The position numbers and the translations under genes are program-made. DNA of 64,000 nucleotides from Chitinophaga pinensis. Its GTDB lineage: Bacteria; Bacteroidota; Bacteroidia; Chitinophagales; Chitinophagaceae. The notes beneath the pieces are model-generated. The model saw only the letters and a list, made by a program, of their open reading frames with translations. It was not told the origin of the DNA and ran no database searches. Shown here piece after piece: positions 1-64,000 of the stretch (position 1 is the first letter of the stretch; every line of letters begins with the position of its first letter). Location: contig CAMAXV010000005.1 in the NCBI GenBank assembly GCA_945862385.1, forward strand, positions 98,202 to 162,201, read 5' to 3'.

Positions 1-54
1 AAAGTTTTCATAAAAAAGTATTTGAAGGTAAAAGTAGATAAAATCGATAAAAAG

Positions 55-783
55 TTAGATTTTTTTCATTTTCTTCAAGTCCATATAGCTTTTTTGTTTC
101 TTCACCTCCATCTTCTCAATCGCATAGCTTAGCATGGTTCGGGGCATGACTGCTGCATGTTGGTCCAGGAATTCTTCAATGGCAAGTGGGTCTCTTTTCC
201 ATGCCTCGCGCAGCATCCAGCCGATAGCCTTGTGCATGAGGTCGTGTGGGTGATTGAGCAGGATTTCACTCAGTTGCAGGATGTCTTTCAGGTCATTTTT
301 CCTGATGAAATGCAGGGTGGTGATAACTGCTATCCTGTTTTCCCAGAGAGATTTGCTTTTGGCAAGCTGGTACAGGATACTCCTGTCTCTTTTCTCCAGG
401 TAATGCCCAATAATTATATGTGCGGATGAATCTACCAGATCCCAGTTGTTTACCCTGTCTATTTTGTTGATATAAAGGTCAAACCATTCTTTTTCAGTTC
501 CTGTTCGCAGTGCGCTGTTGAAGTGGAAACACAGGATGAAAAGTCCTGTCAGCCGCTCCTCATGATAGGGGCTATCCAGCAGCTGAATGATTGTTTCCTT
601 GTTCGTGTTAGCAAAGTGTCGTTTGGCTAAACCACGCTGTTCTGGCACAACAACGCCATGGAAGAGGTCGCCCTCACCATACTGACCCTTTCCAGTTTTG
701 AAAAAACGAGGAAAGAATGCTGCTTTGTCCGGATTAATTAATGATTTTAGTTCTTTTACGATAGTACTATAAGTAACTGTCAT
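55..783 (-). CDS. DNA alkylation repair protein, AlkD-like
   Basis: A 242-residue cytoplasmic protein of the AlkD HEAT-like repeat DNA glycosylase family, which excises bulky or positively charged alkylated purines. The sequence shows the family pattern of repeated helical segments, and the motif NNWDLVDSSAH at about residues 112-122 matches the AlkD active-site stretch with its Trp and Asp. The length is normal for the family. Its ATG overlaps the stop of the upstream aminotransferase gene in an ATGA arrangement, so the two are probably translationally coupled. Family assignment is confident; substrate range is inferred from the family. Confidence 0.88.
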   Translation of the reverse strand: MTVTYSTIVKELKSLINPDKAAFFPRFFKTGKGQYGEGDLFHGVVVPEQRGLAKRHFANTNKETIIQLLDSPYHEERLTGLFILCFHFNSALRTGTEKEWFDLYINKIDRVNNWDLVDSSAHIIIGHYLEKRDRSILYQLAKSKSLWENRIAVITTLHFIRKNDLKDILQLSEILLNHPHDLMHKAIGWMLREAWKRDPLAIEEFLDQHAAVMPRTMLSYAIEKMEVKKQKSYMDLKKMKKI

Positions 784-2042
784 GCTGCCAGTTTTTTCAG
801 CGCTTTCACAAATTTGTCGAGTTCTTCAACTGTAGTATAAACGTTGGGTGTAATCCTGCAACCAAAAACATTGGCCCCATCGATTGCTACAGTAAAAATG
901 CTGTGTTCTTCCAGCAGTCTTTTTGCCAGGTCGCCCGGTTTGATTCCTTCAATACCCACATTGGCGATACCGCAGCTTCTCGCTGGGTCTGCCGGGGTAT
1001 TCAGGATGATCCGGGGTGTATTCCTGACACGGCAAGTCCAGTACTGCTGCAGGAACCGCAGACGCGCTTCTTTTCGTTCTGCCCCAATCATGTTGTAATA
1101 ATCGATGGAATCAGCAATGGTTAGGTCAGTATGGGCAGGATGCGTTCCGGTATGGCTGATGCGGAGAATCTTGTTAGGGTCTTTTTCCCATCCAACAATA
1201 AGTGGCCACAGTTCGGGCATCCGTTTTTGGTTAACATAAAGTAAGCCGGCACCCAGTGGTGTACTCAGCCATTTGTGAAGCGAACTCCCGTAATAGTCGC
1301 AGTTGAGGTCTGAAATTTTGTATTGAAAATGTGCGATGGCATGGGCTCCATCCACCAAAACCTCCACGCCTTTTCGGTGTGCCATATCACATATTTTCCG
1401 GATGGGTAGTATTTGTCCAGTTATATTGATGATATGTGATACCAGGATCAGTTTTGTTTTTGGTGTGATGGCGTTTTCATAGAGTGAAACGATTTCCTCA
1501 TCCGATTGCGGGTGGTTGGGGACAGACACCATCCTGTTGACCACGCCGTAGCGGTTTGCCACATGCCGCATGGCTTCAATCATAGAACCATAATCCTGTT
1601 CTGCCATGATGGTTTCATCACCTGCCTGCCAGTGTTTTCCGGTGATTACAATATCCATCGATTCGGTGGTGTTGCGGGTGATTGCGAGCTCTTTTGGTGA
1701 ACAGCCTGCCAGTTGCGAAAGTTTCTCCACAACACGTTTTTTATTGTCAACAGCGTTGTTGCGCATGTACCAGGATCCGTGGTAGTTCACATGACGCACA
1801 TGCCCAATAAATTTTTCCAGCAACGATTCCGGTATGAAATTATAGTATCCGTTCTCCAGGTTGATATAGTCTGGTTTGAGCAGGTACTGAGACCTGATGG
1901 AAGACCAGAAAGCCTCATCCTGAGCAAGTGTGATGCTGTCGGTTGATTTCCTGCTGTCAAATAATGCAGCCAAAGCATCCATGCCGAAGGAGGTGCCTGC
2001 TGCTGAAAGCGCGGCAGATTTGATGAATGTTCTTTTGTCCAT
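780..2042 (-). CDS. Class V aminotransferase, exported (isopenicillin N epimerase-like)
   Basis: A 420-residue PLP-dependent fold-type I protein of the class V aminotransferase / cysteine desulfurase / isopenicillin N epimerase group. The motif DGAHAIAHF carries the PLP-ring Asp, and SSLHKWLSTPLGAG carries the Schiff-base Lys. The N terminus (KRTFIKSAALSAAG) looks like a Tat-type signal, with KR in place of RR, so the enzyme is probably exported. The substrate cannot be read from sequence. The gene precedes the alkD-like gene with a 4-base overlap, and a minus-strand terminator lies just upstream, separating it from the yceI pair. Confidence 0.85.
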   Translation of the reverse strand: MDKRTFIKSAALSAAGTSFGMDALAALFDSRKSTDSITLAQDEAFWSSIRSQYLLKPDYINLENGYYNFIPESLLEKFIGHVRHVNYHGSWYMRNNAVDNKKRVVEKLSQLAGCSPKELAITRNTTESMDIVITGKHWQAGDETIMAEQDYGSMIEAMRHVANRYGVVNRMVSVPNHPQSDEEIVSLYENAITPKTKLILVSHIINITGQILPIRKICDMAHRKGVEVLVDGAHAIAHFQYKISDLNCDYYGSSLHKWLSTPLGAGLLYVNQKRMPELWPLIVGWEKDPNKILRISHTGTHPAHTDLTIADSIDYYNMIGAERKEARLRFLQQYWTCRVRNTPRIILNTPADPARSCGIANVGIEGIKPGDLAKRLLEEHSIFTVAIDGANVFGCRITPNVYTTVEELDKFVKALKKLAA

Positions 2043-2068
2043 ACTTTAAATATAGATCAATATGGCAT

Positions 2069-2100
2069 AAAAAAGCCGTCCCTGTTAAACGAGACGGCTT
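2069..2100 (-). terminator. Rho-independent terminator after yceI
   Basis: Read on the minus strand, an 8-bp stem AAGCCGTC/GACGGCTT is followed by a T-run (the A-run at 2069-2074 on the plus strand). It sits about 110 bases beyond the stop of the yceI-like gene and before the aminotransferase start, so it should end the yceI transcript. Confidence 0.75.
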
Positions 2101-2124
2101 GTATAATAAGATTTATTTTTGATT

Positions 2125-2189
2125 CCCCTCCTGGCCAGGAGGGGTGGATCCAGACCGAGCAAAGCGAGTGTCTGGAGACGGGGTGGTGG
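2125..2189. repeat. Partial copy of the GC-rich palindromic intergenic element
   Basis: It begins with the perfect palindrome CCCCTCCTGGCCAGGAGGGG (2125-2144). An inverted pair CCAGAC/GTCTGG (2150-2155, 2170-2175) follows, and then ACGGGGTGGTGG. The same modules recur at 41170-41377, 50553-50582 and 54996-55176. Here only one half of the composite element is present, downstream of the yceI-like gene. Confidence 0.8.
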
Positions 2190-2208
2190 TTATTATTCGT
2201 GCTTCACA

Positions 2209-2733
2209 TCAGTAAAAAACCTCAAATTTCACCTTTACTTCATTGTCAACTGGCTTGAGCATGAAGGAAGGGCGTTCGATTTTAAAATCCTCCAGGAGGA
2301 ATATGAAATTACCTGTGACCTGTGTGGTACCATTCATGTTTTTTGTAGTTGCCTTAAAGGTTGTTTCCTTGTTAACACCATGAAACTGTAAAACTCCTTT
2401 TACATCCAGCGAGCCGTCTTTGCCCGCAGTGATGGAAGTGCTGTAAAAACTGATGTTGGGGAACTTGAGTGCTTCCACTACTTCCAGCAGGTGGGCATCG
2501 CGGTTCGAGCTTTTGGAATCGAAGGCGCTTACTTTGGAAACGATAGCAACTTTTTCGATACTGCCATCAGCCTTTAGCTGAACGGCACCATTGAGGTCTG
2601 CTGAAGTACCATCCCATGCATGCAGCAGGTGATTCATGCTGTAAGTGATGGTTGATTTTTTCCTGTCCACCGGCTTTTTGGTTTGTGCCAGCAGAAATCC
2701 AGGAGACAGTAAGAGTAAAAAAAGTATACGCAT
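2209..2733 (-). CDS. YceI family periplasmic protein
   Basis: A 174-residue secreted protein with an N-terminal signal peptide ending FLLAQ. The rest fits the YceI lipocalin-like beta-barrel, with the typical phrases AFDSKSSNRDAHLLEV and LKFPNISFYST and the later GVLQFHGVNKET. YceI proteins bind polyisoprenoid or other lipophilic molecules in the periplasm. The gene is 3 bases downstream of a small His-rich membrane protein, which recalls the yceJ-yceI pairing of enterobacteria. A terminator lies at 2069-2100. The specific ligand is unknown. Confidence 0.88.
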   Translation of the reverse strand: MRILFLLLLSPGFLLAQTKKPVDRKKSTITYSMNHLLHAWDGTSADLNGAVQLKADGSIEKVAIVSKVSAFDSKSSNRDAHLLEVVEALKFPNISFYSTSITAGKDGSLDVKGVLQFHGVNKETTFKATTKNMNGTTQVTGNFIFLLEDFKIERPSFMLKPVDNEVKVKFEVFY

Positions 2734-2736
2734 GGT

Positions 2737-3360
2737 TTAAAATTTAATGGTGATAACGGCAGCGGCATAGCTGGCAAATGTGGTGAAAGCTGCAGCACGG
2801 TGCCATTTTTTTAATCTGGTATACTGGTCTCCCTGGGCATCTTCAAGGGATTGAGCAAGTATGTTGGTGCCAATCATACCACCCATATGCACAACAGCAA
2901 GCCATTTATGCAGCCTGATGGCAGATAGTTTTTTATCTCTGTTAATCAAAGGTGGAGGCGTAAATAATGACATGATAGCAGTGGCAGAATAGGTTGTATT
3001 TACTGCAACGGCGAGCCCTTCGTGAATGTCTCCAACCCTTCCTGAACCTTTATAGAGTTGTGTACCTGTAATTCCCTGTCCAACCATACCACCCAGTGTA
3101 ACAAATCCCAGCACCTGGTGTGCTACCAGCATCCCCCTTCTCAATTTCAGTTCCTTTTCACGGTTGGTTGGTGTGAGTGGTGAAAAGGGACGCATCAATC
3201 CTTTTTCACCCCAGAAAACACGCTGGGTTAACAGCATTTTTTTGGGTAAGAGTTCTGTTGTGGTATCCTGTTCCTTCATCAGGTCATTCAGCAGATCGTC
3301 CTGCGCAAAGGAGAGGGTTGTCATGCTGATGCATAAAAAAACTGCAATGATTTTTTTCAT
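2737..3360 (-). CDS. Cytochrome b561-like four-helix membrane protein
   Basis: A 207-residue protein with a signal peptide ending FAQ, a soluble stretch of about 70 residues, and then four hydrophobic segments. Histidines sit at the helix ends or within helices: LVAHQVLGF, DIHEGLAVA, RLHKWLAVVHMGG and KWHRAAAF. Paired helix histidines are what a b-type haem membrane protein needs, so a b561-like electron-transfer role is a reasonable inference, though not proven. It sits immediately upstream of yceI in the same operon, which supports a joint role in lipophilic electron-carrier metabolism. Confidence 0.6.
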   Translation of the reverse strand: MKKIIAVFLCISMTTLSFAQDDLLNDLMKEQDTTTELLPKKMLLTQRVFWGEKGLMRPFSPLTPTNREKELKLRRGMLVAHQVLGFVTLGGMVGQGITGTQLYKGSGRVGDIHEGLAVAVNTTYSATAIMSLFTPPPLINRDKKLSAIRLHKWLAVVHMGGMIGTNILAQSLEDAQGDQYTRLKKWHRAAAFTTFASYAAAVITIKF

Positions 3361-3495
3361 GAGTAAGAGTTAAGTTGCAAAGATAGTGAGTTGGCGGATT
3401 GTCAAACTTCGGTATAACGATTTGGTAACCTCAAATATTGTCAGTTTTGGGTTACCTGAAGGATAAAGCCGTATTAACGTATAAATCGTACATAT

Positions 3496-3786
3496 ATGTT
3501 GCAGAAAACCTATTACAAAACAAAGGATTATTGTAAAGTAAAGTTCAGTTTCAAGCCTGAATTGGCTGAAACTGTTGAAATTCTTGGTTTGAACAGTGAT
3601 TGGGAAAATGCGGTTATTATGGCTAAGAAAAAGGATGGCAGCTTCAGTGCAGAAGTAAATCTGCCAAAAGATTCAAGTCATGAATTCAAATACCTGGTTG
3701 ATAATGCAACCTGGGTGAATGATCCGGAGGCTGATACTGAAGTTCCCAACGTCTTTGGTGGAAGTAACAGTGTAGTTAGTATTTAA
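3496..3786 (+). CDS. Small glycogen-binding (CBM48/isoamylase early-set) protein
   Basis: A 96-residue cytoplasmic protein consisting of a single Ig-like early-set domain of the AMPK-beta/isoamylase N-terminal type. The visible features are VKFSFKPELAETVEILGLNSDWENAV, the conserved Trp, and HEFKYLVDNATWVNDPEAD, where Tyr, Trp and DPEAD are family hallmarks. Such free-standing domains are common in Bacteroidota and are presumed to bind alpha-glucans. It has no enzymatic domain. The gene stands alone between the yceI operon (opposite strand) and corA. Confidence 0.8.
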   Translation: MLQKTYYKTKDYCKVKFSFKPELAETVEILGLNSDWENAVIMAKKKDGSFSAEVNLPKDSSHEFKYLVDNATWVNDPEADTEVPNVFGGSNSVVSI

Positions 3787-3872
3787 TCTTTCAGGTTAAA
3801 TTACCATAATTTACGTTTTGATTTAAACTGCATCATGGTGGTGCCGTAAATTGAAACCTGTTAACCCCAAGT

Positions 3873-4772
3873 TTGACCCTCAAAGAAATTAACGCGCCTC
3901 AAGGTCAGTTTAAGTGGCTGGACATCACTGCTCCAACCATTGAAGAGCTTATGTCTGTAAGTGAAAAGTACAATCTCAACAACCATAACCTGAGGGATTG
4001 TCTGGAGCCTGATCATCTGCCCAAATTTGAAGAGGGAGACGACTTTAATTTCATTATCCTGCGCAAGGTTTTGGAGGATGGTGAGCCGGGAACAACCATT
4101 CATTCTCTCACTACGAAAATTGCTATTTTTTACAACGAAAGTGTAATAGTTACCATTCACCGTCTCCCTCAGGAAGACCTCATCACGATTTGTGAGCAGT
4201 CTATTCAGCATGGCAGGGTAACCCATATTCAGCAACTTTTGCTCAAGATCATTGCAAGGGTCCAGCACAGTTATACCAGTTTTGCCGGCCACCTGAATGC
4301 ACAGATTGAGGCATTCGAAACAAGGTTGTTTGTCCGCAAAACAGCCAGGGAGTCCATAGAAAACCTGTATATGTTGAAGAGGCGTACAGGTTTATGCCGG
4401 AGGTTGTTATTGCTGAGTGGAGAGGTAGTTAATGCCGTGCAGCACCGCCAGAAAAAATCAAGTGAGCTCCAGGATATACGCGACAGCCAGGCTAAACTGC
4501 AGCTGTTTTATGAACAGCTGAGTGAAGATGCCATCAACCTGGTAAGTACCTATATGTCTTACAGTGCCCAGAAAACCAATGAGGTTATGAAGGTGCTGAC
4601 TATCTTTTCAGCTTATTTTCTGCCGCTTACGTTCATAGTTGGTGTATACGGTATGAATTTCGACCTGATGCCTGAATTACGCTGGAAATATGGTTATCCG
4701 GCGATACTATTGGTTATGTTTCTTGTTTTTCTGGTCATCTATCTTTGGTTCAGGCGACGCAAGTGGCTTTGA
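3873..4772 (+). CDS. corA: CorA family divalent cation (Mg2+/Co2+) channel
   Basis: A 299-residue CorA-type channel subunit, with a long cytoplasmic helical N-terminal domain and two C-terminal membrane helices. The signature GMN is at residues 260-262 in YGMNFDLMPEL, between the helices, and the C terminus is basic (RRRKWL), as in the family. The start is unusual. An in-frame TGA at 3852 leaves TTG at 3873 as the best start, because homology (FKWLDITAPTIEEL) begins before the first internal ATG at 3951. No Shine-Dalgarno site is evident. Family assignment is firm; Mg2+ as substrate is inferred. Confidence 0.9.
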   Translation: MTLKEINAPQGQFKWLDITAPTIEELMSVSEKYNLNNHNLRDCLEPDHLPKFEEGDDFNFIILRKVLEDGEPGTTIHSLTTKIAIFYNESVIVTIHRLPQEDLITICEQSIQHGRVTHIQQLLLKIIARVQHSYTSFAGHLNAQIEAFETRLFVRKTARESIENLYMLKRRTGLCRRLLLLSGEVVNAVQHRQKKSSELQDIRDSQAKLQLFYEQLSEDAINLVSTYMSYSAQKTNEVMKVLTIFSAYFLPLTFIVGVYGMNFDLMPELRWKYGYPAILLVMFLVFLVIYLWFRRRKWL

Positions 4773-4886
4773 CGTTGTCTAAGTAAACAACAACTTTTCT
4801 CGTACATTAACACGTAATTCGGCATTTTTTTCGGAAATTTGCATTCCCGTTGAAATTATTCAACCCTTTATAACAACAGTTGAAAA

Positions 4887-6293
4887 ATGAGCAGTAAACC
4901 TACCAGTCTATTTGATAAAGTTTGGGATGCACACGTTGTGCGCAGTATTGCGGATGGTCCGGATGTATTGTTAATCGACCGCCATTTCATCCATGAAGTG
5001 ACCAGTCCGGTTGCTTTTCTCGGACTCAAAACCAGGAATCTGGGTGTCATGTTTCCGGACCGTACTTTTGCCACTGCAGATCACAATACCCCAACCATCA
5101 ACCAGCACCTGCCTGTTGCTGATCCATTGTCTGCCAATCAGCTGAAGGCGCTTGAAGAAAATACTTCGAGCTATGGTATTTCCCACTGGGGTCTTGGCAA
5201 TCCCAAAAATGGTATTGTGCATGTGGTTGGTCCGGAAAACGGGATAACCCTGCCGGGTATGACTATTGTTTGTGGAGACTCCCATACATCTACGCATGGT
5301 GCGTTCGGATGTATTGCTTTTGGCATCGGAACTTCTGAAGTGGAGATGGTACTTTCTTCACAATGTATCATGCAGCCCAAAGCGAAGAAGATGCGTATAA
5401 ATGTTAATGGCAACATGAGCAAGGGTGTTACCCCCAAAGATGTTGTGCTTTATATCATCTCTAAGCTTACAGCGGCAGGAGCAACAGGTTACTTTGTTGA
5501 GTATGCCGGATCGGTTTTCGAAAATATGTCGATGGAAGGCCGCATGACTGTCTGCAACATGAGTATTGAAATGGGTGCAAGGGGTGGCATGATTGCTCCC
5601 GACGAAACCACGTTCAATTACATCAAAGGTCGTGAAAAGGCTCCCAAAGGTCAGGCTTGGGACGATGCAGTTGCATACTGGAAAACGCTGAAAACAGATG
5701 AGGGCGTAGTATTTGACAAGGAATATAATTTTGACGGAGCAGATATTGAACCCATGATTACCTATGGTACCAATCCAGGTATGGGTATGGGTATTTCTCA
5801 GCTGATACCAACGGCAGCCGATATAGATGCCGGCAAGGCCAGCTTTGCCAAGTCTTTGCAGTATATGGGATTCACTGAAAGTGAGCCCATGCTGGGCAAG
5901 AAAATTGATTATGTGTTCATTGGAAGTTGTACCAATGGCAGGATTGAGGATTTCAGGGCCTTTGCTTCTGTGGTGAAGGGAAGAAAGAAAGCAGACCATG
6001 TAACAGCCTGGATTGTACCTGGCTCTCATGTGGTGGAAGCACAGATCAGGGAGGAAGGTATTTATGATATTCTCATTGAGGCAGGGTTTGAACTCCGGCA
6101 GCCCGGTTGCTCAGCTTGCCTGGCTATGAATGACGACAAAATTCCTGCTGGAAAATATGCCGTTAGCACCAGCAACAGAAACTTTGAAGGACGTCAGGGT
6201 CCGGGTGCCAGAACACTCCTTGCCAGTCCACTTGTTGCTGCTGCAGCCGCAGTTACTGGCATCGTTACTGATCCAAGAACCCTGATCGCTTAA
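4887..6293 (+). CDS. leuC: 3-isopropylmalate dehydratase large subunit
   Basis: A 468-residue aconitase-family subunit that carries the [4Fe-4S] cluster of isopropylmalate isomerase. The cluster cysteines are visible as C348 (IGSCTNGR), C408 and C411 ([10 protein letters not shown]). [12 protein letters not shown] and the CSTSNRNF-like [22 protein letters not shown] are also present. The enzyme interconverts 2- and 3-isopropylmalate, and also citramalate and methylmalate where that pathway exists. It is the first gene of a tight cluster, with leuD 11 bases downstream. The length matches typical LeuC. Confidence 0.97.
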
Positions 6294-6304
6294 AAAAAAC
6301 AACC

Positions 6305-6901
6305 ATGGCTTACGATAAATTTACAGTATTGACCAGCTCGGCAGTGCCTCTGCCAATTGAAAATGTGGATACCGACCAGATTATCCCCGCTCGATTCCTG
6401 AAAGCAACCAAGCGTGAGGGCTTTGGAGACAACCTGTTTCGCGACTGGCGTTATAATGGTGATGATACACCCAAGCAGGATTTCGTGCTTAATAATGCCA
6501 TCTACAGTGGAAAAATTCTGGTAGGTGGAAAGAATTTCGGCAGCGGAAGCAGTCGTGAACACGCAGCATGGGCAATCTACGATTATGGATTCCGTTGTGT
6601 TGTTTCCAGCTTTTTTGCGGATATCTTCAAGAACAATTCCTTGAATATCGGCATCCTGCCGGTTCAGGTTTCTGAAGACTTTCTGGACAGGATTTTCAAA
6701 GCCATTGAAGCTGATCCGCAGACACAGCTCGAAGTTGATTTATCAAAGCAAACAATTACGATACTGTCTACTGGAGACAGTGAGTCTTTTGATATCAATT
6801 CCTACAAAAAGCACAACCTGATGAACGGCTTTGATGATATTGATTACCTGCAGGCCATGAAAGAAGAGATTTCCACCTTCGCACAAAACAGCCGCTACTA
6901 G
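6305..6901 (+). CDS. leuD: 3-isopropylmalate dehydratase small subunit
   Basis: A 198-residue swivel-domain subunit that pairs with LeuC. The sequence shows [14 protein letters not shown] near residue 19 and the substrate-recognition loop [14 protein letters not shown] near residue 80, both diagnostic. It follows leuC by 11 bases and precedes the LeuA-family synthase by 25 bases, so one transcript is likely. The length is standard for bacterial LeuD. Confidence 0.97.
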
Positions 6902-6926
6902 ACGATGGTCCAGGCGCATTAACCCC

Positions 6927-8450
6927 ATGCCAAAATCAACCCGTTATATTGAGATCATGGACACCACCCTGCGGGATGGTGAACAAACCAGTGGTGTTTC
7001 TTTTTCTGCCTCTGAGAAACTTACCATAGCCCAGATCCTGCTTACAGAGGTAAAAGTAGACAGGATTGAAGTGGCTTCCGCCAGGGTTTCAGATGGTGAA
7101 TTTGAAGCCGTCAAAAAAATCACCCGTTGGGCCAAATCAAAGGGACTGTTGAAGAAAATTGAAGTCCTCACCTTTGTGGATGGTGAGGTTTCCATAGACT
7201 GGATGACGAAGGCCGGAGCAAAGGTCATGAACCTGCTTACAAAGGGTTCCCTCAATCACCTGAAGCACCAGCTGAAAAAAACACCTGAACAGCATTTTGC
7301 TGAAATAGCGGCAGTTTTTTCGCTCGCTAAGAAGAAAGGTATAGAATGTAATGTTTACCTGGAAGACTGGAGCAACGGCATGCGGAACTCCCCGGAATAT
7401 GTTTTTCAGTACCTGGATTTCCTGGCAACGCAGCCTGTTAAAAGAATCATGTTACCCGACACACTGGGTATTCTCAAGCCGGAAGAAGTAGCTGATTTCA
7501 TTAGACAAATCATCCCCCGCTATCCCGGCATTCATTTTGATTTCCATGGGCATAACGACTATGATCTTGGAACGGCAAATGTACTGGAGGCAGTAAAAGC
7601 CGGTGTTCAAGGTATCCACCTTACAGTGAACGGTATGGGAGAACGTGCAGGTAATGCACCCCTGGCCAGTGCGGTTGCGGTGATACATGATTTTATGCCT
7701 TCTCTCAAAACAGGTGTAGTTGAAGAATCCCTCTATCAGGTCAGCCGGCTTGTAGAAACCTTCTCAGGTTTTCGCATACCGGTAAATAAACCTGTTGTGG
7801 GTGAAAATGTATTTACGCAGACTGCCGGAATACATGCCGATGGCGATAAGAAAAACAACCTGTATTACAACGACCTGATGCCGGAAAGATTCGGCAGGAA
7901 ACGCTCCTATGCCCTGGGTAAAACCAGCGGTAAGTCGAACATCGAAAATAACCTCGCTCAGCTGGGAATTGAGTTGTCTGATGCGGATCTCAAAAAAGTT
8001 ACTCAGCGGATCATCGAGCTGGGTGATAAAAAGGAAGTGGTTACACAGTCTGATCTTCCCTATATCCTTTCTGATGTGCTCGACAGCGATGCCATTGGCG
8101 ATAATGTGGAGTTTATCAACTATGTACTGACGCATTCAAAAGACCTCAGACCTTCAGTGACACTGCAGGTTCAGATTGCTGATGAAGTTTTTGAAGAACA
8201 CGCACAGGGTGATGGACAGTATGATGCATTCATGAATGCATTGCGTTCCATTTATAAAAAGAAAAAACTCCAGCTGCCTATGCTTACTGATTATGCAGTA
8301 CGCATACCTCCGGGCGGAAAGAGTGATGCACTTTGTGAAACCATCATCACCTGGGATTATAAAGGGAGAGAATTTAAAACACGTGGACTGGATAGCGATC
8401 AGACAGTTGCAGCCATCAAGGCTACGCAGAAGATGCTGAATTTGTTATAG
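6927..8450 (+). CDS. LeuA-family synthase, probable (R)-citramalate synthase
   Basis: A 507-residue enzyme with an HMGL-like TIM barrel (about 1-270), a linker, and a C-terminal LeuA-type regulatory domain (about 370-505, with the phrase RIPPGGKSDAL). The catalytic signature DTTLRDGEQTSGVSF is at residues 12-26. Metal ligands H207 and H209 lie in HGHNDYDL, followed by NGMGERAGNAPL. Phrases such as VDRIEVASARVS, NVYLEDWSNGMRNSP and FGRKRSYALGK resemble my memory of Leptospira CimA more than classical LeuA. It may therefore condense pyruvate with acetyl-CoA to feed isoleucine synthesis, though 2-isopropylmalate synthase remains possible. It lies between leuD and leuB. Confidence 0.8.
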   Translation: MPKSTRYIEIMDTTLRDGEQTSGVSFSASEKLTIAQILLTEVKVDRIEVASARVSDGEFEAVKKITRWAKSKGLLKKIEVLTFVDGEVSIDWMTKAGAKVMNLLTKGSLNHLKHQLKKTPEQHFAEIAAVFSLAKKKGIECNVYLEDWSNGMRNSPEYVFQYLDFLATQPVKRIMLPDTLGILKPEEVADFIRQIIPRYPGIHFDFHGHNDYDLGTANVLEAVKAGVQGIHLTVNGMGERAGNAPLASAVAVIHDFMPSLKTGVVEESLYQVSRLVETFSGFRIPVNKPVVGENVFTQTAGIHADGDKKNNLYYNDLMPERFGRKRSYALGKTSGKSNIENNLAQLGIELSDADLKKVTQRIIELGDKKEVVTQSDLPYILSDVLDSDAIGDNVEFINYVLTHSKDLRPSVTLQVQIADEVFEEHAQGDGQYDAFMNALRSIYKKKKLQLPMLTDYAVRIPPGGKSDALCETIITWDYKGREFKTRGLDSDQTVAAIKATQKMLNLL

Positions 8451-8454
8451 TGGG

Positions 8455-8549
8455 AGTTGAGGGAGATAAGTTGAGAGAGATAAGTTGAGGGAGATAAGTT
8501 GAGAGAGAGAGAAGTTGAGAGAGAGGAGTTGAGGGAGATAAGTTGAGAG
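8455..8549. repeat. 14-bp purine-rich tandem repeat
   Basis: About 6.5 tandem units of AGTTGAG(G/A)GAGATA, one of them expanded to 16 bases by an extra GA, fill almost all of the 115-base gap between the LeuA-family gene and leuB. A shorter array of the same unit occurs at 58266-58289, again just after a stop codon. The plus strand is nearly all purine plus T. No palindrome or coding potential was seen. Confidence 0.9.
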
Positions 8550-8565
8550 CGTAAATAAAAGCAAA

Positions 8566-9636
8566 ATGAATAAAAACATTTTAATTGTTCCCGGAGATGG
8601 AATCGGACAGGAAGTTACCGCAGTAGGTAAACTGGTATTGGATAAAATTGCAGCTCGCTTTGGTCATACATTCACCTATGATGAAGCCATGATCGGACAT
8701 GTAGCCATCGAGGCAACCGGTTCACCGCTTCCTGATGAGACCCTTGCCAAAATGAAAGCATCAGATGCCGTGCTTTTTGGAGCAGTTGGTCATCCAAAAT
8801 ACGACAATGATCCTACGGCCAAGGTGCGTCCGGAGCAGGGTCTGCTGAAAATGCGCAAGGAACTGGGCTTGTATGCCAACCTGCGTCCAATCAAATTATT
8901 TGACGAGTTACTCGATGCTTCAAGCATCAAGCCCGAAATTCTCCGTGGTGCGGATATCCTGTTTTTCAGGGAACTAACCGGTGATATTTATTTTGGAGAG
9001 AAGGGTCGTAAGGATGATGGAGATACAGCTTATGACATTGCGCAATACAGCAGGTTTGAGGTTGAACGCATCGCGCGCAAGGCTTTTGATGCTGCCAGAA
9101 CCCGCAGAAAAAAAGTATGTTCTGTAGACAAGGCTAATGTAATAGAAACAAGCAGGCTCTGGAGAGAAGTGGTGCAGAAAGTAGCACTTGAATATCCGGA
9201 TGTGGAAGTTGAACACCAGTTTGTGGATGCAACTGCAATGCTCCTGATCAAGGATCCACGTCGTTTTGATGTGGTGGTTACTGCAAACCTGTTTGGTGAT
9301 ATCCTCACCGATGAGGCTTCTCAGATTGCAGGTTCCATGGGCATGCTGGCATCTGCATCAATTGGTGATGGTACCGGAGTTTATGAACCCATCCACGGAT
9401 CTGCGCATGATATCACCGGTAAAGGTGTTGCCAATCCGCTCGCATCCATACTTTCAGCTGCGCTGCTGCTGGATATTTCCTTTGGATTGAAAGCAGAGTC
9501 AGAAGCCGTTATTGCTGCAGTAGATGCCGTTTTGAAAGCTGGCTGGAGAACAAGGGATATTGCAGACGCCAATACCCCAGCAGATAAAATACTGGGCACA
9601 GACGCCATGGGTAATGAAGTATTGAATAACCTCTGA
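8566..9636 (+). CDS. leuB: 3-isopropylmalate dehydrogenase
   Basis: A 356-residue isocitrate/isopropylmalate dehydrogenase family enzyme. It opens with NILIVPGDGIGQEV, followed by LLKMRKELGLYANLRP (substrate-binding Arg residues), RELTGDIYFGE, and the NAD-binding and metal region NLFGDILTDEASQIAGSMGML...EPIHGSAHDI. It oxidises and decarboxylates 3-isopropylmalate, and would act equally on methylmalate in the citramalate route. It follows a tandem-repeat spacer and precedes the pmoA-like gene by 12 bases. It is a full-length member of the leu cluster. Confidence 0.97.
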   Translation: MNKNILIVPGDGIGQEVTAVGKLVLDKIAARFGHTFTYDEAMIGHVAIEATGSPLPDETLAKMKASDAVLFGAVGHPKYDNDPTAKVRPEQGLLKMRKELGLYANLRPIKLFDELLDASSIKPEILRGADILFFRELTGDIYFGEKGRKDDGDTAYDIAQYSRFEVERIARKAFDAARTRRKKVCSVDKANVIETSRLWREVVQKVALEYPDVEVEHQFVDATAMLLIKDPRRFDVVVTANLFGDILTDEASQIAGSMGMLASASIGDGTGVYEPIHGSAHDITGKGVANPLASILSAALLLDISFGLKAESEAVIAAVDAVLKAGWRTRDIADANTPADKILGTDAMGNEVLNNL

Positions 9637-9648
9637 TAATCGTTTATC

Positions 9649-10686
9649 ATGAAAAAAATAACCCTGATCATCACGCTGATTACCCTGTCTTTACAGCAAA
9701 CAGGATATGCTCAACATGCAAAAGTTGAAGTTGTTTCAGACAAGCATGATCCCATAATCCGTGTGATGATTGGGGGTAAGCATTTTACCAGTTTCTTCTT
9801 TCCCGATACCATCGCCAAGCCAGTATTGTATCCCATTCAGGCACCCAATGGAGCGGTGATCACACGTGGGTTTCCTGTTACACCTATTGCCGGTGAGCCT
9901 ACAGACCATCCGCATCACCTGGGATTGTGGTTTAATTTCGGGGATGTGAACGGGTTGGATTTCTGGAATAATTCGTTTGCCATTCCGGCTGATAAAAAGC
10001 ATTTGTACGGAAATATCCGCATGGGAAAAATAACAGAAAACAAAAGTGGTGATCAGGGTAGATTGGGTTACGTTGCTATCTGGAATGACCACCAGAATAA
10101 TACCCTGCTGGATGAAAAGACATCTTATGTTTTCAGTGAAATCAATGGTGTTTGGGTTATTGATCGCACCACAACACTTATCGCCAGAACAAAGGTTGAA
10201 TTTAAGGATAATAAAGAAGGAATGCTTGGATTGAGGATGGCGCATGAGTTGCAGATTCCGGCATTGGAAACAAAAAAATTTACCGATGCCAATGGTATCG
10301 AAACAGTCATTAAAGCCGTAACTGATACCATTTCCAATGGTAATTACATCAACAGCAATGGTCTCACAGGTGATGATGTGTGGGGTAAGAAGGCTCCCTG
10401 GTGTATGATGCATGCCAAAATGAAAGCTGATACCATCAGCGTGCTCATACTTGATCACCCGAAAAATGAAGGCTATCCTACATTCTGGCATGCCAGGGGA
10501 TACGGATTATTTGCAGCTAATCCAATGGGATCAAATGTATTTGCCAAGCAAAATCCTGTATACCTGAGAACACTCCAGAAAGGAGAGTCAGTTACCTTTA
10601 GGTTCAGGGTTGCCATAGCTGCAGGAAAAACAAGGCTTTCAACACCTGCTATTCAATCAATTGAAAAGGGATTCGCGTCCCGGTAA
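9649..10686 (+). CDS. Secreted PmoA-like protein (DUF6807)
   Basis: A 345-residue protein with a signal peptide ending GYAQ. The motif EPTDHPHHLGLWFNFGDVNGLDFW near residue 80 is characteristic of the family named PmoA after a methane oxygenase subunit but found widely in Bacteroidota and Planctomycetota as secreted proteins of unknown function. Such genes often lie in carbohydrate loci. Here it is 12 bases after leuB and convergent with the sucrose operon. A role in methane oxidation is not implied. The C-terminal KNEGYPTFWHARGYGLFAANPMG is also typical. Confidence 0.75.
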   Translation: MKKITLIITLITLSLQQTGYAQHAKVEVVSDKHDPIIRVMIGGKHFTSFFFPDTIAKPVLYPIQAPNGAVITRGFPVTPIAGEPTDHPHHLGLWFNFGDVNGLDFWNNSFAIPADKKHLYGNIRMGKITENKSGDQGRLGYVAIWNDHQNNTLLDEKTSYVFSEINGVWVIDRTTTLIARTKVEFKDNKEGMLGLRMAHELQIPALETKKFTDANGIETVIKAVTDTISNGNYINSNGLTGDDVWGKKAPWCMMHAKMKADTISVLILDHPKNEGYPTFWHARGYGLFAANPMGSNVFAKQNPVYLRTLQKGESVTFRFRVAIAAGKTRLSTPAIQSIEKGFASR

Positions 10687-10696
10687 TAAAATACCT

Positions 10697-12658
10697 TTAG
10701 CTTTTGGTTGGTTCAAAAAGGTGAAAACCATAGGGGTCGATGATGAGGTATTCATTATCGTGACCAACTTTGAAAGACTGTTCAGTCCAATGATCAAACA
10801 GCTGTAAGGCAAAGTCTCCATGTTCCTTGAAGGCATACCAGGTGAGGTATGCAGGCTTGTTGCTGAAATTGAATACACAGTAAAGCTTCTGGTCTTCATA
10901 GGATCTCAGGTAACCTGCAATATGGATATTATGTGGTGTAAGCCAGGACAGGTTTTTGTGATCTGAAACTACTTTAAGTTTTTTCCGGAGGGAGATGAGT
11001 TTGCGTGTCGACTGAAAAACAGCATATTCAATTGATCCTGGCTCATGAATGCGTTTGTTTTTTTCCCAGCTGATGACCGGCCTGTGCATCCAGCGGTTAT
11101 CATAACTTTTTCCAGGTTCCTCCTGATAGCTGTAGTCATTGGTATACCCGAGTTCATCACCATAGAAGATGATGGGTACTCCTCCCAAAAAGAATGAGTG
11201 TGCCTGCATGAGCAGGATCTTTTGAATGGATTGATTGATTTCAGCTACATTTCCATCCCAGACTGCTTTTTCCAGTCCGCACAAAGACGCCAGTGAACCG
11301 CTGATTCTTGCATCACCTGTTTTGGGGTTGGATGAAAAGAGTGCTCCTCTGGCCGGACTATCCCATTGGCTGCCAGCATACGAGAAATATTCCTTCAGGA
11401 ATTTACGGTGTTCATAAGGGTTCTTGCCTGTGTGTTCAATCATGTAATCGTCATAGCCCAATCCGATATCATCATGGCAACGGGTATAATTAATCCAGGT
11501 GGTACCGTATGGCTTTTGCAGGATCTCGTGTTGCGCAGCCAGCATGACGCGTGTATCACCTGATGCCAGCATATCCCATTGCAGCGCCATGTGCGTGGCA
11601 TTGTAGGCAAAGTCGCACTCCTTTGCTGTAAAGGATCCTGTACCGAAATATTTCATAATCTCTCTGGGTGCAACTATCGCTTCTCCAAGCAGGGCCATGC
11701 CCGGAGCTGAAACAGCTACACAGCGTTTGATCAGCCTTAAAAGTGTATGAGCCTGAGGCAGATTCTGACAACTGGTACCCAGCTGTTTCCAGATGAAGGC
11801 AGGTGCATCAATGCGCAATACATCAACACCCAGATTGGCATAAAACAGGATGTTGTCGAGCATTTCACGGAATACCACCGGATTGGTATAGTTCAGATCC
11901 CATTGGTAATGATGAAAGACCGTCATAACCCATTTTTTGCATTCAGGTATCCATGTAAAATTGCCGGGTGAGCTTTCAGGGAAAATATCCGGCATCTTTT
12001 CATCAAACTGATTGGGTAACCAGCGGTCGTCATACATGTAAAAGTAATCCTGGTATTCCTTGATGCCTGCCTTGGCTTTTTCAGCCCATTTATGTCTGTG
12101 GGAGGTATGGTTTAAAACGATGTCGAGCATGAGATACATGCTCTTTTCCTGCATCTGTTTCCTGAGGTAAATCAATTCTTCCAATGATCCAAAACGGGAT
12201 TCCACCTTGCGAAAATCTGAAACTGCATAGCCTCCGTCGCTTTCTCCTTCCGGACTTTCAAAAATCGGCATGAGGTGCAGTAAGTTGACACCCAGTTCCT
12301 CGAAATAAGGCAGTTTGCCGGGCATGCTTTTGAGGTCTCCCGCAAACCTGTCAACATAAAGACTCATACCCATCAGTTCATTGCTTAGAAACCAGGTACC
12401 CTGATCAGCTTTTTCCTCATCTCTTTGAATGAGTGCTGATTCCCTGGATTTATAGCCGCTAATCACAGTTCTGATGATAGATTCAAAAAGGGAGTCTGCA
12501 AGTTGATGTTGTCCGTATATCTCCCTGTATAGGTGAGAAATGGTGTCTATATCAGACATCAGGCGCACATAAAAGGGATTATCTTTCCCCGTGGTATCAA
12601 TTTTTTCTTCCAGGGCTATCCTGGTCACATTTTCATGAAGGTTCTGATCGAATGTCAT
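10697..12658 (-). CDS. GH13 amylosucrase-like enzyme (sucrose hydrolase/glucosyltransferase)
   Basis: A 653-residue cytoplasmic (beta/alpha)8 glycosidase of GH13, closest in layout to amylosucrase (subfamily 4). Visible elements are an N-terminal helical domain, LLHLMPIFESPEGESDGGYAVSDF, DIVLNHTSHRH, the nucleophile Asp in GVDVLRIDAPAF, the acid/base Glu in LLGEAIV, and the transition-state Asp in YTRCHDDIG. The ATG at 12658 is preferred over a GTG one codon upstream. It is the last gene of an operon with fructokinase and a sugar transporter, so it probably splits sucrose and either transfers glucose to glucan or releases it. Confidence 0.85.
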   Translation of the reverse strand: MTFDQNLHENVTRIALEEKIDTTGKDNPFYVRLMSDIDTISHLYREIYGQHQLADSLFESIIRTVISGYKSRESALIQRDEEKADQGTWFLSNELMGMSLYVDRFAGDLKSMPGKLPYFEELGVNLLHLMPIFESPEGESDGGYAVSDFRKVESRFGSLEELIYLRKQMQEKSMYLMLDIVLNHTSHRHKWAEKAKAGIKEYQDYFYMYDDRWLPNQFDEKMPDIFPESSPGNFTWIPECKKWVMTVFHHYQWDLNYTNPVVFREMLDNILFYANLGVDVLRIDAPAFIWKQLGTSCQNLPQAHTLLRLIKRCVAVSAPGMALLGEAIVAPREIMKYFGTGSFTAKECDFAYNATHMALQWDMLASGDTRVMLAAQHEILQKPYGTTWINYTRCHDDIGLGYDDYMIEHTGKNPYEHRKFLKEYFSYAGSQWDSPARGALFSSNPKTGDARISGSLASLCGLEKAVWDGNVAEINQSIQKILLMQAHSFFLGGVPIIFYGDELGYTNDYSYQEEPGKSYDNRWMHRPVISWEKNKRIHEPGSIEYAVFQSTRKLISLRKKLKVVSDHKNLSWLTPHNIHIAGYLRSYEDQKLYCVFNFSNKPAYLTWYAFKEHGDFALQLFDHWTEQSFKVGHDNEYLIIDPYGFHLFEPTKS

Positions 12659-12669
12659 CACAATTTCAT

Positions 12670-13626
12670 TTACGACTTAAAGATATCCGTGCTGAGGTTT
12701 TTAAAAGCCTCCATTGCACCTAAATATTCACATGTTCTGGCGCCAGCCTTGTTGGCCTGGTGAATGATTTCCTGCCAGTCAGACTGCTGCAGTTCACCAA
12801 TACTCATGTGTTCCAGTGCACTTAGCTGATAAAGAACAGCCCCTACGAAAGCATCCCCTGCACCAGTGGTATCAACAGCATTGATGGGTATACTGGGGAT
12901 GATTGAGATTGTATTGCTGATCCCAAGCATCGTTCCTTCCTTGCCAAGTGTTATGGCAAAAACGGCAGACGACTGATTGAAAAATTCCTCGGCTGCTGCT
13001 TCAACTGAAGTCTTACCCGTAATCAGCAAAGCCTCTTCATCACTCACCTTGAAGAAATCACATGCTTTGATAAATGTCCATGTTCTGCGGATGAATTCTT
13101 CCTGCTGGTGGCCAAATAGTAGGTGCCTGTAATTGGGATCAAAGCTGATGAATCTCCCAGCTGATTTAGACTTGTCTAAAAGTTCAGTGTAAGTCTGTTG
13201 AAGTGGACCAGGCAGAAATCCTGTAGCCGAACCGAAGTGTGCGATGCCACATGCCTGCAGGTCTATGCCAGCTAAATCGTTTGTAGAGAGCATGCCATCT
13301 GCCCCCCTGTTGAAATAAAAATCACGTTCGCCATTTTCCATGAGTGAAACAAATGCGAAAGTGGTAAAATGTTCTTTATCACGGATGATATGTGTTGTAT
13401 CTACCTGAAAACTGTTGAGCACATCAATCAGGTGCTGGCCAAATGGGTCTGCTCCAACTTTAGCTGCAACCATCACATCTCCGCCAAGGGCAGCAACAGC
13501 TGCTGCAACATTCATAGGGGCACCACCAGCCTTTTTAAGGAAGTTGACACCGTCTGACAGCGACTTGTTACGGTCTGTGCAGATCATATCTATCAATGCT
13601 TCACCAATGCAAAGTATCTTTTTCAT
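12670..13626 (-). CDS. Fructokinase, PfkB/ribokinase family
   Basis: A 318-residue carbohydrate kinase. The N-terminal GEALIDMI, the GGAPMNVAAAVAALGG sugar-binding motif (about 34-49) and the C-terminal ATP-site motif DTTGAGDAFVGAVLYQ with the catalytic Asp are all present. It phosphorylates fructose (inferred from GGAPMNVA and its neighbours), which would be released when the adjacent amylosucrase-like enzyme cleaves sucrose. It lies 11 bases from both neighbours, so the three genes form one transcription unit. Confidence 0.9.
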   Translation of the reverse strand: MKKILCIGEALIDMICTDRNKSLSDGVNFLKKAGGAPMNVAAAVAALGGDVMVAAKVGADPFGQHLIDVLNSFQVDTTHIIRDKEHFTTFAFVSLMENGERDFYFNRGADGMLSTNDLAGIDLQACGIAHFGSATGFLPGPLQQTYTELLDKSKSAGRFISFDPNYRHLLFGHQQEEFIRRTWTFIKACDFFKVSDEEALLITGKTSVEAAAEEFFNQSSAVFAITLGKEGTMLGISNTISIIPSIPINAVDTTGAGDAFVGAVLYQLSALEHMSIGELQQSDWQEIIHQANKAGARTCEYLGAMEAFKNLSTDIFKS

Positions 13627-13637
13627 GTGTTTTTTCT

Positions 13638-14969
13638 TTAATGAACACCTGTATAGGCTGGAAGATTTGCCTCTTCTTTGTTATCATTTGTGGTTTTGAT
13701 TAAGAGGGTGAATACAGCCGCAATCAAAAGTAAGACACCCGCAAATAGGATCGCTTTTCCGGAATCGTTGTGGAGGAAATTTCTCATGATATAACCAAAG
13801 GTTACCGTTTGTATGAGCATTGGAATGACAATCAGCATGTTGATGATACCCATGTATACACCATAACGCTCCTTCGGAATTTCTTTGACCACCATCAGGT
13901 ATGGGATACCCATCATGCTTGCCCAGCCGATGCCAAAACCTGTGATTGCAACATAAAGCAACCACTTATTTTCTATGTAGGGGAAAACCATAAAGCCTGC
14001 TGCTGCAAGTAAAAGGCAGGAAAAATGTACCCATTTGGCACCATATTTTTTTGCGAAGCCAACCAATGCAAAGGCACTCATAAATGTGATGATGTTATAC
14101 CAGCCATTGACTGAACCTGCAAGGCTAACTGCCTTTTCATACAGTTCCCTGTTGTCTGTTCCTGTCTGGAAAACAGATTGGGCAATACTTTTAGAGCTGT
14201 TCTGCCAATAGCAGAAAAGGGCATACCATTGAAAAAGGTAAACTAAAGCCAGCTGCCACATCACTTTTGGCATGTCTTTGATGGCGCTGAAAACATCAAT
14301 AAACGGACTCAGCAGGTTCAGCGGTTTGTTGCGGATTTCCTCCAGCTCTTCAGGTGTTGGTGGTATTTCCGGAGTGGTTTTCATACTCCACCAAACTGTT
14401 CCGATAGAACAGATTGCACCGAGTATGAATGACGCAAAAACCCAGTTAGGAAGCTTGCCGGTATAACCCACAATAATCATTGGAAAAAGGAACAAAGAAA
14501 AATTGGCGAGTGTTTGTCCGAGTCCGGTAAAAAACGATTGTGCGAGGAAACCTGTAGGTTGCTGCGTGCTGTCCAGTTTATCTGCAATGAAAGCCCGGTA
14601 AGGCTCCATGGCGGTATTGTTACCTGCATCGAGAATCCATAACAGTCCAGCTGCCATCCAGAGTTCAGAACTGAATGGAAAGAGAAATAGTGCCAGGCTG
14701 CACATGATAGCCCCAATGAGGAAATAAGGTTTTCTCCTGCCCCATCTGGGGTGCCAGGTTTTATCACTCAACGCTCCGATGATGGGTTGTACCAATAGTC
14801 CTGTCAGCGGACCAGCCAGGTTTAACCAGGGAATTTCATCAGGTTTGGCACCCAGGAAGTCGTATATGGGGTTAACAGCACTTTGCTGCAAACCAAAGGA
14901 GTACTGAATGCCGAAGAATCCAACATTCATGTTGATTATTTGGAGGAAGGAGAGTTTAGGTTTGAGCAT
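13638..14969 (-). CDS. MFS sugar transporter, GPH/SLC45-like (probable sucrose uptake)
   Basis: A 443-residue 12-helix major facilitator. The motifs [26 protein letters not shown] (MFS motif between helices 2 and 3) and [17 protein letters not shown] resemble the glycoside-pentoside-hexuronide and SLC45 sucrose transporters. The start is set at the ATG at 14969. Reading further upstream gives a repetitive stretch (CLVPRALCLS...) that comes from the heptamer repeat at 15003-15067 and is not protein. First gene of the sucrose operon. Confidence 0.85.
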
Positions 14970-15002
14970 GGGCAATGCAGGTTGAGGGTGAATGGTTAAA
15001 AA

Positions 15003-15067
15003 GGCACGAGGCACGAGGCACGAGGGGGAAAGGCACAAGGCACGAGGCACGAGGCACAAGGCACGAG
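15003..15067. repeat. GGCACGA heptamer tandem array
   Basis: Direct repeats of GGCACGA and the variant GGCACAA: three units, a GGGGGAAA interruption, then five more units. The same heptamer appears on the opposite strand at 15238-15252 (TGCCTCGTGCCTGCC). It lies just upstream of the sucrose transporter start and creates a false N-terminal extension of that reading frame. Confidence 0.9.
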
Positions 15068-15142
15068 TGTTGTAACGAAGTTAATGATGAAAGAGACTTC
15101 TAAACAGTCTGTTGAAGCAGCCGAATCAAGTTATTTTATACA

Positions 15143-15154
15143 GCAAACGATTGC
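15143..15154. promoter_or_regulatory. Possible LacI-type operator upstream of sucrose operon
   Basis: GCAAACGATTGC is an imperfect palindrome (5 of 6 pairs) with the central CG typical of LacI-family operators. It lies about 170 bases upstream of the transporter ATG. A perfect relative, GAAAACGTTTTC, is at 18112. No LacI-family regulator is encoded in the window, so this is tentative. Confidence 0.3.
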
Positions 15155-15189
15155 AAAAAAAAACAGGCAAAGGTTTTAACCAATGCCTG
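15155..15189 (-). terminator. Rho-independent terminator after the M14 peptidase gene
   Basis: Read on the minus strand, CAGGCA...TGCCTG forms a stem interrupted by a small internal mismatch and is followed by a run of nine T residues (plus-strand A-run 15155-15163). It lies 65 bases after the stop of the peptidase gene and upstream of the sucrose operon, separating the two. Confidence 0.65.
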
Positions 15190-15203
15190 CTCGTTTTAAA
15201 TCT

Positions 15204-15252
15204 ACCACCCCGTCCTGCCTGTCGGCAGGCAGGCTTGTGCCTCGTGCCTGCC
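15204..15252. repeat. Fragment of the palindromic element joined to heptamer repeat
   Basis: It holds CCACCCCGTC, then a stem CTGCCTG/CAGGCAG around TCGG, modules also seen in the composite elements at 41170 and 54996. Two reversed GGCACGA heptamers follow. It directly abuts the stop of the peptidase gene. Confidence 0.65.
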
Positions 15253-15254
15253 TT

Positions 15255-18011
15255 TTATTTATACAACTGATTAAACACCAGCTTAAATGTACCATGTGAT
15301 TGTGCCCTGAACGTAATTTCCGGACCGTATGCCAGCAACGTTCCTTTACCAACCTGTGCTGAGAATGCAGCTATACCATCTTTCAGGTAAGACTGTCCCC
15401 ATGCCCAGCCACTGCGGAGAGTATTGCCGGAACTAAACCATGCTATTGGTTTGATAGAACCTGCAGCCTGCGCTTCAGGATTGATGTGAAAGACTGGACT
15501 ATCGTCAAATAAAACGTCTGCCTTGTCTTTCATACCCCATGCTGCTGGTAAGCTGTTATCAAGCGTAATCTGCATGACACTTCCCGGGATATAAAACTTT
15601 TCATTGGGTAAATCTCTTTCCTTTCCGTTAACTGTTTCTGTCAATGCATTGCTAACCGGAAGTTTCAGGTGATAAGCCAGTGAAGTACTTGTTCCAATCG
15701 TGACGATTCTGCCACCAGCTTCCATGAATTTTTTCAATTCGGGAATAGACTTTGAAACAGATATGTTACCGGTGGTTTTCCTGAATTCCTCGGGGATATC
15801 TTCAGGTTTCGGGCTACCGAAATTCCTGGCAGGACCATTAACAGAAGGCATGGCTCCACCAACGAAAAGAATCACATCATATTTACTGTTAAGGTCACCT
15901 TTATCGATATCCTGCGCGTAGATAATATCAGCTTTGAAATGAAACTGCTCCATGATCCAGCGCATCCAGCCTGAAGGCATTGATCCTCCATAGGTATCCC
16001 AGAGTGCAATGCGTGCACCTTGAAGCGGTTTTATGGCTATAGGTTTCTTATCCAATGCTGCAATATCAGCACCTCTTGCAGCAGCGTTTTGTGAAATCCA
16101 TGCTTTTGCTTTGGATGATTGTGGAATAAAGAATGAACCTGCAGGTGCATCGTTTATGGCAGCGGTGGTGATGAAAACCGGAATGTTTTCACTAAGTAAA
16201 CCATTCACTGCAGCATAGGCATGGTTATTGGCCGCACTCAGCAGGTAGCCTGCTTTGGCTGTACCAGTTTCCAGTTTTCCTGTGATTGAAATCAGCTCTC
16301 CGGGTTGCATGGCTTTAAACTGACCTGCAATTTCGTCTTGTATGCGGTCAAATGAAACACCCATCTGATAAGCCAGTGTCCAGCCAGCAGCGTCGTACGG
16401 TGGTACTGGTGGTCCGCCCGGGTACTGGAAGTCGTTGGGGTGGTCCTGTGGTTCAAACATATCCAAAATATGCGGACGAAAAGCCTGATCACATTTCACA
16501 ATGAAGGAACCTGCAGGATAGGTTTTGTTGTTATGTGTAAATTCATTTTCTGCCTGATGTACTACAATGCCTGTTCTGATCAGTGCATTGAGGAAACGCT
16601 TTGCAGTGGTGAAGTCGCCCTGGTTGGCAGGGATAATATACGCTCTCGGATCACGCAGTTTGGGATTGTTGAAGACACTATCATAATGCTTCATGGGGAT
16701 GTTGCTGATATTTCTGCCCCAACCCTGAGGAACATTATTTTCAGTATTGGCAGGAGTTCTTGCAGCCTGTTCTTTTTTGAAGAGCTCTGTTATGGCATCC
16801 GCATGTTTCGGATAATGCGTCCAGGTATCTTTTCTACCTTTTTCAATAGAATTTTTACCCATTCGGTATATATTATAAAGCAGTTCATCTCTGTGCCGGC
16901 TGGCATACATCAACACAGCATAGTTCATGGAAACAGAATAGTCAATTGAATTCCGGAAATACCATTTACGGGGTGTGATTGGATTGGGATTGGCACTGCT
17001 TGGGATCAATCTGGATGGCACCAATGGAATCGCAGCAGGAGTTGGAGAACCAATTATTTCAGTAAGTAAACCAATCATGTTATGGAAATAAGTTGTCGTC
17101 CTCAAACCACCGTTATACCATGTTGAGTAAGGGGAACCCGCACGTTGGGTAAATCCCGGTTTGCCTTCTGCGTTTAATCTGTTGATCATTGCGGCGCCAA
17201 CAGCATCGAGGCTGGTCATCACCAGCGGGTCATAAACGTGGTTGAAGGGATCACGGAAAGGAGGGCCTGCTACCACAGCGCCGGGAGGACCGGTCTGGTG
17301 GTGGTTGTACATGATTTGTGGGATCCAGTCGATGAACAGCTGTCGACCCATGTTTTGGGTTTCTTTGAGGTTCAGCATGTAAAAGTCGCGGTTATTGTCA
17401 TGACCGGCATATTTTTCGTACATCCTGGGAAGAAAGCTGGTAGATCTTTTGGATGTATCGCTGTTCCGCATATACCAGTCGGATACCAGTTCCTGTCCGT
17501 CAGGATTCGCATGTACCATCAGGATGATGGTATTATCCAGGATGAACTTCGTTTCCTCATCATTCCTGGTGTTGAGCTGGTAGGCCAGTTCAATCAGCTG
17601 GTGGGCGCCTACTACCTCAGTAGCATGCAAACCGCCATCAATCCACACCACGGCTTTACCCTGGGCAGCGAGTGATTTGGCCATTTCGTCAGACAGTCCT
17701 TCGGCTCTTGCCATCCGTTGTGAAATCTCCTGAAAACGCTTCAGGTTTTTGTGATTTTCTGGGGAGGTGATGATCATCATGAACTGATCCCGACCTTCTT
17801 CCGTTTTTCCTATGCTCGTGAGGATGGCACGTTCAGAGGCGGCATCGAGTTTTTTGAAATAAGCCTCAGTTTGAGAGTAGTTGGCGAGCATATAGTTGTC
17901 GCCAATGTTAAATCCAAAATGCTCCTTTGGAGATGGCACATTCTGGGCTGTTGCAGCCAGGGAAATGATTAATAAGAATAGTGTAAACAGTTGATTTTTG
18001 ATTGCTTGCAT
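15255..18011 (-). CDS. Secreted M14 family zinc metallopeptidase
   Basis: A 918-residue secreted protein with a signal peptide ending ATAQ when started at the ATG at 18011; upstream in-frame codons lack this layout. The M14 carboxypeptidase domain is N-terminal. Zinc ligands H129 and E132 are in DGGLHATEVVGAH, HANPDGQE follows, and a later His is in MYNHHQTGPPG near residue 240. The C-terminal half is a long extension with a class I glutamine amidotransferase-like feel (VILFVGGAMPS, GGRIVTIG). It is divergent from a SusC/SusD pair, so it may process peptides imported there; this is inferred. Confidence 0.85.
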   Translation of the reverse strand: MQAIKNQLFTLFLLIISLAATAQNVPSPKEHFGFNIGDNYMLANYSQTEAYFKKLDAASERAILTSIGKTEEGRDQFMMIITSPENHKNLKRFQEISQRMARAEGLSDEMAKSLAAQGKAVVWIDGGLHATEVVGAHQLIELAYQLNTRNDEETKFILDNTIILMVHANPDGQELVSDWYMRNSDTSKRSTSFLPRMYEKYAGHDNNRDFYMLNLKETQNMGRQLFIDWIPQIMYNHHQTGPPGAVVAGPPFRDPFNHVYDPLVMTSLDAVGAAMINRLNAEGKPGFTQRAGSPYSTWYNGGLRTTTYFHNMIGLLTEIIGSPTPAAIPLVPSRLIPSSANPNPITPRKWYFRNSIDYSVSMNYAVLMYASRHRDELLYNIYRMGKNSIEKGRKDTWTHYPKHADAITELFKKEQAARTPANTENNVPQGWGRNISNIPMKHYDSVFNNPKLRDPRAYIIPANQGDFTTAKRFLNALIRTGIVVHQAENEFTHNNKTYPAGSFIVKCDQAFRPHILDMFEPQDHPNDFQYPGGPPVPPYDAAGWTLAYQMGVSFDRIQDEIAGQFKAMQPGELISITGKLETGTAKAGYLLSAANNHAYAAVNGLLSENIPVFITTAAINDAPAGSFFIPQSSKAKAWISQNAAARGADIAALDKKPIAIKPLQGARIALWDTYGGSMPSGWMRWIMEQFHFKADIIYAQDIDKGDLNSKYDVILFVGGAMPSVNGPARNFGSPKPEDIPEEFRKTTGNISVSKSIPELKKFMEAGGRIVTIGTSTSLAYHLKLPVSNALTETVNGKERDLPNEKFYIPGSVMQITLDNSLPAAWGMKDKADVLFDDSPVFHINPEAQAAGSIKPIAWFSSGNTLRSGWAWGQSYLKDGIAAFSAQVGKGTLLAYGPEITFRAQSHGTFKLVFNQLYK

Positions 18012-18111
18012 GCTATTGAATTGAATATGTAAATTACTCATTTCATGGAAAACAGTCATATTTGGTGGCAAACTTCATTGAAACGCTGCGTACAGGGCAT
18101 ATTAAATTTTA

Positions 18112-18123
18112 GAAAACGTTTTC
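18112..18123. promoter_or_regulatory. Perfect 12-bp palindrome, candidate LacI-family operator
   Basis: GAAAACGTTTTC is a perfect inverted repeat with a central CG, the usual form of LacI-family binding sites. It lies in the intergenic space between the divergent M14 peptidase and SusC genes, about 90-100 bases from each start, where it could control either. The regulator is not in the window. Confidence 0.45.
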
Positions 18124-18215
18124 GCAAAAAACACCCATTATCCACATTTTAGTGATAAAATCACCTTAACTTGGAATTGCATTTTCAGATTATTAAACCT
18201 AAACGACGCTTAGTC

Positions 18216-21200
18216 ATGAGAAAAAAAAGCATGGGCAGAATCCTGTCTGTTGCCGTTTTCAGTGTATTTACACTGATGGTAACACAGGTTAATGCCGAAA
18301 AAAAGTCAGCCGCCGGACTTCTTAAGTCTGAGAAATTTAATTTCCCACCTGTAGACGTTACAGGAACTGTAACGGATGTTCGTAACACACCTCTTGCCGG
18401 AGCTACAGTTACAATCAAGGGAACCCGTTCATCTGTAGTAACAGATCAGAATGGTAAGTACAGTTTAAAAAATGTTCCTGACAATGCAGTATTGCAAATC
18501 AGCTTCAGTGGTTACATTACTGAAGAGGTTGCAGCAAAATCAGCAGGTAAGGTAACCATGCGTGAGCAGGTTAACCAGCTTACAGACGTAGTTGTAATCG
18601 GTTATGGTACAGCCAAAAAGAAAGACCTTACTGGTGCTGTTGCTCAGGTAAAAGCCACACAACTTGAAAATGAAAATCCACGTTCTGTGCAGGATATGCT
18701 CAGGGGTAATGCACCCGGTCTTGACGTAGGATTCAATGCTTCAGCAAAAGGTGGTGGTTCACTACAAGTCAGGGGTCGTGCTTCACTGACAGCTTCAACT
18801 TCTCCCTTGATAGTTGTTGACGGGGTAATTTATCCTGGTGACCTTTCAGACATTAATCCCAATGATATCCAGACTGTAGACGTATTGAAAGATGCGAGCT
18901 CTGCAGCGGTATTTGGTGCACGTTCTGCGAATGGTGTGATCCTGGTGACCACAAAACGTGGTAAGGCAGGAAAGCCTGTCATCACAGTAAATTCCAACTA
19001 TGCCTTTAACAGGATTGCCCGTTGGCCTGGTTTGTTGAGTCCTGATGAATTTTTCGACTGGCGTTCTGATGTTATCTGGAGCCAGCGTGGATTTGACTCC
19101 ACTTCCAAGCCTGGTATCAAGTATTGGGCTGTAGATCCACGTAAGTTGCCAAGTGACTTTTCAGTGGCGCAATGGCTTGCCCTCGGAGGTAATCCTGCCA
19201 CTTCAGATCCTGTTGCTGTTTGGCTGAACAGGGCTGGTGGTAATCAGGGAACGTCAGCTATTTCACAGGAGAGTTACAAGAACAATACGCCGATTGATTG
19301 GGAATCATTGATTTTGAATAAAGATGGCCGTCAGCAAGATCATACCGTAAGTGTTTCAGGTAAGGCAGGTGCTACGAATTACTATTCATCTTATGGATAT
19401 TATGAGAATACAGGTATGGCACAGGGGGAACAATTCAAAACCCTCCGTACAAGGCTTAACCTGGAGACTGAAGTAGCCAAGTTCTTGTCTATTGGTTTGA
19501 ACATACAATTCGCCAGTCGTGATGAAGGACAAACTCCGGTTAGTATCGGTGATATGCTGGGTACTTCACCATTTGGTAGTCTGTTCCAGGCTGATGGTCG
19601 CCTGCGCGCCAGTGCCAATGATGACATAGGAAACAATACAAACCCGCTGATGACTCCCTACTACGTAAAACGTATGTTGAAATTTAATAACCTTTTTGGT
19701 TCTGTTTATGCCAAGGGTAAGTTGCCTGCGGGATTCTCCTATCAGGTGAATTTCACTCCAAGGTTTGAGTGGGTACAAAATTATCAGCATATTTCATCTA
19801 AGCGTCCTTTGTTGGAAAGCCGTGGTGGTATTACTTCCAGAAGAGAAGACAGGACCTATCAGTGGCAGATTGATAACCTCCTGATGTGGAATAAGAAATT
19901 CGGTAAACATTCAGTAGATGCAACTGCACTCCTTAATGCTGAGGAATTTTTCTTCTTCTCTAATACCATCAATGCTGAAAACTACTCTCCAAACGATAAC
20001 CTCGGTTGGAATGGTATTCAGGCAGCTTCAATCAAGAACTTCAGTGCAAATGATCAGTATCAGACAGGAGATGCCTTGATGGGAAGGGTTAACTATGGTT
20101 ATGACGACAAGTACCTGTTGACCCTCACTGCGCGTCGTGACGGCTATTCTGCCTTCGGACAGGGTAATCCCCGTGCAACTTTCCCATCTGCAGCATTGGG
20201 TTGGGTAATCACAGATGAGAAATTTATGCAGAAAACGCTTGATGTGCTTGACTACCTTAAGGCTCGCGTTTCTTATGGTGAGAACGGTAACAGGGAGATT
20301 GGTAGGTATGCTGCTCTTGCTCAGTTATCATCTGCAAACTACCTCAACACAAGCCCCGGTGGTGTAAATGTTCCATTAGGTGCTGTAGCTACAGTAAACA
20401 TGGCCAATCCAAACCTACGCTGGGAAAGGCAACGTTCTGTAAACTTCGGATTTGATTTCAGCCTGAAAGGTGGCAAGATTTCCGGTGCTGTGGATTATTA
20501 CATCCGCAATACCAGTGATTTGCTGGTTAACAGGGCATTGCCTAATATCACTGGTTTTGCCAGTGTAGTAACTAACCTGGGTAAGGTAGATAACTCTGGT
20601 TTTGAGTTCAGCCTGAACACTGAAAACCTGAAGACAAATAATTTTGTCTGGAGAACAAGTCTGGCACTTTGGAGCAATAAGAATAAAATCATCAGCCTTT
20701 ATGGAAAAGTTCCTGTAACTGACGCAAGTGGAAACACTGTATTAACTGATCAGGACGACCGTGCTAACGGATGGTTTATCGGTAAGAATATCAATACTGT
20801 TTGGGACTTCCGTGTGCTTGGTGTATGGAAAGTTGAAGAAGCCGCAACTGCAAAATCATATGGTTTTGCACCTGGAGATTTCAAACTGGATGATGTAAAC
20901 AAGGATGGTAAGTTTACTGTGGATGACCGGGTTTTCCTTGGACAAACAGCTCCTAAGTTCAATATCAATCTTAGAAACGAGTTTACCATCTACAAGAATT
21001 GGGATGTTTCTTTCCAGTTGTATGGTAGGTTCGGTCAGCTTTCTCAATTCAATGAGGCAGCCAACGTGGATCGTTTTTATGATCGTTCTCAGTTTTACAA
21101 GCGTCCCTACTGGACCCCAACAAATCAGATTGACGACTACGCGAGGATGATGTCTTCTCGTGGTTCAGGGATTGGGTTCAATATCTGGAGAAAATCTTCA

Positions 21201-21395
21201 TTTGTTCGTGTAAACAACGTAAGCCTTGCTTACACCATGCCTAAGAGTGTAACTGATAAGATGAAATTTCAGAGTATGAAACTGTATTTCAACATTCAGA
21301 ATGCCCTTACTGTAAGTCCATGGGAATTCTTTGACCCAGAAAACAAAGGATTCACTCCTTCTTATGGCACTTTTGGTATAAACCTGACACTCTAA
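18216..21395 (+). CDS. SusC/RagA family TonB-linked outer membrane transporter
   Basis: A 1059-residue TonB-dependent receptor started at the ATG at 18216 (MRKKSMGRIL), which gives a proper signal peptide; an upstream TTG adds 15 implausible residues. The order is a carboxypeptidase-regulatory-like domain (GTVTDVRNTPLAGATVTIKG), a TonB box region (DVVVIGYGTAKKKDLTGAV), the plug with LIVVDGVIYPGDLSDINPND and DASSAAVFGARSANGVILVTTK, and a C-terminal barrel ending in NLTL. It imports oligomers bound by the SusD partner 30 bases downstream. A LacI-like palindrome lies upstream. The substrate is unknown. Confidence 0.95.
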   Translation: MRKKSMGRILSVAVFSVFTLMVTQVNAEKKSAAGLLKSEKFNFPPVDVTGTVTDVRNTPLAGATVTIKGTRSSVVTDQNGKYSLKNVPDNAVLQISFSGYITEEVAAKSAGKVTMREQVNQLTDVVVIGYGTAKKKDLTGAVAQVKATQLENENPRSVQDMLRGNAPGLDVGFNASAKGGGSLQVRGRASLTASTSPLIVVDGVIYPGDLSDINPNDIQTVDVLKDASSAAVFGARSANGVILVTTKRGKAGKPVITVNSNYAFNRIARWPGLLSPDEFFDWRSDVIWSQRGFDSTSKPGIKYWAVDPRKLPSDFSVAQWLALGGNPATSDPVAVWLNRAGGNQGTSAISQESYKNNTPIDWESLILNKDGRQQDHTVSVSGKAGATNYYSSYGYYENTGMAQGEQFKTLRTRLNLETEVAKFLSIGLNIQFASRDEGQTPVSIGDMLGTSPFGSLFQADGRLRASANDDIGNNTNPLMTPYYVKRMLKFNNLFGSVYAKGKLPAGFSYQVNFTPRFEWVQNYQHISSKRPLLESRGGITSRREDRTYQWQIDNLLMWNKKFGKHSVDATALLNAEEFFFFSNTINAENYSPNDNLGWNGIQAASIKNFSANDQYQTGDALMGRVNYGYDDKYLLTLTARRDGYSAFGQGNPRATFPSAALGWVITDEKFMQKTLDVLDYLKARVSYGENGNREIGRYAALAQLSSANYLNTSPGGVNVPLGAVATVNMANPNLRWERQRSVNFGFDFSLKGGKISGAVDYYIRNTSDLLVNRALPNITGFASVVTNLGKVDNSGFEFSLNTENLKTNNFVWRTSLALWSNKNKIISLYGKVPVTDASGNTVLTDQDDRANGWFIGKNINTVWDFRVLGVWKVEEAATAKSYGFAPGDFKLDDVNKDGKFTVDDRVFLGQTAPKFNINLRNEFTIYKNWDVSFQLYGRFGQLSQFNEAANVDRFYDRSQFYKRPYWTPTNQIDDYARMMSSRGSGIGFNIWRKSSFVRVNNVSLAYTMPKSVTDKMKFQSMKLYFNIQNALTVSPWEFFDPENKGFTPSYGTFGINLTL

Positions 21396-21425
21396 CAATT
21401 AGCAGAAACATTCAAATCATTAGAT

Positions 21426-23267
21426 ATGAAGCAGAAATTAAACCGATTAACAAAATACCTGGCCTCTCTGGTTATGGTATTGCTCATGACCCAATCCTGT
21501 AACAAGGATTGGCTGACGCCTAAACCCCTTTCTTTCTTCTCCCCTGAGAATACCCTTGTTGACGAGAAGGGTTTCAACGCCGGTCTTGCAGCTATTGCAC
21601 GTCAGGTAAGGGATGAATTTTATGGAGATGGTCATCCAATCATTACTGAAAATATCTTCTCTGAAGTTGCTGTAGAAGGTACAACAGATAAGTTTGGTCC
21701 TGCCGTAAACCTCAATGTATTGATCACACCTGATGCCAACCTGAATAGTTCCGATTTTAACAGGATTGGATGGTATTGGGAGCGTTGGTATGTTGTGATC
21801 AGGCTGGCCAATACCATTACAACCCGCATCACGGATGTAGAGGGTATTTCTGATGCTGCTAAAAATGTAATCATTGGTAAAGCAAATTTCTACAGGTCTT
21901 ATGCTTATTACAGACTTGTGAATCAGTTTGGTGATGTGCCAGCTACTTTCAAGGAATTGACTGAAGCAAAACTTGATTTCCAGTCTGTAAAACGTGATGT
22001 TATTTTGCAGCGTTTGAAAACTGATCTTGAATTCGCTGCACAGCATGTTCCCTGGACAGGCAACAAAGGTGATATTAACAGGGCTGCTGTTTATCACCTG
22101 CTCGCTAAGGTTCAGCTTTCATTAGCAGATTTTGATGGCGCAATCGCTTCAACGAGCCAGGTAATCAACAATGGTGCTTACAAACTGATGACCAATCGTT
22201 TTGGTGTGGATGCAGGCGTTACCAGAAAGAACGTTATCTGGGATTTGCACAGGCGTTCAAATAAATACTCTGCAGCCAATACAGAAGTGTTGTTTTCTGT
22301 AATCGACAGATACGGTGATCCTTCAGCCACATCACAAGGAACTTCATCAATGCGTCAGGCACTACCTTTCTTCTCTTCTGCTGCAATCATCACACCTGAT
22401 GGTAAATCTGGTATGCTGGCAGTTAAAGCTGAATTTGATCACATGACCAATTTTGGTCGTGGTATTGGCCGTTGCCGCGCTACGCCATATGCTACCCGTT
22501 ACATATGGGATGATGCCAACGATTGGCGTCATGATACCGTATCTGGTAACTGGATGAACATGGAAAATCTGGTGTACAACAATGAGGGAACATTGAAAGG
22601 TAAATCTCCTTACTACGGACAAAGATTGTCTTTGTATAGTCCAACCGGAACCTTGCTTGTTAGTGGTGGTGATACAATCCGTACCTGGTTTAACTGGCCA
22701 CATTACAAATTGTATGTAGAAGATGAAATCAGGTATCCTTTTCAGGGTGGTAACTCAGACTGGTATATTTTCCGCCTGGCTGAAACACACCTGCTGAGGG
22801 CTGAAGCCTACTGGTGGAAAGGTGATGCGGCTAATGCTGCTGCTGATGTTAATAAAGTAAGAACAAGAGCCAATTGTGCTCCTTATAACGCAGCCCAGGT
22901 TGACATTGGCACTATTCTTGATGAACGTGCAAGAGAGCTCTATTACGAAGAGCCTCGCAAAACAGAGCTTACCCGTGTAGCTTTCACTTTTGCCAAGACT
23001 GGTAAGTCTTACAATGGTAAGACATACAGCCTTAACAATTTTTCACAGGCGAATTTCTATTATGACCGTATAATCGCTAAAAATGATTTCTACGGCAAGA
23101 ATATTAAAAACGTGCGTGGTGATGCCTATACGATGAGTCCATACCATGTGTTGTGGCCAGTGCCAAGGCCGGCAGTTCTTGCCAACAGCCTTGCAGTACT
23201 GAATCAGAATCTGGGTTATTCCGGTTCTGAAAAGAATGTAGCACCGCTGGATAAGATACCTGATTAA
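21426..23267 (+). CDS. SusD/RagB family nutrient-binding outer membrane lipoprotein
   Basis: A 613-residue surface lipoprotein. The signal ends at lipobox MTQSC (Cys25). TPR-like helical SusD features include ANFYRSYAYYRLVNQFGDVP, AAVYHLLAKVQLSLADF, and the C-terminal RLAETHLLRAEAYWWKGD followed by ILDERARELYYEEPRKTELTR. It caps the SusC barrel encoded just upstream. A terminator closes the transcript at 23294-23324. The bound glycan or peptide cannot be told from sequence. Confidence 0.95.
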   Translation: MKQKLNRLTKYLASLVMVLLMTQSCNKDWLTPKPLSFFSPENTLVDEKGFNAGLAAIARQVRDEFYGDGHPIITENIFSEVAVEGTTDKFGPAVNLNVLITPDANLNSSDFNRIGWYWERWYVVIRLANTITTRITDVEGISDAAKNVIIGKANFYRSYAYYRLVNQFGDVPATFKELTEAKLDFQSVKRDVILQRLKTDLEFAAQHVPWTGNKGDINRAAVYHLLAKVQLSLADFDGAIASTSQVINNGAYKLMTNRFGVDAGVTRKNVIWDLHRRSNKYSAANTEVLFSVIDRYGDPSATSQGTSSMRQALPFFSSAAIITPDGKSGMLAVKAEFDHMTNFGRGIGRCRATPYATRYIWDDANDWRHDTVSGNWMNMENLVYNNEGTLKGKSPYYGQRLSLYSPTGTLLVSGGDTIRTWFNWPHYKLYVEDEIRYPFQGGNSDWYIFRLAETHLLRAEAYWWKGDAANAAADVNKVRTRANCAPYNAAQVDIGTILDERARELYYEEPRKTELTRVAFTFAKTGKSYNGKTYSLNNFSQANFYYDRIIAKNDFYGKNIKNVRGDAYTMSPYHVLWPVPRPAVLANSLAVLNQNLGYSGSEKNVAPLDKIPD

Positions 23268-23293
23268 GTTATCGTTTCTCATGAACAGTGACC

Positions 23294-23324
23294 GCCCTGC
23301 TCCTTTTGGAGCGGGGCTTTTTTT
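23294..23324 (+). terminator. Rho-independent terminator after susCD
   Basis: A 10-bp stem GCCCTGCTCC/GGAGCGGGGC (one G-T pair) with a TTTT loop is followed by seven T residues. It sits 26 bases after the SusD stop codon and ends the susCD transcript. Confidence 0.9.
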
Positions 23325-23373
23325 GGAATAGTGATAAGGAATTATTCAGTAAATTGCTATACAATTATTTCAA

Positions 23374-24798
23374 ATGAAAAGAATCAATAAAATTTCACTG
23401 CTTTTAACAGGATTAGCTGTTTGCCTGGCTTTTCTGCAGTTTAAAAATGCAGAAGATCATAAGGCAGCATTAGAAGATCCCAAAAAAATTTATACCGAAA
23501 AATGTGCCTCGTGCCACGGTGAAAAAGTAGAAGCTTTTGTTGACCGCAAATGGAAACATGGTACCAGCAAAGCTGAGCTGGTAAAGAGTATCAAAGAGGG
23601 ATATGCTGATTTCGGAATGCCAGCCTGGGGAGAAATCATTCCTGATAAGGACGTTCAGGGTCTGGCTGATCTGATCACCGAAAGCCTGAAAACTGTTTCA
23701 CAATATGATTTTACCAAGGAGAAAAAAAATGCGGATGGTCCGGCTATTTTCAAGTCTGCCGGCATGACTGTGAAACTTGATACCATTGCAACTGGATTGA
23801 CCAGTCCGTGGGGTTTCGAGCAGCTTCCCGATATGACTTACCTCATCACAGACAGAAATGGTACTTTGTACCATGTTGATAAGAATAAAACCAAAACTGC
23901 CATCAAGGGAACTCCTGCTGTTTATGCAGAAGGTCAGGGTGGTATGCTGGATATTACCATTCATCCCAAATATGCGGAAAATGGTTGGATTTACATTTCC
24001 TACTCAAAAAGTAAGGTAGTAGATGGTAAAACACTGGGTACAACAGCTGTTGTTCGTGGCAAATTACGCAATGGTGAGTTTGTAGAGCATCAGGAAGTTT
24101 TTGAAGGACTTCCCTATACTGCAACAAAGCACCACTATGGTTCAAGGCTTGTTTTTGATAAAAAGGGTTTCCTTTTTATCTCTATGGGTGAGCGTGGACA
24201 GGAAAAAGTATTCCCACAAGATTTGGAAACTGCTCCCGGTAAAATTCACCGCATCAAAGATGATGGCAGCATACCAACAGACAATCCATTTGTAGGTAAG
24301 GGTAAGGCTGTAGCGTCTGTTTATACCTATGGTAACAGAAATCCGCAGGGTATGACCATGGATCCTGTATCAGGATTGATTTGGGAAACTGAGCATGGAC
24401 CAAGAGGTGGTGATGAACTTAACCTGATTCAGTCAGGAGCCAACTACGGCTGGCCTGTAATTACTTATGGCATCAATTATGATGGTAAACCCATTTCAGC
24501 TATCAGTAAGAAAGAAGGTATGTCACAACCTGTTACATACTGGATTCCATCCATCGCTCCAAGTGGATTAACATTTGTAACAGGTGATAAATATCCGGCC
24601 TGGAAAGGAAGTCTGCTTGTGGGTTCTCTCCGCTTCAATCACATCAACCGTTGTGTGATGAAAGACAATAAAGTGGTTAGCCAAGAAAAGATTCTCCTGA
24701 ATGTTGGAAGAACCAGAAATGTAGAGATGGGTCGTGATGGTTATATTTATGTGGGTATTGAAGGACCAGGTACAGTTTTCAGGGTTGTGCCTCAATGA
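23374..24798 (+). CDS. Cytochrome c - PQQ-type soluble sugar dehydrogenase fusion
   Basis: A 474-residue exported protein with an N-terminal hydrophobic signal. A cytochrome c domain has the haem site CASCH (C44, C47, H48) and a probable Met ligand near DFGMPAWGE. It is followed by a GSDH/Asd-type six-bladed propeller (about 130-474) with GLTSPWGFEQLPD, GEGGML-like AEGQGGMLDITIHP, YGNRNPQGMT and WETEHGPRGGDELN. Such enzymes oxidise sugars or aldoses in the periplasm and pass electrons through the haem. The gene follows the susCD terminator, so it has its own promoter. The substrate is unknown. Confidence 0.85.
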   Translation: MKRINKISLLLTGLAVCLAFLQFKNAEDHKAALEDPKKIYTEKCASCHGEKVEAFVDRKWKHGTSKAELVKSIKEGYADFGMPAWGEIIPDKDVQGLADLITESLKTVSQYDFTKEKKNADGPAIFKSAGMTVKLDTIATGLTSPWGFEQLPDMTYLITDRNGTLYHVDKNKTKTAIKGTPAVYAEGQGGMLDITIHPKYAENGWIYISYSKSKVVDGKTLGTTAVVRGKLRNGEFVEHQEVFEGLPYTATKHHYGSRLVFDKKGFLFISMGERGQEKVFPQDLETAPGKIHRIKDDGSIPTDNPFVGKGKAVASVYTYGNRNPQGMTMDPVSGLIWETEHGPRGGDELNLIQSGANYGWPVITYGINYDGKPISAISKKEGMSQPVTYWIPSIAPSGLTFVTGDKYPAWKGSLLVGSLRFNHINRCVMKDNKVVSQEKILLNVGRTRNVEMGRDGYIYVGIEGPGTVFRVVPQ

Positions 24799-24842
24799 GT
24801 AAGACAACAGAATTTGTATTCAATGTCAATACATTAGAACAT

Positions 24843-24873
24843 AAAAAAAGGCGCTCAACTGAGCGCCTTTTTT
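24843..24873. terminator. Bidirectional terminator between convergent genes
   Basis: The stem AGGCGCTCA/TGAGCGCCT is flanked by an A-run (24843-24849) and a T-run, so it works on both strands. It serves the sugar dehydrogenase gene on the plus strand. On the minus strand it overlaps the end of the isomerase gene, whose TGA stop (24855-24857) lies inside the stem. Confidence 0.85.
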
Positions 24874-25850
24874 GCATAATCAATGCATTTCTTTACTTCT
24901 TTTACTGCATTCGAATCAGCAGGTATTTCGTATTCCAGTTCCACTGAAACAGGGATCTTGTATTTCTTTTTCTTCAACAATTGAAGTATCTCCACGATAG
25001 GCGTATCTCCTGTTCCCCAGGCAACATTTGTACCTCCATTGATTTTGTTTTTTCTGTCTTTCAGGTGCATGGATGTAATTCTGTCGTGTTTGGCTTCAAT
25101 CAATGCTAAGAGACTTTCCTTGGTATTGTTTCCACCTGCAGCAATGTAGTGTCCACAATCAAGGTTCATCGAATTGTAGGGGGATTGTGCCAGTGCTTCA
25201 TCCCAGGCAGTATCTGTAGCCTGCAGGTGGGCATGGTAACCAACATACACTTTATGTTTGGCTGCAATATCGCCCAGCCTTTTGGAGTGAGCAGGCTTTC
25301 CGGGTATTTCTACGGTTACAGAAGTTGCTCCCAAAGCTTTGGCTGCTTTCATGGCATATTCAATCTCGGCATCGCTGTTATTTTCACCAAGCGCATTGGG
25401 TTTGTAGGCATAAATTGTTACGCCTGCTTCCTGGAATTTTTGTTTTATTTCAACAAACTTTTCCATGGACACAGTTTCACGCCAGATCTTGGATTTTTCA
25501 GCACGTTCTGCAAAAGATTTACGCATTTCATCGGTCATCTGTGGGCGTTGACCTCCTGCCGGCGGACGCATGGGTCCGGTTGATGCATAAGGATTACCTG
25601 CATAGGCTTCTGCCGGATCTCCCATTAGTTCAATGGCATTTATGCCACATGCTTTGCAGTAACCAATCAGGTCGTCTATTGTGCCGGGCATACTCCTGAA
25701 TGAATAAGTGATGGCACCCAGATAAACTTTGTATGCCTTATTGGTCTCAGTGAGTGCGAGCAAGTCTTTTGAAAGAAATAATCCTGAACCCAGAAGGGCT
25801 GTTTGTGAAAGGAAATTCCTTCTTGAATTTTTGGTATGGCTCATGTTCAT
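24855..25850 (-). CDS. Sugar phosphate isomerase/epimerase family protein, exported
   Basis: A 331-residue xylose isomerase-like TIM barrel protein with a Tat-like N terminus (NSRRNFLSQTALLGSG) when started at the ATG at 25850. The barrel phrases GINAIELMGDPAEAY, VYVGYHAHLQATD, NLDCGHYIAAGGN and ITSMHLKDRK mark the metal-ligand strands of this family. The last codons are embedded in the bidirectional terminator shared with the convergent PQQ enzyme gene. It may act on a sugar modified by that enzyme; this is inferred from position only. Confidence 0.85.
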   Translation of the reverse strand: MNMSHTKNSRRNFLSQTALLGSGLFLSKDLLALTETNKAYKVYLGAITYSFRSMPGTIDDLIGYCKACGINAIELMGDPAEAYAGNPYASTGPMRPPAGGQRPQMTDEMRKSFAERAEKSKIWRETVSMEKFVEIKQKFQEAGVTIYAYKPNALGENNSDAEIEYAMKAAKALGATSVTVEIPGKPAHSKRLGDIAAKHKVYVGYHAHLQATDTAWDEALAQSPYNSMNLDCGHYIAAGGNNTKESLLALIEAKHDRITSMHLKDRKNKINGGTNVAWGTGDTPIVEILQLLKKKKYKIPVSVELEYEIPADSNAVKEVKKCIDYAKKALS

Positions 25851-25892
25851 TGATTTTATTTTAAATATACTGAATAAAAACCGCACTTAAAT

Positions 25893-25900
25893 TAGCTTTG
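25893..25900 (+). promoter_or_regulatory. Bacteroidota-type -7 box upstream of tcdA
   Basis: TAGCTTTG matches the Bacteroidota -7 consensus TAnnTTTG exactly and lies 22 bases before the tcdA ATG. No good -33 TTG was seen at the expected distance. Confidence 0.45.
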
Positions 25901-25922
25901 CGGATATTAAAATACCTGAAAA

Positions 25923-26642
25923 ATGGATACTTCCTGGCTTTCAAGAACCAGTTTGTTGATTGGAGAAGAAAAACTTGTGCATCTTACCCAACAGCATGTG
26001 ATGGTGGTAGGATTAGGTGGTGTGGGTTCTTTTGCCGCAGAATTCATTGCACGAAGTGGAGTTGGAAGTATGACAATCATTGATGGGGATGTTGTTGATC
26101 CAACCAACAGAAACAGGCAGCTGCCTGCCTTGTCTACCAACCATGGTATTTCCAAGGCATTGATTATGGAAGAACGACTTCGCGCCATCAATCCAGAGAT
26201 AACACTGACGGTAGTTCGTTCATTTGTAAATCCTGAAATGGTTAGCGGATTATTTGACGTGAAACCTGATTATGTCATTGATGCAATAGATAGCATAACA
26301 CCCAAGATTACTTTTTTGAAAGAAGCCTATGCGCAGGGAATCCGGGTTGTAAGCAGCATGGGTGCAGGCGCAAAACTGGATCCCACAAAGTTGCAGGTAG
26401 TAGATATTTCCAAGACGTATAATTGTCCGTTTGCCCAGCAGATTCGGAAAAACCTGAAGCAGCATGGTATCCGTTCAGGTATCAAAGCGGTTTTTTCTCC
26501 TGAAAAGCATATCAAGGAAAGCCTGATGCTTACAGATGGAAAAAATTTCAAAAAATCAGCCTACGGAACTATATCGTATCTCCCTGCAGTATTTGGAGCA
26601 ACAGCAGCTTCAGTGGTGATCAGGGACTTAATTAATCAATGA
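25923..26642 (+). CDS. tcdA: tRNA threonylcarbamoyladenosine dehydratase (TcdA/CsdL)
   Basis: A 239-residue ThiF/E1-like adenylating enzyme. The nucleotide-binding GLGGVGSFAAEFIARSGVG (about 30-48), IIDGDVVDPTNRNRQLPAL and DAIDSITPKITFL are the TcdA pattern. The enzyme dehydrates t6A37 to cyclic t6A in ANN-decoding tRNAs. The protein lacks the catalytic-Cys domain of full E1 enzymes, as expected for this group. Its 3' end overlaps the end of a small convergent reading frame by 11 bases. Confidence 0.88.
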   Translation: MDTSWLSRTSLLIGEEKLVHLTQQHVMVVGLGGVGSFAAEFIARSGVGSMTIIDGDVVDPTNRNRQLPALSTNHGISKALIMEERLRAINPEITLTVVRSFVNPEMVSGLFDVKPDYVIDAIDSITPKITFLKEAYAQGIRVVSSMGAGAKLDPTKLQVVDISKTYNCPFAQQIRKNLKQHGIRSGIKAVFSPEKHIKESLMLTDGKNFKKSAYGTISYLPAVFGATAASVVIRDLINQ

Positions 26643-26910
26643 TTTCTTCGAGAAAGTCTTCATCTATTAATTGTTCTCCGAATTTTAACAATAAGCCATT
26701 TGTTTTTTGAAGCAATTGAAGTTCGGATATTCCTCTACAGTAATCTCCTGTTCGCCATAATCTGAAAAATGATTTACAGCCAGCAAGATTATCGGCACCA
26801 TATATCATTTGGTGGCGTATTAACGATATCTCTGCTTCAGATAAATGGTTGAAGATTCCATGCTGAATAAGTATCCCTGTATGATAAACTATTTGTTTGT
26901 ATGTTTCCAC
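26632..26910 (-). CDS. Hypothetical protein, 92 residues
   Basis: A small reading frame with an ATG start and no recognised family. It has no signal peptide or membrane segment; it is mixed helical with an acidic C terminus (EDFLEEIID). It overlaps the 3' end of tcdA by 11 bases on the other strand, and 148 bases without other genes follow on the upstream side. Amino acid composition is ordinary and no other frame here is long, which favours a real gene, but there is no independent support. Confidence 0.45.
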   Translation of the reverse strand: METYKQIVYHTGILIQHGIFNHLSEAEISLIRHQMIYGADNLAGCKSFFRLWRTGDYCRGISELQLLQKTNGLLLKFGEQLIDEDFLEEIID

Positions 26911-27058
26911 GAATGTTTTGTTTTAACCAAATTCCACACGTATCATAAATAATAAGTGAATTTAATTTTAATTAATTGTAAACAGGATCAGAGTGTTAAA
27001 AAGATGTGCATCGTGGTCATGATTATGCTGACTAACTTCATGAAACAAATTAAGACTG

Positions 27059-27526
27059 ATGGATGAGCAACTTTTTTATAACAGGTTTATGTCCAATCAT
27101 CCATTTGAACTTGTTCAATATATCAGGTCCTATTTGCAAATGACTCAGGATATTGAAATACTCATAGGTTCAGATTCACAGAATTATTCAGATAGTACCA
27201 TTTTTGCCAATGTAGTAGCACTTTATAAGCCAGGTAAAGGTGCCCATTTGGTTTATAGAAAATGGAAGACCCCTTTAGCAAAATATACCGGAGATCGTTT
27301 GTTGACGGAAGTTTGGGAAGCAGTTCGTGTTGCGGAATATATCCGTAAAGCCGGTTTACCAAAACCATCCTGGATTGATATTGATCTGAATCCTGATATT
27401 CGATTTAAATCCAATGAAGTCTTCCGACAGGCTGTAGGTCTGGTTGAAGGAATGGGATACAGGGTAAGATACAAAACTTTATCACCAATGATGACCTATG
27501 CTGCAGATTACCTCATAAAAAATTAA
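27059..27526 (+). CDS. YkuK-like RNase H-fold protein (DUF458)
   Basis: A 155-residue cytoplasmic protein. The acidic residues of an RNase H-like fold are visible in LIGSDSQNYSD (about 37-47) and WIDIDLNPD (about 112-120), the pattern of the YkuK/DUF458 family found in Bacillus and Bacteroidota. A nuclease role is inferred from the fold; no substrate is established. The stop codon directly abuts the stop of the convergent symporter gene with no bases between. Confidence 0.7.
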   Translation: MDEQLFYNRFMSNHPFELVQYIRSYLQMTQDIEILIGSDSQNYSDSTIFANVVALYKPGKGAHLVYRKWKTPLAKYTGDRLLTEVWEAVRVAEYIRKAGLPKPSWIDIDLNPDIRFKSNEVFRQAVGLVEGMGYRVRYKTLSPMMTYAADYLIKN

Positions 27527-28786
27527 TCAGATTTCTCTAGTTTCATATTCATAAACCTCCCTGGAAAATGCTTTTTCCATCTGGTTTCTGTCGAATGCTT
27601 TTTCCTGATTTGCCAGAAAAATTGTGGCAACACCATTGCCAATGAAGTTGGTAATAGCTCTTGCCTCAGACATGAACTTATCAACGCCCAGCAACAGGGC
27701 CAGTCCCTCAACCGGTATTACATGCACTGCTGAAAGCGTTGATGCCAGCACAATGAAACCACTCCCTGTAACACCAGCTGCCCCTTTTGATGTTACCATC
27801 AAAATACCGATGATCGTCAGCATCTGGGCAAAAGAGAGATCAACATGAAATACCTGTGCTAGAAAGATGATGGCCATAGACAGGTAAATGGTTGTACCAT
27901 CCAGGTTGAACGAGTATCCCGCTGGAACAACCAATCCCACAACTGGCTTTGCGCATCCCATTTTCTCCAGTTTTTCCATCAGCGATGGTAGGGCTGCTTC
28001 AGATGATGAAGTGCCTAGCACAATCAGTAATTCTTCCTTGATGTAATTGAGAAACTTGAGTAAACTGATTTGATAATAACGCAAGATCATGCCCAGAATG
28101 GCAAACACAAAGACAGCCATGGTAATGTAAACTGTCAGCATCAGTTTTCCCAGCGGAACCAAGGTGGCAATACCATATTTTCCAATGGTGAAAGCCATTC
28201 CCCCGAATGCACCAACAGGAGCAAACAACATCACAAAATGTAAAGCTTTGAAGATGTAACGTGAAGCAAACTGAAGCGGTCGGATAACTTTATCTTTTCC
28301 GCTGTATTTGCTGAGCACTATGCCAGTAATGATGGAAACAAGCAGAACCTGAATAGTTACATTATCACTGAGGAATTTTAACCAGGAAAACGACTGGGCT
28401 CCAGATGTGAATTTTGAAATATCACCCCCTTTAACAGCATCTGTATTTACTCCTGCACCGGGTTGGATGAAATGTGCCACTAAGATGCCAATCAGCAAAG
28501 CTAGGGTAGTGACGATTTCAAAATAGAGAATGGCTTTACCACCTACTCGACCTACCTTTTTCAGGTCGTTCATGCCGCTGATGCCGAGGGTAATGGTCAG
28601 GAAGATGATCGGACTGATAAACCACTTGATTACGGTGATGAAGTGTTTGCCCAGGGGTTCCATCTGTATTCCCATTGCAGGCCGAAAATGTCCCAGCAGC
28701 GCGCCAGCAGTGATCGCTATCAGTACCCAGAAGGTGAGGTTTGTAACTATTTTTTTCAAGTATAAATTATTTAAAATGCGATTCAC
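27527..28786 (-). CDS. Dicarboxylate/amino acid:cation symporter (DctA/GltP family)
   Basis: A 419-residue inner-membrane transporter with eight helices and two re-entrant loops. The family signature GYSFNLDGTTIYLSMAIIFLAQ and the serine-rich loop LGTSSSEAALPSL are present, with VTSKGAAGVTGSGFIVLASTL near residue 340. It takes up C4-dicarboxylates or acidic amino acids with Na+ or H+. The start appears to be GTG at 28786, as no nearby in-frame ATG precedes the first helix. It is convergent with the YkuK-like gene. Confidence 0.9.
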   Translation of the reverse strand: MNRILNNLYLKKIVTNLTFWVLIAITAGALLGHFRPAMGIQMEPLGKHFITVIKWFISPIIFLTITLGISGMNDLKKVGRVGGKAILYFEIVTTLALLIGILVAHFIQPGAGVNTDAVKGGDISKFTSGAQSFSWLKFLSDNVTIQVLLVSIITGIVLSKYSGKDKVIRPLQFASRYIFKALHFVMLFAPVGAFGGMAFTIGKYGIATLVPLGKLMLTVYITMAVFVFAILGMILRYYQISLLKFLNYIKEELLIVLGTSSSEAALPSLMEKLEKMGCAKPVVGLVVPAGYSFNLDGTTIYLSMAIIFLAQVFHVDLSFAQMLTIIGILMVTSKGAAGVTGSGFIVLASTLSAVHVIPVEGLALLLGVDKFMSEARAITNFIGNGVATIFLANQEKAFDRNQMEKAFSREVYEYETREI

Positions 28787-28837
28787 AAAGGTTGTTAAAG
28801 ATAATACTTCAATGCATTGATTCCGCTTTCGCTGTAC

Positions 28838-28845
28838 TACTTTTG
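28838..28845 (+). promoter_or_regulatory. -7 box implying a leaderless glycosyltransferase mRNA
   Basis: TACTTTTG fits TAnnTTTG and ends only 4 bases before the ATG at 28850. A TTG at 28817 is suitably placed as a -33 element. Transcription would begin at or next to the start codon. Confidence 0.45.
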
Positions 28846-28849
28846 CTGG

Positions 28850-29722
28850 ATGAAAATTTCCGGTTTCACGATTATACGCAATGCCATCATCAATGATTAT
28901 CCGGCAGTGGAAGCCATCACTTCCATTTTACCTGTTGTGGATGAAATGGTAGTTGCCGTAGGTAAAAGTGATGATGATACATTGGGTCTCATTCGGGGAA
29001 TCGGATCAGGTAAAATCAGGATTGTTGAAACGGAGTGGGACCTCTCACAATTGCAGGGCGGAAGGGTAATGGCCATTGAAACAGATAAAGCTTTTCAGTC
29101 TATAGCACCAGACAGCGACTGGGGCTTTTATATCCAGTGTGATGAAGTGGTACATGAGCATTATCATGGTGCTATTAGGAGGGCATGCGAACAGTATCTC
29201 CATGATAAGCAGGTATTGGGTCTTGTATTCGGGTACCTCCATTTTTACGGCACTTATGATTACGTGGGAGATAGCAGGAGATGGTATAACCGCGAAATCA
29301 GGATCATCAGAAATGATCAACGGATTCATTCATTTAAAGATGCGCAGGGATTCAGAATGGGAGTCAAAGACAGGCTTCCATCCAAGTTGATTGATGCACA
29401 GGTCTATCACTATGGCTGGGTGAAATCTCCCGAGAAGATGGACAGAAAACTGCGGACACTCAGCAAAAACTGGATGGGTAAATCCATGAAGGCAGCACTT
29501 GATGCCAGGGAAACAGTTTTTAATTATGATGATTTCGATTCACTCGCAAAGTTTTCAGGCACACATCCGGAAGTCATGCAGCAAAGGATTGCAGCAAAGA
29601 ACTGGCAGGTAGACATAGACATCAGCAGGAAGCGGTTTAGTATGAAAAAGAGAATCATGTACTGGCTTGAGAAACTGACCGGAAAGCGGTTTTTTGCCTT
29701 CCGCAATTACAGGCTTATCTGA
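28850..29722 (+). CDS. Glycosyltransferase family 2-like protein
   Basis: A 290-residue soluble protein with a GT-A-like N terminus: KISGFTIIRNAIINDYPAVEAITSILPVVDEMVVAVGKSDD. The later WGFYIQCDEVVHE holds a DxE in the place of the DxD metal motif. It probably transfers sugar to an envelope or capsular glycan, but the specificity is unknown. The ATG at 28850 is preferred to an upstream TTG because homology begins at KISGFT and a -7 box lies just before it. It stands alone between the symporter and the LVIVD lipoprotein gene. Confidence 0.75.
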   Translation: MKISGFTIIRNAIINDYPAVEAITSILPVVDEMVVAVGKSDDDTLGLIRGIGSGKIRIVETEWDLSQLQGGRVMAIETDKAFQSIAPDSDWGFYIQCDEVVHEHYHGAIRRACEQYLHDKQVLGLVFGYLHFYGTYDYVGDSRRWYNREIRIIRNDQRIHSFKDAQGFRMGVKDRLPSKLIDAQVYHYGWVKSPEKMDRKLRTLSKNWMGKSMKAALDARETVFNYDDFDSLAKFSGTHPEVMQQRIAAKNWQVDIDISRKRFSMKKRIMYWLEKLTGKRFFAFRNYRLI

Positions 29723-29755
29723 GGTAACCTGTGCTTGTAGTAACCGTTTATCCTG

Positions 29756-29792
29756 TTTTTTGCAGGATATGCAACCTTTTCAGGAACTTTGC
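29756..29792 (+). promoter_or_regulatory. Candidate promoter for the LVIVD lipoprotein gene
   Basis: A TTTTTTG element (29756-29762) and GAACTTTG (7 of 8 to TAnnTTTG, 29784-29791) are about 21 bases apart, close to Bacteroidota spacing, and 24 bases before the ATG. Confidence 0.35.
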
Positions 29793-29815
29793 AGTCATAA
29801 AAGAAAAGAAGTACT

Positions 29816-31048
29816 ATGAAACGTATACTGGGTATCTCTCTGCTCATTGCCTTGTTTTTTCAGTCTTGCCTGAAAGATAATGTTGCCCGAAAAACAACAA
29901 TCTATAAGCCTGTTTACAAGACCAAGGAGGAAGTAAAGGCTAACATCAAAAGCAGTTTACCACTTGAACTTGTGGCCCCCGGTAAGATATTTTATAAGGA
30001 TGGCTTCGCATTTCTCAATGAATTGTATAAAGGTGTGCATATCATCGATATCCGCAATGTGGCATCACCTAAGAATGTAGCCTTTGTGAATATCCCCGGA
30101 GCTGTAGATATGGCTGTGAGGGGAAATATCCTCTATGCTGATATGTACACAGACCTTGTTGCAGTAGATATCAGTAATCCGCAACAGGTAAAGCTTCAGC
30201 AAGTGATTACTGGTGTTTTTCCACAACGGTACTATCCGAATTTCGACAATGATACGGGTAAAATCATCGTGGATTGGCAGCCGGTTGATACGGTACTCCA
30301 AGAGGGAGAATATTTTGGATGGGGCATCAGAAGAGAAGATATGATGTTTGCTACGCCAGCCACTGCAGCGGGGAGTGTAAGCAACGGAACAGGCGGCAGT
30401 ATGGCCAGGTTTGGACTCCGCGAAGACAGGCTATATACGGTAGACAATACAGACCTGAGGGTATTCGATGTTTCAGTTCCGGAAAAACCAGCCTATATCA
30501 GGAATGTGCCTACAGGAAACTGGGGAATTGAAACAATATTTCCTTTTGGCAATAACCTGTTTATTGGCTCAATGACAGGTATGTTCATATATGATGTTAC
30601 CTCCAAAGATCAACCCAAACAAGTGGGGACATTTACACATGCACGGGTTTGTGATCCAGTTATCAGTGATGGTAAACATGCTTTCGTTACACTCCGCAAT
30701 GGCACACAGTGTCAGGGTTTCATCAACCAGCTGGACGTAGTTGATATTGCTGATCTTACCAAACCCAAGCTGTTGAAATCTTATCCGCTCACCAATCCGC
30801 ATGGTTTATCAAAGGTTGGAGATATACTCCTGATTTGCGATGGTGCGGATGGTGTAAAAGTTTTCAATGCAGCAGATGTAAATAATATCAGACAGCTTGG
30901 TCACCTTAAAGGCATGAATGCCTATGATGTGATTGGGCTTGGATCAATAGCGATTGTTTCTGCTGCTGATGCCTTGTACCTCATTGACTTCAGTGACCCT
31001 GCGAAACCTGTGGTCAAATCCTCCATCACTATTAACTCAGACAAATGA
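29816..31048 (+). CDS. LVIVD-repeat surface lipoprotein
   Basis: A 410-residue lipoprotein (signal with lipobox FQSC, Cys18). The body consists of repeated beta-propeller-like LVIVD units: HIIDIRNVASPKNVAFVN, LVAVDISNPQQVKL, LRVFDVSVPEKPAYIRN, MFIYDVTSKDQPKQVG, LDVVDIADLTKPKLLK, and LYLIDFSDPAKPVV. Such proteins occur on the outside of many Bacteroidota cells and in archaea; their ligand is unknown. The stop overlaps the start of the next gene by ATGA, so the two proteins are likely made together. Confidence 0.85.
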   Translation: MKRILGISLLIALFFQSCLKDNVARKTTIYKPVYKTKEEVKANIKSSLPLELVAPGKIFYKDGFAFLNELYKGVHIIDIRNVASPKNVAFVNIPGAVDMAVRGNILYADMYTDLVAVDISNPQQVKLQQVITGVFPQRYYPNFDNDTGKIIVDWQPVDTVLQEGEYFGWGIRREDMMFATPATAAGSVSNGTGGSMARFGLREDRLYTVDNTDLRVFDVSVPEKPAYIRNVPTGNWGIETIFPFGNNLFIGSMTGMFIYDVTSKDQPKQVGTFTHARVCDPVISDGKHAFVTLRNGTQCQGFINQLDVVDIADLTKPKLLKSYPLTNPHGLSKVGDILLICDGADGVKVFNAADVNNIRQLGHLKGMNAYDVIGLGSIAIVSAADALYLIDFSDPAKPVVKSSITINSDK

Positions 31049-31608
31049 TCAGGTACTTATTGCTGGCATCTTTTGTATTGAAATTCAGCATTGGAGAAGC
31101 TCAGGTGAAGACATTGAAACCCTGGCTGATGCCCGAAATGGGTTTGCAGATTGGTGCCACAGAACCCTCGGGAGATCTGCGCTTGCAGGGTGGCATAAAG
31201 CACCAGAACTGGTTTTATGGTGTAGGGGCTGCCGTCGATTTTTACCGCTTCAGGTCGTATCCCGTTTACCTCCATGTGCAAAGGGTTTTTAGTTTCAGGG
31301 GAACATCTCCTTTTCTGACAGCCTCAGCAGGCTACAATTTTAAACAATCTTCAGATACTGTTCCAACCTGGATAGGCTCCAGAGTTTATGAGCGTACCGG
31401 AGGATATTATGCTGAGTTGGGTGGTGGATTTATCTTTAAAGTGTTTAAAAAGGAAAGACTTCAGCTTTCTGTAGTTAAAAACATCAAACAGGTGAAAGAA
31501 AGTTATGATATTGATTACTGGATGGGGCCTGGACAGAGCCGCTCAGCCCGGTCAACAGATTTATATACCATGCACAGAGTAGCAGTCCGCATAGGCTGGA
31601 AGTTTTAA
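31045..31608 (+). CDS. Hypothetical secreted beta-barrel-like protein
   Basis: A 187-residue protein with a weak signal peptide (LLLASFVLKFSIGEAQ) and alternating beta-strand sequence ending RVAVRIGWKF. The terminal aromatic residue and strand pattern suggest a small outer-membrane barrel. No family was recognised. It is translationally coupled (4-base overlap) to the LVIVD lipoprotein, which suggests that the two act together at the cell surface. A terminator follows at 31635-31669. Confidence 0.65.
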   Translation: MIRYLLLASFVLKFSIGEAQVKTLKPWLMPEMGLQIGATEPSGDLRLQGGIKHQNWFYGVGAAVDFYRFRSYPVYLHVQRVFSFRGTSPFLTASAGYNFKQSSDTVPTWIGSRVYERTGGYYAELGGGFIFKVFKKERLQLSVVKNIKQVKESYDIDYWMGPGQSRSARSTDLYTMHRVAVRIGWKF

Positions 31609-31634
31609 AGCAATTCAATTTAAATAATACCAAC

Positions 31635-31669
31635 AAAAAAGCCGGTTACGCATTGTAATCGGCTTTTTT
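31635..31669. terminator. Bidirectional terminator
   Basis: A 9-bp stem GCCGGTTAC/GTAATCGGC (one G-T pair) with loop GCATT, six A residues before it and six T residues after it. It ends the LVIVD operon on the plus strand and the SusC/SusD/DUF4397 operon on the minus strand. Confidence 0.85.
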
Positions 31670-31704
31670 GTTGCGGTTAATCTTTACCGCTCATTATGTA
31701 TGGT

Positions 31705-32448
31705 TTAAAAACTGAGGAAAGATGTCAGTGTCCTTGCTGCTGTGCCGGATGTAACCCGGTAGCTGCCACGGAATATCACTGTATAGCTTCTTTTCGCTGT
31801 TGGTAATAAACCATTCAGTTGCGTAAGATTTGTTGTAGTACCTGTAGGTCTAACAAAAAGCGTATCACTTAACGCAGAAGCATAAGGGATGAAATCTGTT
31901 ACTGTTGTAGTACTGATGTTGGTGAAGATATTTGCTTTCCTTTTGACTGAATAAATATCTACATTCGGAATAGCGGTTGAGCTGTAAGGAAAGTTAGCAA
32001 ATCTAATTCTTGCTGTGGTATCACCAAATTGCTGGATATTATCAAGTACTACCTTGCGCTTTGGAAAGTTCAGTGAGTCGTATGCAAAAACGGTGTAGTA
32101 TTTTCCTTTTTCCAGCTCAGCAAAGAAATTCAGTGGAACCTGTGTTGTTGGTACAAGCGTATCACGCATAACAAGGTTAACAGATCCCGGATTCAGTGCA
32201 GTGTAAGATGGAGATAATGCAGGAAATACCCCACCATAGGTAACAGTGGCACCATTCAGTGGTACCAGTTCAGTGTAAATGAATGTTCTGTTTGAATTAA
32301 CAATACCATTGTAAAACTTTACATTGGCTTTGTTACTCAGGTCGGTTACTACCGGAGCTATGCTTTGGTAGTCCTTTTTACAGGAAACCACCAAAGCAAC
32401 GAGTACAAGCAGTGACGTGAGTTTTTGTATGAGATTTAATTTTTTCAT
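31705..32448 (-). CDS. DUF4397 domain lipoprotein
   Basis: A 247-residue lipoprotein started at the ATG at 32448 (MKKLNLIQKL), which gives a signal peptide with lipobox VVSC. The body resembles DUF4397 proteins: ANVKFYNGIVNSNRTFIY, YTVFAYDSLN, ARIRFANFPYSS and a C-terminal SYTVIFRGSYRVTSG. The function is unknown; the domain is Ig-like and often found on surface proteins. It is the last gene of the minus-strand SusC-SusD operon, 20 bases after SusD. Confidence 0.75.
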   Translation of the reverse strand: MKKLNLIQKLTSLLVLVALVVSCKKDYQSIAPVVTDLSNKANVKFYNGIVNSNRTFIYTELVPLNGATVTYGGVFPALSPSYTALNPGSVNLVMRDTLVPTTQVPLNFFAELEKGKYYTVFAYDSLNFPKRKVVLDNIQQFGDTTARIRFANFPYSSTAIPNVDIYSVKRKANIFTNISTTTVTDFIPYASALSDTLFVRPTGTTTNLTQLNGLLPTAKRSYTVIFRGSYRVTSGTAARTLTSFLSF

Positions 32449-32468
32449 GAGCTTTGATTTCTGGTTGT

Positions 32469-34094
32469 TTATTTCAGTGAGAACCATTGTTCCTTGGTGT
32501 TATAGTCCAATGCAATAGCACCAAGCCTGGTTAACTCAGCTACATTGTAGAGGTATTCTGAATTGTAACGTGGTCTGGCTCTGTAAGTGTACTTTCCACT
32601 GTTGTTGATGAACAGGTCTGTGCCGGTGGGCAGCACCAGGTCTGCATATACCTGACCGCCTTTTGGATCCTGATCCACGTAGTGAAACCTTCTCATATCC
32701 ACCCATGTCTCCATCATGCCATAACCATAAAGTGCAATGTATTTTTGCAGCATGATGTGGCTCAACGAAAGTGTTGCTGCATCAGGAACAATAGCAGCAT
32801 TGGCAAGAAAGGCCGCTTTGGTGGCAGGGGTTATGACTTTATCTACAGGAACGCCTGAATTGTATTCACTTGTCAAAAGATCAAAGTTCAAGCTGATACC
32901 ATCAATATAGGCAGTCCTGGCCGCATTGGCATCACCCTTTCTCAGGTATGCCTCAGCGAGCATAAATTTAACTTCACTCGCTGTTATTATGGGGAATGGT
33001 GCACCATTTTTAAAAATATATTTGCAATTGGCATCGCTTGTTGGCGCTGTTGCTGTGCCAAAAGGTTGTCCCCAAAAGCTTCGAGGCTGGTCATTGGCAG
33101 CCAGTCCGCTACTTCCCTTGTTCGGTTTAATGCCTCTGATGGTTGCATTCGTATTTTCCCTGAGCAAATACCACGCACGGGGATCAGCAGTTCCTGAAAA
33201 TCTGCTGTTAAGTCCATTCATCAGGTTAGCGATGTACTCCGTTTGACGCAATGTGCCAACGTTGTTCCGGAACGGACCATAAAAGTTTGATGTTCCTGTG
33301 ATCCCGGTGTTGGCAAATTTTGCTGTTGCATTCTCTGCATTGGTATTGATACCCAGTTGTGCATACCTGATTACAGAATCAGCATTGTAGGTAGACTTGT
33401 TACTCAGGTGGCTGAATGAGCGGGCAAGAACAGTGTACGCAAATTTCTTCCACTTGTTGACATCGCCATTGTAGAAATAGGCATCTCCTTTTGCAAGGTT
33501 AGCCTGACTGGCCTGTCCGCCTGTTTTTTCAAGATAAGCTATGGCCCTGTGTGCAATGGCACGAACCGAGTCATAAACTTCTTCCTGTGTATCGTATTTA
33601 AAAACGAGCTGATCAGGTCTGAAGGCTTCTTTCAGGATAACTTCTCCGTACATATTGGTCAGTTGAAGCCAGCTCCATGCACGAATGGCATAACCAACAC
33701 CCGCATAATCCCATTTTTCTTCTTCAATACCCCATTTCACCATTTTGTTCAGGTTTTCACCCATACCAAAATAATGCATGGCCCATACAGATCCAAGGAT
33801 ATCACTTGCACCGGTAGCGCCACCCATCTGGTCATACTGGTTACCGGCAGAATTGGTAGCCCAGAATTGAACATAGCGACCTATATACAATCCGTCGTTT
33901 GCTGTTCCATAAGCACTGCCTGCTGCAGCTGAACTTCCCACGAAATTACCGATGATGCCGGGTAAAAGTCTTTCTACCGGCACACGGACACTCGCATTCG
34001 GATTGGCAAATGCCTCATCGATCTTTTTTTCACATCCGGTCAGCGCCAGTAAAATGGCTACTGCAGTGAGATGAAATATATTATTCTTTTTCAT
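32469..34094 (-). CDS. SusD/RagB family nutrient-binding lipoprotein
   Basis: A 541-residue lipoprotein of the SusD-like type with lipobox LTGC (ATG at 34094 preferred to a GTG five codons upstream). The features AIRAWSWLQLTNMYGEVIL, KKFAYTVLARSFSHLSNK, ITASEVKFMLAEAYLRKGDANAARTAYIDGI and YGMMETWVDMRRFHY mark the family. It partners the SusC encoded 20 bases upstream and is followed by the DUF4397 lipoprotein. The substrate is unknown; a decayed GH3 gene upstream hints at a glycoside. Confidence 0.92.
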   Translation of the reverse strand: MKKNNIFHLTAVAILLALTGCEKKIDEAFANPNASVRVPVERLLPGIIGNFVGSSAAAGSAYGTANDGLYIGRYVQFWATNSAGNQYDQMGGATGASDILGSVWAMHYFGMGENLNKMVKWGIEEEKWDYAGVGYAIRAWSWLQLTNMYGEVILKEAFRPDQLVFKYDTQEEVYDSVRAIAHRAIAYLEKTGGQASQANLAKGDAYFYNGDVNKWKKFAYTVLARSFSHLSNKSTYNADSVIRYAQLGINTNAENATAKFANTGITGTSNFYGPFRNNVGTLRQTEYIANLMNGLNSRFSGTADPRAWYLLRENTNATIRGIKPNKGSSGLAANDQPRSFWGQPFGTATAPTSDANCKYIFKNGAPFPIITASEVKFMLAEAYLRKGDANAARTAYIDGISLNFDLLTSEYNSGVPVDKVITPATKAAFLANAAIVPDAATLSLSHIMLQKYIALYGYGMMETWVDMRRFHYVDQDPKGGQVYADLVLPTGTDLFINNSGKYTYRARPRYNSEYLYNVAELTRLGAIALDYNTKEQWFSLK

Positions 34095-34114
34095 GATCTT
34101 TTTTTTCACGTTGA

Positions 34115-37100
34115 TTAGAATGAAGCTTTAACACCCAAATTGAGACTCACTGGAGCAGGCATGGTGCCGTAATCGAAGCCAAACCCACCAACACCCCTGG
34201 AACCGGCTGTGTTGCCATTTACTGCTGGATCTGCTCCTGTATAATTTGTAATCAGAATAAGGTCGTTTGCTGTTGCAAAAAACTCAACTGTCCTGATCCA
34301 GCCATGATCCCTGAATGGTGATTTACGCAATGCATAACTCAATGTCAGGTCTCTCAGACGCAACCAGTTAACATCCTTCTCAATGAAGTCTTCTTCCGGC
34401 ATGTTGGTATAATAAGCATCATTGTATGCAGGAACAACAACAATGGTATTAGGTGTTGGGTAGCTTGTGTTTTGCTTGCCATCTTTCAATACACCTTTAA
34501 CAACCCTTGGTGTAAAGCGATCAGCAGTCAGCTGGCTTCTCCCTGTACCAGTGAGAAAGCGGTGTGTGCCATTGAAGATATCTCCTCCAACTTTGAGGTC
34601 CCAAAGGAAGTTAAGCCTGAACCTGTTGAAGCGGAATGCGTTGTTGATACCCATGGTGAAATCCGGATTCCTATCACCACGGATTTTGAAAACCTGCTCC
34701 ACTACGGGCAAGCCATTTGCTGGATTTATGAGGATGTCACCATTCAGGTTACGCTCATAGCCATAGCCTGTAATAGATGTGGTTGGTCCGCCCAGTACGA
34801 GTCCACCTCTGGCATTGCCATACAACCAGGTGTCTGCTATATAGTATTCAGCAACATTCTTTGGCATGTCAATTACCTTGTTCCACATCTTGTTGAAGTT
34901 CACCTGCAGGTTCCAGCTGAATTTGGCTTTGTTGATGATACCGGAGCTCAGGGTAATTTCAACACCCTGATTCCTTGTGCTTGCTGCATTCTGTGTATTT
35001 AATACAAAACCTGTGCCATAGCTGAGGCGGAAGTTTTCGATTATCTGACCCTTGTTGAGTGTGTTGTAATAAGTTGCATCAAGGTTCAGTTTGTTTCCAA
35101 AGAAGCGCATTTCTGTGCCTATCTCGTAAGTACTTTGTCTTTCCGGAGCAAGTTCGGGATTGGCATTGGTAAATCCATAAGAGAAACCGCTTCCGCTGGC
35201 AAAGTTGTTTACAAAAACCGACTGTGTGGAATAAGGCGTATTCAGTCTTGCCGTGCTTGCCAGTGAAGTTCTGATCTTCCAGTAGCTTAAGATGTTGTTA
35301 TTCTTAAGTTCTTTGATGATGTCGCTGGGTATGATACTCAAACTACCACCCGGATAATCATAGTTTCTGTTTTTCAATGGAAGTGTGGACGCTGATTCAA
35401 ACCTGTGCGTGTAGTTCAGAAAAACTACATTTTTGTAGCTTACAGCAGCTTCACCAAAATAAGCAAGCTGACGAAGGATCTGTTTATTGTATTCGCCAAA
35501 ATAATTACGAAGTAGCCTTACCCTAGAGGCTGGTCTCGTTGTTGAACTGTCGAAACTTTCAGTAGAAGAAAGGGTATTTCCCGTTATCGCATACATCTGC
35601 GTCTGGTAATCCTGCCACATGGTACCGCCCATCACCCTGAAATTGAAGTCGCCTACTTTTTTGCGCGCAGTAGCGGTAATGGTGTGGTTATAGCCATTGT
35701 ATTTACGCCAGAAATTATCCAATGTACCCTGCAATGCGGCACTCAGGTAATAACTTTTGGGGTGATAGCGCATGTAGCCATCAATGTTGTAGGCATCATA
35801 TCCAAAACGGCCCTGAACAGAAAGCCAGCTGGTGGGATTGATGTTGATGCCAAGCGAGGTAGTAGCACGCGTAGTTACATCTTTGGCCACGTTGTTATAA
35901 ACGTTGAAGAATGGATTGTCATAATCCGCATTAGGGTTGCTGTTAAAAAGCGGCAGCTTGTCGCCTGTTACAGGATCTTCATAACTCAACACGTTGTTTC
36001 TGTTCGGCCATATCAACAAGCTCAACAAGTAACCACCGGCACTGCGAAGTACTTTATTGTTCTCGCTTTTGGTGAGTGCCACTGAAGGCGTAATCTCCAC
36101 ATACTTACCAATTTTGGTAGTATTGGAAACCCGCAGGTTATAGCGCTTGAAATCGTTATTGGGAACAACTCCCTGCTGATCAAATATTGAACCTGAAACG
36201 CGGAAGAATGATTTTCCAAATCCGAAATCCATACCCACATTGTGCGTTTGTGCCATACCGGTTCTGAAGAATAAACCTACATTATCCCACAAGGTCTCAT
36301 TGCCGGTGTATTCCGGACCAAAATACCTGAAGATACTGGAAGGAACACCATTGGTTCCGTTAGAGTAACGATCGATGGTTTCAGGCACACGTGTCAGTTT
36401 CGAGATACGGTAACTGTTATCGTATTGCATCTGGAACTTGGTGGTAGTAGCCTTCTTGGTGGTAATGATGATGGCACCGGAGCTGGCCTGACTGCCGTAA
36501 AGTGCAGTTGCTTCCGGACCTTTCAATACTGTTACAGAAGCAATATCATTGGGGTTGATGTCTGCAATCCTGTTCTGGTAGTCACTATTCCTGTTGGGCC
36601 TGTCTGATGCCAGACCTATACCCCTGCCACCGTCTGATGTTTCATCAACAGTCTGGTTATCAACAACAATACCATCCACTACAAATAACGGCTGGTTATT
36701 CATGGAAAGGGAGTTGAAGCCGCGAAGTACAATGGATGACGAAGCGCCGGCAACACCACTTGTAGGATTGATGGTCAAACCAGCTACACGTCCGGCAAGA
36801 CCATTGATGAAGTTTTCTCTTTGTGTTTCCTTGACATCATCACCATCAACTTTTTGAACTGAGTAGCCCAGTTCCCTGGGGTTGCGTTTGATGTCGAGTG
36901 CTACAACAACACTTTCCAGTGTGGATTCATCCTGTTGCAGTCTTACATTCAGGTTGGTGCTGTTTGCGATTTTAATGTCGCTGGTTTTGTAGCCAATTGA
37001 GCTGATGACCAGCGTTTCACCTTTGTAGGCACTGATGGCGAATTCACCTTTGGCATCAGTTTGGGTGAAGCGGGTGCTTCCGTTAATGCCAACATTGGCA

Positions 37101-37222
37101 TTGACTACGGGCTGGTTGTTTGGACCAGTAACCTTACCCCTGATAATGGACTGTGCCAGCACCTGCGTGCAGGTCATGAGCAGCAGCGCTACCAATGGCA
37201 AGAGTGTTCTTAATTTTCTCAT
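34115..37222 (-). CDS. SusC/RagA family TonB-linked outer membrane transporter
   Basis: A 1035-residue receptor. The start is the ATG at 37222 (MRKLRTLLPLVALLLM), giving a signal peptide ending VLAQS. The frame is open for another 290 codons upstream, but that part is a GH3 remnant plus spacer, not SusC. Domains are the carboxypeptidase-regulatory fold (GKVTGPNNQPVVNANVGING), the plug with QPLFVVDGIVVDNQ and GPEATALYGSQASSGAIIITTK, and the barrel ending LGVKASF. It works with the downstream SusD. The TonB box is less standard than in the copy at 18216. Confidence 0.93.
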   Translation of the reverse strand: MRKLRTLLPLVALLLMTCTQVLAQSIIRGKVTGPNNQPVVNANVGINGSTRFTQTDAKGEFAISAYKGETLVISSIGYKTSDIKIANSTNLNVRLQQDESTLESVVVALDIKRNPRELGYSVQKVDGDDVKETQRENFINGLAGRVAGLTINPTSGVAGASSSIVLRGFNSLSMNNQPLFVVDGIVVDNQTVDETSDGGRGIGLASDRPNRNSDYQNRIADINPNDIASVTVLKGPEATALYGSQASSGAIIITTKKATTTKFQMQYDNSYRISKLTRVPETIDRYSNGTNGVPSSIFRYFGPEYTGNETLWDNVGLFFRTGMAQTHNVGMDFGFGKSFFRVSGSIFDQQGVVPNNDFKRYNLRVSNTTKIGKYVEITPSVALTKSENNKVLRSAGGYLLSLLIWPNRNNVLSYEDPVTGDKLPLFNSNPNADYDNPFFNVYNNVAKDVTTRATTSLGININPTSWLSVQGRFGYDAYNIDGYMRYHPKSYYLSAALQGTLDNFWRKYNGYNHTITATARKKVGDFNFRVMGGTMWQDYQTQMYAITGNTLSSTESFDSSTTRPASRVRLLRNYFGEYNKQILRQLAYFGEAAVSYKNVVFLNYTHRFESASTLPLKNRNYDYPGGSLSIIPSDIIKELKNNNILSYWKIRTSLASTARLNTPYSTQSVFVNNFASGSGFSYGFTNANPELAPERQSTYEIGTEMRFFGNKLNLDATYYNTLNKGQIIENFRLSYGTGFVLNTQNAASTRNQGVEITLSSGIINKAKFSWNLQVNFNKMWNKVIDMPKNVAEYYIADTWLYGNARGGLVLGGPTTSITGYGYERNLNGDILINPANGLPVVEQVFKIRGDRNPDFTMGINNAFRFNRFRLNFLWDLKVGGDIFNGTHRFLTGTGRSQLTADRFTPRVVKGVLKDGKQNTSYPTPNTIVVVPAYNDAYYTNMPEEDFIEKDVNWLRLRDLTLSYALRKSPFRDHGWIRTVEFFATANDLILITNYTGADPAVNGNTAGSRGVGGFGFDYGTMPAPVSLNLGVKASF

Positions 37223-37321
37223 AAAGGTTCTTGTTTGCTGTTTGTTTTTAAAACGAAAAATGCTCCCTGACAGGATATAATCCACAGGCAGCAGTCTTTC
37301 ACATACTAAAGGTAGTAATTT

Positions 37322-38277
37322 AACTTCATCAATCACCCATGGATTTGTGTAATTAACTACAAGAACTGTAGGCTTTTTAGCAGATAAGGTATTGACATAG
37401 TTGACATCCACACCGTTTTTGGATAAAGACAGATAAATGGGGGAGCCATCAGCCTCAAAAAGTGACTTTGATCCTGGGGTAAGCCACAATACTATTACAT
37501 CTGCTTCTTCTGGTGTTTTGACGAAAACAAGGTTATTGTTGTTTTGCTGAGGGAGGTAGACTGTACTTGGTGAAGCTCCGCCCCTCTTCTGCATATAGGA
37601 TTCAAAATACACTTTGGTTCCTGCCTTTAATGGCAGAGACCTGTTTTCGTTGCGCAGCAACACTATAGATTTTCTCAACGCAATATCTGCTTTTGCCTGC
37701 AGGGCTGCACTTCCTACAAACTTTGCAGCACTTTCCTCATCTACATATGGATTTTCAAAGAGTCCAAGTTCAAATTTCTCCATCAGCAAACGGTAAACGG
37801 AGTTGTCTACCAGTTTCATGTCCACCATCCCTGATTTTACCGTTTCCAGTAAAGGTGCCGGATCTGCAGAGCCCGAGTAAAGATTAACACCCGCTTCCAT
37901 GGTACGTTTGTAACGCTGGGTGATGGTCAGGTTTTCTGCCCCCCATGGCATCATTTCAATCGGACCGGTATCTGAGTTGATGATGCCTTTGAAGCCCAGA
38001 CTATCCCGCAATAAACCGGTAATTACAGCTTTGTTGTAAGCGTAGGCAATTTCTTCATATTGTGTACCCTTGGGTATAGAATAATAGGGCATGATAGCAC
38101 TGGTTCCTGCTTTAATGGCAGCCTTGAAGGGGATCAGGTTATTCTGAAAAAATCCTCAAGCAGTTTTGCTGAACGGGTTCCCAGCAAGGGTTGTTTCGTG
38201 GTTTTCTGCGCCTGGAGGTTCAAACTAAATAGCAAAGTTCCGGTTAGCAAAATGCGGGTGTTGTTAAACATATGCAT
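37322..38277 (-). pseudogene. Decayed GH3 beta-glucosidase gene
   Basis: The first 40 or so codons from the ATG at 38277 read as a signal peptide and mature start (MFNNTRILLTGTLLF...LQAQKTTKQPLLGTRSAKLLED) and then stop. In another frame from about 38155, GH3 sequence resumes well inside the catalytic domain: LIPFKAAIKAGTSAIMPYYS, the nucleophile region GIINSDTGPIEMMPWGAEN, and IALRKSIVLLRNEN at the start of the second domain. It breaks off after VVNYTNPWVIDEV. An internal deletion with frameshift and a 3' deletion explain this. The remainder runs in frame into SusC. Confidence 0.85.
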
Positions 38278-38335
38278 GTAGATTTTTAGCGCTGTAAATG
38301 TATTTGAAAACCAATGGCAACAACCAAAATAATGC

Positions 38336-38347
38336 TAAAACGATTTC
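38336..38347. promoter_or_regulatory. Weak LacI-like palindrome in divergent gap
   Basis: TAAAACGATTTC shares the AAACG(A/T)TT core of the sites at 15143 and 18112 and sits between the GH3 remnant and the cupin gene. The inverted repeat is imperfect and this may be chance. Confidence 0.2.
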
Positions 38348-38420
38348 GGTTTTTCTCAATTTTTTTCGCAGGTAAAATCAGGAAAGAGTATCATAAGAAC
38401 TAACTTCAATAAAAAGAGTA

Positions 38421-39158
38421 ATGAAATCCATTTTTGCAACGCTATGTCTATTCATCAGTCTGAACCTGGCTGCACAATCCCCGATTGCCACCCACGTGTA
38501 TAAGTGGAGCAGCGATGGAAAAACGATGTTTGATGGCTCAGGGGCAGTATTGAATAAGCAGTCACTTACAGGTCATCAGCTGCGTGCAGGGAAAAAACTG
38601 CGTTTCAATACCGAGACTGCCGGCGCAGAGATGTTTTTTATTATTAAGTACGGACCGGTAAGGGTGCAGTTGAATGGCACAGAAACATTGCTGGATAAAG
38701 GTTCTGTTGTTTTTCTGCTTCCCGGTGATGAAGTAATGTTCAGCAATCCGCGCAGGGATCCTGTGGAGATTTATGCTATGCACATGGCATCTGCGTCACC
38801 TGATGTTGCGCGTGGGAAGTCAGCCGGTGCTTCCTTTGTTATGGACTGGTTCGATATGACTTACAGGGCACATGATAAGGGTGGCGTGCGACAGCTTTTT
38901 GACCGTAAAACCATCATGACTAACCGTTTTGATATCCACATCACCTCTCTAAACCCAGGTCTGAACAGTCATGCGCCACATACGCACAAGAATGAAGAAA
39001 TCATTCTGATGATTGATGGAGAGGGAGAAATGGTGTTGGGCAATGCAAAAGAAAAAATCATAACTGGTGATGCAGCCTGGGTAGAATCGAATATCCCCCA
39101 CAACATCACCAATATCGGTAAAAGACCGGCCGTCTATTTTGCCATTCAGTGGAATTAA
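38421..39158 (+). CDS. Secreted cupin domain protein
   Basis: A 245-residue protein with a signal peptide ending LAAQS. There are two cupin halves; the C-terminal one carries the metal motif SHAPHTHKNEEIILMIDGEGEM (His, His, Glu) and the closing HNITNIG. A bicupin of this kind may bind a sugar or small organic acid; no reaction can be assigned. It is divergent from the GH3 remnant and followed 18 bases later by a methyltransferase gene with its own -7 box. Confidence 0.75.
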   Translation: MKSIFATLCLFISLNLAAQSPIATHVYKWSSDGKTMFDGSGAVLNKQSLTGHQLRAGKKLRFNTETAGAEMFFIIKYGPVRVQLNGTETLLDKGSVVFLLPGDEVMFSNPRRDPVEIYAMHMASASPDVARGKSAGASFVMDWFDMTYRAHDKGGVRQLFDRKTIMTNRFDIHITSLNPGLNSHAPHTHKNEEIILMIDGEGEMVLGNAKEKIITGDAAWVESNIPHNITNIGKRPAVYFAIQWN

Positions 39159-39164
39159 TTCCTT

Positions 39165-39172
39165 TATTTTTG
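39165..39172 (+). promoter_or_regulatory. -7 box implying a leaderless methyltransferase mRNA
   Basis: TATTTTTG fits TAnnTTTG and ends 4 bases before the ATG at 39177, the same spacing as at 28838-28850. It overlaps the region just after the cupin stop codon. Confidence 0.45.
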
Positions 39173-39176
39173 CCTG

Positions 39177-39944
39177 ATGAAGGGGAATATAGGTACACCT
39201 TTTTTTACAGGATTTCCTGTTGATCCTGCACTCGACTGGCAGATGTCGAGGGCTGAAAAATATTGTCTGATTGATCTGATGAACCACCTCAAGCCTGAAG
39301 TGGCCATAGAGATTGGCACTTACAAGGGTGGTAGTCTTCAGGTGATTCAGCATTTTTCGAACGAAGTATATTCCATTGATATCAGCCCGGCACCCAAAAA
39401 ATTTCTGGAACCTAAATTTCCCCATGTTCACTTTATTGTTGGTGAAGGTGATAAGCTGGTTCATGAACTTTTTACCAGGATTGATCAGGAAGGAAAGAAA
39501 CTTGGCTTTGTGCTGGTAGATGGAGACCATACCTGTGCAGGGGTGCAGCGCGACCTCCATGCGATTCTTTCTTACCCCCATAAACATCCTTTTGTGATCC
39601 TGTTGCACGACAGCTTCAATCCGCAGTGCAGAAAAGGTATCAGCACTATTCCATACAAAAATTATCCTGCTGTTGAATATGTAGAACTAGATTATATCAC
39701 TGGTTCTTTCTGGCATAACGATACATACCGGGAGATGTGGGGTGGATTGGCCATGATCCGGGTGAATCCGGGTAATCAGCAGCCACTTCACATTTTAGCT
39801 TCTCAGGGTCATCTTTACAGACGGGCTTTTTGGGGATCTACTCACCTGATTAAAGACCGGCTAAGCTTCTTGGGTCCCTGGAAAAAAGCCCTTTATAGAA
39901 TGTTGGGTAAGCCTTACCGGACAGACATTTATGATGAATTTTAG
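39177..39944 (+). CDS. Class I SAM-dependent methyltransferase-like protein
   Basis: A 255-residue cytoplasmic protein with a Rossmann-like methyltransferase core: EVAIEIGTYKGGSLQVIQHF (motif I), VYSIDISPAP, and FVLVDGDHTCAGVQRDLHAIL, the pattern of Methyltransf_24/cephalosporin hydroxylase-like proteins common in glycan and rhamnan biosynthesis loci. The substrate is unknown. A -7 box four bases before the ATG suggests a leaderless message. It is not clearly in an operon with the cupin or the following oxidoreductase. Confidence 0.75.
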   Translation: MKGNIGTPFFTGFPVDPALDWQMSRAEKYCLIDLMNHLKPEVAIEIGTYKGGSLQVIQHFSNEVYSIDISPAPKKFLEPKFPHVHFIVGEGDKLVHELFTRIDQEGKKLGFVLVDGDHTCAGVQRDLHAILSYPHKHPFVILLHDSFNPQCRKGISTIPYKNYPAVEYVELDYITGSFWHNDTYREMWGGLAMIRVNPGNQQPLHILASQGHLYRRAFWGSTHLIKDRLSFLGPWKKALYRMLGKPYRTDIYDEF

Positions 39945-40009
39945 TTGTGTATAATTGAATACTGTTTTATGTGGCAATCATTCGGTAAATTCAGCTAAAG
40001 TTTGCCAAT

Positions 40010-41092
40010 ATGAAGAAGCTCATTTTTTTGCTGGCGGTGACGCTTGTTGTCGCTGAAGCCACTGCCCAGCCAATCCGGCTTGCAGTAGCAGGTATTTCCC
40101 ACGGACATGTATCCTGGATCCTGGGAAGGAAAAATGACGCAGTGGCGCAGCTCGTTGCCATCTACGAGCCGGATAAGTTACTGGCAGATAAAATGATGAA
40201 ACGTTTCAAGCTCGATCCATCCCTCTTTTATACTGATCTTGCTGTGATGTTGGATAAAGTTAAACCGGAAGCCGTTAGTTCTTTCGGAACTACCCTGCAG
40301 CATCTTTCTGTTGTGGAAGCCTGTGCTCCGCGGCGTATTCATGTGATGGTAGAAAAACCATTAGCTACAACGGTGGCCGATGCGGAGAAAATGGCTGCAC
40401 TTGCAGGGAAGCATGGTATACATGTGCTAACCAATTATGAAACATCCTGGTATCCTACTACAGACAAGACACGCGAACTTTTCAGTGATTCATCTTTTGC
40501 TGGTAAAATCCGGAAGATGGTTGTGCACGACGGTCATGAAGGTCCGCGCGAAATTGGTGTCTCTGATGATTTTTTCAACTGGCTTACTGATCCGGTTCAG
40601 AACGGAGGCGGCGCATTGATGGATTTTGGTTGTTATGGTGCAAACCTGATGACACTGTTGATGAAGGGAGAAAAACCAGTAAGTGTAACAGCAGTAACCC
40701 AGCAGTTTAAACCGCATATTTATCCAAAAGTAGATGATGAGGCAACCATCATTGTATCTTATCCTGGTGCACAGTGTATCATACAGGCTTCCTGGAACTG
40801 GCCTTTTGCCCGCAAGGATATGGAAGTGTATGGCGAACGTGGATATGTTATCACACGCAACAACAATGAAATGAAGGCTAAGGGTTCAAAGGGAGCAGAA
40901 GTAAGCTATGTGCTCAGAGCTGAAGAAACCGGAACTTATACGAGTCCGTTTACCTACTTCGCTGATGTCATCCGCGGCAGACTTAAGGTTCCAGCTTTTG
41001 GGGCCTATTCGCTGGAAAATAATGTGTTGGTGGTGAAAATTCTGGATGCAGCGAGACAGTCGGCACTGACGGGTAAAACAGTTTATTTCTAA
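40010..41092 (+). CDS. Gfo/Idh/MocA family oxidoreductase, exported
   Basis: A 360-residue NAD(P)-dependent oxidoreductase with an N-terminal signal peptide ending ATAQ. Rossmann fold elements are IRLAVAGISHGHVSWIL and HVMVEKPLATTVADAEKM (the EKP motif). The C-terminal domain follows with GGGALMDFGCYGAN. The family acts on sugars or cyclitols; secreted members are frequent in Bacteroidota carbohydrate loci. AAAGTTTG lies six bases before the ATG, another near-leaderless arrangement. Confidence 0.85.
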   Translation: MKKLIFLLAVTLVVAEATAQPIRLAVAGISHGHVSWILGRKNDAVAQLVAIYEPDKLLADKMMKRFKLDPSLFYTDLAVMLDKVKPEAVSSFGTTLQHLSVVEACAPRRIHVMVEKPLATTVADAEKMAALAGKHGIHVLTNYETSWYPTTDKTRELFSDSSFAGKIRKMVVHDGHEGPREIGVSDDFFNWLTDPVQNGGGALMDFGCYGANLMTLLMKGEKPVSVTAVTQQFKPHIYPKVDDEATIIVSYPGAQCIIQASWNWPFARKDMEVYGERGYVITRNNNEMKAKGSKGAEVSYVLRAEETGTYTSPFTYFADVIRGRLKVPAFGAYSLENNVLVVKILDAARQSALTGKTVYF

Positions 41093-41169
41093 TAATTAAA
41101 ATGTTGTGCTACTGAAATAAGTTATTGAGTTGATAAATCTATATGTTATGACATTAAAATGGGGGACAT

Positions 41170-41377
41170 ACTCCCCTCCTTGACAGGAGGGGTGCCGAGA
41201 CAAATGAACGAAGTGAGTTTGTTGAGGCGGGGTGGTAGAATTAAATTTAAACATCCTCCACCCCGTCACCTGCCTACGGCAGGCAAGCTCATTCATCTGC
41301 ACCTTCGGTGCAGACTCATTCGTGCCACCCCTCCTATCCCAGACTGTCGCTGCGCTATGTCTGGGCAGGAGGGGAGT
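41170..41377. repeat. Composite palindromic intergenic element, copy 1
   Basis: A 208-bp element bounded by inverted ends ACTCCCCTCCT/AGGAGGGGAGT. Inside, in order, are a short palindrome, GTGCCGAGACAAATGAACG, GGCGGGGTGG, an AT-rich centre, CCACCCCGTC, a TGCC/GGCA stem, TGCACC/GGTGCA, and a terminal hairpin around CCCAGAC/GTCTGGG. The copy at 54996-55176 has the same modules in reverse orientation. It fills most of the gap between two plus-strand genes and yields a false 62-residue extension on the next one. Confidence 0.85.
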
Positions 41378-41417
41378 CTTAAAATTTTTATTAGAAAGCA
41401 TAAAAATTAACCATTTC

Positions 41418-42248
41418 ATGAGACATCATTTTTTGTTTTTGTTTTTCTTCCTGGTGCTGAAAGGGTTTGCCCAGACTGATCAACGGACGCGTTTTTTTCC
41501 CGTGATGGAAGAGAAGCCTTCGGTTGTTCCTGAAAAGAAAAAAATCTGGGTTTTTGTAATGGCCGGGCAATCCAATATGGCTGGCCGCGGTCAGGTTGAA
41601 CCTCAGGATACAGTTACTAACCCAAGAATACTGTCATTGAATAGAAACGGGGAAGCCGTTCTGGCGAAAGAGCCATTGAATCTGAACGAGCCTGCTATGG
41701 TCGGGCTTGATTGTGGGGTATCTTTTGCAAGAAAAATGCTTGAATTTTGTCCGCCCGATGTTTCCATACTGCTTGTTCATACAGCTGTTGGTGGCAGCTC
41801 TATCCGGAAATGGATTGATGACTCAGTTTTCAGAGAGGTACCGCTGTTCAGCAATTTCAAAAAAAGATTAGGCGAGGCTAAAAAACTGGGGACAATCAAA
41901 GGTGTTATATGGCACCAGGGTGAAGCTGATGCCAATGCCAAGGGTTTGCCTGAACATCCTCAACAACTCGAAAAACTTTTCGGGATGATGCGGAGAGAAG
42001 CTGCAAATAAAAAGTTGCCTGTAATAATGGGTGAACTAGGCTACTTTTCAAAAACCGTTCATGAACAGTTTATGCAGATGAATGAGGTACTTCGTGCATA
42101 TAGTAAAACAGATTCCCGCTCGGCAGTTGTTAGTACGGAAGGGCTAGATCACAAGGGTGACTTTCTGCATTTCAATACGGAGGGACAACGGGAAATGGGT
42201 AGAAGATATGCTGTGGTTTTTGCTAATATGTTTCTTAAGAAGCCTTAA
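41418..42248 (+). CDS. Secreted sialate O-acetylesterase-like protein (SASA/DUF303)
   Basis: A 276-residue SGNH-type esterase with a signal peptide ending GFAQ. The nucleophile Ser52 lies in VMAGQSNMAGRGQ, and the block GVIWHQGEADAN marks the family. It probably removes acetyl groups from glycans. The start is the ATG at 41418; upstream sequence in frame belongs to the palindromic repeat. The stop overlaps the end of the convergent coaBC gene by 4 bases. Confidence 0.88.
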   Translation: MRHHFLFLFFFLVLKGFAQTDQRTRFFPVMEEKPSVVPEKKKIWVFVMAGQSNMAGRGQVEPQDTVTNPRILSLNRNGEAVLAKEPLNLNEPAMVGLDCGVSFARKMLEFCPPDVSILLVHTAVGGSSIRKWIDDSVFREVPLFSNFKKRLGEAKKLGTIKGVIWHQGEADANAKGLPEHPQQLEKLFGMMRREAANKKLPVIMGELGYFSKTVHEQFMQMNEVLRAYSKTDSRSAVVSTEGLDHKGDFLHFNTEGQREMGRRYAVVFANMFLKKP

Positions 42249-43435
42249 TGGATTTTCTGGCTGATGTAGTTACAAATATCTGCAGCAACTTCTTTTTTAC
42301 TTTTGTTGGGAAAGCTTTGATGCCCAGCATGGTCGATGATGGTGATGGTGTTTGTATCAGCACCGAAGCCGGCACCGGCATCTCTCAGTGAGTTGAGTAT
42401 GATGCAGTCTGCATTTTTTTTCAGCAGTTTTTGCTCTGCGTTTGTGATTTCGTTATCTGTTTCAAGTGCAAATCCAGCTATGAATTGTCCGGGTCTCTTT
42501 TGTGCCCCCAGATGATGAAGAATATCTTTTGTTTTCATCAGATTCAGCTCTAATTCTGCTGTCTGTTTTTTGAGTTTGTTTTCAAAAACAGTTGAGGGAG
42601 TATAGTCTGATACCGCAGCTGACATGATGATGATATCTGCTTCTTTAGAGTTTTCCATCACCAGGTTGAACATCTCTTCTGCGCTGGTAATTTTTTGAAG
42701 TTGAATGCCTGAATAGGCCGGAGTTATGTGTGATGGTCCGCTTACCAGTGTAACGTCAGCCCCTTTTTCAAAAAAGATATCTGCAAGGGCATAGCCCATT
42801 TTTCCGGAGGAGTGGTTGCCGATGAAGCGAACAGGATCAATAGCCTCATAGGTTGGTCCGGCTGTTACCAATACTTTTTTACCGGCAAGTTCATTTCCTC
42901 TGAAATATTTTTCCCTGATAAAACCAATTATTTCTTCGGGTTCTGCCATCCTTCCTTCGCCAAATAACCCACTCGCCAGTTCGCCGTTTCCAACTGGCAT
43001 GATGGTTACTTTGTCTGCCATTAAAAGCGAAAGATTTCTTTTGGTAGAAGGGTGATGCCACATGTCTTCATCCATAGCAGGAGCTGCCAGAACCGGGCAT
43101 GTAGCAGAAAGGTAAACTGCCAGCAACAGGTTGTCGCATGCTCCGTTTGCCATTTTAGAAAGGGTATTGCAACTGAGTGGTGCTATAATAAACAAATCAG
43201 CCCAGCGCCCCAGTTCCACATGGTTGCTCCAGGCATCTTCTTCGCTGAGTTTATATAACACCCTGTTTTTGGAAAGTGTAGCCAGAACCAGAGGTGATGC
43301 AAAATGACTTGCAGCTTCAGTCATGGTCACCTTTACTTCCGCCCCCGCTTTTACGAGCAGTCGAACAAGGGAGATTGTTTTATACGCAGCAATACTTCCC
43401 GTGATTCCAATCAGAATCTTTTTATTTTTCAGCAT
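42245..43435 (-). CDS. coaBC: Bifunctional phosphopantothenoylcysteine decarboxylase/synthetase
   Basis: A 396-residue fused CoaB-CoaC enzyme of coenzyme A synthesis. The N-terminal flavin decarboxylase has KILIGITGSIAAYK, the His of WSNHVELGRWAD and APAMDEDMWHHPSTKRN. The C-terminal synthetase has VTAGPTYEAIDPVRFIGNHSSGKMGYALAD and FALETDNEI. It is essential in most bacteria. The start is the ATG at 43435; an upstream in-frame ATG adds 24 unrelated residues. It follows an SRPBCC gene by 23 bases on the same strand. Confidence 0.95.
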   Translation of the reverse strand: MLKNKKILIGITGSIAAYKTISLVRLLVKAGAEVKVTMTEAASHFASPLVLATLSKNRVLYKLSEEDAWSNHVELGRWADLFIIAPLSCNTLSKMANGACDNLLLAVYLSATCPVLAAPAMDEDMWHHPSTKRNLSLLMADKVTIMPVGNGELASGLFGEGRMAEPEEIIGFIREKYFRGNELAGKKVLVTAGPTYEAIDPVRFIGNHSSGKMGYALADIFFEKGADVTLVSGPSHITPAYSGIQLQKITSAEEMFNLVMENSKEADIIIMSAAVSDYTPSTVFENKLKKQTAELELNLMKTKDILHHLGAQKRPGQFIAGFALETDNEITNAEQKLLKKNADCIILNSLRDAGAGFGADTNTITIIDHAGHQSFPNKSKKEVAADICNYISQKIH

Positions 43436-43458
43436 GAATTGAAAATCTAGAGCTGCTT

Positions 43459-43881
43459 TTAATTGCTTTCCACAAACTGCTTGAAACTGTTGAGTATGGA
43501 CTGCCAACCCTGTTGCTGAAGTGATGCGGGGTTTTGGTTTTCAGCCTCAAAGGTTTCAGTAATGCTGGTAATACCATCTTCTTCGTTGAAGCTGATGCCC
43601 ACCTGACGACCGTCTTCGAGTTCGTATTCAATGTATTCCAATTCGTCAACGGCAACATAGGTTCCTTTCAGGTCAAATCCTGCACTGCCATCTTTTGCTG
43701 CCATGTGAAAGCGGAATTGTCCACCTTCACTGAGATCGTTTTCAGCCTCAGTGGTATGCCAGTCTGCAGAAGCCTGATTCCATTGCTTGATGGCTTCCGG
43801 ATTGCTCCAGGCATTCCATACTTTTTTAAGGGGTGCATTTATTTCAGCAGCTACTGTTATTCTTTGTGGTTTTACGGCCAT
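43459..43881 (-). CDS. SRPBCC (AHSA1-type) domain protein
   Basis: A 140-residue single-domain protein of the START/Bet v1-like AHSA1 group. ITVAAEINAPLKKVWNAWSNPEAIKQWN opens the domain, SEGGQFRFHMAAKDGS and FDLKGTYVAVDELEYIEY follow, and it closes with QQGWQSILNSFKQFVE. The ligand is unknown. It lies between osmC-like and coaBC genes with short gaps (9 and 23 bases), so it is probably co-transcribed with them. Confidence 0.88.
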   Translation of the reverse strand: MAVKPQRITVAAEINAPLKKVWNAWSNPEAIKQWNQASADWHTTEAENDLSEGGQFRFHMAAKDGSAGFDLKGTYVAVDELEYIEYELEDGRQVGISFNEEDGITSITETFEAENQNPASLQQQGWQSILNSFKQFVESN

Positions 43882-43890
43882 AAAATTGTT

Positions 43891-44364
43891 TTAGCCATCT
43901 GTTTTGCAGATGGGTTCATGATGGACAGCAAAGTTAACTGAGTTGGCGATAAAACAATATTGATTGGCAGATTTATGTAAACTCTTTGCTTTTTCCAACA
44001 TTTTTTCATCTTTGACAGTTACGGTTGGCCTCAGTGTAACTTCTGTGAACCGACCGCTACCGTTATCAGACTCCTGCATTGTACCTGATGGGTTATCGAT
44101 GTAATCTGTTACAACGATGCCGTTTTCTGCGCACAGGTGCAGGTACCAAAGCATGTGGCAGGAGGCCAGTGAGGCAAGCAATAGTTCTTCTGGATTGTGC
44201 ATGGAGGGATCACCCCTGAAAACAGGATCTGATGAGCCCAGGATTGCAGGTTTGCCGGGGATAGACAGGGTATGATTTCTTTCATACGCGGTGTAGCCAG
44301 CAGTACCTTGCCCCCGATTGCCGGTCCATGTGAGTTGCAGTTGGTATAGGTGTAGATTTTTCAT
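43891..44364 (-). CDS. OsmC family peroxiredoxin-like protein
   Basis: A 157-residue protein of the OsmC/Ohr group. GDPSMHNPEELLLASLASCHMLWYLHLC holds the first catalytic Cys; the second conserved position in Ohr, also a Cys, is less clear (a Cys occurs near the C terminus in YCFIANSVNF). It probably reduces organic hydroperoxides with low-molecular-weight thiols. The ATG at 44364 is chosen, though ATG 44373 is possible. It lies 66 bases downstream of arsC and may read from the ars promoter. Confidence 0.85.
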   Translation of the reverse strand: MKNLHLYQLQLTWTGNRGQGTAGYTAYERNHTLSIPGKPAILGSSDPVFRGDPSMHNPEELLLASLASCHMLWYLHLCAENGIVVTDYIDNPSGTMQESDNGSGRFTEVTLRPTVTVKDEKMLEKAKSLHKSANQYCFIANSVNFAVHHEPICKTDG

Positions 44365-44430
44365 GGAATGCATCAAAATGTATCCGTGAATTTACCCAAA
44401 AAATCAATGCACCTTTGGTAGTCTTTTAGT

Positions 44431-44844
44431 CTATAGGTGATCCGCCACAAATTGTTGGGCATAGTCCCTGATCATATTCCGTGTTGCCGCAAAAGATGCT
44501 TTCATTGCTGATTCTGACCCAATCATGTGAGTTGGGTCGGGGAAGGCATGGTGAATGTGGATGGAATTACCTGGCCAGAACGGACAATTTTCCCGGGCAT
44601 TGTCACATACAGTGATTACATAATCGAAATCGATATCCTTGTATTCTTCCATGGCATTGGAAGTATGTTTTGAAATGTCTATGCCATCTTCCAGCATGGA
44701 AGCAATGGCTTTGGAGTTGACTCCTGTGGAGTATACGCCGGCACTGTAAATTTCAGCTTTGTCTCCTGCAAACTTTCGGAAATATCCTTCAGCCATTTGG
44801 CTGCGGCAACTGTTGGCTGTGCAGAGTATCAGTATTTTTTTCAT
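44431..44844 (-). CDS. arsC: Arsenate reductase, low-molecular-weight phosphatase type
   Basis: A 137-residue thioredoxin-linked ArsC. The P-loop CTANSCRSQMAEG (Cys8, Cys13) starts the protein and VITVCDNARENCPFWPG provides the later cysteine pair for the disulfide cascade. It reduces arsenate to arsenite. The start at the ATG at 44844 puts the P-loop at residue 8, as usual; the frame extends upstream through arsM without meaning. It is the third gene of arsR-arsM-arsC, 10 bases after arsM. Confidence 0.92.
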   Translation of the reverse strand: MKKILILCTANSCRSQMAEGYFRKFAGDKAEIYSAGVYSTGVNSKAIASMLEDGIDISKHTSNAMEEYKDIDFDYVITVCDNARENCPFWPGNSIHIHHAFPDPTHMIGSESAMKASFAATRNMIRDYAQQFVADHL

Positions 44845-44854
44845 CTTTATTTTT

Positions 44855-45700
44855 TTAGCAGCATCCACCACCTGGGGTGCAACTGGTTTGTGAAATGGGT
44901 TTTTGAGCATAAACGGTGAGGCTGAAAATACCTGTAGAGCCTGACTTGAAATCATGGATTTCAGCTGTACTCAGGTAGTTAGCCAGTATGTCATCGGGGA
45001 TGATGATTGGTTTCTCTTTCTGGATGCTGATATTTTGAAATCCTGTTGCCTGGATCAGTTCGAGGTACACTTCTTTCTGAATAGCACCGGCAACACATCC
45101 CGCATACATTTCTGCATCCTTACGTAATCCCTCAGGCAGTGCTCCTACCAGTACTACGTCTGAAATGCTGAAGTGTCCGCCTGGTTTAAGCACACGGAAT
45201 ATCTCACTGAAAACGCCATGTTTGTTGGGTACAAGGTTCAGTACACAATTGCTAACAATAACATCTGCGCTGTTGGCAGTAACGGGCATGTGTTCGATAT
45301 CACCCTGACGAAATTCTACATTGTTGAATCCTCTCGCTTCTGCATTGGTCCTGGCTTTGTCGATCATGGCAGGTGTAAAATCGATTCCAATTACCTTGCC
45401 TGTTTCACCCGTTTCATGTCTTGCAATGAAACAGTCATTGCCAGCCCCGCTTCCGAGGTCGATGACCACATCCCCGGGTTTGATGCGGGCAAATTGCGTA
45501 GGGAGTCCGCAACCCAGTCCCAGATCAGCATCAGCGTTATATCCTGCGAGGCTCGTGTAGTCGTCAGACATGATATTGTATACTTCCGTTGAACATCCAC
45601 CTGCACCGCAGCATGATGACATATTTGTATCCTTATCCTGCAAAGCAATTTCGCTGTATTTCTTTCTGACGATCTCTTTCAGTTGTTCTTCAGTTTGCAT
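44855..45700 (-). CDS. arsM: Arsenite S-adenosylmethionine methyltransferase
   Basis: A 281-residue ArsM. The SAM site DLGSGAGND is at 81-89. The arsenite-binding cysteines fit C64 (LGLGCGLPTQ), C152 (SNCVLNLVP) and C202 (YAGCVAGAI). Extra Cys-rich ends (CCGAGGC near 30-36, TPGGGCC at the C terminus) may help bind As(III). It methylates arsenite to methyl- and dimethylarsenicals. It lies between arsR (20 bases) and arsC (10 bases). Confidence 0.94.
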   Translation of the reverse strand: MQTEEQLKEIVRKKYSEIALQDKDTNMSSCCGAGGCSTEVYNIMSDDYTSLAGYNADADLGLGCGLPTQFARIKPGDVVIDLGSGAGNDCFIARHETGETGKVIGIDFTPAMIDKARTNAEARGFNNVEFRQGDIEHMPVTANSADVIVSNCVLNLVPNKHGVFSEIFRVLKPGGHFSISDVVLVGALPEGLRKDAEMYAGCVAGAIQKEVYLELIQATGFQNISIQKEKPIIIPDDILANYLSTAEIHDFKSGSTGIFSLTVYAQKPISQTSCTPGGGCC

Positions 45701-45720
45701 AAGTTATTGATTTTAAAATT

Positions 45721-46053
45721 TTAGCAGCATGTATTCCTGTTAAGTTCAAATCCATCGAAAAAAGTACGCAACAGTTGCGTTGCCTTTATCCATTCAGATT
45801 CATCAATGCAGTAACATACCGATGTGCCATCTATCTCTCCTTTTATGAGTCCGGATTGTTTGAGCTCCTTCAGGTGCTGGGATACAGTGGACTGTGCAAT
45901 GGGCAGGTCTTCCACGATATCTCCGCAAATACAGGTTTTTCTTTCCAGCAATAATTGGAGGATCGCAACGCGTGCCGGATGAGACAGCGCTTTGCAGTAC
46001 CTGGCCAAATCTGTCTGGATCAACGTGTAGTCTGCTGTTTTTGAAGCACCCAT
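45721..46053 (-). CDS. arsR: ArsR/SmtB family repressor
   Basis: A 110-residue winged-helix regulator. The HTH is [22 protein letters not shown]. Candidate As(III) ligands are the Cys pair in KTCICGD before the HTH and the C-terminal NTCC. The start at the ATG at 46053 is supported by an operator-like palindrome at 46058-46073, which would fall inside the gene if a start 18 codons upstream were used. It should repress its own operon and be released by arsenite. Confidence 0.93.
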
Positions 46054-46057
46054 ATTA

Positions 46058-46073
46058 ATCGCAATATTACGAT
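46058..46073. promoter_or_regulatory. Candidate ArsR operator
   Basis: ATCGCAATATTACGAT is a 16-bp palindrome with 7 of 8 matched pairs, 4 bases upstream of the arsR ATG. The position fits autorepression by ArsR. Its closeness to the start codon suggests a very short 5' leader. Confidence 0.6.
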
Positions 46074-46240
46074 AAAAGGATTTGATTTCCAAAAATGACG
46101 CATGCAATCGGCATCGGACTACTAAAAATTGGTATAATTTTATATCATGGGCATGCCGGAAGTGAAACTGGTTACAACATCAGAGGAAATCAGCGTGGCA
46201 TTGGTTGGGATATTGTTTTGTGGGACTGGCGCAGGACCAG

Positions 46241-46900
46241 TTAGTCGAGTGACCTGTTCAGGAAATGGATCAATGGTTTCATCGCCCTGAAATGATCTAT
46301 GGTTACTGATATCAGGTTTTGATCAGTCAGCATATCATCAGCTAAAGGTGCGGTTACGGTAAAACTTTTGAGTTTGAGGAATTCCATGGCTGGATTGTCT
46401 GCTTCGTAACCCTGCGGAGGCCTTGATAGGCGTGCTTCCTGACTTAGTGATCCAAAATATTTTTTCATCGATTTTTCCTGCAGGATGCCTGAAAATTCTT
46501 CCAGGTTGTAGTCAATTTCACTGCGGATGTTTTTAAGCGCAGGTCCCTGGGGCATCCAGTAACCACCGCCTATGAAGCAGCTGCCGGGTTCAAGGTGAAA
46601 ATAATATCCCGCGCATTCAACTGCCTTTCCTCCTTTGCTATAAAAAGAACCCATATTGGTTTTGTAGGGGTCTTTGTTTTTACTGAACCGCACATCCCTG
46701 TTGATGCGGAACACACATTTTTTCGGTTCAAGATTTTCGAGGGTAGGGTCAAGTGCTTTTAATTTGTTGAGCACACTTGTTACAAACTGCAGATAATCCT
46801 GTTTGGCATGCTCATAGTCTTTCCTGTGAAGATCAAACCATTCCTTGTTGTTGTTCTCCTTGAGTTCCGTGAGAAAGCTGATGGTGGAAGAGCTGAGCAT
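46241..46900 (-). CDS. DUF2461 family protein
   Basis: A 219-residue cytoplasmic protein of DUF2461 (TIGR02453). The family phrases are visible: FLTELKENNNKEWFDLHRKDYE at the start, CVFRINRDVRFSKNKDPYKTNMGSFYSKGG in the middle, and GYYFHLEPGSCFIGGGYWMPQGPAL. The function is unknown. It is of normal length. A possible 36-residue peptide gene lies 47 bases upstream on the same strand; downstream is the ars operon control region. Confidence 0.9.
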   Translation of the reverse strand: MLSSSTISFLTELKENNNKEWFDLHRKDYEHAKQDYLQFVTSVLNKLKALDPTLENLEPKKCVFRINRDVRFSKNKDPYKTNMGSFYSKGGKAVECAGYYFHLEPGSCFIGGGYWMPQGPALKNIRSEIDYNLEEFSGILQEKSMKKYFGSLSQEARLSRPPQGYEADNPAMEFLKLKSFTVTAPLADDMLTDQNLISVTIDHFRAMKPLIHFLNRSLD

Positions 46901-46947
46901 GATGCAAAGTTAAGCATGTGCAGGATGATCCTGCTGAATGGCAGACA

Positions 46948-47058
46948 TTATTCGAACTCTAATTCGTTGGTAAATGTGTCCCAGTCGAGTTGACCATTGA
47001 TGTTTACGGTAATGGTGGAAGATTCAGTAGTGGTGTTGGGGTGGCAGCAGTATTGCAT
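46948..47058 (-). CDS. Possible 36-residue peptide
   Basis: An ATG-initiated frame encoding a 36-residue peptide that begins MQYCCHPNTTTES and ends FTNELEFE. It has two N-terminal Cys residues, a beta-like TITVNINGQLDWD segment and an acidic tail. It is not recognised. It precedes the DUF2461 gene on the same strand. Only protein-like composition supports it, so it is reported with low confidence. The remaining part of this 340-base gap (47059-47240) holds a GC-rich hairpin ACCCCTTC/GAAGGGGT at 47194-47227. Confidence 0.3.
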   Translation of the reverse strand: MQYCCHPNTTTESSTITVNINGQLDWDTFTNELEFE

Positions 47059-47240
47059 AGCTAATTTATTGAATTATACCAACATTTTTGTTTAAGAAAT
47101 GTTCGCAACAATTCAACAATTTGCCCTATTATTTTGAAAATATCCAAAAATGCGCTTCTGTTTCCACCACCCCGGCCCCTTGTTGTATAGATTACCCCTT
47201 CCGCCACCGCGTGCAGGCAGAAGGGGTGATTACCGGTTAT

Positions 47241-48626
47241 TTATAAAAGTTTCATGGCAACAGGATCCCATTTAATGGGTTTGTCCAGTGCTGCACTGAG
47301 GTTGCAGGCGATTGACGGTGCTGCTGCCCGGAGTCCGAATGAAGCATCTTCCACAATCGTTGAACCGGTGCGTACAGCATTGAAAAATACCGTCAGGTGA
47401 TCCAGCCTGTCGTCATAACCTTTTGGTGGTGCGAAGGCCATTTCCTTGCCTATTTCGTATCCTCCGAAATCTTCTCCATACTTCGATGTGTACCATTTTT
47501 TAAACTCCTCTTTTCCTTTTGCAGAAAAGCTTTCATAAGAGTCATAACCGCCATAACCCGGTGCCGACTTGCGTTTCAGGGTACGGTAGGTAAATTCATT
47601 CCATCCAATATCAATAACGCCTTCAGTGCCCACCAGTTTGATGCCGAAGCCACCTTTGCCTTCACCATCGGTGAGGTTGACACGGGTAGAAACCTGGAAA
47701 GCCTTGTGTTGTGGTGTTTCAGGATAATTCATCAGCGCATTCACCACATCGTATGCATCCCTACCGTCTTTCCACATTTTGAGGTCGCCGAGGCTGAAGA
47801 TCTTATTGGGACCTAGCGAACCGGTGATGACATGGATACCGGTGAGGAGGTGCACGATGAGATCGCCTGCGGCTCCTGTTCCATAGTCTTTGTAGTTTCT
47901 CCAACGAAAAAAGCGCGTGGCGTCGAAAGGTACTTTGGGTGCATCACCAAGGAACCGGTCGAAGTCAATGGTTTCGGGTGAAGCATCGCGCGGGATGCTG
48001 TATTGCCATGCACCGCGGGAGTCTGTTCTGTCGCAAAAAGCCTGGATAAAGGATAGTTCCCCAATGGTACCTGCTTTCACCAGTTTCTGTGCTTCGAGGA
48101 TGGCTACAGAGCTTGCACGCTGGCTGCCAACCTGAAATACTTTGCCAGATTTTTTCTGGGCATTGATGATCGCATAACCCTGTTCAATTTTTTGTACCAT
48201 GGGTTTTTCACAATACACGTGTTTGCCGGCTTCCAAGGCATCAACGGCCATCCGCTGGTGCCAGTGATCAGGTGTGCAGATCAGCACGGCATCAATATCT
48301 TTTCTGTTCAGCAATTCCCTGTAATCGCGGGTGGTAAAGAGCTGATTGCCATATTTTTCTTTTGCTGCATCGATGCGGCCGGTATAGAGGTCGCATACCG
48401 CCACCAATTCTACACCAGGCACCTTGAGTGCCGCATCCGTATCAAAATGACCGATGATACCCGCACCAATCAGTCCGATGCGTACTTTGTCGTTGGCACT
48501 TACCCTGACAGAGGAATGGAGTATTTTTTTATCTGTCTGATTGTTGCCATTGGCTGCTGTGCCAACTGCTATTGCTGCAACAGAGGCGCCCATATTTTTG
48601 ATGAAGTGTCTGCGATTTTTTTCCAT
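47241..48626 (-). CDS. Gfo/Idh/MocA family oxidoreductase, Tat-exported
   Basis: A 461-residue oxidoreductase with a twin-Arg signal (NRRHFIKNMGASVAAIAVG). The Rossmann domain has IGLIGAGIIGHFDTDAALK and VYCEKPMVQKIEQG (EKP motif); GAAGDLIVHLLTGIHVITGSL and DRLDHLTVFFNAVRTGS lie in the substrate domain, as in the large secreted Bacteroidota group of this family. The substrate, probably a sugar or cyclitol, is unknown. It is divergent from a GNAT gene across a 61-base gap. Confidence 0.88.
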   Translation of the reverse strand: MEKNRRHFIKNMGASVAAIAVGTAANGNNQTDKKILHSSVRVSANDKVRIGLIGAGIIGHFDTDAALKVPGVELVAVCDLYTGRIDAAKEKYGNQLFTTRDYRELLNRKDIDAVLICTPDHWHQRMAVDALEAGKHVYCEKPMVQKIEQGYAIINAQKKSGKVFQVGSQRASSVAILEAQKLVKAGTIGELSFIQAFCDRTDSRGAWQYSIPRDASPETIDFDRFLGDAPKVPFDATRFFRWRNYKDYGTGAAGDLIVHLLTGIHVITGSLGPNKIFSLGDLKMWKDGRDAYDVVNALMNYPETPQHKAFQVSTRVNLTDGEGKGGFGIKLVGTEGVIDIGWNEFTYRTLKRKSAPGYGGYDSYESFSAKGKEEFKKWYTSKYGEDFGGYEIGKEMAFAPPKGYDDRLDHLTVFFNAVRTGSTIVEDASFGLRAAAPSIACNLSAALDKPIKWDPVAMKLL

Positions 48627-48687
48627 GGTCTAATTTACCGCCATTTACGCAAATCTTTGTATTAATTTCATCTTTCATTTGAAGGGT

Positions 48688-49368
48688 ATGGAACATGTAT
48701 TGGATAATCCCATCTGGCATGCACTCAGCACCAGACAGGCTGTGTTGAACAAGGGCACTGAGCAGGTGAAATTTTTTGATGAGTCGGTTTCGCCGTTCGT
48801 CACCATGGATGCCTGGAACGAGGCAGACCTGAGGGAAATGCAAGAAATTCTTCCGCTAGACCGCAGCTTTTATGTACTCATACCCAGGCAGGTCAATATT
48901 CCGGAAGCCTTTGAGCAAGTGTATACCACGCCCATCTATCAGATGGTCTGCGAAGCCTTTCATCCGCAGATGCTGCCAGAACAGTCTGTATTGGAGATGG
49001 GAGCAGGAGATGTGCAGGAGATGATTGAACTAACTGCACTCACAAGGCCTGGTCCTTTCAGTACCAATACCATGTCTTTCGGCAGGTATATCGGTATTCG
49101 GGAAGGCACCCGACTGGCAGCGATGGCCGGTGAACGCATGAAAGTACCCGGTTATACGGAAGTGAGTGCAGTCTGCACCCACCCCGATTTTCTGGGGAAG
49201 GGATATGCATCCCACCTCATGAGTATTTTATGTGCTGAAATCATCGCGCGCGGTGAAACTCCTTTTCTGCATGTGCGTGCAGATAATCCCCGTGCCATCA
49301 GGGCTTATGAGCGATTGGGTTTCAGCATCAGTAGGGATGTATTTTTTGTCATCATCAAGCGGAAATAA
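48688..49368 (+). CDS. GNAT family N-acetyltransferase
   Basis: A 226-residue protein with a C-terminal GNAT fold: MSFGRYIGIREGTRLAAMAGERM, then the acetyl-CoA-binding stretch VCTHPDFLGKGYASHLMSIL (Q/RxxGxG/A-like GKGYA) and NPRAIRAYERLGFSISRDVFF. The N-terminal 90 residues are a divergent half. The ATG at 48688 is preferred to a TTG three codons upstream. The acceptor substrate is unknown. It is followed 9 bases later by an amine oxidase gene, so the two are likely co-transcribed. Confidence 0.85.
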   Translation: MEHVLDNPIWHALSTRQAVLNKGTEQVKFFDESVSPFVTMDAWNEADLREMQEILPLDRSFYVLIPRQVNIPEAFEQVYTTPIYQMVCEAFHPQMLPEQSVLEMGAGDVQEMIELTALTRPGPFSTNTMSFGRYIGIREGTRLAAMAGERMKVPGYTEVSAVCTHPDFLGKGYASHLMSILCAEIIARGETPFLHVRADNPRAIRAYERLGFSISRDVFFVIIKRK

Positions 49369-49377
49369 TCGGTCCAG

Positions 49378-50535
49378 ATGAATGGGAATCATTTTGATGT
49401 CATTGTAATCGGAGTAGGCTCCATGGGATCTTCTGCATGTTACCAGCTTGCCAAAAGCGGGTTGAAAGTGCTCGGACTGGAACAATTCAATATACCCCAT
49501 GAAAAAGGATCGCATGGGGGACAGTCTCGCATCATCCGCAAAGCCTATTTTGAACACCCAGACTATGTACCATTGCTGGAAAGAGCCTATGCCAGCTGGC
49601 AGGAACTCGAGGAAGTAACGGGAGAAAAGGTTTATCATGAAACAGGTTTGCTATACATAGGCTTGCCCGATAATCCACTCATTACCGGAGTGCGACAGTC
49701 GGCATCGCTTTATTCCATTCCAGTCGAAAGCCTAACTGTTGCTGAATTAAAAAAAAGTTATCCCGTTTTCAGTGTACCTGAAGAGATGGATATCCTTTTT
49801 GAACAAGCAGCAGGTTTGCTTTTGCCTGAAAAAATCATTCCCTTGTATGCCGCACTGGCCAGGCAACTGGGGGCCGAGATTCATGAAGGTGAAACCCTTA
49901 TTGACTGGCAACTTGAAGGAGATGGCGTGGTGGTAAATACTTCCAAAGCGACCTACCGGGCAGATAGGCTCGTGCTTTCAGCTGGCGCTGGGATGGGCAG
50001 GCTGCTGCCGGTATTGAATCAGCATCTGACAGTAACCAGGCAGGTTATGGGTTGGATGACAGCCCTTGATCCGGCTGCATTTCGGAAGGATGCTTTTCCC
50101 TGCTGGACGCTGGCTGAGCCCGATGGGCATAGTATTTTTTATGGCTTTCCGGCACTGGATGATGTTGATGCTGGCGGACCGAAAGGTTTTAAACTGGCGT
50201 ATCACGGACATGGTGAAGAGACAAGTTACGATGACACAGACCGAATTCCTGATGCAAAGGATGAACAGCTCCTACGCGACTTTATCAATCGATACCTGCC
50301 GGGAACAGTGGCAGCTACATCGGCACTGAAAACCTGTCGCTACACCAATACCCCGGATGAACATTTCATGCTGGGTCATCTGCCCGGATATGATGGTAAA
50401 GTGAGTGTGGCCTCCTGCTGCAGCGGACACGGTTTCAAATTCAGTTCAGTGGTTGGGGAAATCCTCCGGGACCTCACCCTTCATGGACAAACGGAGATGC
50501 CTGTTGGCTTTCTTGGGGTTGAGCGGTTGATTTGA
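49378..50535 (+). CDS. Sarcosine/N-methyltryptophan oxidase-like flavoenzyme
   Basis: A 385-residue monomeric FAD oxidase. FDVIVIGVGSMGSSACYQLAKSGLKVLGLEQF is the dinucleotide fold, HGGQSRIIRKAYFEHPDYVPL the FAD-contact segment, and LKTCRYTNTPDEHFMLGHLPG carries the Cys that binds FAD covalently in monomeric sarcosine oxidase. SCCSGHGFKFSSVVGE closes the fold. It oxidises N-methyl amino acids, releasing formaldehyde and peroxide; exact substrate uncertain. It is in a likely operon with the GNAT gene. Confidence 0.88.
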   Translation: MNGNHFDVIVIGVGSMGSSACYQLAKSGLKVLGLEQFNIPHEKGSHGGQSRIIRKAYFEHPDYVPLLERAYASWQELEEVTGEKVYHETGLLYIGLPDNPLITGVRQSASLYSIPVESLTVAELKKSYPVFSVPEEMDILFEQAAGLLLPEKIIPLYAALARQLGAEIHEGETLIDWQLEGDGVVVNTSKATYRADRLVLSAGAGMGRLLPVLNQHLTVTRQVMGWMTALDPAAFRKDAFPCWTLAEPDGHSIFYGFPALDDVDAGGPKGFKLAYHGHGEETSYDDTDRIPDAKDEQLLRDFINRYLPGTVAATSALKTCRYTNTPDEHFMLGHLPGYDGKVSVASCCSGHGFKFSSVVGEILRDLTLHGQTEMPVGFLGVERLI

Positions 50536-50552
50536 GCAAATAAAAATTTAAA

Positions 50553-50582
50553 AAACTCCCCTCCTGGCCAGGAGGGGAGTTT
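50553..50582. repeat. Perfect 30-bp palindrome, solo terminal module of the repeat family
   Basis: The core CCCCTCCTGGCCAGGAGGGG is extended by AAACT/AGTTT to a perfect 30-bp inverted repeat, 17 bases after the oxidase stop codon. It equals the two ends of the composite element fused together and could act as a terminator or mRNA 3' end. Confidence 0.8.
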
Positions 50583-50706
50583 CTCGCGTTATATCAGCAC
50601 AACGATTCAATAATAAATATTTTTTGCGATTAGAAAGCATAACACGTTAATTCCGGAGATTTACTTGCATTCCGTAAAACTGCTGTATATATTTGGGTGT
50701 TTTACC

Positions 50707-51693
50707 ATGAACAGCGTACTCAAACATATCAGATTTTGCATCAGGCAAACAGGGGTTAACTTATTTTTCATGCTGTTTGCTGGAACAGCTTCAGCGCTTG
50801 CCCAGCCTGCTCCGAATGATGTATGGGAAGGCAGGATTCTTGAAGCGGGAAGTTTTTATGAAATATCTCTTTCTTTCAAAGAGGCTGGAAATGGAACCTA
50901 TTCAGGTATTTCCATCAGCAGAAGTAAGAACATGTATTGTCAGACTTCTTTTGAGGGGGTACTCAAAAACGGGGTGATTTTACTAACGCAGAAATCTATT
51001 CTCAAAACCAATTTTCCTTCAGCTGAAAGTATCTGCCTTTTGCAGTTTTCCCTGAAGCAAAAGGAAGAGGCTCTTGCCGGCACTTTTACTTCAAGCAGTA
51101 AATCCTCAACCACAGATTGTGGAACAGGAACAGTTCAGCTCAAACTTAAAGTAGCTGGTAAGGATATTGCTCCGATTGCAGAGCCGCTCCCAATCACAAC
51201 CAATTCTAACGCAGTTTCTTCACCGCAAACGCCTGGAGTGCAACAAGCTGTTTCAGTAGTTTCACGTAGGGCACTTGTTGATACTATTTATCAGGTTGAT
51301 GGTGAGTCAGTTAATGTTGTGATTGACGATACGGTGGTCTTTAGAAAAGACAGAGATATTGTGGTCATCAACACGCTTGAATTCCTGGAAGACAGTGTGC
51401 ACGTAGAAGTTTACGACAACGGTGTGGTGGATGGAGATGAAATTACGCTCTATGTGAATAAAGGTGTATTATTCAGGAACAAGATACTGTCTGACAAACC
51501 CCTGCAATTTGACCTTGACGGGAAAACATTCAGTACGTATGACTTACTCTTTCATGCTAACAACCTGGGTACAATGCCTCCCAATACCGGACTAATCATT
51601 ATCAGCACTGCAACTGAAAGAAAAGAAGTGACATTTGCTTCTGATTTTTCCAAAACTTCTTCTCTTCGCGTCAAGATGAATGTGGTAAAATAA
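50707..51693 (+). CDS. Hypothetical secreted protein
   Basis: A 328-residue protein with a signal peptide ending ALAQP (ATG at 50707; upstream frame unlikely). Residues to about 165 form a beta-rich domain (YEISLSFKEAGNGTYSG...CLLQFSLKQ). A Ser/Pro-rich linker follows, and then a C-terminal domain with VEVYDNGVVDGDEITLYVNKG and NNLGTMPPNTGLIIIST, which I have seen as a repeated theme in secreted Bacteroidota proteins but cannot name. It is convergent with the next gene, 5 bases apart. Confidence 0.75.
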   Translation: MNSVLKHIRFCIRQTGVNLFFMLFAGTASALAQPAPNDVWEGRILEAGSFYEISLSFKEAGNGTYSGISISRSKNMYCQTSFEGVLKNGVILLTQKSILKTNFPSAESICLLQFSLKQKEEALAGTFTSSSKSSTTDCGTGTVQLKLKVAGKDIAPIAEPLPITTNSNAVSSPQTPGVQQAVSVVSRRALVDTIYQVDGESVNVVIDDTVVFRKDRDIVVINTLEFLEDSVHVEVYDNGVVDGDEITLYVNKGVLFRNKILSDKPLQFDLDGKTFSTYDLLFHANNLGTMPPNTGLIIISTATERKEVTFASDFSKTSSLRVKMNVVK

Positions 51694-51698
51694 TCTCT

Positions 51699-52616
51699 TT
51701 ACTTTTCAAACTTAAAGGTGTAGCTGAATACGGGGAATACCGGCAGGCTTACGTCTGAGATACCACCTATTGTCCAGATACCCAGGTCAAATGTTGATTT
51801 CCTGTTGTTGTATAAGCGGAAACAAGGTCCGCCGAAAAAGAAGCCACCTTCCGGAACATACCAGAACTCACCCATGATACTCAGGTTTCTGGAAAGTCTT
51901 TTGTTACCCGCCAATGTAAAAATACCTGTGCTGTTGGTTTCGGCGAATGGACCAATCATTTCTCCTGTTTGTGTGTAATCTACAACATCTCCATCCCTTA
52001 CCCAGCCCAGCCCGGCTCCCAGGGTGATATTGGATTCCTTTGTGCCATAAGTATAGGTTCCGAAGCCGATACCCAGGCTTACATTTGAACCCCATCCCAC
52101 AAATCCTGCCAGTCCGCCTACGGCAAAAGTATTTTTTTCATCCACAGGTATGGAATACTTGGTGGTGAGTGCGAGCGGTGTTCCTACTATCGTTGTTGTG
52201 GCACCCAGCGAAAACCTGTCGGTAATCCCGAACTGAGCCTGAAAAGCTACACCATAAACGGTCTGAATATAAACTTCGCCCTTATCCATCGGTAGTGCCG
52301 AAGGGGTATAAAAGTAACGTGAGGGATGCGGATTGGGATAAACCACTTTGCCTCCAATGATATTCTCGCGTGTAGCGGGTTTGATCGATTTCACGGTATA
52401 GGCTGGGATGGAAAGGAGCTTACCGTTTTCAAGCCTGATGGTCACTTCCCGTGGGTCTTCTGAAACAATATAACCTGCAAAATGCTCACCGGAATTGGTA
52501 GTGAGTATAATAAGCTTTGAACTATCAGTTGAAGTTGATGATATGGGAGGATTGTTTTCCTGGGCATGCAGTTGAACAGTGCAAATCAGCAAGAGGAGTA
52601 CAATGATTTTTTTCAT
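51699..52616 (-). CDS. Hypothetical outer-membrane beta-barrel-like protein
   Basis: A 305-residue protein with a signal peptide ending LHAQ. Residues 30-85 resemble a small Sm/SH3-like strand domain (GYIVSEDPREVTIRLENGKLLSIPAYTVKSI), and the rest is alternating strands rich in Gly and aromatic residues, ending FSYTFKFEK as barrel proteins do. No family was recognised. It lies 9 bases downstream of the DUF2339 gene on the same strand, so the pair are co-transcribed. Confidence 0.7.
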   Translation of the reverse strand: MKKIIVLLLLICTVQLHAQENNPPISSTSTDSSKLIILTTNSGEHFAGYIVSEDPREVTIRLENGKLLSIPAYTVKSIKPATRENIIGGKVVYPNPHPSRYFYTPSALPMDKGEVYIQTVYGVAFQAQFGITDRFSLGATTTIVGTPLALTTKYSIPVDEKNTFAVGGLAGFVGWGSNVSLGIGFGTYTYGTKESNITLGAGLGWVRDGDVVDYTQTGEMIGPFAETNSTGIFTLAGNKRLSRNLSIMGEFWYVPEGGFFFGGPCFRLYNNRKSTFDLGIWTIGGISDVSLPVFPVFSYTFKFEK

Positions 52617-52625
52617 TGTTCAAAA

Positions 52626-54935
52626 TTAATCATTTTGGTTTGCTGTTGCTTCACCGCTCATCCTTTCCCTGAACTTGTTGTACAGGAATGACGCTGCCAG
52701 CAGGATGATACCAAGGATAATCAGCACAACAGTTTTGGAGATGGAAGACATGCTGGAGAGGTCATAAAATATCACTTTGACAAGTGTTGCAGCTAGTAAC
52801 AAGATGGCGCTGATACGCAGGTGTCGCTTATTCTGCAGTATGCCGGTGCTGATCAACATCAATGCATAGCTGCCTGCAATGATGCTGAGTCCGAGTTTAT
52901 ACTGATTGGCATAGCCCAGCACATCCATCCAGTGGATGAATTCGTTGCAGATCAACCCCAGAAAGAGTGCATTGAATCCTATAGCCAGGAGCATGTTGCT
53001 GACTGGCTTGCTAGGAAAAAGATACATGTCTTTTTTCAATCCCCAAACGGGTAAAGCAATCACTGCCATTAAGAGATACCGGATACCCAGCTTCAGCCAT
53101 GCTGGTCCGACTCCTCCTGCAAGGTAAGTTTCACGGATTTCTCCCAGCCTTGTAAACCCTGTAGTCAGGAATGCAACTATAAGGAACCCCGCAAAAATCT
53201 GCAGGAGAAAATGCAGTTGCTCATTTTTCAGTTTACTACTGTTCAGGTATTGCCAGGCAGCAGCATAAACAGCTGCAAAGGAAATGAGTTTGATATCGAG
53301 AAATCCATATTCCAGTGTCCAGGGCAGGTATGTAGTCATGGCCGGCCAGACATGTCTGATCTCCAGGTGCACAGCCAGGTAAAGGACGATAAAGAAAGCT
53401 AGTCCGCTTATTGTCTGGAGTTCATTACGTTGTGCATAGACAGGCAGGGATTGATCAGGTTTGAGTTGGATATAGAGCCATAGCAATCCCGAAGCCACCA
53501 TCAGGGAGCTGAGGAAAGCCATGTTGGCAAAGGGAATGTAAGAGGCTATTATTTTTTCACCTGTGAGGTAATGAGCCTGCCAGTTTATTGCAAGGCTCAG
53601 CAGTGTCAGGAACAGCAGTGCTGCAGCCAGTTTCCGGTAAGGTATGCTTCCCGTTTTGCGGTAAACTGTTCCCAGAGCTGCTGCTTCTGCCACCCAGAAA
53701 ATGGTAATCAGGTTCCCTTTCCATGTGATGGGTACCATGATGGTGAATAAAGCGATGGCGAGACCAAACAGAAACTGGTGAACACTTTCATCGCTCAGTT
53801 TCATCCGTTTAATTTGCACGCCAATCAGGAAATGGATGAACCCGGCACTCAGGGCAAAAAGGGTTAGGTGATGCCGGTTGGCATCAAAGCGACCATCACT
53901 CAGGAAGACATCCCATAGGAGCAGGTAACCTGCGGCAAAGAATAGGATGGAGTTCAACAGCAGGATGGTGATTTCCGAAAGGATATAGGGTTGTTGGTGG
54001 CGTATTTTATAGGCCAGAAAAGTACCCATGAAGAGCAGGAAATTCAGTGTCAGCAGGAGCATCAATGCGATCCAGTTGTCTGCTGTTAGCGTTGAATTTG
54101 TAAGTGCAGCGATGTGGATGATCCAGCTAAAAGCAAATCCCATGCGGTATACCGGTTTCCAGTCTTTGAAAACAGCCAGCAGGAGCAATCCTGCGTTCAC
54201 TACTGAAATATATCCCATCAGAACCGCGGCTTGTCCGCTCCCTTTGCTGAGCAGAAATGGGATGGCGTATGCTGCAACCTGTCCGAGTAAAGCAATCACC
54301 TGCCTGTTGTACTGCAGCGAAGTGAACACAGCTGCTGCCGTTGTCACCAGCATGATACCAAACGCCGGCAGTTGCGGAATCAGTCCGTACAGACTATAAG
54401 CAATATAAGTGATGAAATAGGCCGTACCTATTGCTCCGCCCGTCATGACTGCACTGTACTCTTCGTATTTTGTTTTCAGTCGCCAGCCCACTAAGCCCAA
54501 TGCCATTGCAAAACTATAGCCAGTGATAATGCGCACCAGCGGCGAGATGAGATCTTTGTCGATGGCATATTTGGCACCGATAAAAACACCCACCATCAGT
54601 ATCAGTATGCCAATTTTGTTGAAGAGGTTGGTACCAATCAGGTTCTCCAGTTTTGCCTGCCGTTCTTTCTGGTATTGCGCATAGTCGCGACTGAACTGGG
54701 AAGGTTTATTGGGAAGTGCCCCTGGTGTAGCTCGACTGCTGGTTGGAGCAGGTGATGTAGGTATTGAGGTCAGGGGTTCTTGGGGCTGAGCAGGATTGAT
54801 GGAAGAAGTTCCTGTTTTCAGTTTTTCCAATTCCTGGCGGATGCTGTTGAGCTCATTGAATTTGGCGCCCAGGAGCTGACTGAGTTGTTGTACCTGAGTT
54901 TCCAGTTCGGAGATACGTTGGTGGTTGGGTTCCAT
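52626..54935 (-). CDS. DUF2339 multi-pass membrane protein
   Basis: A 769-residue protein with an N-terminal coiled-coil (about 5-40, RISELETQVQQLSQLL), a Pro/Thr/Ser linker, then LIGTNLFNKIGILILMVGVFIGAKYAID, the entry to DUF2339, and about 20 or more hydrophobic segments to the C terminus. The function of the family is unknown; a role in envelope or glycan transport has been suggested by topology only. It is the first gene of a two-gene minus-strand unit, preceded by the composite repeat copy 2. Confidence 0.85.
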   Translation of the reverse strand: MEPNHQRISELETQVQQLSQLLGAKFNELNSIRQELEKLKTGTSSINPAQPQEPLTSIPTSPAPTSSRATPGALPNKPSQFSRDYAQYQKERQAKLENLIGTNLFNKIGILILMVGVFIGAKYAIDKDLISPLVRIITGYSFAMALGLVGWRLKTKYEEYSAVMTGGAIGTAYFITYIAYSLYGLIPQLPAFGIMLVTTAAAVFTSLQYNRQVIALLGQVAAYAIPFLLSKGSGQAAVLMGYISVVNAGLLLLAVFKDWKPVYRMGFAFSWIIHIAALTNSTLTADNWIALMLLLTLNFLLFMGTFLAYKIRHQQPYILSEITILLLNSILFFAAGYLLLWDVFLSDGRFDANRHHLTLFALSAGFIHFLIGVQIKRMKLSDESVHQFLFGLAIALFTIMVPITWKGNLITIFWVAEAAALGTVYRKTGSIPYRKLAAALLFLTLLSLAINWQAHYLTGEKIIASYIPFANMAFLSSLMVASGLLWLYIQLKPDQSLPVYAQRNELQTISGLAFFIVLYLAVHLEIRHVWPAMTTYLPWTLEYGFLDIKLISFAAVYAAAWQYLNSSKLKNEQLHFLLQIFAGFLIVAFLTTGFTRLGEIRETYLAGGVGPAWLKLGIRYLLMAVIALPVWGLKKDMYLFPSKPVSNMLLAIGFNALFLGLICNEFIHWMDVLGYANQYKLGLSIIAGSYALMLISTGILQNKRHLRISAILLLAATLVKVIFYDLSSMSSISKTVVLIILGIILLAASFLYNKFRERMSGEATANQND

Positions 54936-54995
54936 TTATTGGAATTAATGAATTAGTCAATTAACCTGTAAACTTTTTTAGGACGAGTCAATAAA

Positions 54996-55176
54996 ACTCC
55001 CCTCCTGGACAGGAGGGGTGGCATGAGTGAGTTTGCACCGAAGGTGCAGACGAACGAGCTTGCCTGCCGAAGGCAGGTGACGGGGTGGTGGATTTTAAAA
55101 TTTGATTCCACCACCCCGCCTCAACAAATTCACTTCGTTCATTTGTCTCGGCACCCCTCCTGGCCAGGAGGGGAGT
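54996..55176. repeat. Composite palindromic intergenic element, copy 2
   Basis: A 181-bp element bounded by ACTCCCCTCCTGG/CCAGGAGGGGAGT-type ends. Inside are TGCACC/GGTGCA, TGCCTGC/GCAGGCA-like stems, ACGGGGTGGTGG, an AT centre (ATTTTAAAATTT), CCACCACCCCGCC, and CATTTGTCTCGGCACCCC. It is the reverse orientation of the 41170 element. It lies in the divergent gap between the DUF2339 and FAD/Fe-S oxidoreductase genes. Confidence 0.85.
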
Positions 55177-55326
55177 CTTTGTACATTTTTTGTGCTTCAC
55201 TTCATCAATTACAATATAACAAAAAAAGGTGAATATTCCTTAAAAACCGGTTGATTGGCAGATAAGCAGCCATCAGCGAGGCAGACAAGCCATTTATCGG
55301 TAATTTTGCATAGCACAAAAAATCAC

Positions 55327-58248
55327 ATGCAAGACAAGCTGAAACAATTATCTAAAAGTCTGGAAGGACAATTGTACACCGATAAGACGATGCGCACCCT
55401 TTATGCCACCGATGCGTCGGCTTACCGGGAGATGCCGCTGGCGGTGGCCATTCCGAAGACGAAGGAGGATATTGTAAGCCTGATCAGGTTTGCCCGTGAA
55501 AACGGGACTTCCCTCATTCCGCGGACAGCCGGCACTTCGCTGGCCGGACAGGTTGTAGGTCATGGCATTGTGGTAGATGTGTCGAAACACTTTACAAAAA
55601 TCCTCGAACTCAACAAGGAAGAAGGCTGGGTGCGGGTAGAGCCAGGGGTGGTTCGGGATGAATTGAATCTTTTTCTTAAACCACACGGATTGTTTTTTGG
55701 TCCGGAGACCTCCACTGCCAACCGCGCCATGATTGGCGGGATGGTAGGCAACAATTCTTGCGGATCCAACTCTGTGGTGTACAAAAGCACCCGCGAGCAC
55801 CTGCTGGAAGTAAATGCCTTCCTCAGTGACGGGTCGGAGGTGATGTTCCAGGCACTCAGTCTGGATGAGTTTCACACCAAATGTGAGCTTGGTACCCTGG
55901 AGGGGAATATTTACAAAACTATCCGCTCACTGCTGGGTAATTACGATAATCAGGAAGAGATACGCAGGGAGTTTCCCAAGAAAAGCGTGGAGCGCAGGAA
56001 TACCGGTTATGCCGTTGATCTGCTGGTAGAGATGGCACCCTTCACCGCAGGCGGACCAGATTTCAATTTCTGTTCACTCATAGCAGGATCTGAAGGTACG
56101 CTTGCCTTCATCACTGAAATCAAGTTGCACGTCAATGCCGCTCCGCCCAAAGAGACAGGATTGTTGTGCGCGCATTTCAACAGCATTGATGAGTCGCTTC
56201 GCGCCAACCTGATCGGATTGAAATACAGGCCCAGTGCCAGCGAACTCATGGATCATTATATTTTGGAATGCACCAAAGGAAATATTGAGCAAAGCAAGAA
56301 CAGGTTCTTTGTGCAGGGTGATCCCGGTGCCATTTTGGTAATAGAGTTTCAGAAGGAGACCCGTGAAGAGATTCTGGCTATCACGCAACAGGTGGAAGCA
56401 GAGATGCGTGCTGCCGGATTGGGTTATCATTTCCCGGTGTTGTTTGGAGCGGATACCAAGAAGATCTGGACTCTGCGCAAGGCCGGACTCGGATTGCTCA
56501 GCAACCTCCCAGGAGATGAGAAGGCTGTGCCGGTGATTGAAGATACAGCAGTGGATGTGGAAGACCTTCCGGCTTATATCGCGGAGTTTAACGAGATCCT
56601 GAAGAAGCATGGATTGTATTCCGTGCATTATGCCCATGCCGGTTCCGGTGAATTGCACCTGAGGCCCATCATCAATCTGAAGACAGAAGAAGGTAACAGG
56701 TTGTTTCGGGTGATAGCAGAAGAAGTAGCCACACTGGTGAAGAAATACAGGGGATCGTTGAGTGGAGAGCATGGCGACGGAAGACTCCGTGGAGAGTTCA
56801 TCCAGCAGATGGTTGGTGAAAAGAATTACAGGTTGTTGAAAGAAGTGAAGAACGTGTGGGATCCGCAACATATTTTCAATCCCAACAAGATTGTGGATAC
56901 TCCTCCCATGAACAGCATGTTGCGGTATGTACCCGGACAATTCACGCCGGCGTTCAAAACGATTTTCAGGTTTCACCAGCAAGACATTTTGCAGCATGCA
57001 GAGCAATGCAATGGCAGTGGAGATTGCAGAAAGAGTCATCTTTCCGGAGGTACTATGTGTCCCAGTTACATGGCAACAAGAAACGAAAAAGATACCACCA
57101 GGGCCAGGGCTAATATTCTTCGTGAGTTTCTGACCAACAGCGACAAGCAGAACCGCTATGATCACAAGGAGATATACGAGGTGATGAGTCTGTGCCTCAG
57201 TTGCAAGGCCTGTAAGAGTGAATGTCCGTCTAACGTAGACATGGCCAAGCTCAAAGCTGAATTTTTGCAGCATTATTACGATGCCAATGGTGTACCCTTC
57301 AGAAGCAGGCTTATAGCCAATTTCACTGCTACAGCTAAGCTCGGATCCATTGCGCCAGGGTTGTACAATTGGGTGATGGACAATCCCCTCCTCGGCGGAA
57401 TGATCAAACGGATGTCTGGTTTTGCGGTTGAACGCAGCATGCCTCATTTGTCGAAACAGACCTTACGCAGTTGGTATGCGAAACACAGGCATGTGCAGGA
57501 TTTGAAGCAGTATGCAAGAGAAGTGCATCTCTTTTGTGATGAGTTCACCAATTACAATGATGCCCATATTGGTATTAGAAGTATTCAGTTACTCAATGCG
57601 CTAGGGTATGCTGTTCGCATGGTAGAACATGAAGAGAGCGGCAGGACCTGGTTGTCGAAAGGACTCGTTAGAAAAGCCAAGCAGATTGCCAACAAGAACA
57701 TTGGGATATTTGCTCCGATTATCAGTGCAGCTCAACCACTCATTGGCATTGAACCCTCGGCGATACTGACTTTCAGGGATGAGTATCCTGAGCTTGCGGA
57801 TGATGACCAGCTTGATGCAGCCCAGCGACTCGCACAGCAGAGTTTTTATATCGATGAATTTTTAAGCAGAGAGATGGAGCGCGGACACATCCGCAAAGAC
57901 CAGTTCAAAATTGCAACACGGAAGATTATTTTCCATGGCCATTGCCAGCAGAAGTCGGTTGGAGATGCAGGCGCTACTGTGAAGGTCTTGTCGTTTCCCG
58001 AAGGACATACTGTTGAAACCATACCATCCGGCTGTTGCGGTATGGCAGGGTCTTTTGGGTATGAGAAAGAGCACTATGATGTGTCTATGCAGATAGGAGA
58101 GCTGGTGTTGTTGCCCAAAGTGCGCCAGCACCAGGGACAATGCACTGTTGCAGCTCCCGGAACCAGTTGCCGCCATCAGATAAAAGACGGAACAGGCGAG
58201 AAAGCACTTCATCCCGTGGAGATTTTGTGGGAGGCGGTTAGGGTGTAA
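55327..58248 (+). CDS. FAD-linked oxidase fused to a Fe-S (GlcF-like) domain
   Basis: A 973-residue fusion of a D-lactate/glycolate-type FAD oxidase (FAD-binding ETSTANRAMIGGMVGNNSCG, barrel end HAGSGELHLRP, LSGEHGDGRLRGEF) to a ferredoxin-like domain with CLSCKACKSECPSNVDMAK and a further Cys set in GTMCPSYMATR. Two C-terminal CCG segments (HGHCQQKS; SGCCGMAGSFGYEKEHYDVS; APGTSCRHQI) follow. It probably oxidises a 2-hydroxyacid such as D-lactate, feeding electrons to the quinone pool. The ATG at 55327 fits; upstream sequence is repeat-flank. A short tandem repeat follows the stop. Confidence 0.92.
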   Translation: MQDKLKQLSKSLEGQLYTDKTMRTLYATDASAYREMPLAVAIPKTKEDIVSLIRFARENGTSLIPRTAGTSLAGQVVGHGIVVDVSKHFTKILELNKEEGWVRVEPGVVRDELNLFLKPHGLFFGPETSTANRAMIGGMVGNNSCGSNSVVYKSTREHLLEVNAFLSDGSEVMFQALSLDEFHTKCELGTLEGNIYKTIRSLLGNYDNQEEIRREFPKKSVERRNTGYAVDLLVEMAPFTAGGPDFNFCSLIAGSEGTLAFITEIKLHVNAAPPKETGLLCAHFNSIDESLRANLIGLKYRPSASELMDHYILECTKGNIEQSKNRFFVQGDPGAILVIEFQKETREEILAITQQVEAEMRAAGLGYHFPVLFGADTKKIWTLRKAGLGLLSNLPGDEKAVPVIEDTAVDVEDLPAYIAEFNEILKKHGLYSVHYAHAGSGELHLRPIINLKTEEGNRLFRVIAEEVATLVKKYRGSLSGEHGDGRLRGEFIQQMVGEKNYRLLKEVKNVWDPQHIFNPNKIVDTPPMNSMLRYVPGQFTPAFKTIFRFHQQDILQHAEQCNGSGDCRKSHLSGGTMCPSYMATRNEKDTTRARANILREFLTNSDKQNRYDHKEIYEVMSLCLSCKACKSECPSNVDMAKLKAEFLQHYYDANGVPFRSRLIANFTATAKLGSIAPGLYNWVMDNPLLGGMIKRMSGFAVERSMPHLSKQTLRSWYAKHRHVQDLKQYAREVHLFCDEFTNYNDAHIGIRSIQLLNALGYAVRMVEHEESGRTWLSKGLVRKAKQIANKNIGIFAPIISAAQPLIGIEPSAILTFRDEYPELADDDQLDAAQRLAQQSFYIDEFLSREMERGHIRKDQFKIATRKIIFHGHCQQKSVGDAGATVKVLSFPEGHTVETIPSGCCGMAGSFGYEKEHYDVSMQIGELVLLPKVRQHQGQCTVAAPGTSCRHQIKDGTGEKALHPVEILWEAVRV

Positions 58249-58265
58249 GAGAGGACAAGGGGGAA

Positions 58266-58289
58266 AGTTGAGAGAGATAAGTTGAGAGA
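58266..58289. repeat. Second, short copy of the 14-bp tandem repeat
   Basis: About 1.7 units of AGTTGAGAGAGATA directly downstream of the FAD/Fe-S oxidoreductase stop codon, matching the array at 8455-8549. Both copies follow a gene end on the same strand. Confidence 0.8.
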
Positions 58290-58375
58290 ATAAATTATTT
58301 ACTGCCAAGGGGTGGCCCAAGTCTAAATTTTTTTAAATCATGATTTACAAAAGGCCTTTTGCAGAATGACTTTTA

Positions 58376-58774
58376 CTAAAACTCCTCAGCCATCATTTTC
58401 ACTTCATCAACAGAAATTGAATATTTTTCTGCAATTTCTTTGTGTGAGAGTAAACCATTTTTCAATTCTTTATTGATGGCGATGGATAATTGTAAACCCT
58501 CCAAACGGCCTTGTTTGAAGCTATCCATCACTTCTGTATTCCTACAACGGATATGATCCATATACGCATCATAGGTATATTGTTGTCCGGGTGTGAGTTT
58601 GGATTCATCTAAAATGATGGCTGCCTTGCGTAGGTTGGGATAATTACTTTTCAGTTCCATGGGCAGATGTTTGAAATAGTCTGGTTCAGCGAAGAACCTA
58701 ATCCATTGATGAAGTCGATTATTTATATCAAATTTACTACATTTCATGAATTTTTGTACTTCCAGAATAATCAT
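58376..58774 (-). pseudogene. C-terminal remnant of an Rpn/PD-(D/E)XK transposase-like gene
   Basis: The 132-residue frame has the C-terminal features of Rpn family nuclease/putative transposase proteins: RLHQWIRFFAEPDYF, LRKAAIILDESKLTPGQQYTYDAYMDHIRCR, KQGRLEGLQLSIAINKELKNGLLSHKEIAEKYSISVDEV. The nuclease core (D...ExK) that should precede it is missing, and no upstream minus-strand sequence supplies it. This looks like the tail of a decayed mobile-type gene left at the edge of the defence locus. It could still be expressed as a short protein. Confidence 0.65.
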
Positions 58775-59133
58775 GCTGACAGTTACTCAACCTAAAAAAA
58801 GTTTACAGGTTTAATCATCAATTCAAATTGTTAAAATCCTTCCATGGCTTTCACTCCTCCAATAGGTGGAGGTGTGGCTTACTACCTTGCTTACCTAACC
58901 AAACCAAATTTTATGCAAATTGTAGAATTAACCTTGAATCACCTGAACCTGTATTGTCCGGTAACGGGACAAGTGGGCAAGCCTATAACATAGTATAAAT
59001 TATTTTAATATGTTCTGTGTGTTACGGCCGGTGCAAATGCTACCGGTCGTAATTCTGTTTACTTAAACAGGGAATTGTTTAAATTTGAAGACCTGACCAT
59101 TGTCAATCATCCACCAAACTATCGTGCTAAAGC
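58775..59133. other. Gene-poor junction before the BREX locus
   Basis: 359 bases without a convincing gene. It holds the hairpin CCTCC/GGAGG around AATAGGT (58857-58873). A 26-codon frame at 58913-58993 on the plus strand (MQIVELTLNHLNLYC...) may be a remnant. A 9-bp stem ACGGCCGGT/ACCGGTCGT (59024-59032, 59042-59050) has one G-T pair and no T-run. No BREX regulator gene (WYL or HTH) was seen here. The stretch marks the boundary between chromosomal genes and the defence locus. Confidence 0.55.
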
Positions 59134-59892
59134 GTGAAAATTGATTCCTCATTGAATATATTGGGCAGTCTGCCCGACTGGAACCTGGTCACTCTTTTCC
59201 TGAATGCCAGTATCGGGTCAATGAAGAAATCAGGTGGTATCCATACCTATACTGCCATCAAAACAGACAAGTCTGTCATGCGTTTTGAAAAGGCGATCAC
59301 AGGTACATTAATCAGGTTTAAAAATGCGGATGTGGAAACGCTGATGCGTGATGTGCTCAACCAGGAACAAATTACGCACAATAGTCTTTTGCTGTTGTTC
59401 TGGAATGCTTCCAGTAACAATGAATTATTGCATTATCTGAATACGCATCTGTTTTTCCCGGCTTTTTACAGCGGAAGGATTTCCATCAAAAAAAATGAAG
59501 TGGCTGCCTGCATCCGTGATTTAAAAGCGCGCGAAAGCGATCTCAAAAAATGGTCTGATTCAACCATTGAAGTAACAGCCTCCAAATACCTGACGCTGCT
59601 AAAGAAATTTAACTTAATGGAGGGTGAACTGAACAAGACCATCATTCATCCTTACCTGAATGATCAGCTGTTTGTTATGTTTGTTTACTGGTTAAAATCC
59701 ATTTCACCAAAGCCTAACCTCCTAGATTCGGAGTGGATAATATACTGCTTTTCTGAACGAACAGTATTCATGGAGCGATTGATGCAAAAAAAATATACCC
59801 GCTATTTTCACCTCAACTTTACCGGTGACAAGCTGACCATTGAAACCATTCTTCCCTATTCAACCCTATACGATGCCCTTACAAAATCCTGA
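59134..59892 (+). CDS. brxA: BREX protein BrxA
   Basis: A 252-residue protein of the BrxA (DUF1819) family, a small NusB-like DNA-binding component of BREX phage defence. The phrases LPDWNLVTLFLNASI, RFEKAITGTLIRFKNAD, LLLLFWNASSNNELLHYLNTHLFFPAFYSGR and TVFMERLMQKKYTRYF are of that family. The start is GTG at 59134; an in-frame TAA ends the frame just upstream. The gene overlaps brxB by 20 bases and precedes brxC, the canonical BREX order, which strongly supports the call. Confidence 0.9.
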   Translation: MKIDSSLNILGSLPDWNLVTLFLNASIGSMKKSGGIHTYTAIKTDKSVMRFEKAITGTLIRFKNADVETLMRDVLNQEQITHNSLLLLFWNASSNNELLHYLNTHLFFPAFYSGRISIKKNEVAACIRDLKARESDLKKWSDSTIEVTASKYLTLLKKFNLMEGELNKTIIHPYLNDQLFVMFVYWLKSISPKPNLLDSEWIIYCFSERTVFMERLMQKKYTRYFHLNFTGDKLTIETILPYSTLYDALTKS

Positions 59893-60430
59893 ACATATCA
59901 TTCTTTCTGCCAAGCGGTTGGTGGAATCCGACAGGCGTTCAGAAATCAGGCTGAATGCCAATGGTGGTAATTCAATCCTGGTGGTCTGTGAACCGATGCG
60001 TGAACTGGAGTATATAGAACAGATGCGCCAACTACTTCCTGCTGATGGGTTTGAACTGATCGATCTGAATCAGACGCTCACCGATTTTATTGCTCAACAC
60101 AAGACGGAATTGCTACAACTTTTCGAGTTCCTGCAATCGGCTACACATGAAATTTTCAAGGCTCCCGCAGGGGAGGAATCCAATGACCTTTTTAAAGAGA
60201 TTCTAAACAAAATCAGCCGCGCCGTTGATAGCGGTAAAGTGCCGGTACTGATTCATACAGGAGCACTTTATGGAACAGGCATCCACAACATCCATATCAT
60301 GGAGGACGAGGCGGTGATGAAAGCTGCTCTGCCCCTGATTATCCTTTATCCGGCTACCACCGAGCCGGATAAGATTTTATTCCTGGGCAAATATCCCTCC
60401 TCCAAGTACCGTTGTATGATCATTCAATAA
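59873..60430 (+). CDS. brxB: BREX protein BrxB
   Basis: A 185-residue protein of the BrxB (DUF1788) family. NGGNSILVVCEPMRELEYIEQMRQLLPADGFELIDLNQ is followed by KVPVLIHTGALYGTGIHNIHIMED and PLIILYPATTEPDKILFLGKYPSSKYRCMII. It is an essential BREX component of unknown biochemistry. The ATG at 59873 overlaps the end of brxA by 20 bases; a longer TTG start reads into brxA sequence and is unlikely. It is followed by brxC 16 bases later. Confidence 0.9.
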   Translation: MPLQNPEHIILSAKRLVESDRRSEIRLNANGGNSILVVCEPMRELEYIEQMRQLLPADGFELIDLNQTLTDFIAQHKTELLQLFEFLQSATHEIFKAPAGEESNDLFKEILNKISRAVDSGKVPVLIHTGALYGTGIHNIHIMEDEAVMKAALPLIILYPATTEPDKILFLGKYPSSKYRCMIIQ

Positions 60431-60446
60431 TGCAGAAAACACACAC

Positions 60447-63400
60447 ATGCTGATAAAGGATTTATTAACCATCGATTTGAGTGAAGACATCAAAAATGTC
60501 ATCGACCTTGAAGACATTTCAGAAGCTGCCATACAGGCTGAAATTGAAAGCTATATCATCACAGATGGTCTGGCCAGGGAATACAGTGACTTCGTGTCCG
60601 TTTATACTTCCAACATCATTGAAACGGGTGTTTGGTTGTCTGGTTTTTATGGTTCGGGTAAGTCGTATTTCGGAAAGCTGCTGGGCTACATGATGAGCAA
60701 CCGCATCATCAACGGAACACCTGCTCGAGACAGGATCCTGCAGCGGTTTACGGGTATCGATGATGAATCGCTGGTGAAAAATGTCATTTCAAGACTGAAC
60801 AGCATCCATTCTCGTGTGGTACTGATGGATGTTGCCCGTCAGGATACATCCAATGGCTTTGCCTATGCCCTTTTCCGCAACTTTCTCAAATCACTGGAGC
60901 TACCGGAAAATGAACATGGCTTCCTGCTCTTCTCGCTCATGTGTGATTCAGGGTATGGCAGTATTGTTGATTTCTTTCAAGATAAATCTGGCCTTAACTG
61001 GGCTGATTTTAAGTATAACAGAACAATCTATTTCATCAAGATCAAGGAGCTGTTTCTCTCCCTTGGGAACTCGGAAGCGGATTATACCAATATCATGTCT
61101 ACCATCAGAAGGGAGATTGATGAATTTGATTCGGCTAAGTTAAAACAGGAACTAACCAATTATTTTGAGGTTGTAAAGGATGAAAAAATCGTTTTCCTTT
61201 TTGATGAAGCCAGCGAAGCCATCAATCAGGGTAAGTTCACCCTGCTGGACCTGCAGGGGCTTAGTGAATCGCTATCATCGCTGGGAGGGAAGGTTTGGAC
61301 TATTGCTATTGCACAGGAAAAGCTGGACGATGTCATCAACAACTCCAACATCAACCGGGCGCAGCTGACAAAAGTTACCGACCGCTTTAAAACCAAGATT
61401 CACCTGGAAGCAACGGAAGTGGATGTGATCATCAGGAGCAGGTTACTGAAGAAAAAAGACACGGCCATCCACCTGCTGAATGAGCACTACCAGCAACATT
61501 CTGGTAAGATTGCCGACCACAGTGGACTGTCAGGTGCAGCTAAAACAGAAACGGTAGATTCTTATATCACCTACTATCCGTTTTACAAGAACCAGTTCAC
61601 GCTTTTACAGAATTTTCTGTTCGGGCGGCAGGGTTATGCCTCCACAAAGGTTGCCGCCAGGGGCATGATCATCACGGCTTACGATATCCTGAAGCATGAA
61701 ATCCAGCATGAAAAGCTGTTCAGCATCGCCACCGGTTGGCAGATTGCGAAAGAAGCGCAGCCACAACCTCCGGTAAGATTGGTGAACCGATTTGCCAATG
61801 CGGAATTGATATTACAAAATGAGCACATCGATTTGCCTGGCCGTCACCTAATGGAAACCATTCATTTTCTCACGGAAGCGGAAATAGCTCCTGCCACGCT
61901 GAGTAATATTGTTAAGTCGTTTATTAAGTCGCCTGACGATTTCCATACCTCACAGGCTTCCATAGCCAAAGCCCTTGATGCCCTGGTGGAGCAGAAGGTA
62001 TTGCTATTAACCAACGGCACCTACCGCATCACCACGGATATTGAACAGCGGTTGCTGGATGAAATGAATCAATTTCAGGTACAGACATTCCGTAAAAAAC
62101 AACTGATTATTTCCGCTTACAAAAATGCAGCGCTTGTCAGGTCGCTGGCCAGGATTCAGGATAACAATGTGCAATATGATTTTTACATCACGTCAGACAA
62201 TGATGATGAACTGACAAATCCGGCCATCAAGCAGTTGAAGCTGAAAGTGAAGAGCATCTACAGTTATGACAACGATCGTGTTCCACAGATTGAACAACTG
62301 AAGACCCAATATCAAAACAACAAGGATGTTATCTGGCTGGCACCTGAAGGTAAATATTTTAGGGAGATTGACAGACTGTTGGATGATGTGGAGCGCATCA
62401 AATACCTGGAAGAAAAATATGCCAATCCACAGTCAGATGAAGGAGCCATTGTGCGTGCCTTTCAGGCAGAACGTTCGGTTAAGGAGAACCGGCTGAAGGA
62501 GTTGGTGGAGCAATCCCTCATCGAAAGCACTTCTATTTATTTGTACAATACAGCACAGTTAGACAGGAATAACTGGCAATCTCATCTGAATGGATTGCAG
62601 CGTCAGGTCATTCAAAATGTATACAGCCAGCGCCTTTCAGCCCAGCTATCTGATGCCATTGCAGAACGAATAATCAGAGAAGCCAATAACCAGCGCTTGC
62701 ATACCTTCTTTACCGGACAAGGACCGGATTTTCAGTTTTTTGATGCGCAGGGAAATTTTGTGGGAGAAAACCTCAAGCCGGCTGAACAGATCCTTTATAA
62801 AGTCAGGAACAGTTTTGTAGATGGCGCCACGCTTGAAAAAGACCTTGAACAACCACCCACCGGTTTTGGATTTGGTACTGTCATTACTACCGTAGCTGCA
62901 TTGATGCGGGGTAATAAGCTGATGGCTAAACACAATGGCGCAGACAAGTTCAGCTGGAAAGACGAGGGCGTAGCAACGATTTTCAGCAATGCCCGTGAGT
63001 TCAGGAGGGCCTCCTTTAAAGCCATTGCCCGATCCTTGCGCACAGATCAGAAGAACAGTTTGGTCACTGCACTTCAGGAGCTGGATTGCGAAACGCATAC
63101 CGGTAAAAAGATTGACTGGAACACCAATGATTACGATCTGGTGACATCCATTCGTGATCTTGCGAAACGCTTCTGTGAAAAGGTAGATGACATGAAGCGG
63201 CAGCAAAGGGATTTTGATGCACTCTTCAATTATCTTGAAACTTCAAAAGATTTGCTCGGATCTTTTACCGGTGCTGTTAGTGAGGCAAATTATATCGATA
63301 GGGCTGAAAATTTTCTGACACAAACCACTGTCTATGCCAATGCCATAAGTGAGATTGTTAAGGCGGAAAAATTCATCCGCAACAATCTGGATAAAGTGCG

Positions 63401-64000
63401 TCAATGGAAAACGTTTACAGATGGTGTTACAGATGAATTGACTAAAGCGGCAACCAACCATCCGGAAATCATTCAACTCATTGAAGCGTTTGGAAGCTTG
63501 TACGTGGCAGGAATCGTGACCAATTTCAGACCCCTGCAGGATAAAGCCCAGCAGGTGAAAGATGCCTATTACAACCTAATGACAGTGGCCGCCACAGAAA
63601 TGTCTGGTCGCTACAAGCTGCTGTATCAGGAAGCCTTGGCGCTTCAACAGGAGATCGATACACTTCCACCCGGATTGAATGTAGATGCAGCTGCAAAAAC
63701 AGGCAATATCGTCAGTTATGCGCAACAGCGCACTTCCGGCGCGGTAGACATTGATTATGATGTGCGTGATAAACAAACAAGGTTTACTTACTCTGAAATT
63801 CTCTCGTTCATTGAGTTGTTCAGCAGCCGGAAAACAGCACTCGACATCATTCGAAATGGCTTGGTCCGCAATCCGCCACCTGTACCTGATCCCAGCGAGC
63901 CTGAACCACCCAAAGCCAAAAAATATGTGGCAGCATTGCCCGGCCGGCAGCTTAAAGTGCATGTCTATAAATACTGGCTGCAGCAGGAATTGCAAAAACT
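60447..64000 (+). CDS. brxC: BREX ATPase BrxC, 3' end outside window
   Basis: An open frame of 1184 codons from the ATG at 60447 to the window edge. The P-loop GFYGSGKS is at 66-73, and a Walker B-like FLFDEASEA has D253 and E254. A long, charged helical C-terminal half follows (e.g. APEGKYFREIDRLLDDVERI). This fits BrxC/PglY AAA-type ATPases of about 1200 residues, so only a short tail should be missing. BrxC is required for BREX defence and methylation. I checked the frame at several points and found it open. pglX, pglZ and brxL are expected beyond 64000. Confidence 0.9.
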   Translation, partial: MLIKDLLTIDLSEDIKNVIDLEDISEAAIQAEIESYIITDGLAREYSDFVSVYTSNIIETGVWLSGFYGSGKSYFGKLLGYMMSNRIINGTPARDRILQRFTGIDDESLVKNVISRLNSIHSRVVLMDVARQDTSNGFAYALFRNFLKSLELPENEHGFLLFSLMCDSGYGSIVDFFQDKSGLNWADFKYNRTIYFIKIKELFLSLGNSEADYTNIMSTIRREIDEFDSAKLKQELTNYFEVVKDEKIVFLFDEASEAINQGKFTLLDLQGLSESLSSLGGKVWTIAIAQEKLDDVINNSNINRAQLTKVTDRFKTKIHLEATEVDVIIRSRLLKKKDTAIHLLNEHYQQHSGKIADHSGLSGAAKTETVDSYITYYPFYKNQFTLLQNFLFGRQGYASTKVAARGMIITAYDILKHEIQHEKLFSIATGWQIAKEAQPQPPVRLVNRFANAELILQNEHIDLPGRHLMETIHFLTEAEIAPATLSNIVKSFIKSPDDFHTSQASIAKALDALVEQKVLLLTNGTYRITTDIEQRLLDEMNQFQVQTFRKKQLIISAYKNAALVRSLARIQDNNVQYDFYITSDNDDELTNPAIKQLKLKVKSIYSYDNDRVPQIEQLKTQYQNNKDVIWLAPEGKYFREIDRLLDDVERIKYLEEKYANPQSDEGAIVRAFQAERSVKENRLKELVEQSLIESTSIYLYNTAQLDRNNWQSHLNGLQRQVIQNVYSQRLSAQLSDAIAERIIREANNQRLHTFFTGQGPDFQFFDAQGNFVGENLKPAEQILYKVRNSFVDGATLEKDLEQPPTGFGFGTVITTVAALMRGNKLMAKHNGADKFSWKDEGVATIFSNAREFRRASFKAIARSLRTDQKNSLVTALQELDCETHTGKKIDWNTNDYDLVTSIRDLAKRFCEKVDDMKRQQRDFDALFNYLETSKDLLGSFTGAVSEANYIDRAENFLTQTTVYANAISEIVKAEKFIRNNLDKVRQWKTFTDGVTDELTKAATNHPEIIQLIEAFGSLYVAGIVTNFRPLQDKAQQVKDAYYNLMTVAATEMSGRYKLLYQEALALQQEIDTLPPGLNVDAAAKTGNIVSYAQQRTSGAVDIDYDVRDKQTRFTYSEILSFIELFSSRKTALDIIRNGLVRNPPPVPDPSEPEPPKAKKYVAALPGRQLKVHVYKYWLQQELQK

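Follow-up and report, generated by a model that had tools for sequence, protein, structure and literature searches.

A probable six-gene BREX operon of type 1 gene content from Chitinophaga pinensis, placed by sequence in a divergent, mainly Bacteroidota lineage

In type 1 BREX systems, BrxL bears a C-terminal Lon-like or HKD domain, as described in PMC12839542. The nearest BREX locus that could be read whole is that of Mucilaginibacter segetis SD-g (NZ_JAEHFW010000002.1; locus L020), in which brxA, brxB, brxC, pglX, pglZ and brxL are intact in this order and are recognised by the same PADLOC models as the genes reported here. The PglX of M. segetis scored 579 bits against the BREX-1 methyltransferase model NF033452 (cut-off 500), contains an NPPY motif, and scored under the BREX-5 and BREX-6 cut-offs. 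Compared with this locus, the Chitinophaga proteins showed identities of 59% (BrxA), 68% (BrxB), 74% (BrxC), 73% (tail of PglX), 67% (PglZ), and 91% (BrxL). The two loci differ in that pglX is intact in M. segetis, whereas its body is unassembled here. They also differ upstream of the BREX genes, where M. segetis has RecC-like, UvrD-like, and GmrSD_N genes and the present genome has an Rpn remnant and a gene for a FAD-linked oxidase. The three M. segetis genes (RecC-like, UvrD/RecB-like, and GmrSD_N; L020 positions 11–8186) lie on the same strand and perhaps form a second defence unit.

The window analysed in this study is a 64,000-nucleotide stretch of C. pinensis (C5:98202-162201). Contig C5 is 162,201 bases long, and the end of the window therefore coincides with the end of the contig. 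At this right edge, the following genes were identified, with the tools that recognised them in brackets:

59134..59892, plus strand: brxA, 252 aa, GTG start (PADLOC and Pfam)
59873..60430, plus strand: brxB, 185 aa, ATG start (PADLOC)
60447..64000, plus strand: brxC, 1184 codons of its 5' part, frame still open where the contig stops (PADLOC and NCBIfam)

A preliminary description had named these three plus-strand genes brxA, brxB, and brxC in that order, and nearly full-length PADLOC matches confirmed the assignment. BrxA matched PDLC02458 (E value, 4.8e-74; residues 1–250), BrxB matched PDLC02470 over nearly its full length (E value, 5.8e-67), and BrxC matched PDLC02493, also over nearly its full length (E value, 0; 1626.6 bits). 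The profile tests proposed at that stage were successful for BrxA in Pfam (PF08849; 30.3 bits, cut-off 23) and for BrxC in PADLOC and in NCBIfam (NF033441; 413 bits, just above the cut-off of 400), but the DUF1788 match expected for BrxB did not appear in Pfam, and BrxB was recognised by PADLOC alone. Neither BrxA nor BrxB had any NCBIfam match, and neither BrxB nor BrxC had any Pfam match; the failure of both databases to recognise BrxB hints at a divergent lineage. The genes brxA and brxB overlap by 20 nt, and 16 nt separate brxB from brxC, whose reading frame (60447-63998) contains no stop before the end of the window. The mechanically called ORF of brxB begins with TTG at 59840, and when read from ATG at 59873, the protein fits its model from residue 1 onward.

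A BREX-family search of the contigs of this genome found further BREX genes on contig C63 (4,467 bp), in the order pglX tail, pglZ, brxL:

Contig C63, minus strand: pglX 3' end, last 97 codons (PADLOC)
Contig C63, minus strand: pglZ, whole, 748 aa (PADLOC)
Contig C63, minus strand: brxL, 640 codons, end absent (PADLOC)

The earlier prediction that pglX, pglZ, and brxL follow beyond the window is supported by C63, which carries all three (pglX as its tail), and by the full type 1 order of the intact M. segetis locus. The rightward extension of the contig that had been suggested could not be made, since C5 stops at the window end, and the pglX and pglZ homologues were found instead on C63 of the same genome. 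BrxC, the PglX tail, BREX-type PglZ, and BREX-type BrxL are each present as a single copy in the assembly. Another BrxL match, on contig C3, covers the Lon-like C-terminal part only, and a second PglZ-domain match, on contig C23, appears by eye to be a PorX-like response regulator carrying a PglZ domain. The body of pglX (the methyltransferase part) was found in no contig of the assembly. About 1,130 codons of this gene are missing, and so are the final codons of brxC and brxL. No other contig end was matched by the terminal 141 bases of C5, and we therefore infer the join of C5 and C63 from their complementary gene content, their consistent PADLOC model sets, and their gene junctions. The overlap of pglX and pglZ is 7 nt on both C63 and the M. 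segetis locus, and differences between the two genomes at the brxA/brxB, brxB-brxC, and pglZ-brxL junctions amount to 1–3 nt.

The locus belongs to the BREX superfamily, having both the BrxC P-loop ATPase (in the window) and PglZ (on C63). All six type 1 components are represented, namely, BrxA, BrxB, BrxC, PglX (last 97 codons only), PglZ, and BrxL, with the ends of BrxC and BrxL missing. The type 1 order is kept within each contig (A-B-C on C5 and X-Z-L on C63). Judged by its profile matches, BrxL is of the kind that characterises types 1 and 4: it scored 735.8 bits against TIGR02653 (cut-off 628) and 35.7 bits against Pfam Lon_C (cut-off 21.1), and it matched PDB entry 8emc with an E value of 4.2e-169. 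An 862-aa BrxL in the databases (P0191), 90% identical to that of C63, carries an extra PF18731 domain, which we take to be of HEPN type, and is a possible effector fusion.

PglZ fits the available subtypes less well. It scored 48.3 bits against NCBIfam BREX-1 PglZ type A (cut-off 270.35), 66.1 bits against type B (its best subtype score; cut-off 400), 46.6 bits against PglZ_5 (cut-off 250), and 41.9 bits against PglZ_6 (cut-off 400). With 748 aa, it is more than 100 residues shorter than the classical PglZ proteins (852–875 aa) of loci L074, L075, L077, and L078, and the largest alignment gaps lie in its central part, before the catalytic part. The metal-site residues of the nuclease are retained, and the predicted fold matches those of PglZ and PorX. 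A PDB sequence search with PglZ and BrxA gave no match at an E value of 0.1.

Taken together, the genes of C5 and C63 very probably constitute one six-gene BREX operon of type 1 content, which is predicted to mark host DNA by PglX methylation and to block the replication of unmarked phage DNA. By homology to studied type 1 systems, PglX would modify adenines at N6 within a short, non-palindromic site. BrxB, PglZ, and BrxC would form the core complex, which keeps marking and restriction in balance, and BrxA would be a DNA-binding accessory. BrxL would act in restriction as a AAA+ ring that binds DNA, is driven by ATP, and carries a Lon-like tail without activity. Because the lineage falls outside the classical type 1 clade, details established in Acinetobacter, Salmonella, and E. 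coli do not necessarily apply to it.

Other explanations of the two contigs were considered. The gap in pglX could reflect a decayed or deleted system, with pglX genuinely broken in this strain and, in consequence, neither methylation nor restriction. The absence of the pglX body from an assembly rated 99.5% complete would agree with this, as would the fact that C5 and C63 both end at the edges of the gap. We nevertheless hold true disruption to be improbable, since all frames present are open and the missing sequence includes the final codons of brxC and brxL, not pglX alone. Furthermore, a database BrxC (P0001), identical over all 1184 residues, runs on to 1197 aa on a contig of 113,274 bp, and a 100%-identical PglZ is recorded on a contig no longer than 13,505 bp; for these reasons, the pglX gap is probably an assembly limit. 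Inversion of pglX was also considered as a cause of the gap, and no inverted repeats of at least 30 bases were found in the M. segetis locus rightward from the end of brxC, a result that has no bearing either way on this strain.

It appears even less probable that C63 derives from a different organism or BREX locus, in which case the locus in the window would have another continuation, such as a helicase replacing BrxL as in type 5- or 6-like systems. C63 is short and shares no overlap with C5, and binning errors most often involve small contigs. A foreign origin would, however, have to account for gene sets that complement each other without duplication, a PADLOC model set identical to that of the intact M. 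segetis locus, conserved junction spacing, and an assembly contamination rated 0. The G+C contents of C63 (45.7%) and the window (44.5%) are also close, although this is weak evidence, C23 being at 42.3%. The explanation to which we give the least credence is a BREX-like machine whose chief role is to methylate host DNA or to exclude plasmids, without phage restriction. Methylation and restriction are separable in type 1, according to PMC13326643, and the tested systems compared here are distant relatives of the present lineage. On the other hand, brxL, which in the E. coli system is required for restriction and dispensable for methylation (PMC9122589), is present here and is the most conserved subunit, and PglZ retains its nuclease residues.

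The left flank of the BREX locus contains two further features:

58376..58774, minus strand: C-terminal half of an Rpn/PDDEXK_2 nuclease-transposase remnant; left neighbour, outside BREX
59058..59087, plus strand: possible Bacteroidota-type promoter (TTTA, 18 nt, TAAATTTG); upstream of brxA, weak

The decayed nuclease gene reported earlier to the left of the locus was recovered in the Rpn-like ORF, of which only the C-terminal half is present. Its matches fall below the cut-offs (22.3 bits against TIGR01784, cut-off 52.1, profile positions 146–271 of 273; 20.5 bits against PF12784, cut-off 27.4), and no N-terminal half lies in frame ahead of 58376-58774. This ORF could instead encode a short stand-alone C-terminal Rpn product. 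It has DNA relatives on contigs C8 (79%) and C27 (73%). Repeats also occur in this region: minisatellite units of the AGTTGAGAGA type at 58251-58297, with copies on eight contigs, C5 included, and an array at 8455-8549, and a dispersed repeat of about 40 bases at 58781-58826, left of the BREX genes, with 88–91% identical copies on contigs C14, C1, and C35. The promoter candidate was placed with what we take to be the Bacteroidota consensus and is weak because the stretch contains the -7 motif no more often than chance would give (2 observed and 4.25 expected). No plus-strand ORF of at least 60 aa lies between 58249 and 59133, in agreement with the earlier statement that the left end has no recognisable regulator. 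BrxR is also absent from the type 1 systems of E. coli and B. cereus, as PMC9122589 reports, and a regulator-less start at brxA is thus not unusual.

Three left-flank proteins were put to Pfam, giving a DUF2339 membrane protein, the FAD-linked oxidase (PF02913 and PF01565), and one protein without a match; no second defence gene was found among them. The oxidase had matches in 40 of the 41 genomes of the genus, own genome included, some of them distant paralogues only. When window positions 58001-59200 were compared with 29 congener loci, 21 of which contain the end of the oxidase gene and at least 500 bases beyond it, the matches stopped within this gene, at or before 58242, and nothing matched to its right except for one 21-base match (E value, 0.15). 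The pattern right of the oxidase gene is consistent with a variable site and does not prove an insertion. The proposal that a defence island was inserted beside housekeeping genes draws weak support from this lack of matches and from the absence of a near BrxC in congeners, but the congener loci compared offered no clean empty site, and the three flanking proteins put to Pfam no additional defence gene.

Among 84,980 species genomes, a pattern scan picked out one close match, that of M. segetis, and one remote match in Methylobacterium (28%). Closer BrxC proteins exist without readable context, namely, P0002 (90%) and P0016 from Ferruginibacter (76%). Among the best 120 BrxC relatives, eight are named to taxon; we take six of these to be Bacteroidota (Ferruginibacter, Mucilaginibacter, Lacihabitans, Dyadobacter, Flavitalea, and Bacteroidales), and the other two are Margulisiibacteriota and Clostridia metagenome bins, both at 62%. 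Judged by its named members, the lineage is mainly Bacteroidota. Within the genus, a near BrxC is patchy: it was found in none of the 36 congeners searched, and the well-supported locus described here is an addition to the BREX systems of this genus. BrxC matches were found in two of 60 genomes, the own genome and a congener at 25% identity, and in 10 of the 395 genomes of the class, own genome included, the others being at most 33% identical over the matched pieces. The congener locus (genome G009, locus L062) has the order brxC-pglX-pglZ-brxL, as is probable here; its BrxC is 25% identical over residues 26–377 and forms a very long branch. In this locus (G009:C45, 119-12295), the next gene after the very different BREX set has DUF4268 and a NucS_C match under the cut-off. 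Regarding mobile elements, a pattern scan that detects close relatives only found no BrxC or PglZ relatives on viral contigs. Matches occurred in 173 plasmid and 4 phage records, and none of the 20 plasmid and 4 phage records listed exceeded 26.5% identity.

The components of these loci have diverged at uneven rates. BrxL was the most alike component in all 15 pairs of six loci (the present locus, that of M. segetis, and four plasmid loci), which were chosen through BrxC and in which BrxL is whole or nearly so. A matched set was also assembled by eye from the best 120 relatives each of BrxC, PglZ, and BrxL, using 10 contig sizes shared by all three, which were taken to denote the same contigs. 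Across the 55 pairs of these 10 database contigs and the own genome, mean identity was 75.4% for BrxC, 71.4% for PglZ, and 89.2% for BrxL, so that the divergence of BrxL was less than half that of either partner. BrxL was the most alike in 55 of 55 pairs, but this set is biased to similar BrxL: the best 120 BrxL reach down to 87% identity and those of BrxC and PglZ to 60%, which excludes less similar BrxL. The 15 pairs are free of this bias because their loci were chosen through BrxC, and they point in the same direction. Recent exchange of brxL was rejected as the cause of the 91% identity to M. segetis, since the fourfold-degenerate sites of brxL are as unlike as those of brxC (raw identity of 27.8% and 28.8%, respectively). 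No description of BrxL as the slowest subunit was found in the accessible text of PMC12839542 or PMC10164562, and the point may already have been published. The uneven rates give a concrete lead on what BrxL touches.

With regard to BREX type, the classical type 1 loci of Acinetobacter (L074), a Klebsiella plasmid (L075), Ligilactobacillus (L077), and Mesobacillus (L078) share the gene content and the probable order of the present locus. BrxL is 43–46% identical to theirs, whereas BrxA, BrxB, BrxC, and PglZ are only 18–31% identical, and BrxA is longer (252 aa vs. 198–208 aa). BrxC is 22–27% identical to those of six named plasmid-borne type 1 loci, which are 30–45% identical among themselves; a lineage at this distance could be used to test which BREX features are universal. 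A Lactiplantibacillus plasmid locus (L076) has a transposase gene and a death-on-curing toxin gene between pglX and pglZ (15230-16853), and no brxL is listed in the stretch of about 1 kb that follows pglZ. The haloarchaeal loci of Halomarina (L080) and Halobaculum (L082) also have a long BrxA and a PglZ annotated merely as ‘PglZ domain-containing’, but they carry brxE, a marker of type 6 in PMC12839542, and their BrxC and PglZ form their own clade, apart from the present lineage. Neither brxE nor a helicase gene is present in the sequenced stretches of the C5 window and C63.

In unrooted IQ-TREE trees, BrxC and PglZ of the lineage stood on their own long stem with support of 100/100, outside both classical type 1 and the haloarchaeal brxE loci, and were not nested among classical type 1 sequences. 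The trees contained no rows of types 2, 3, or 4, none identified as type 5, and two rows with brxE. In the PglX tree, M. segetis, the sole representative of the lineage, joined the haloarchaeal loci under a long-branch warning. The BrxC of the congener locus L062 joined the lineage at 85/83 in a first tree, also under such a warning. L062 and L063 were left out of a second run, together with the rows P0071 and P0101 (BrxC) and P0282 and P0321 (PglZ), and the warnings persisted for PglZ and PglX. The lineage has type 1 gene content, and the trees place it outside the classical type 1 clade. As the trees are unrooted and lack types 2, 3, and 4 and an identified type 5, a separate subtype is a possibility rather than a result. 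We offer it tentatively and consider it rather unlikely: a mainly Bacteroidota subtype of type 1 gene content would have split early from classical type 1, its PglZ having become shorter and its BrxA longer. In such a subtype, selection would hold BrxL more tightly than the methyltransferase-nuclease core or any other part, as if BrxL acted on a partner that neither phages nor hosts are able to alter. Overall, the locus is a known system in a divergent lineage. PADLOC models for this cluster already exist, and the lineage may well be among the 3,464 type 1 taxa of PMC12839542.
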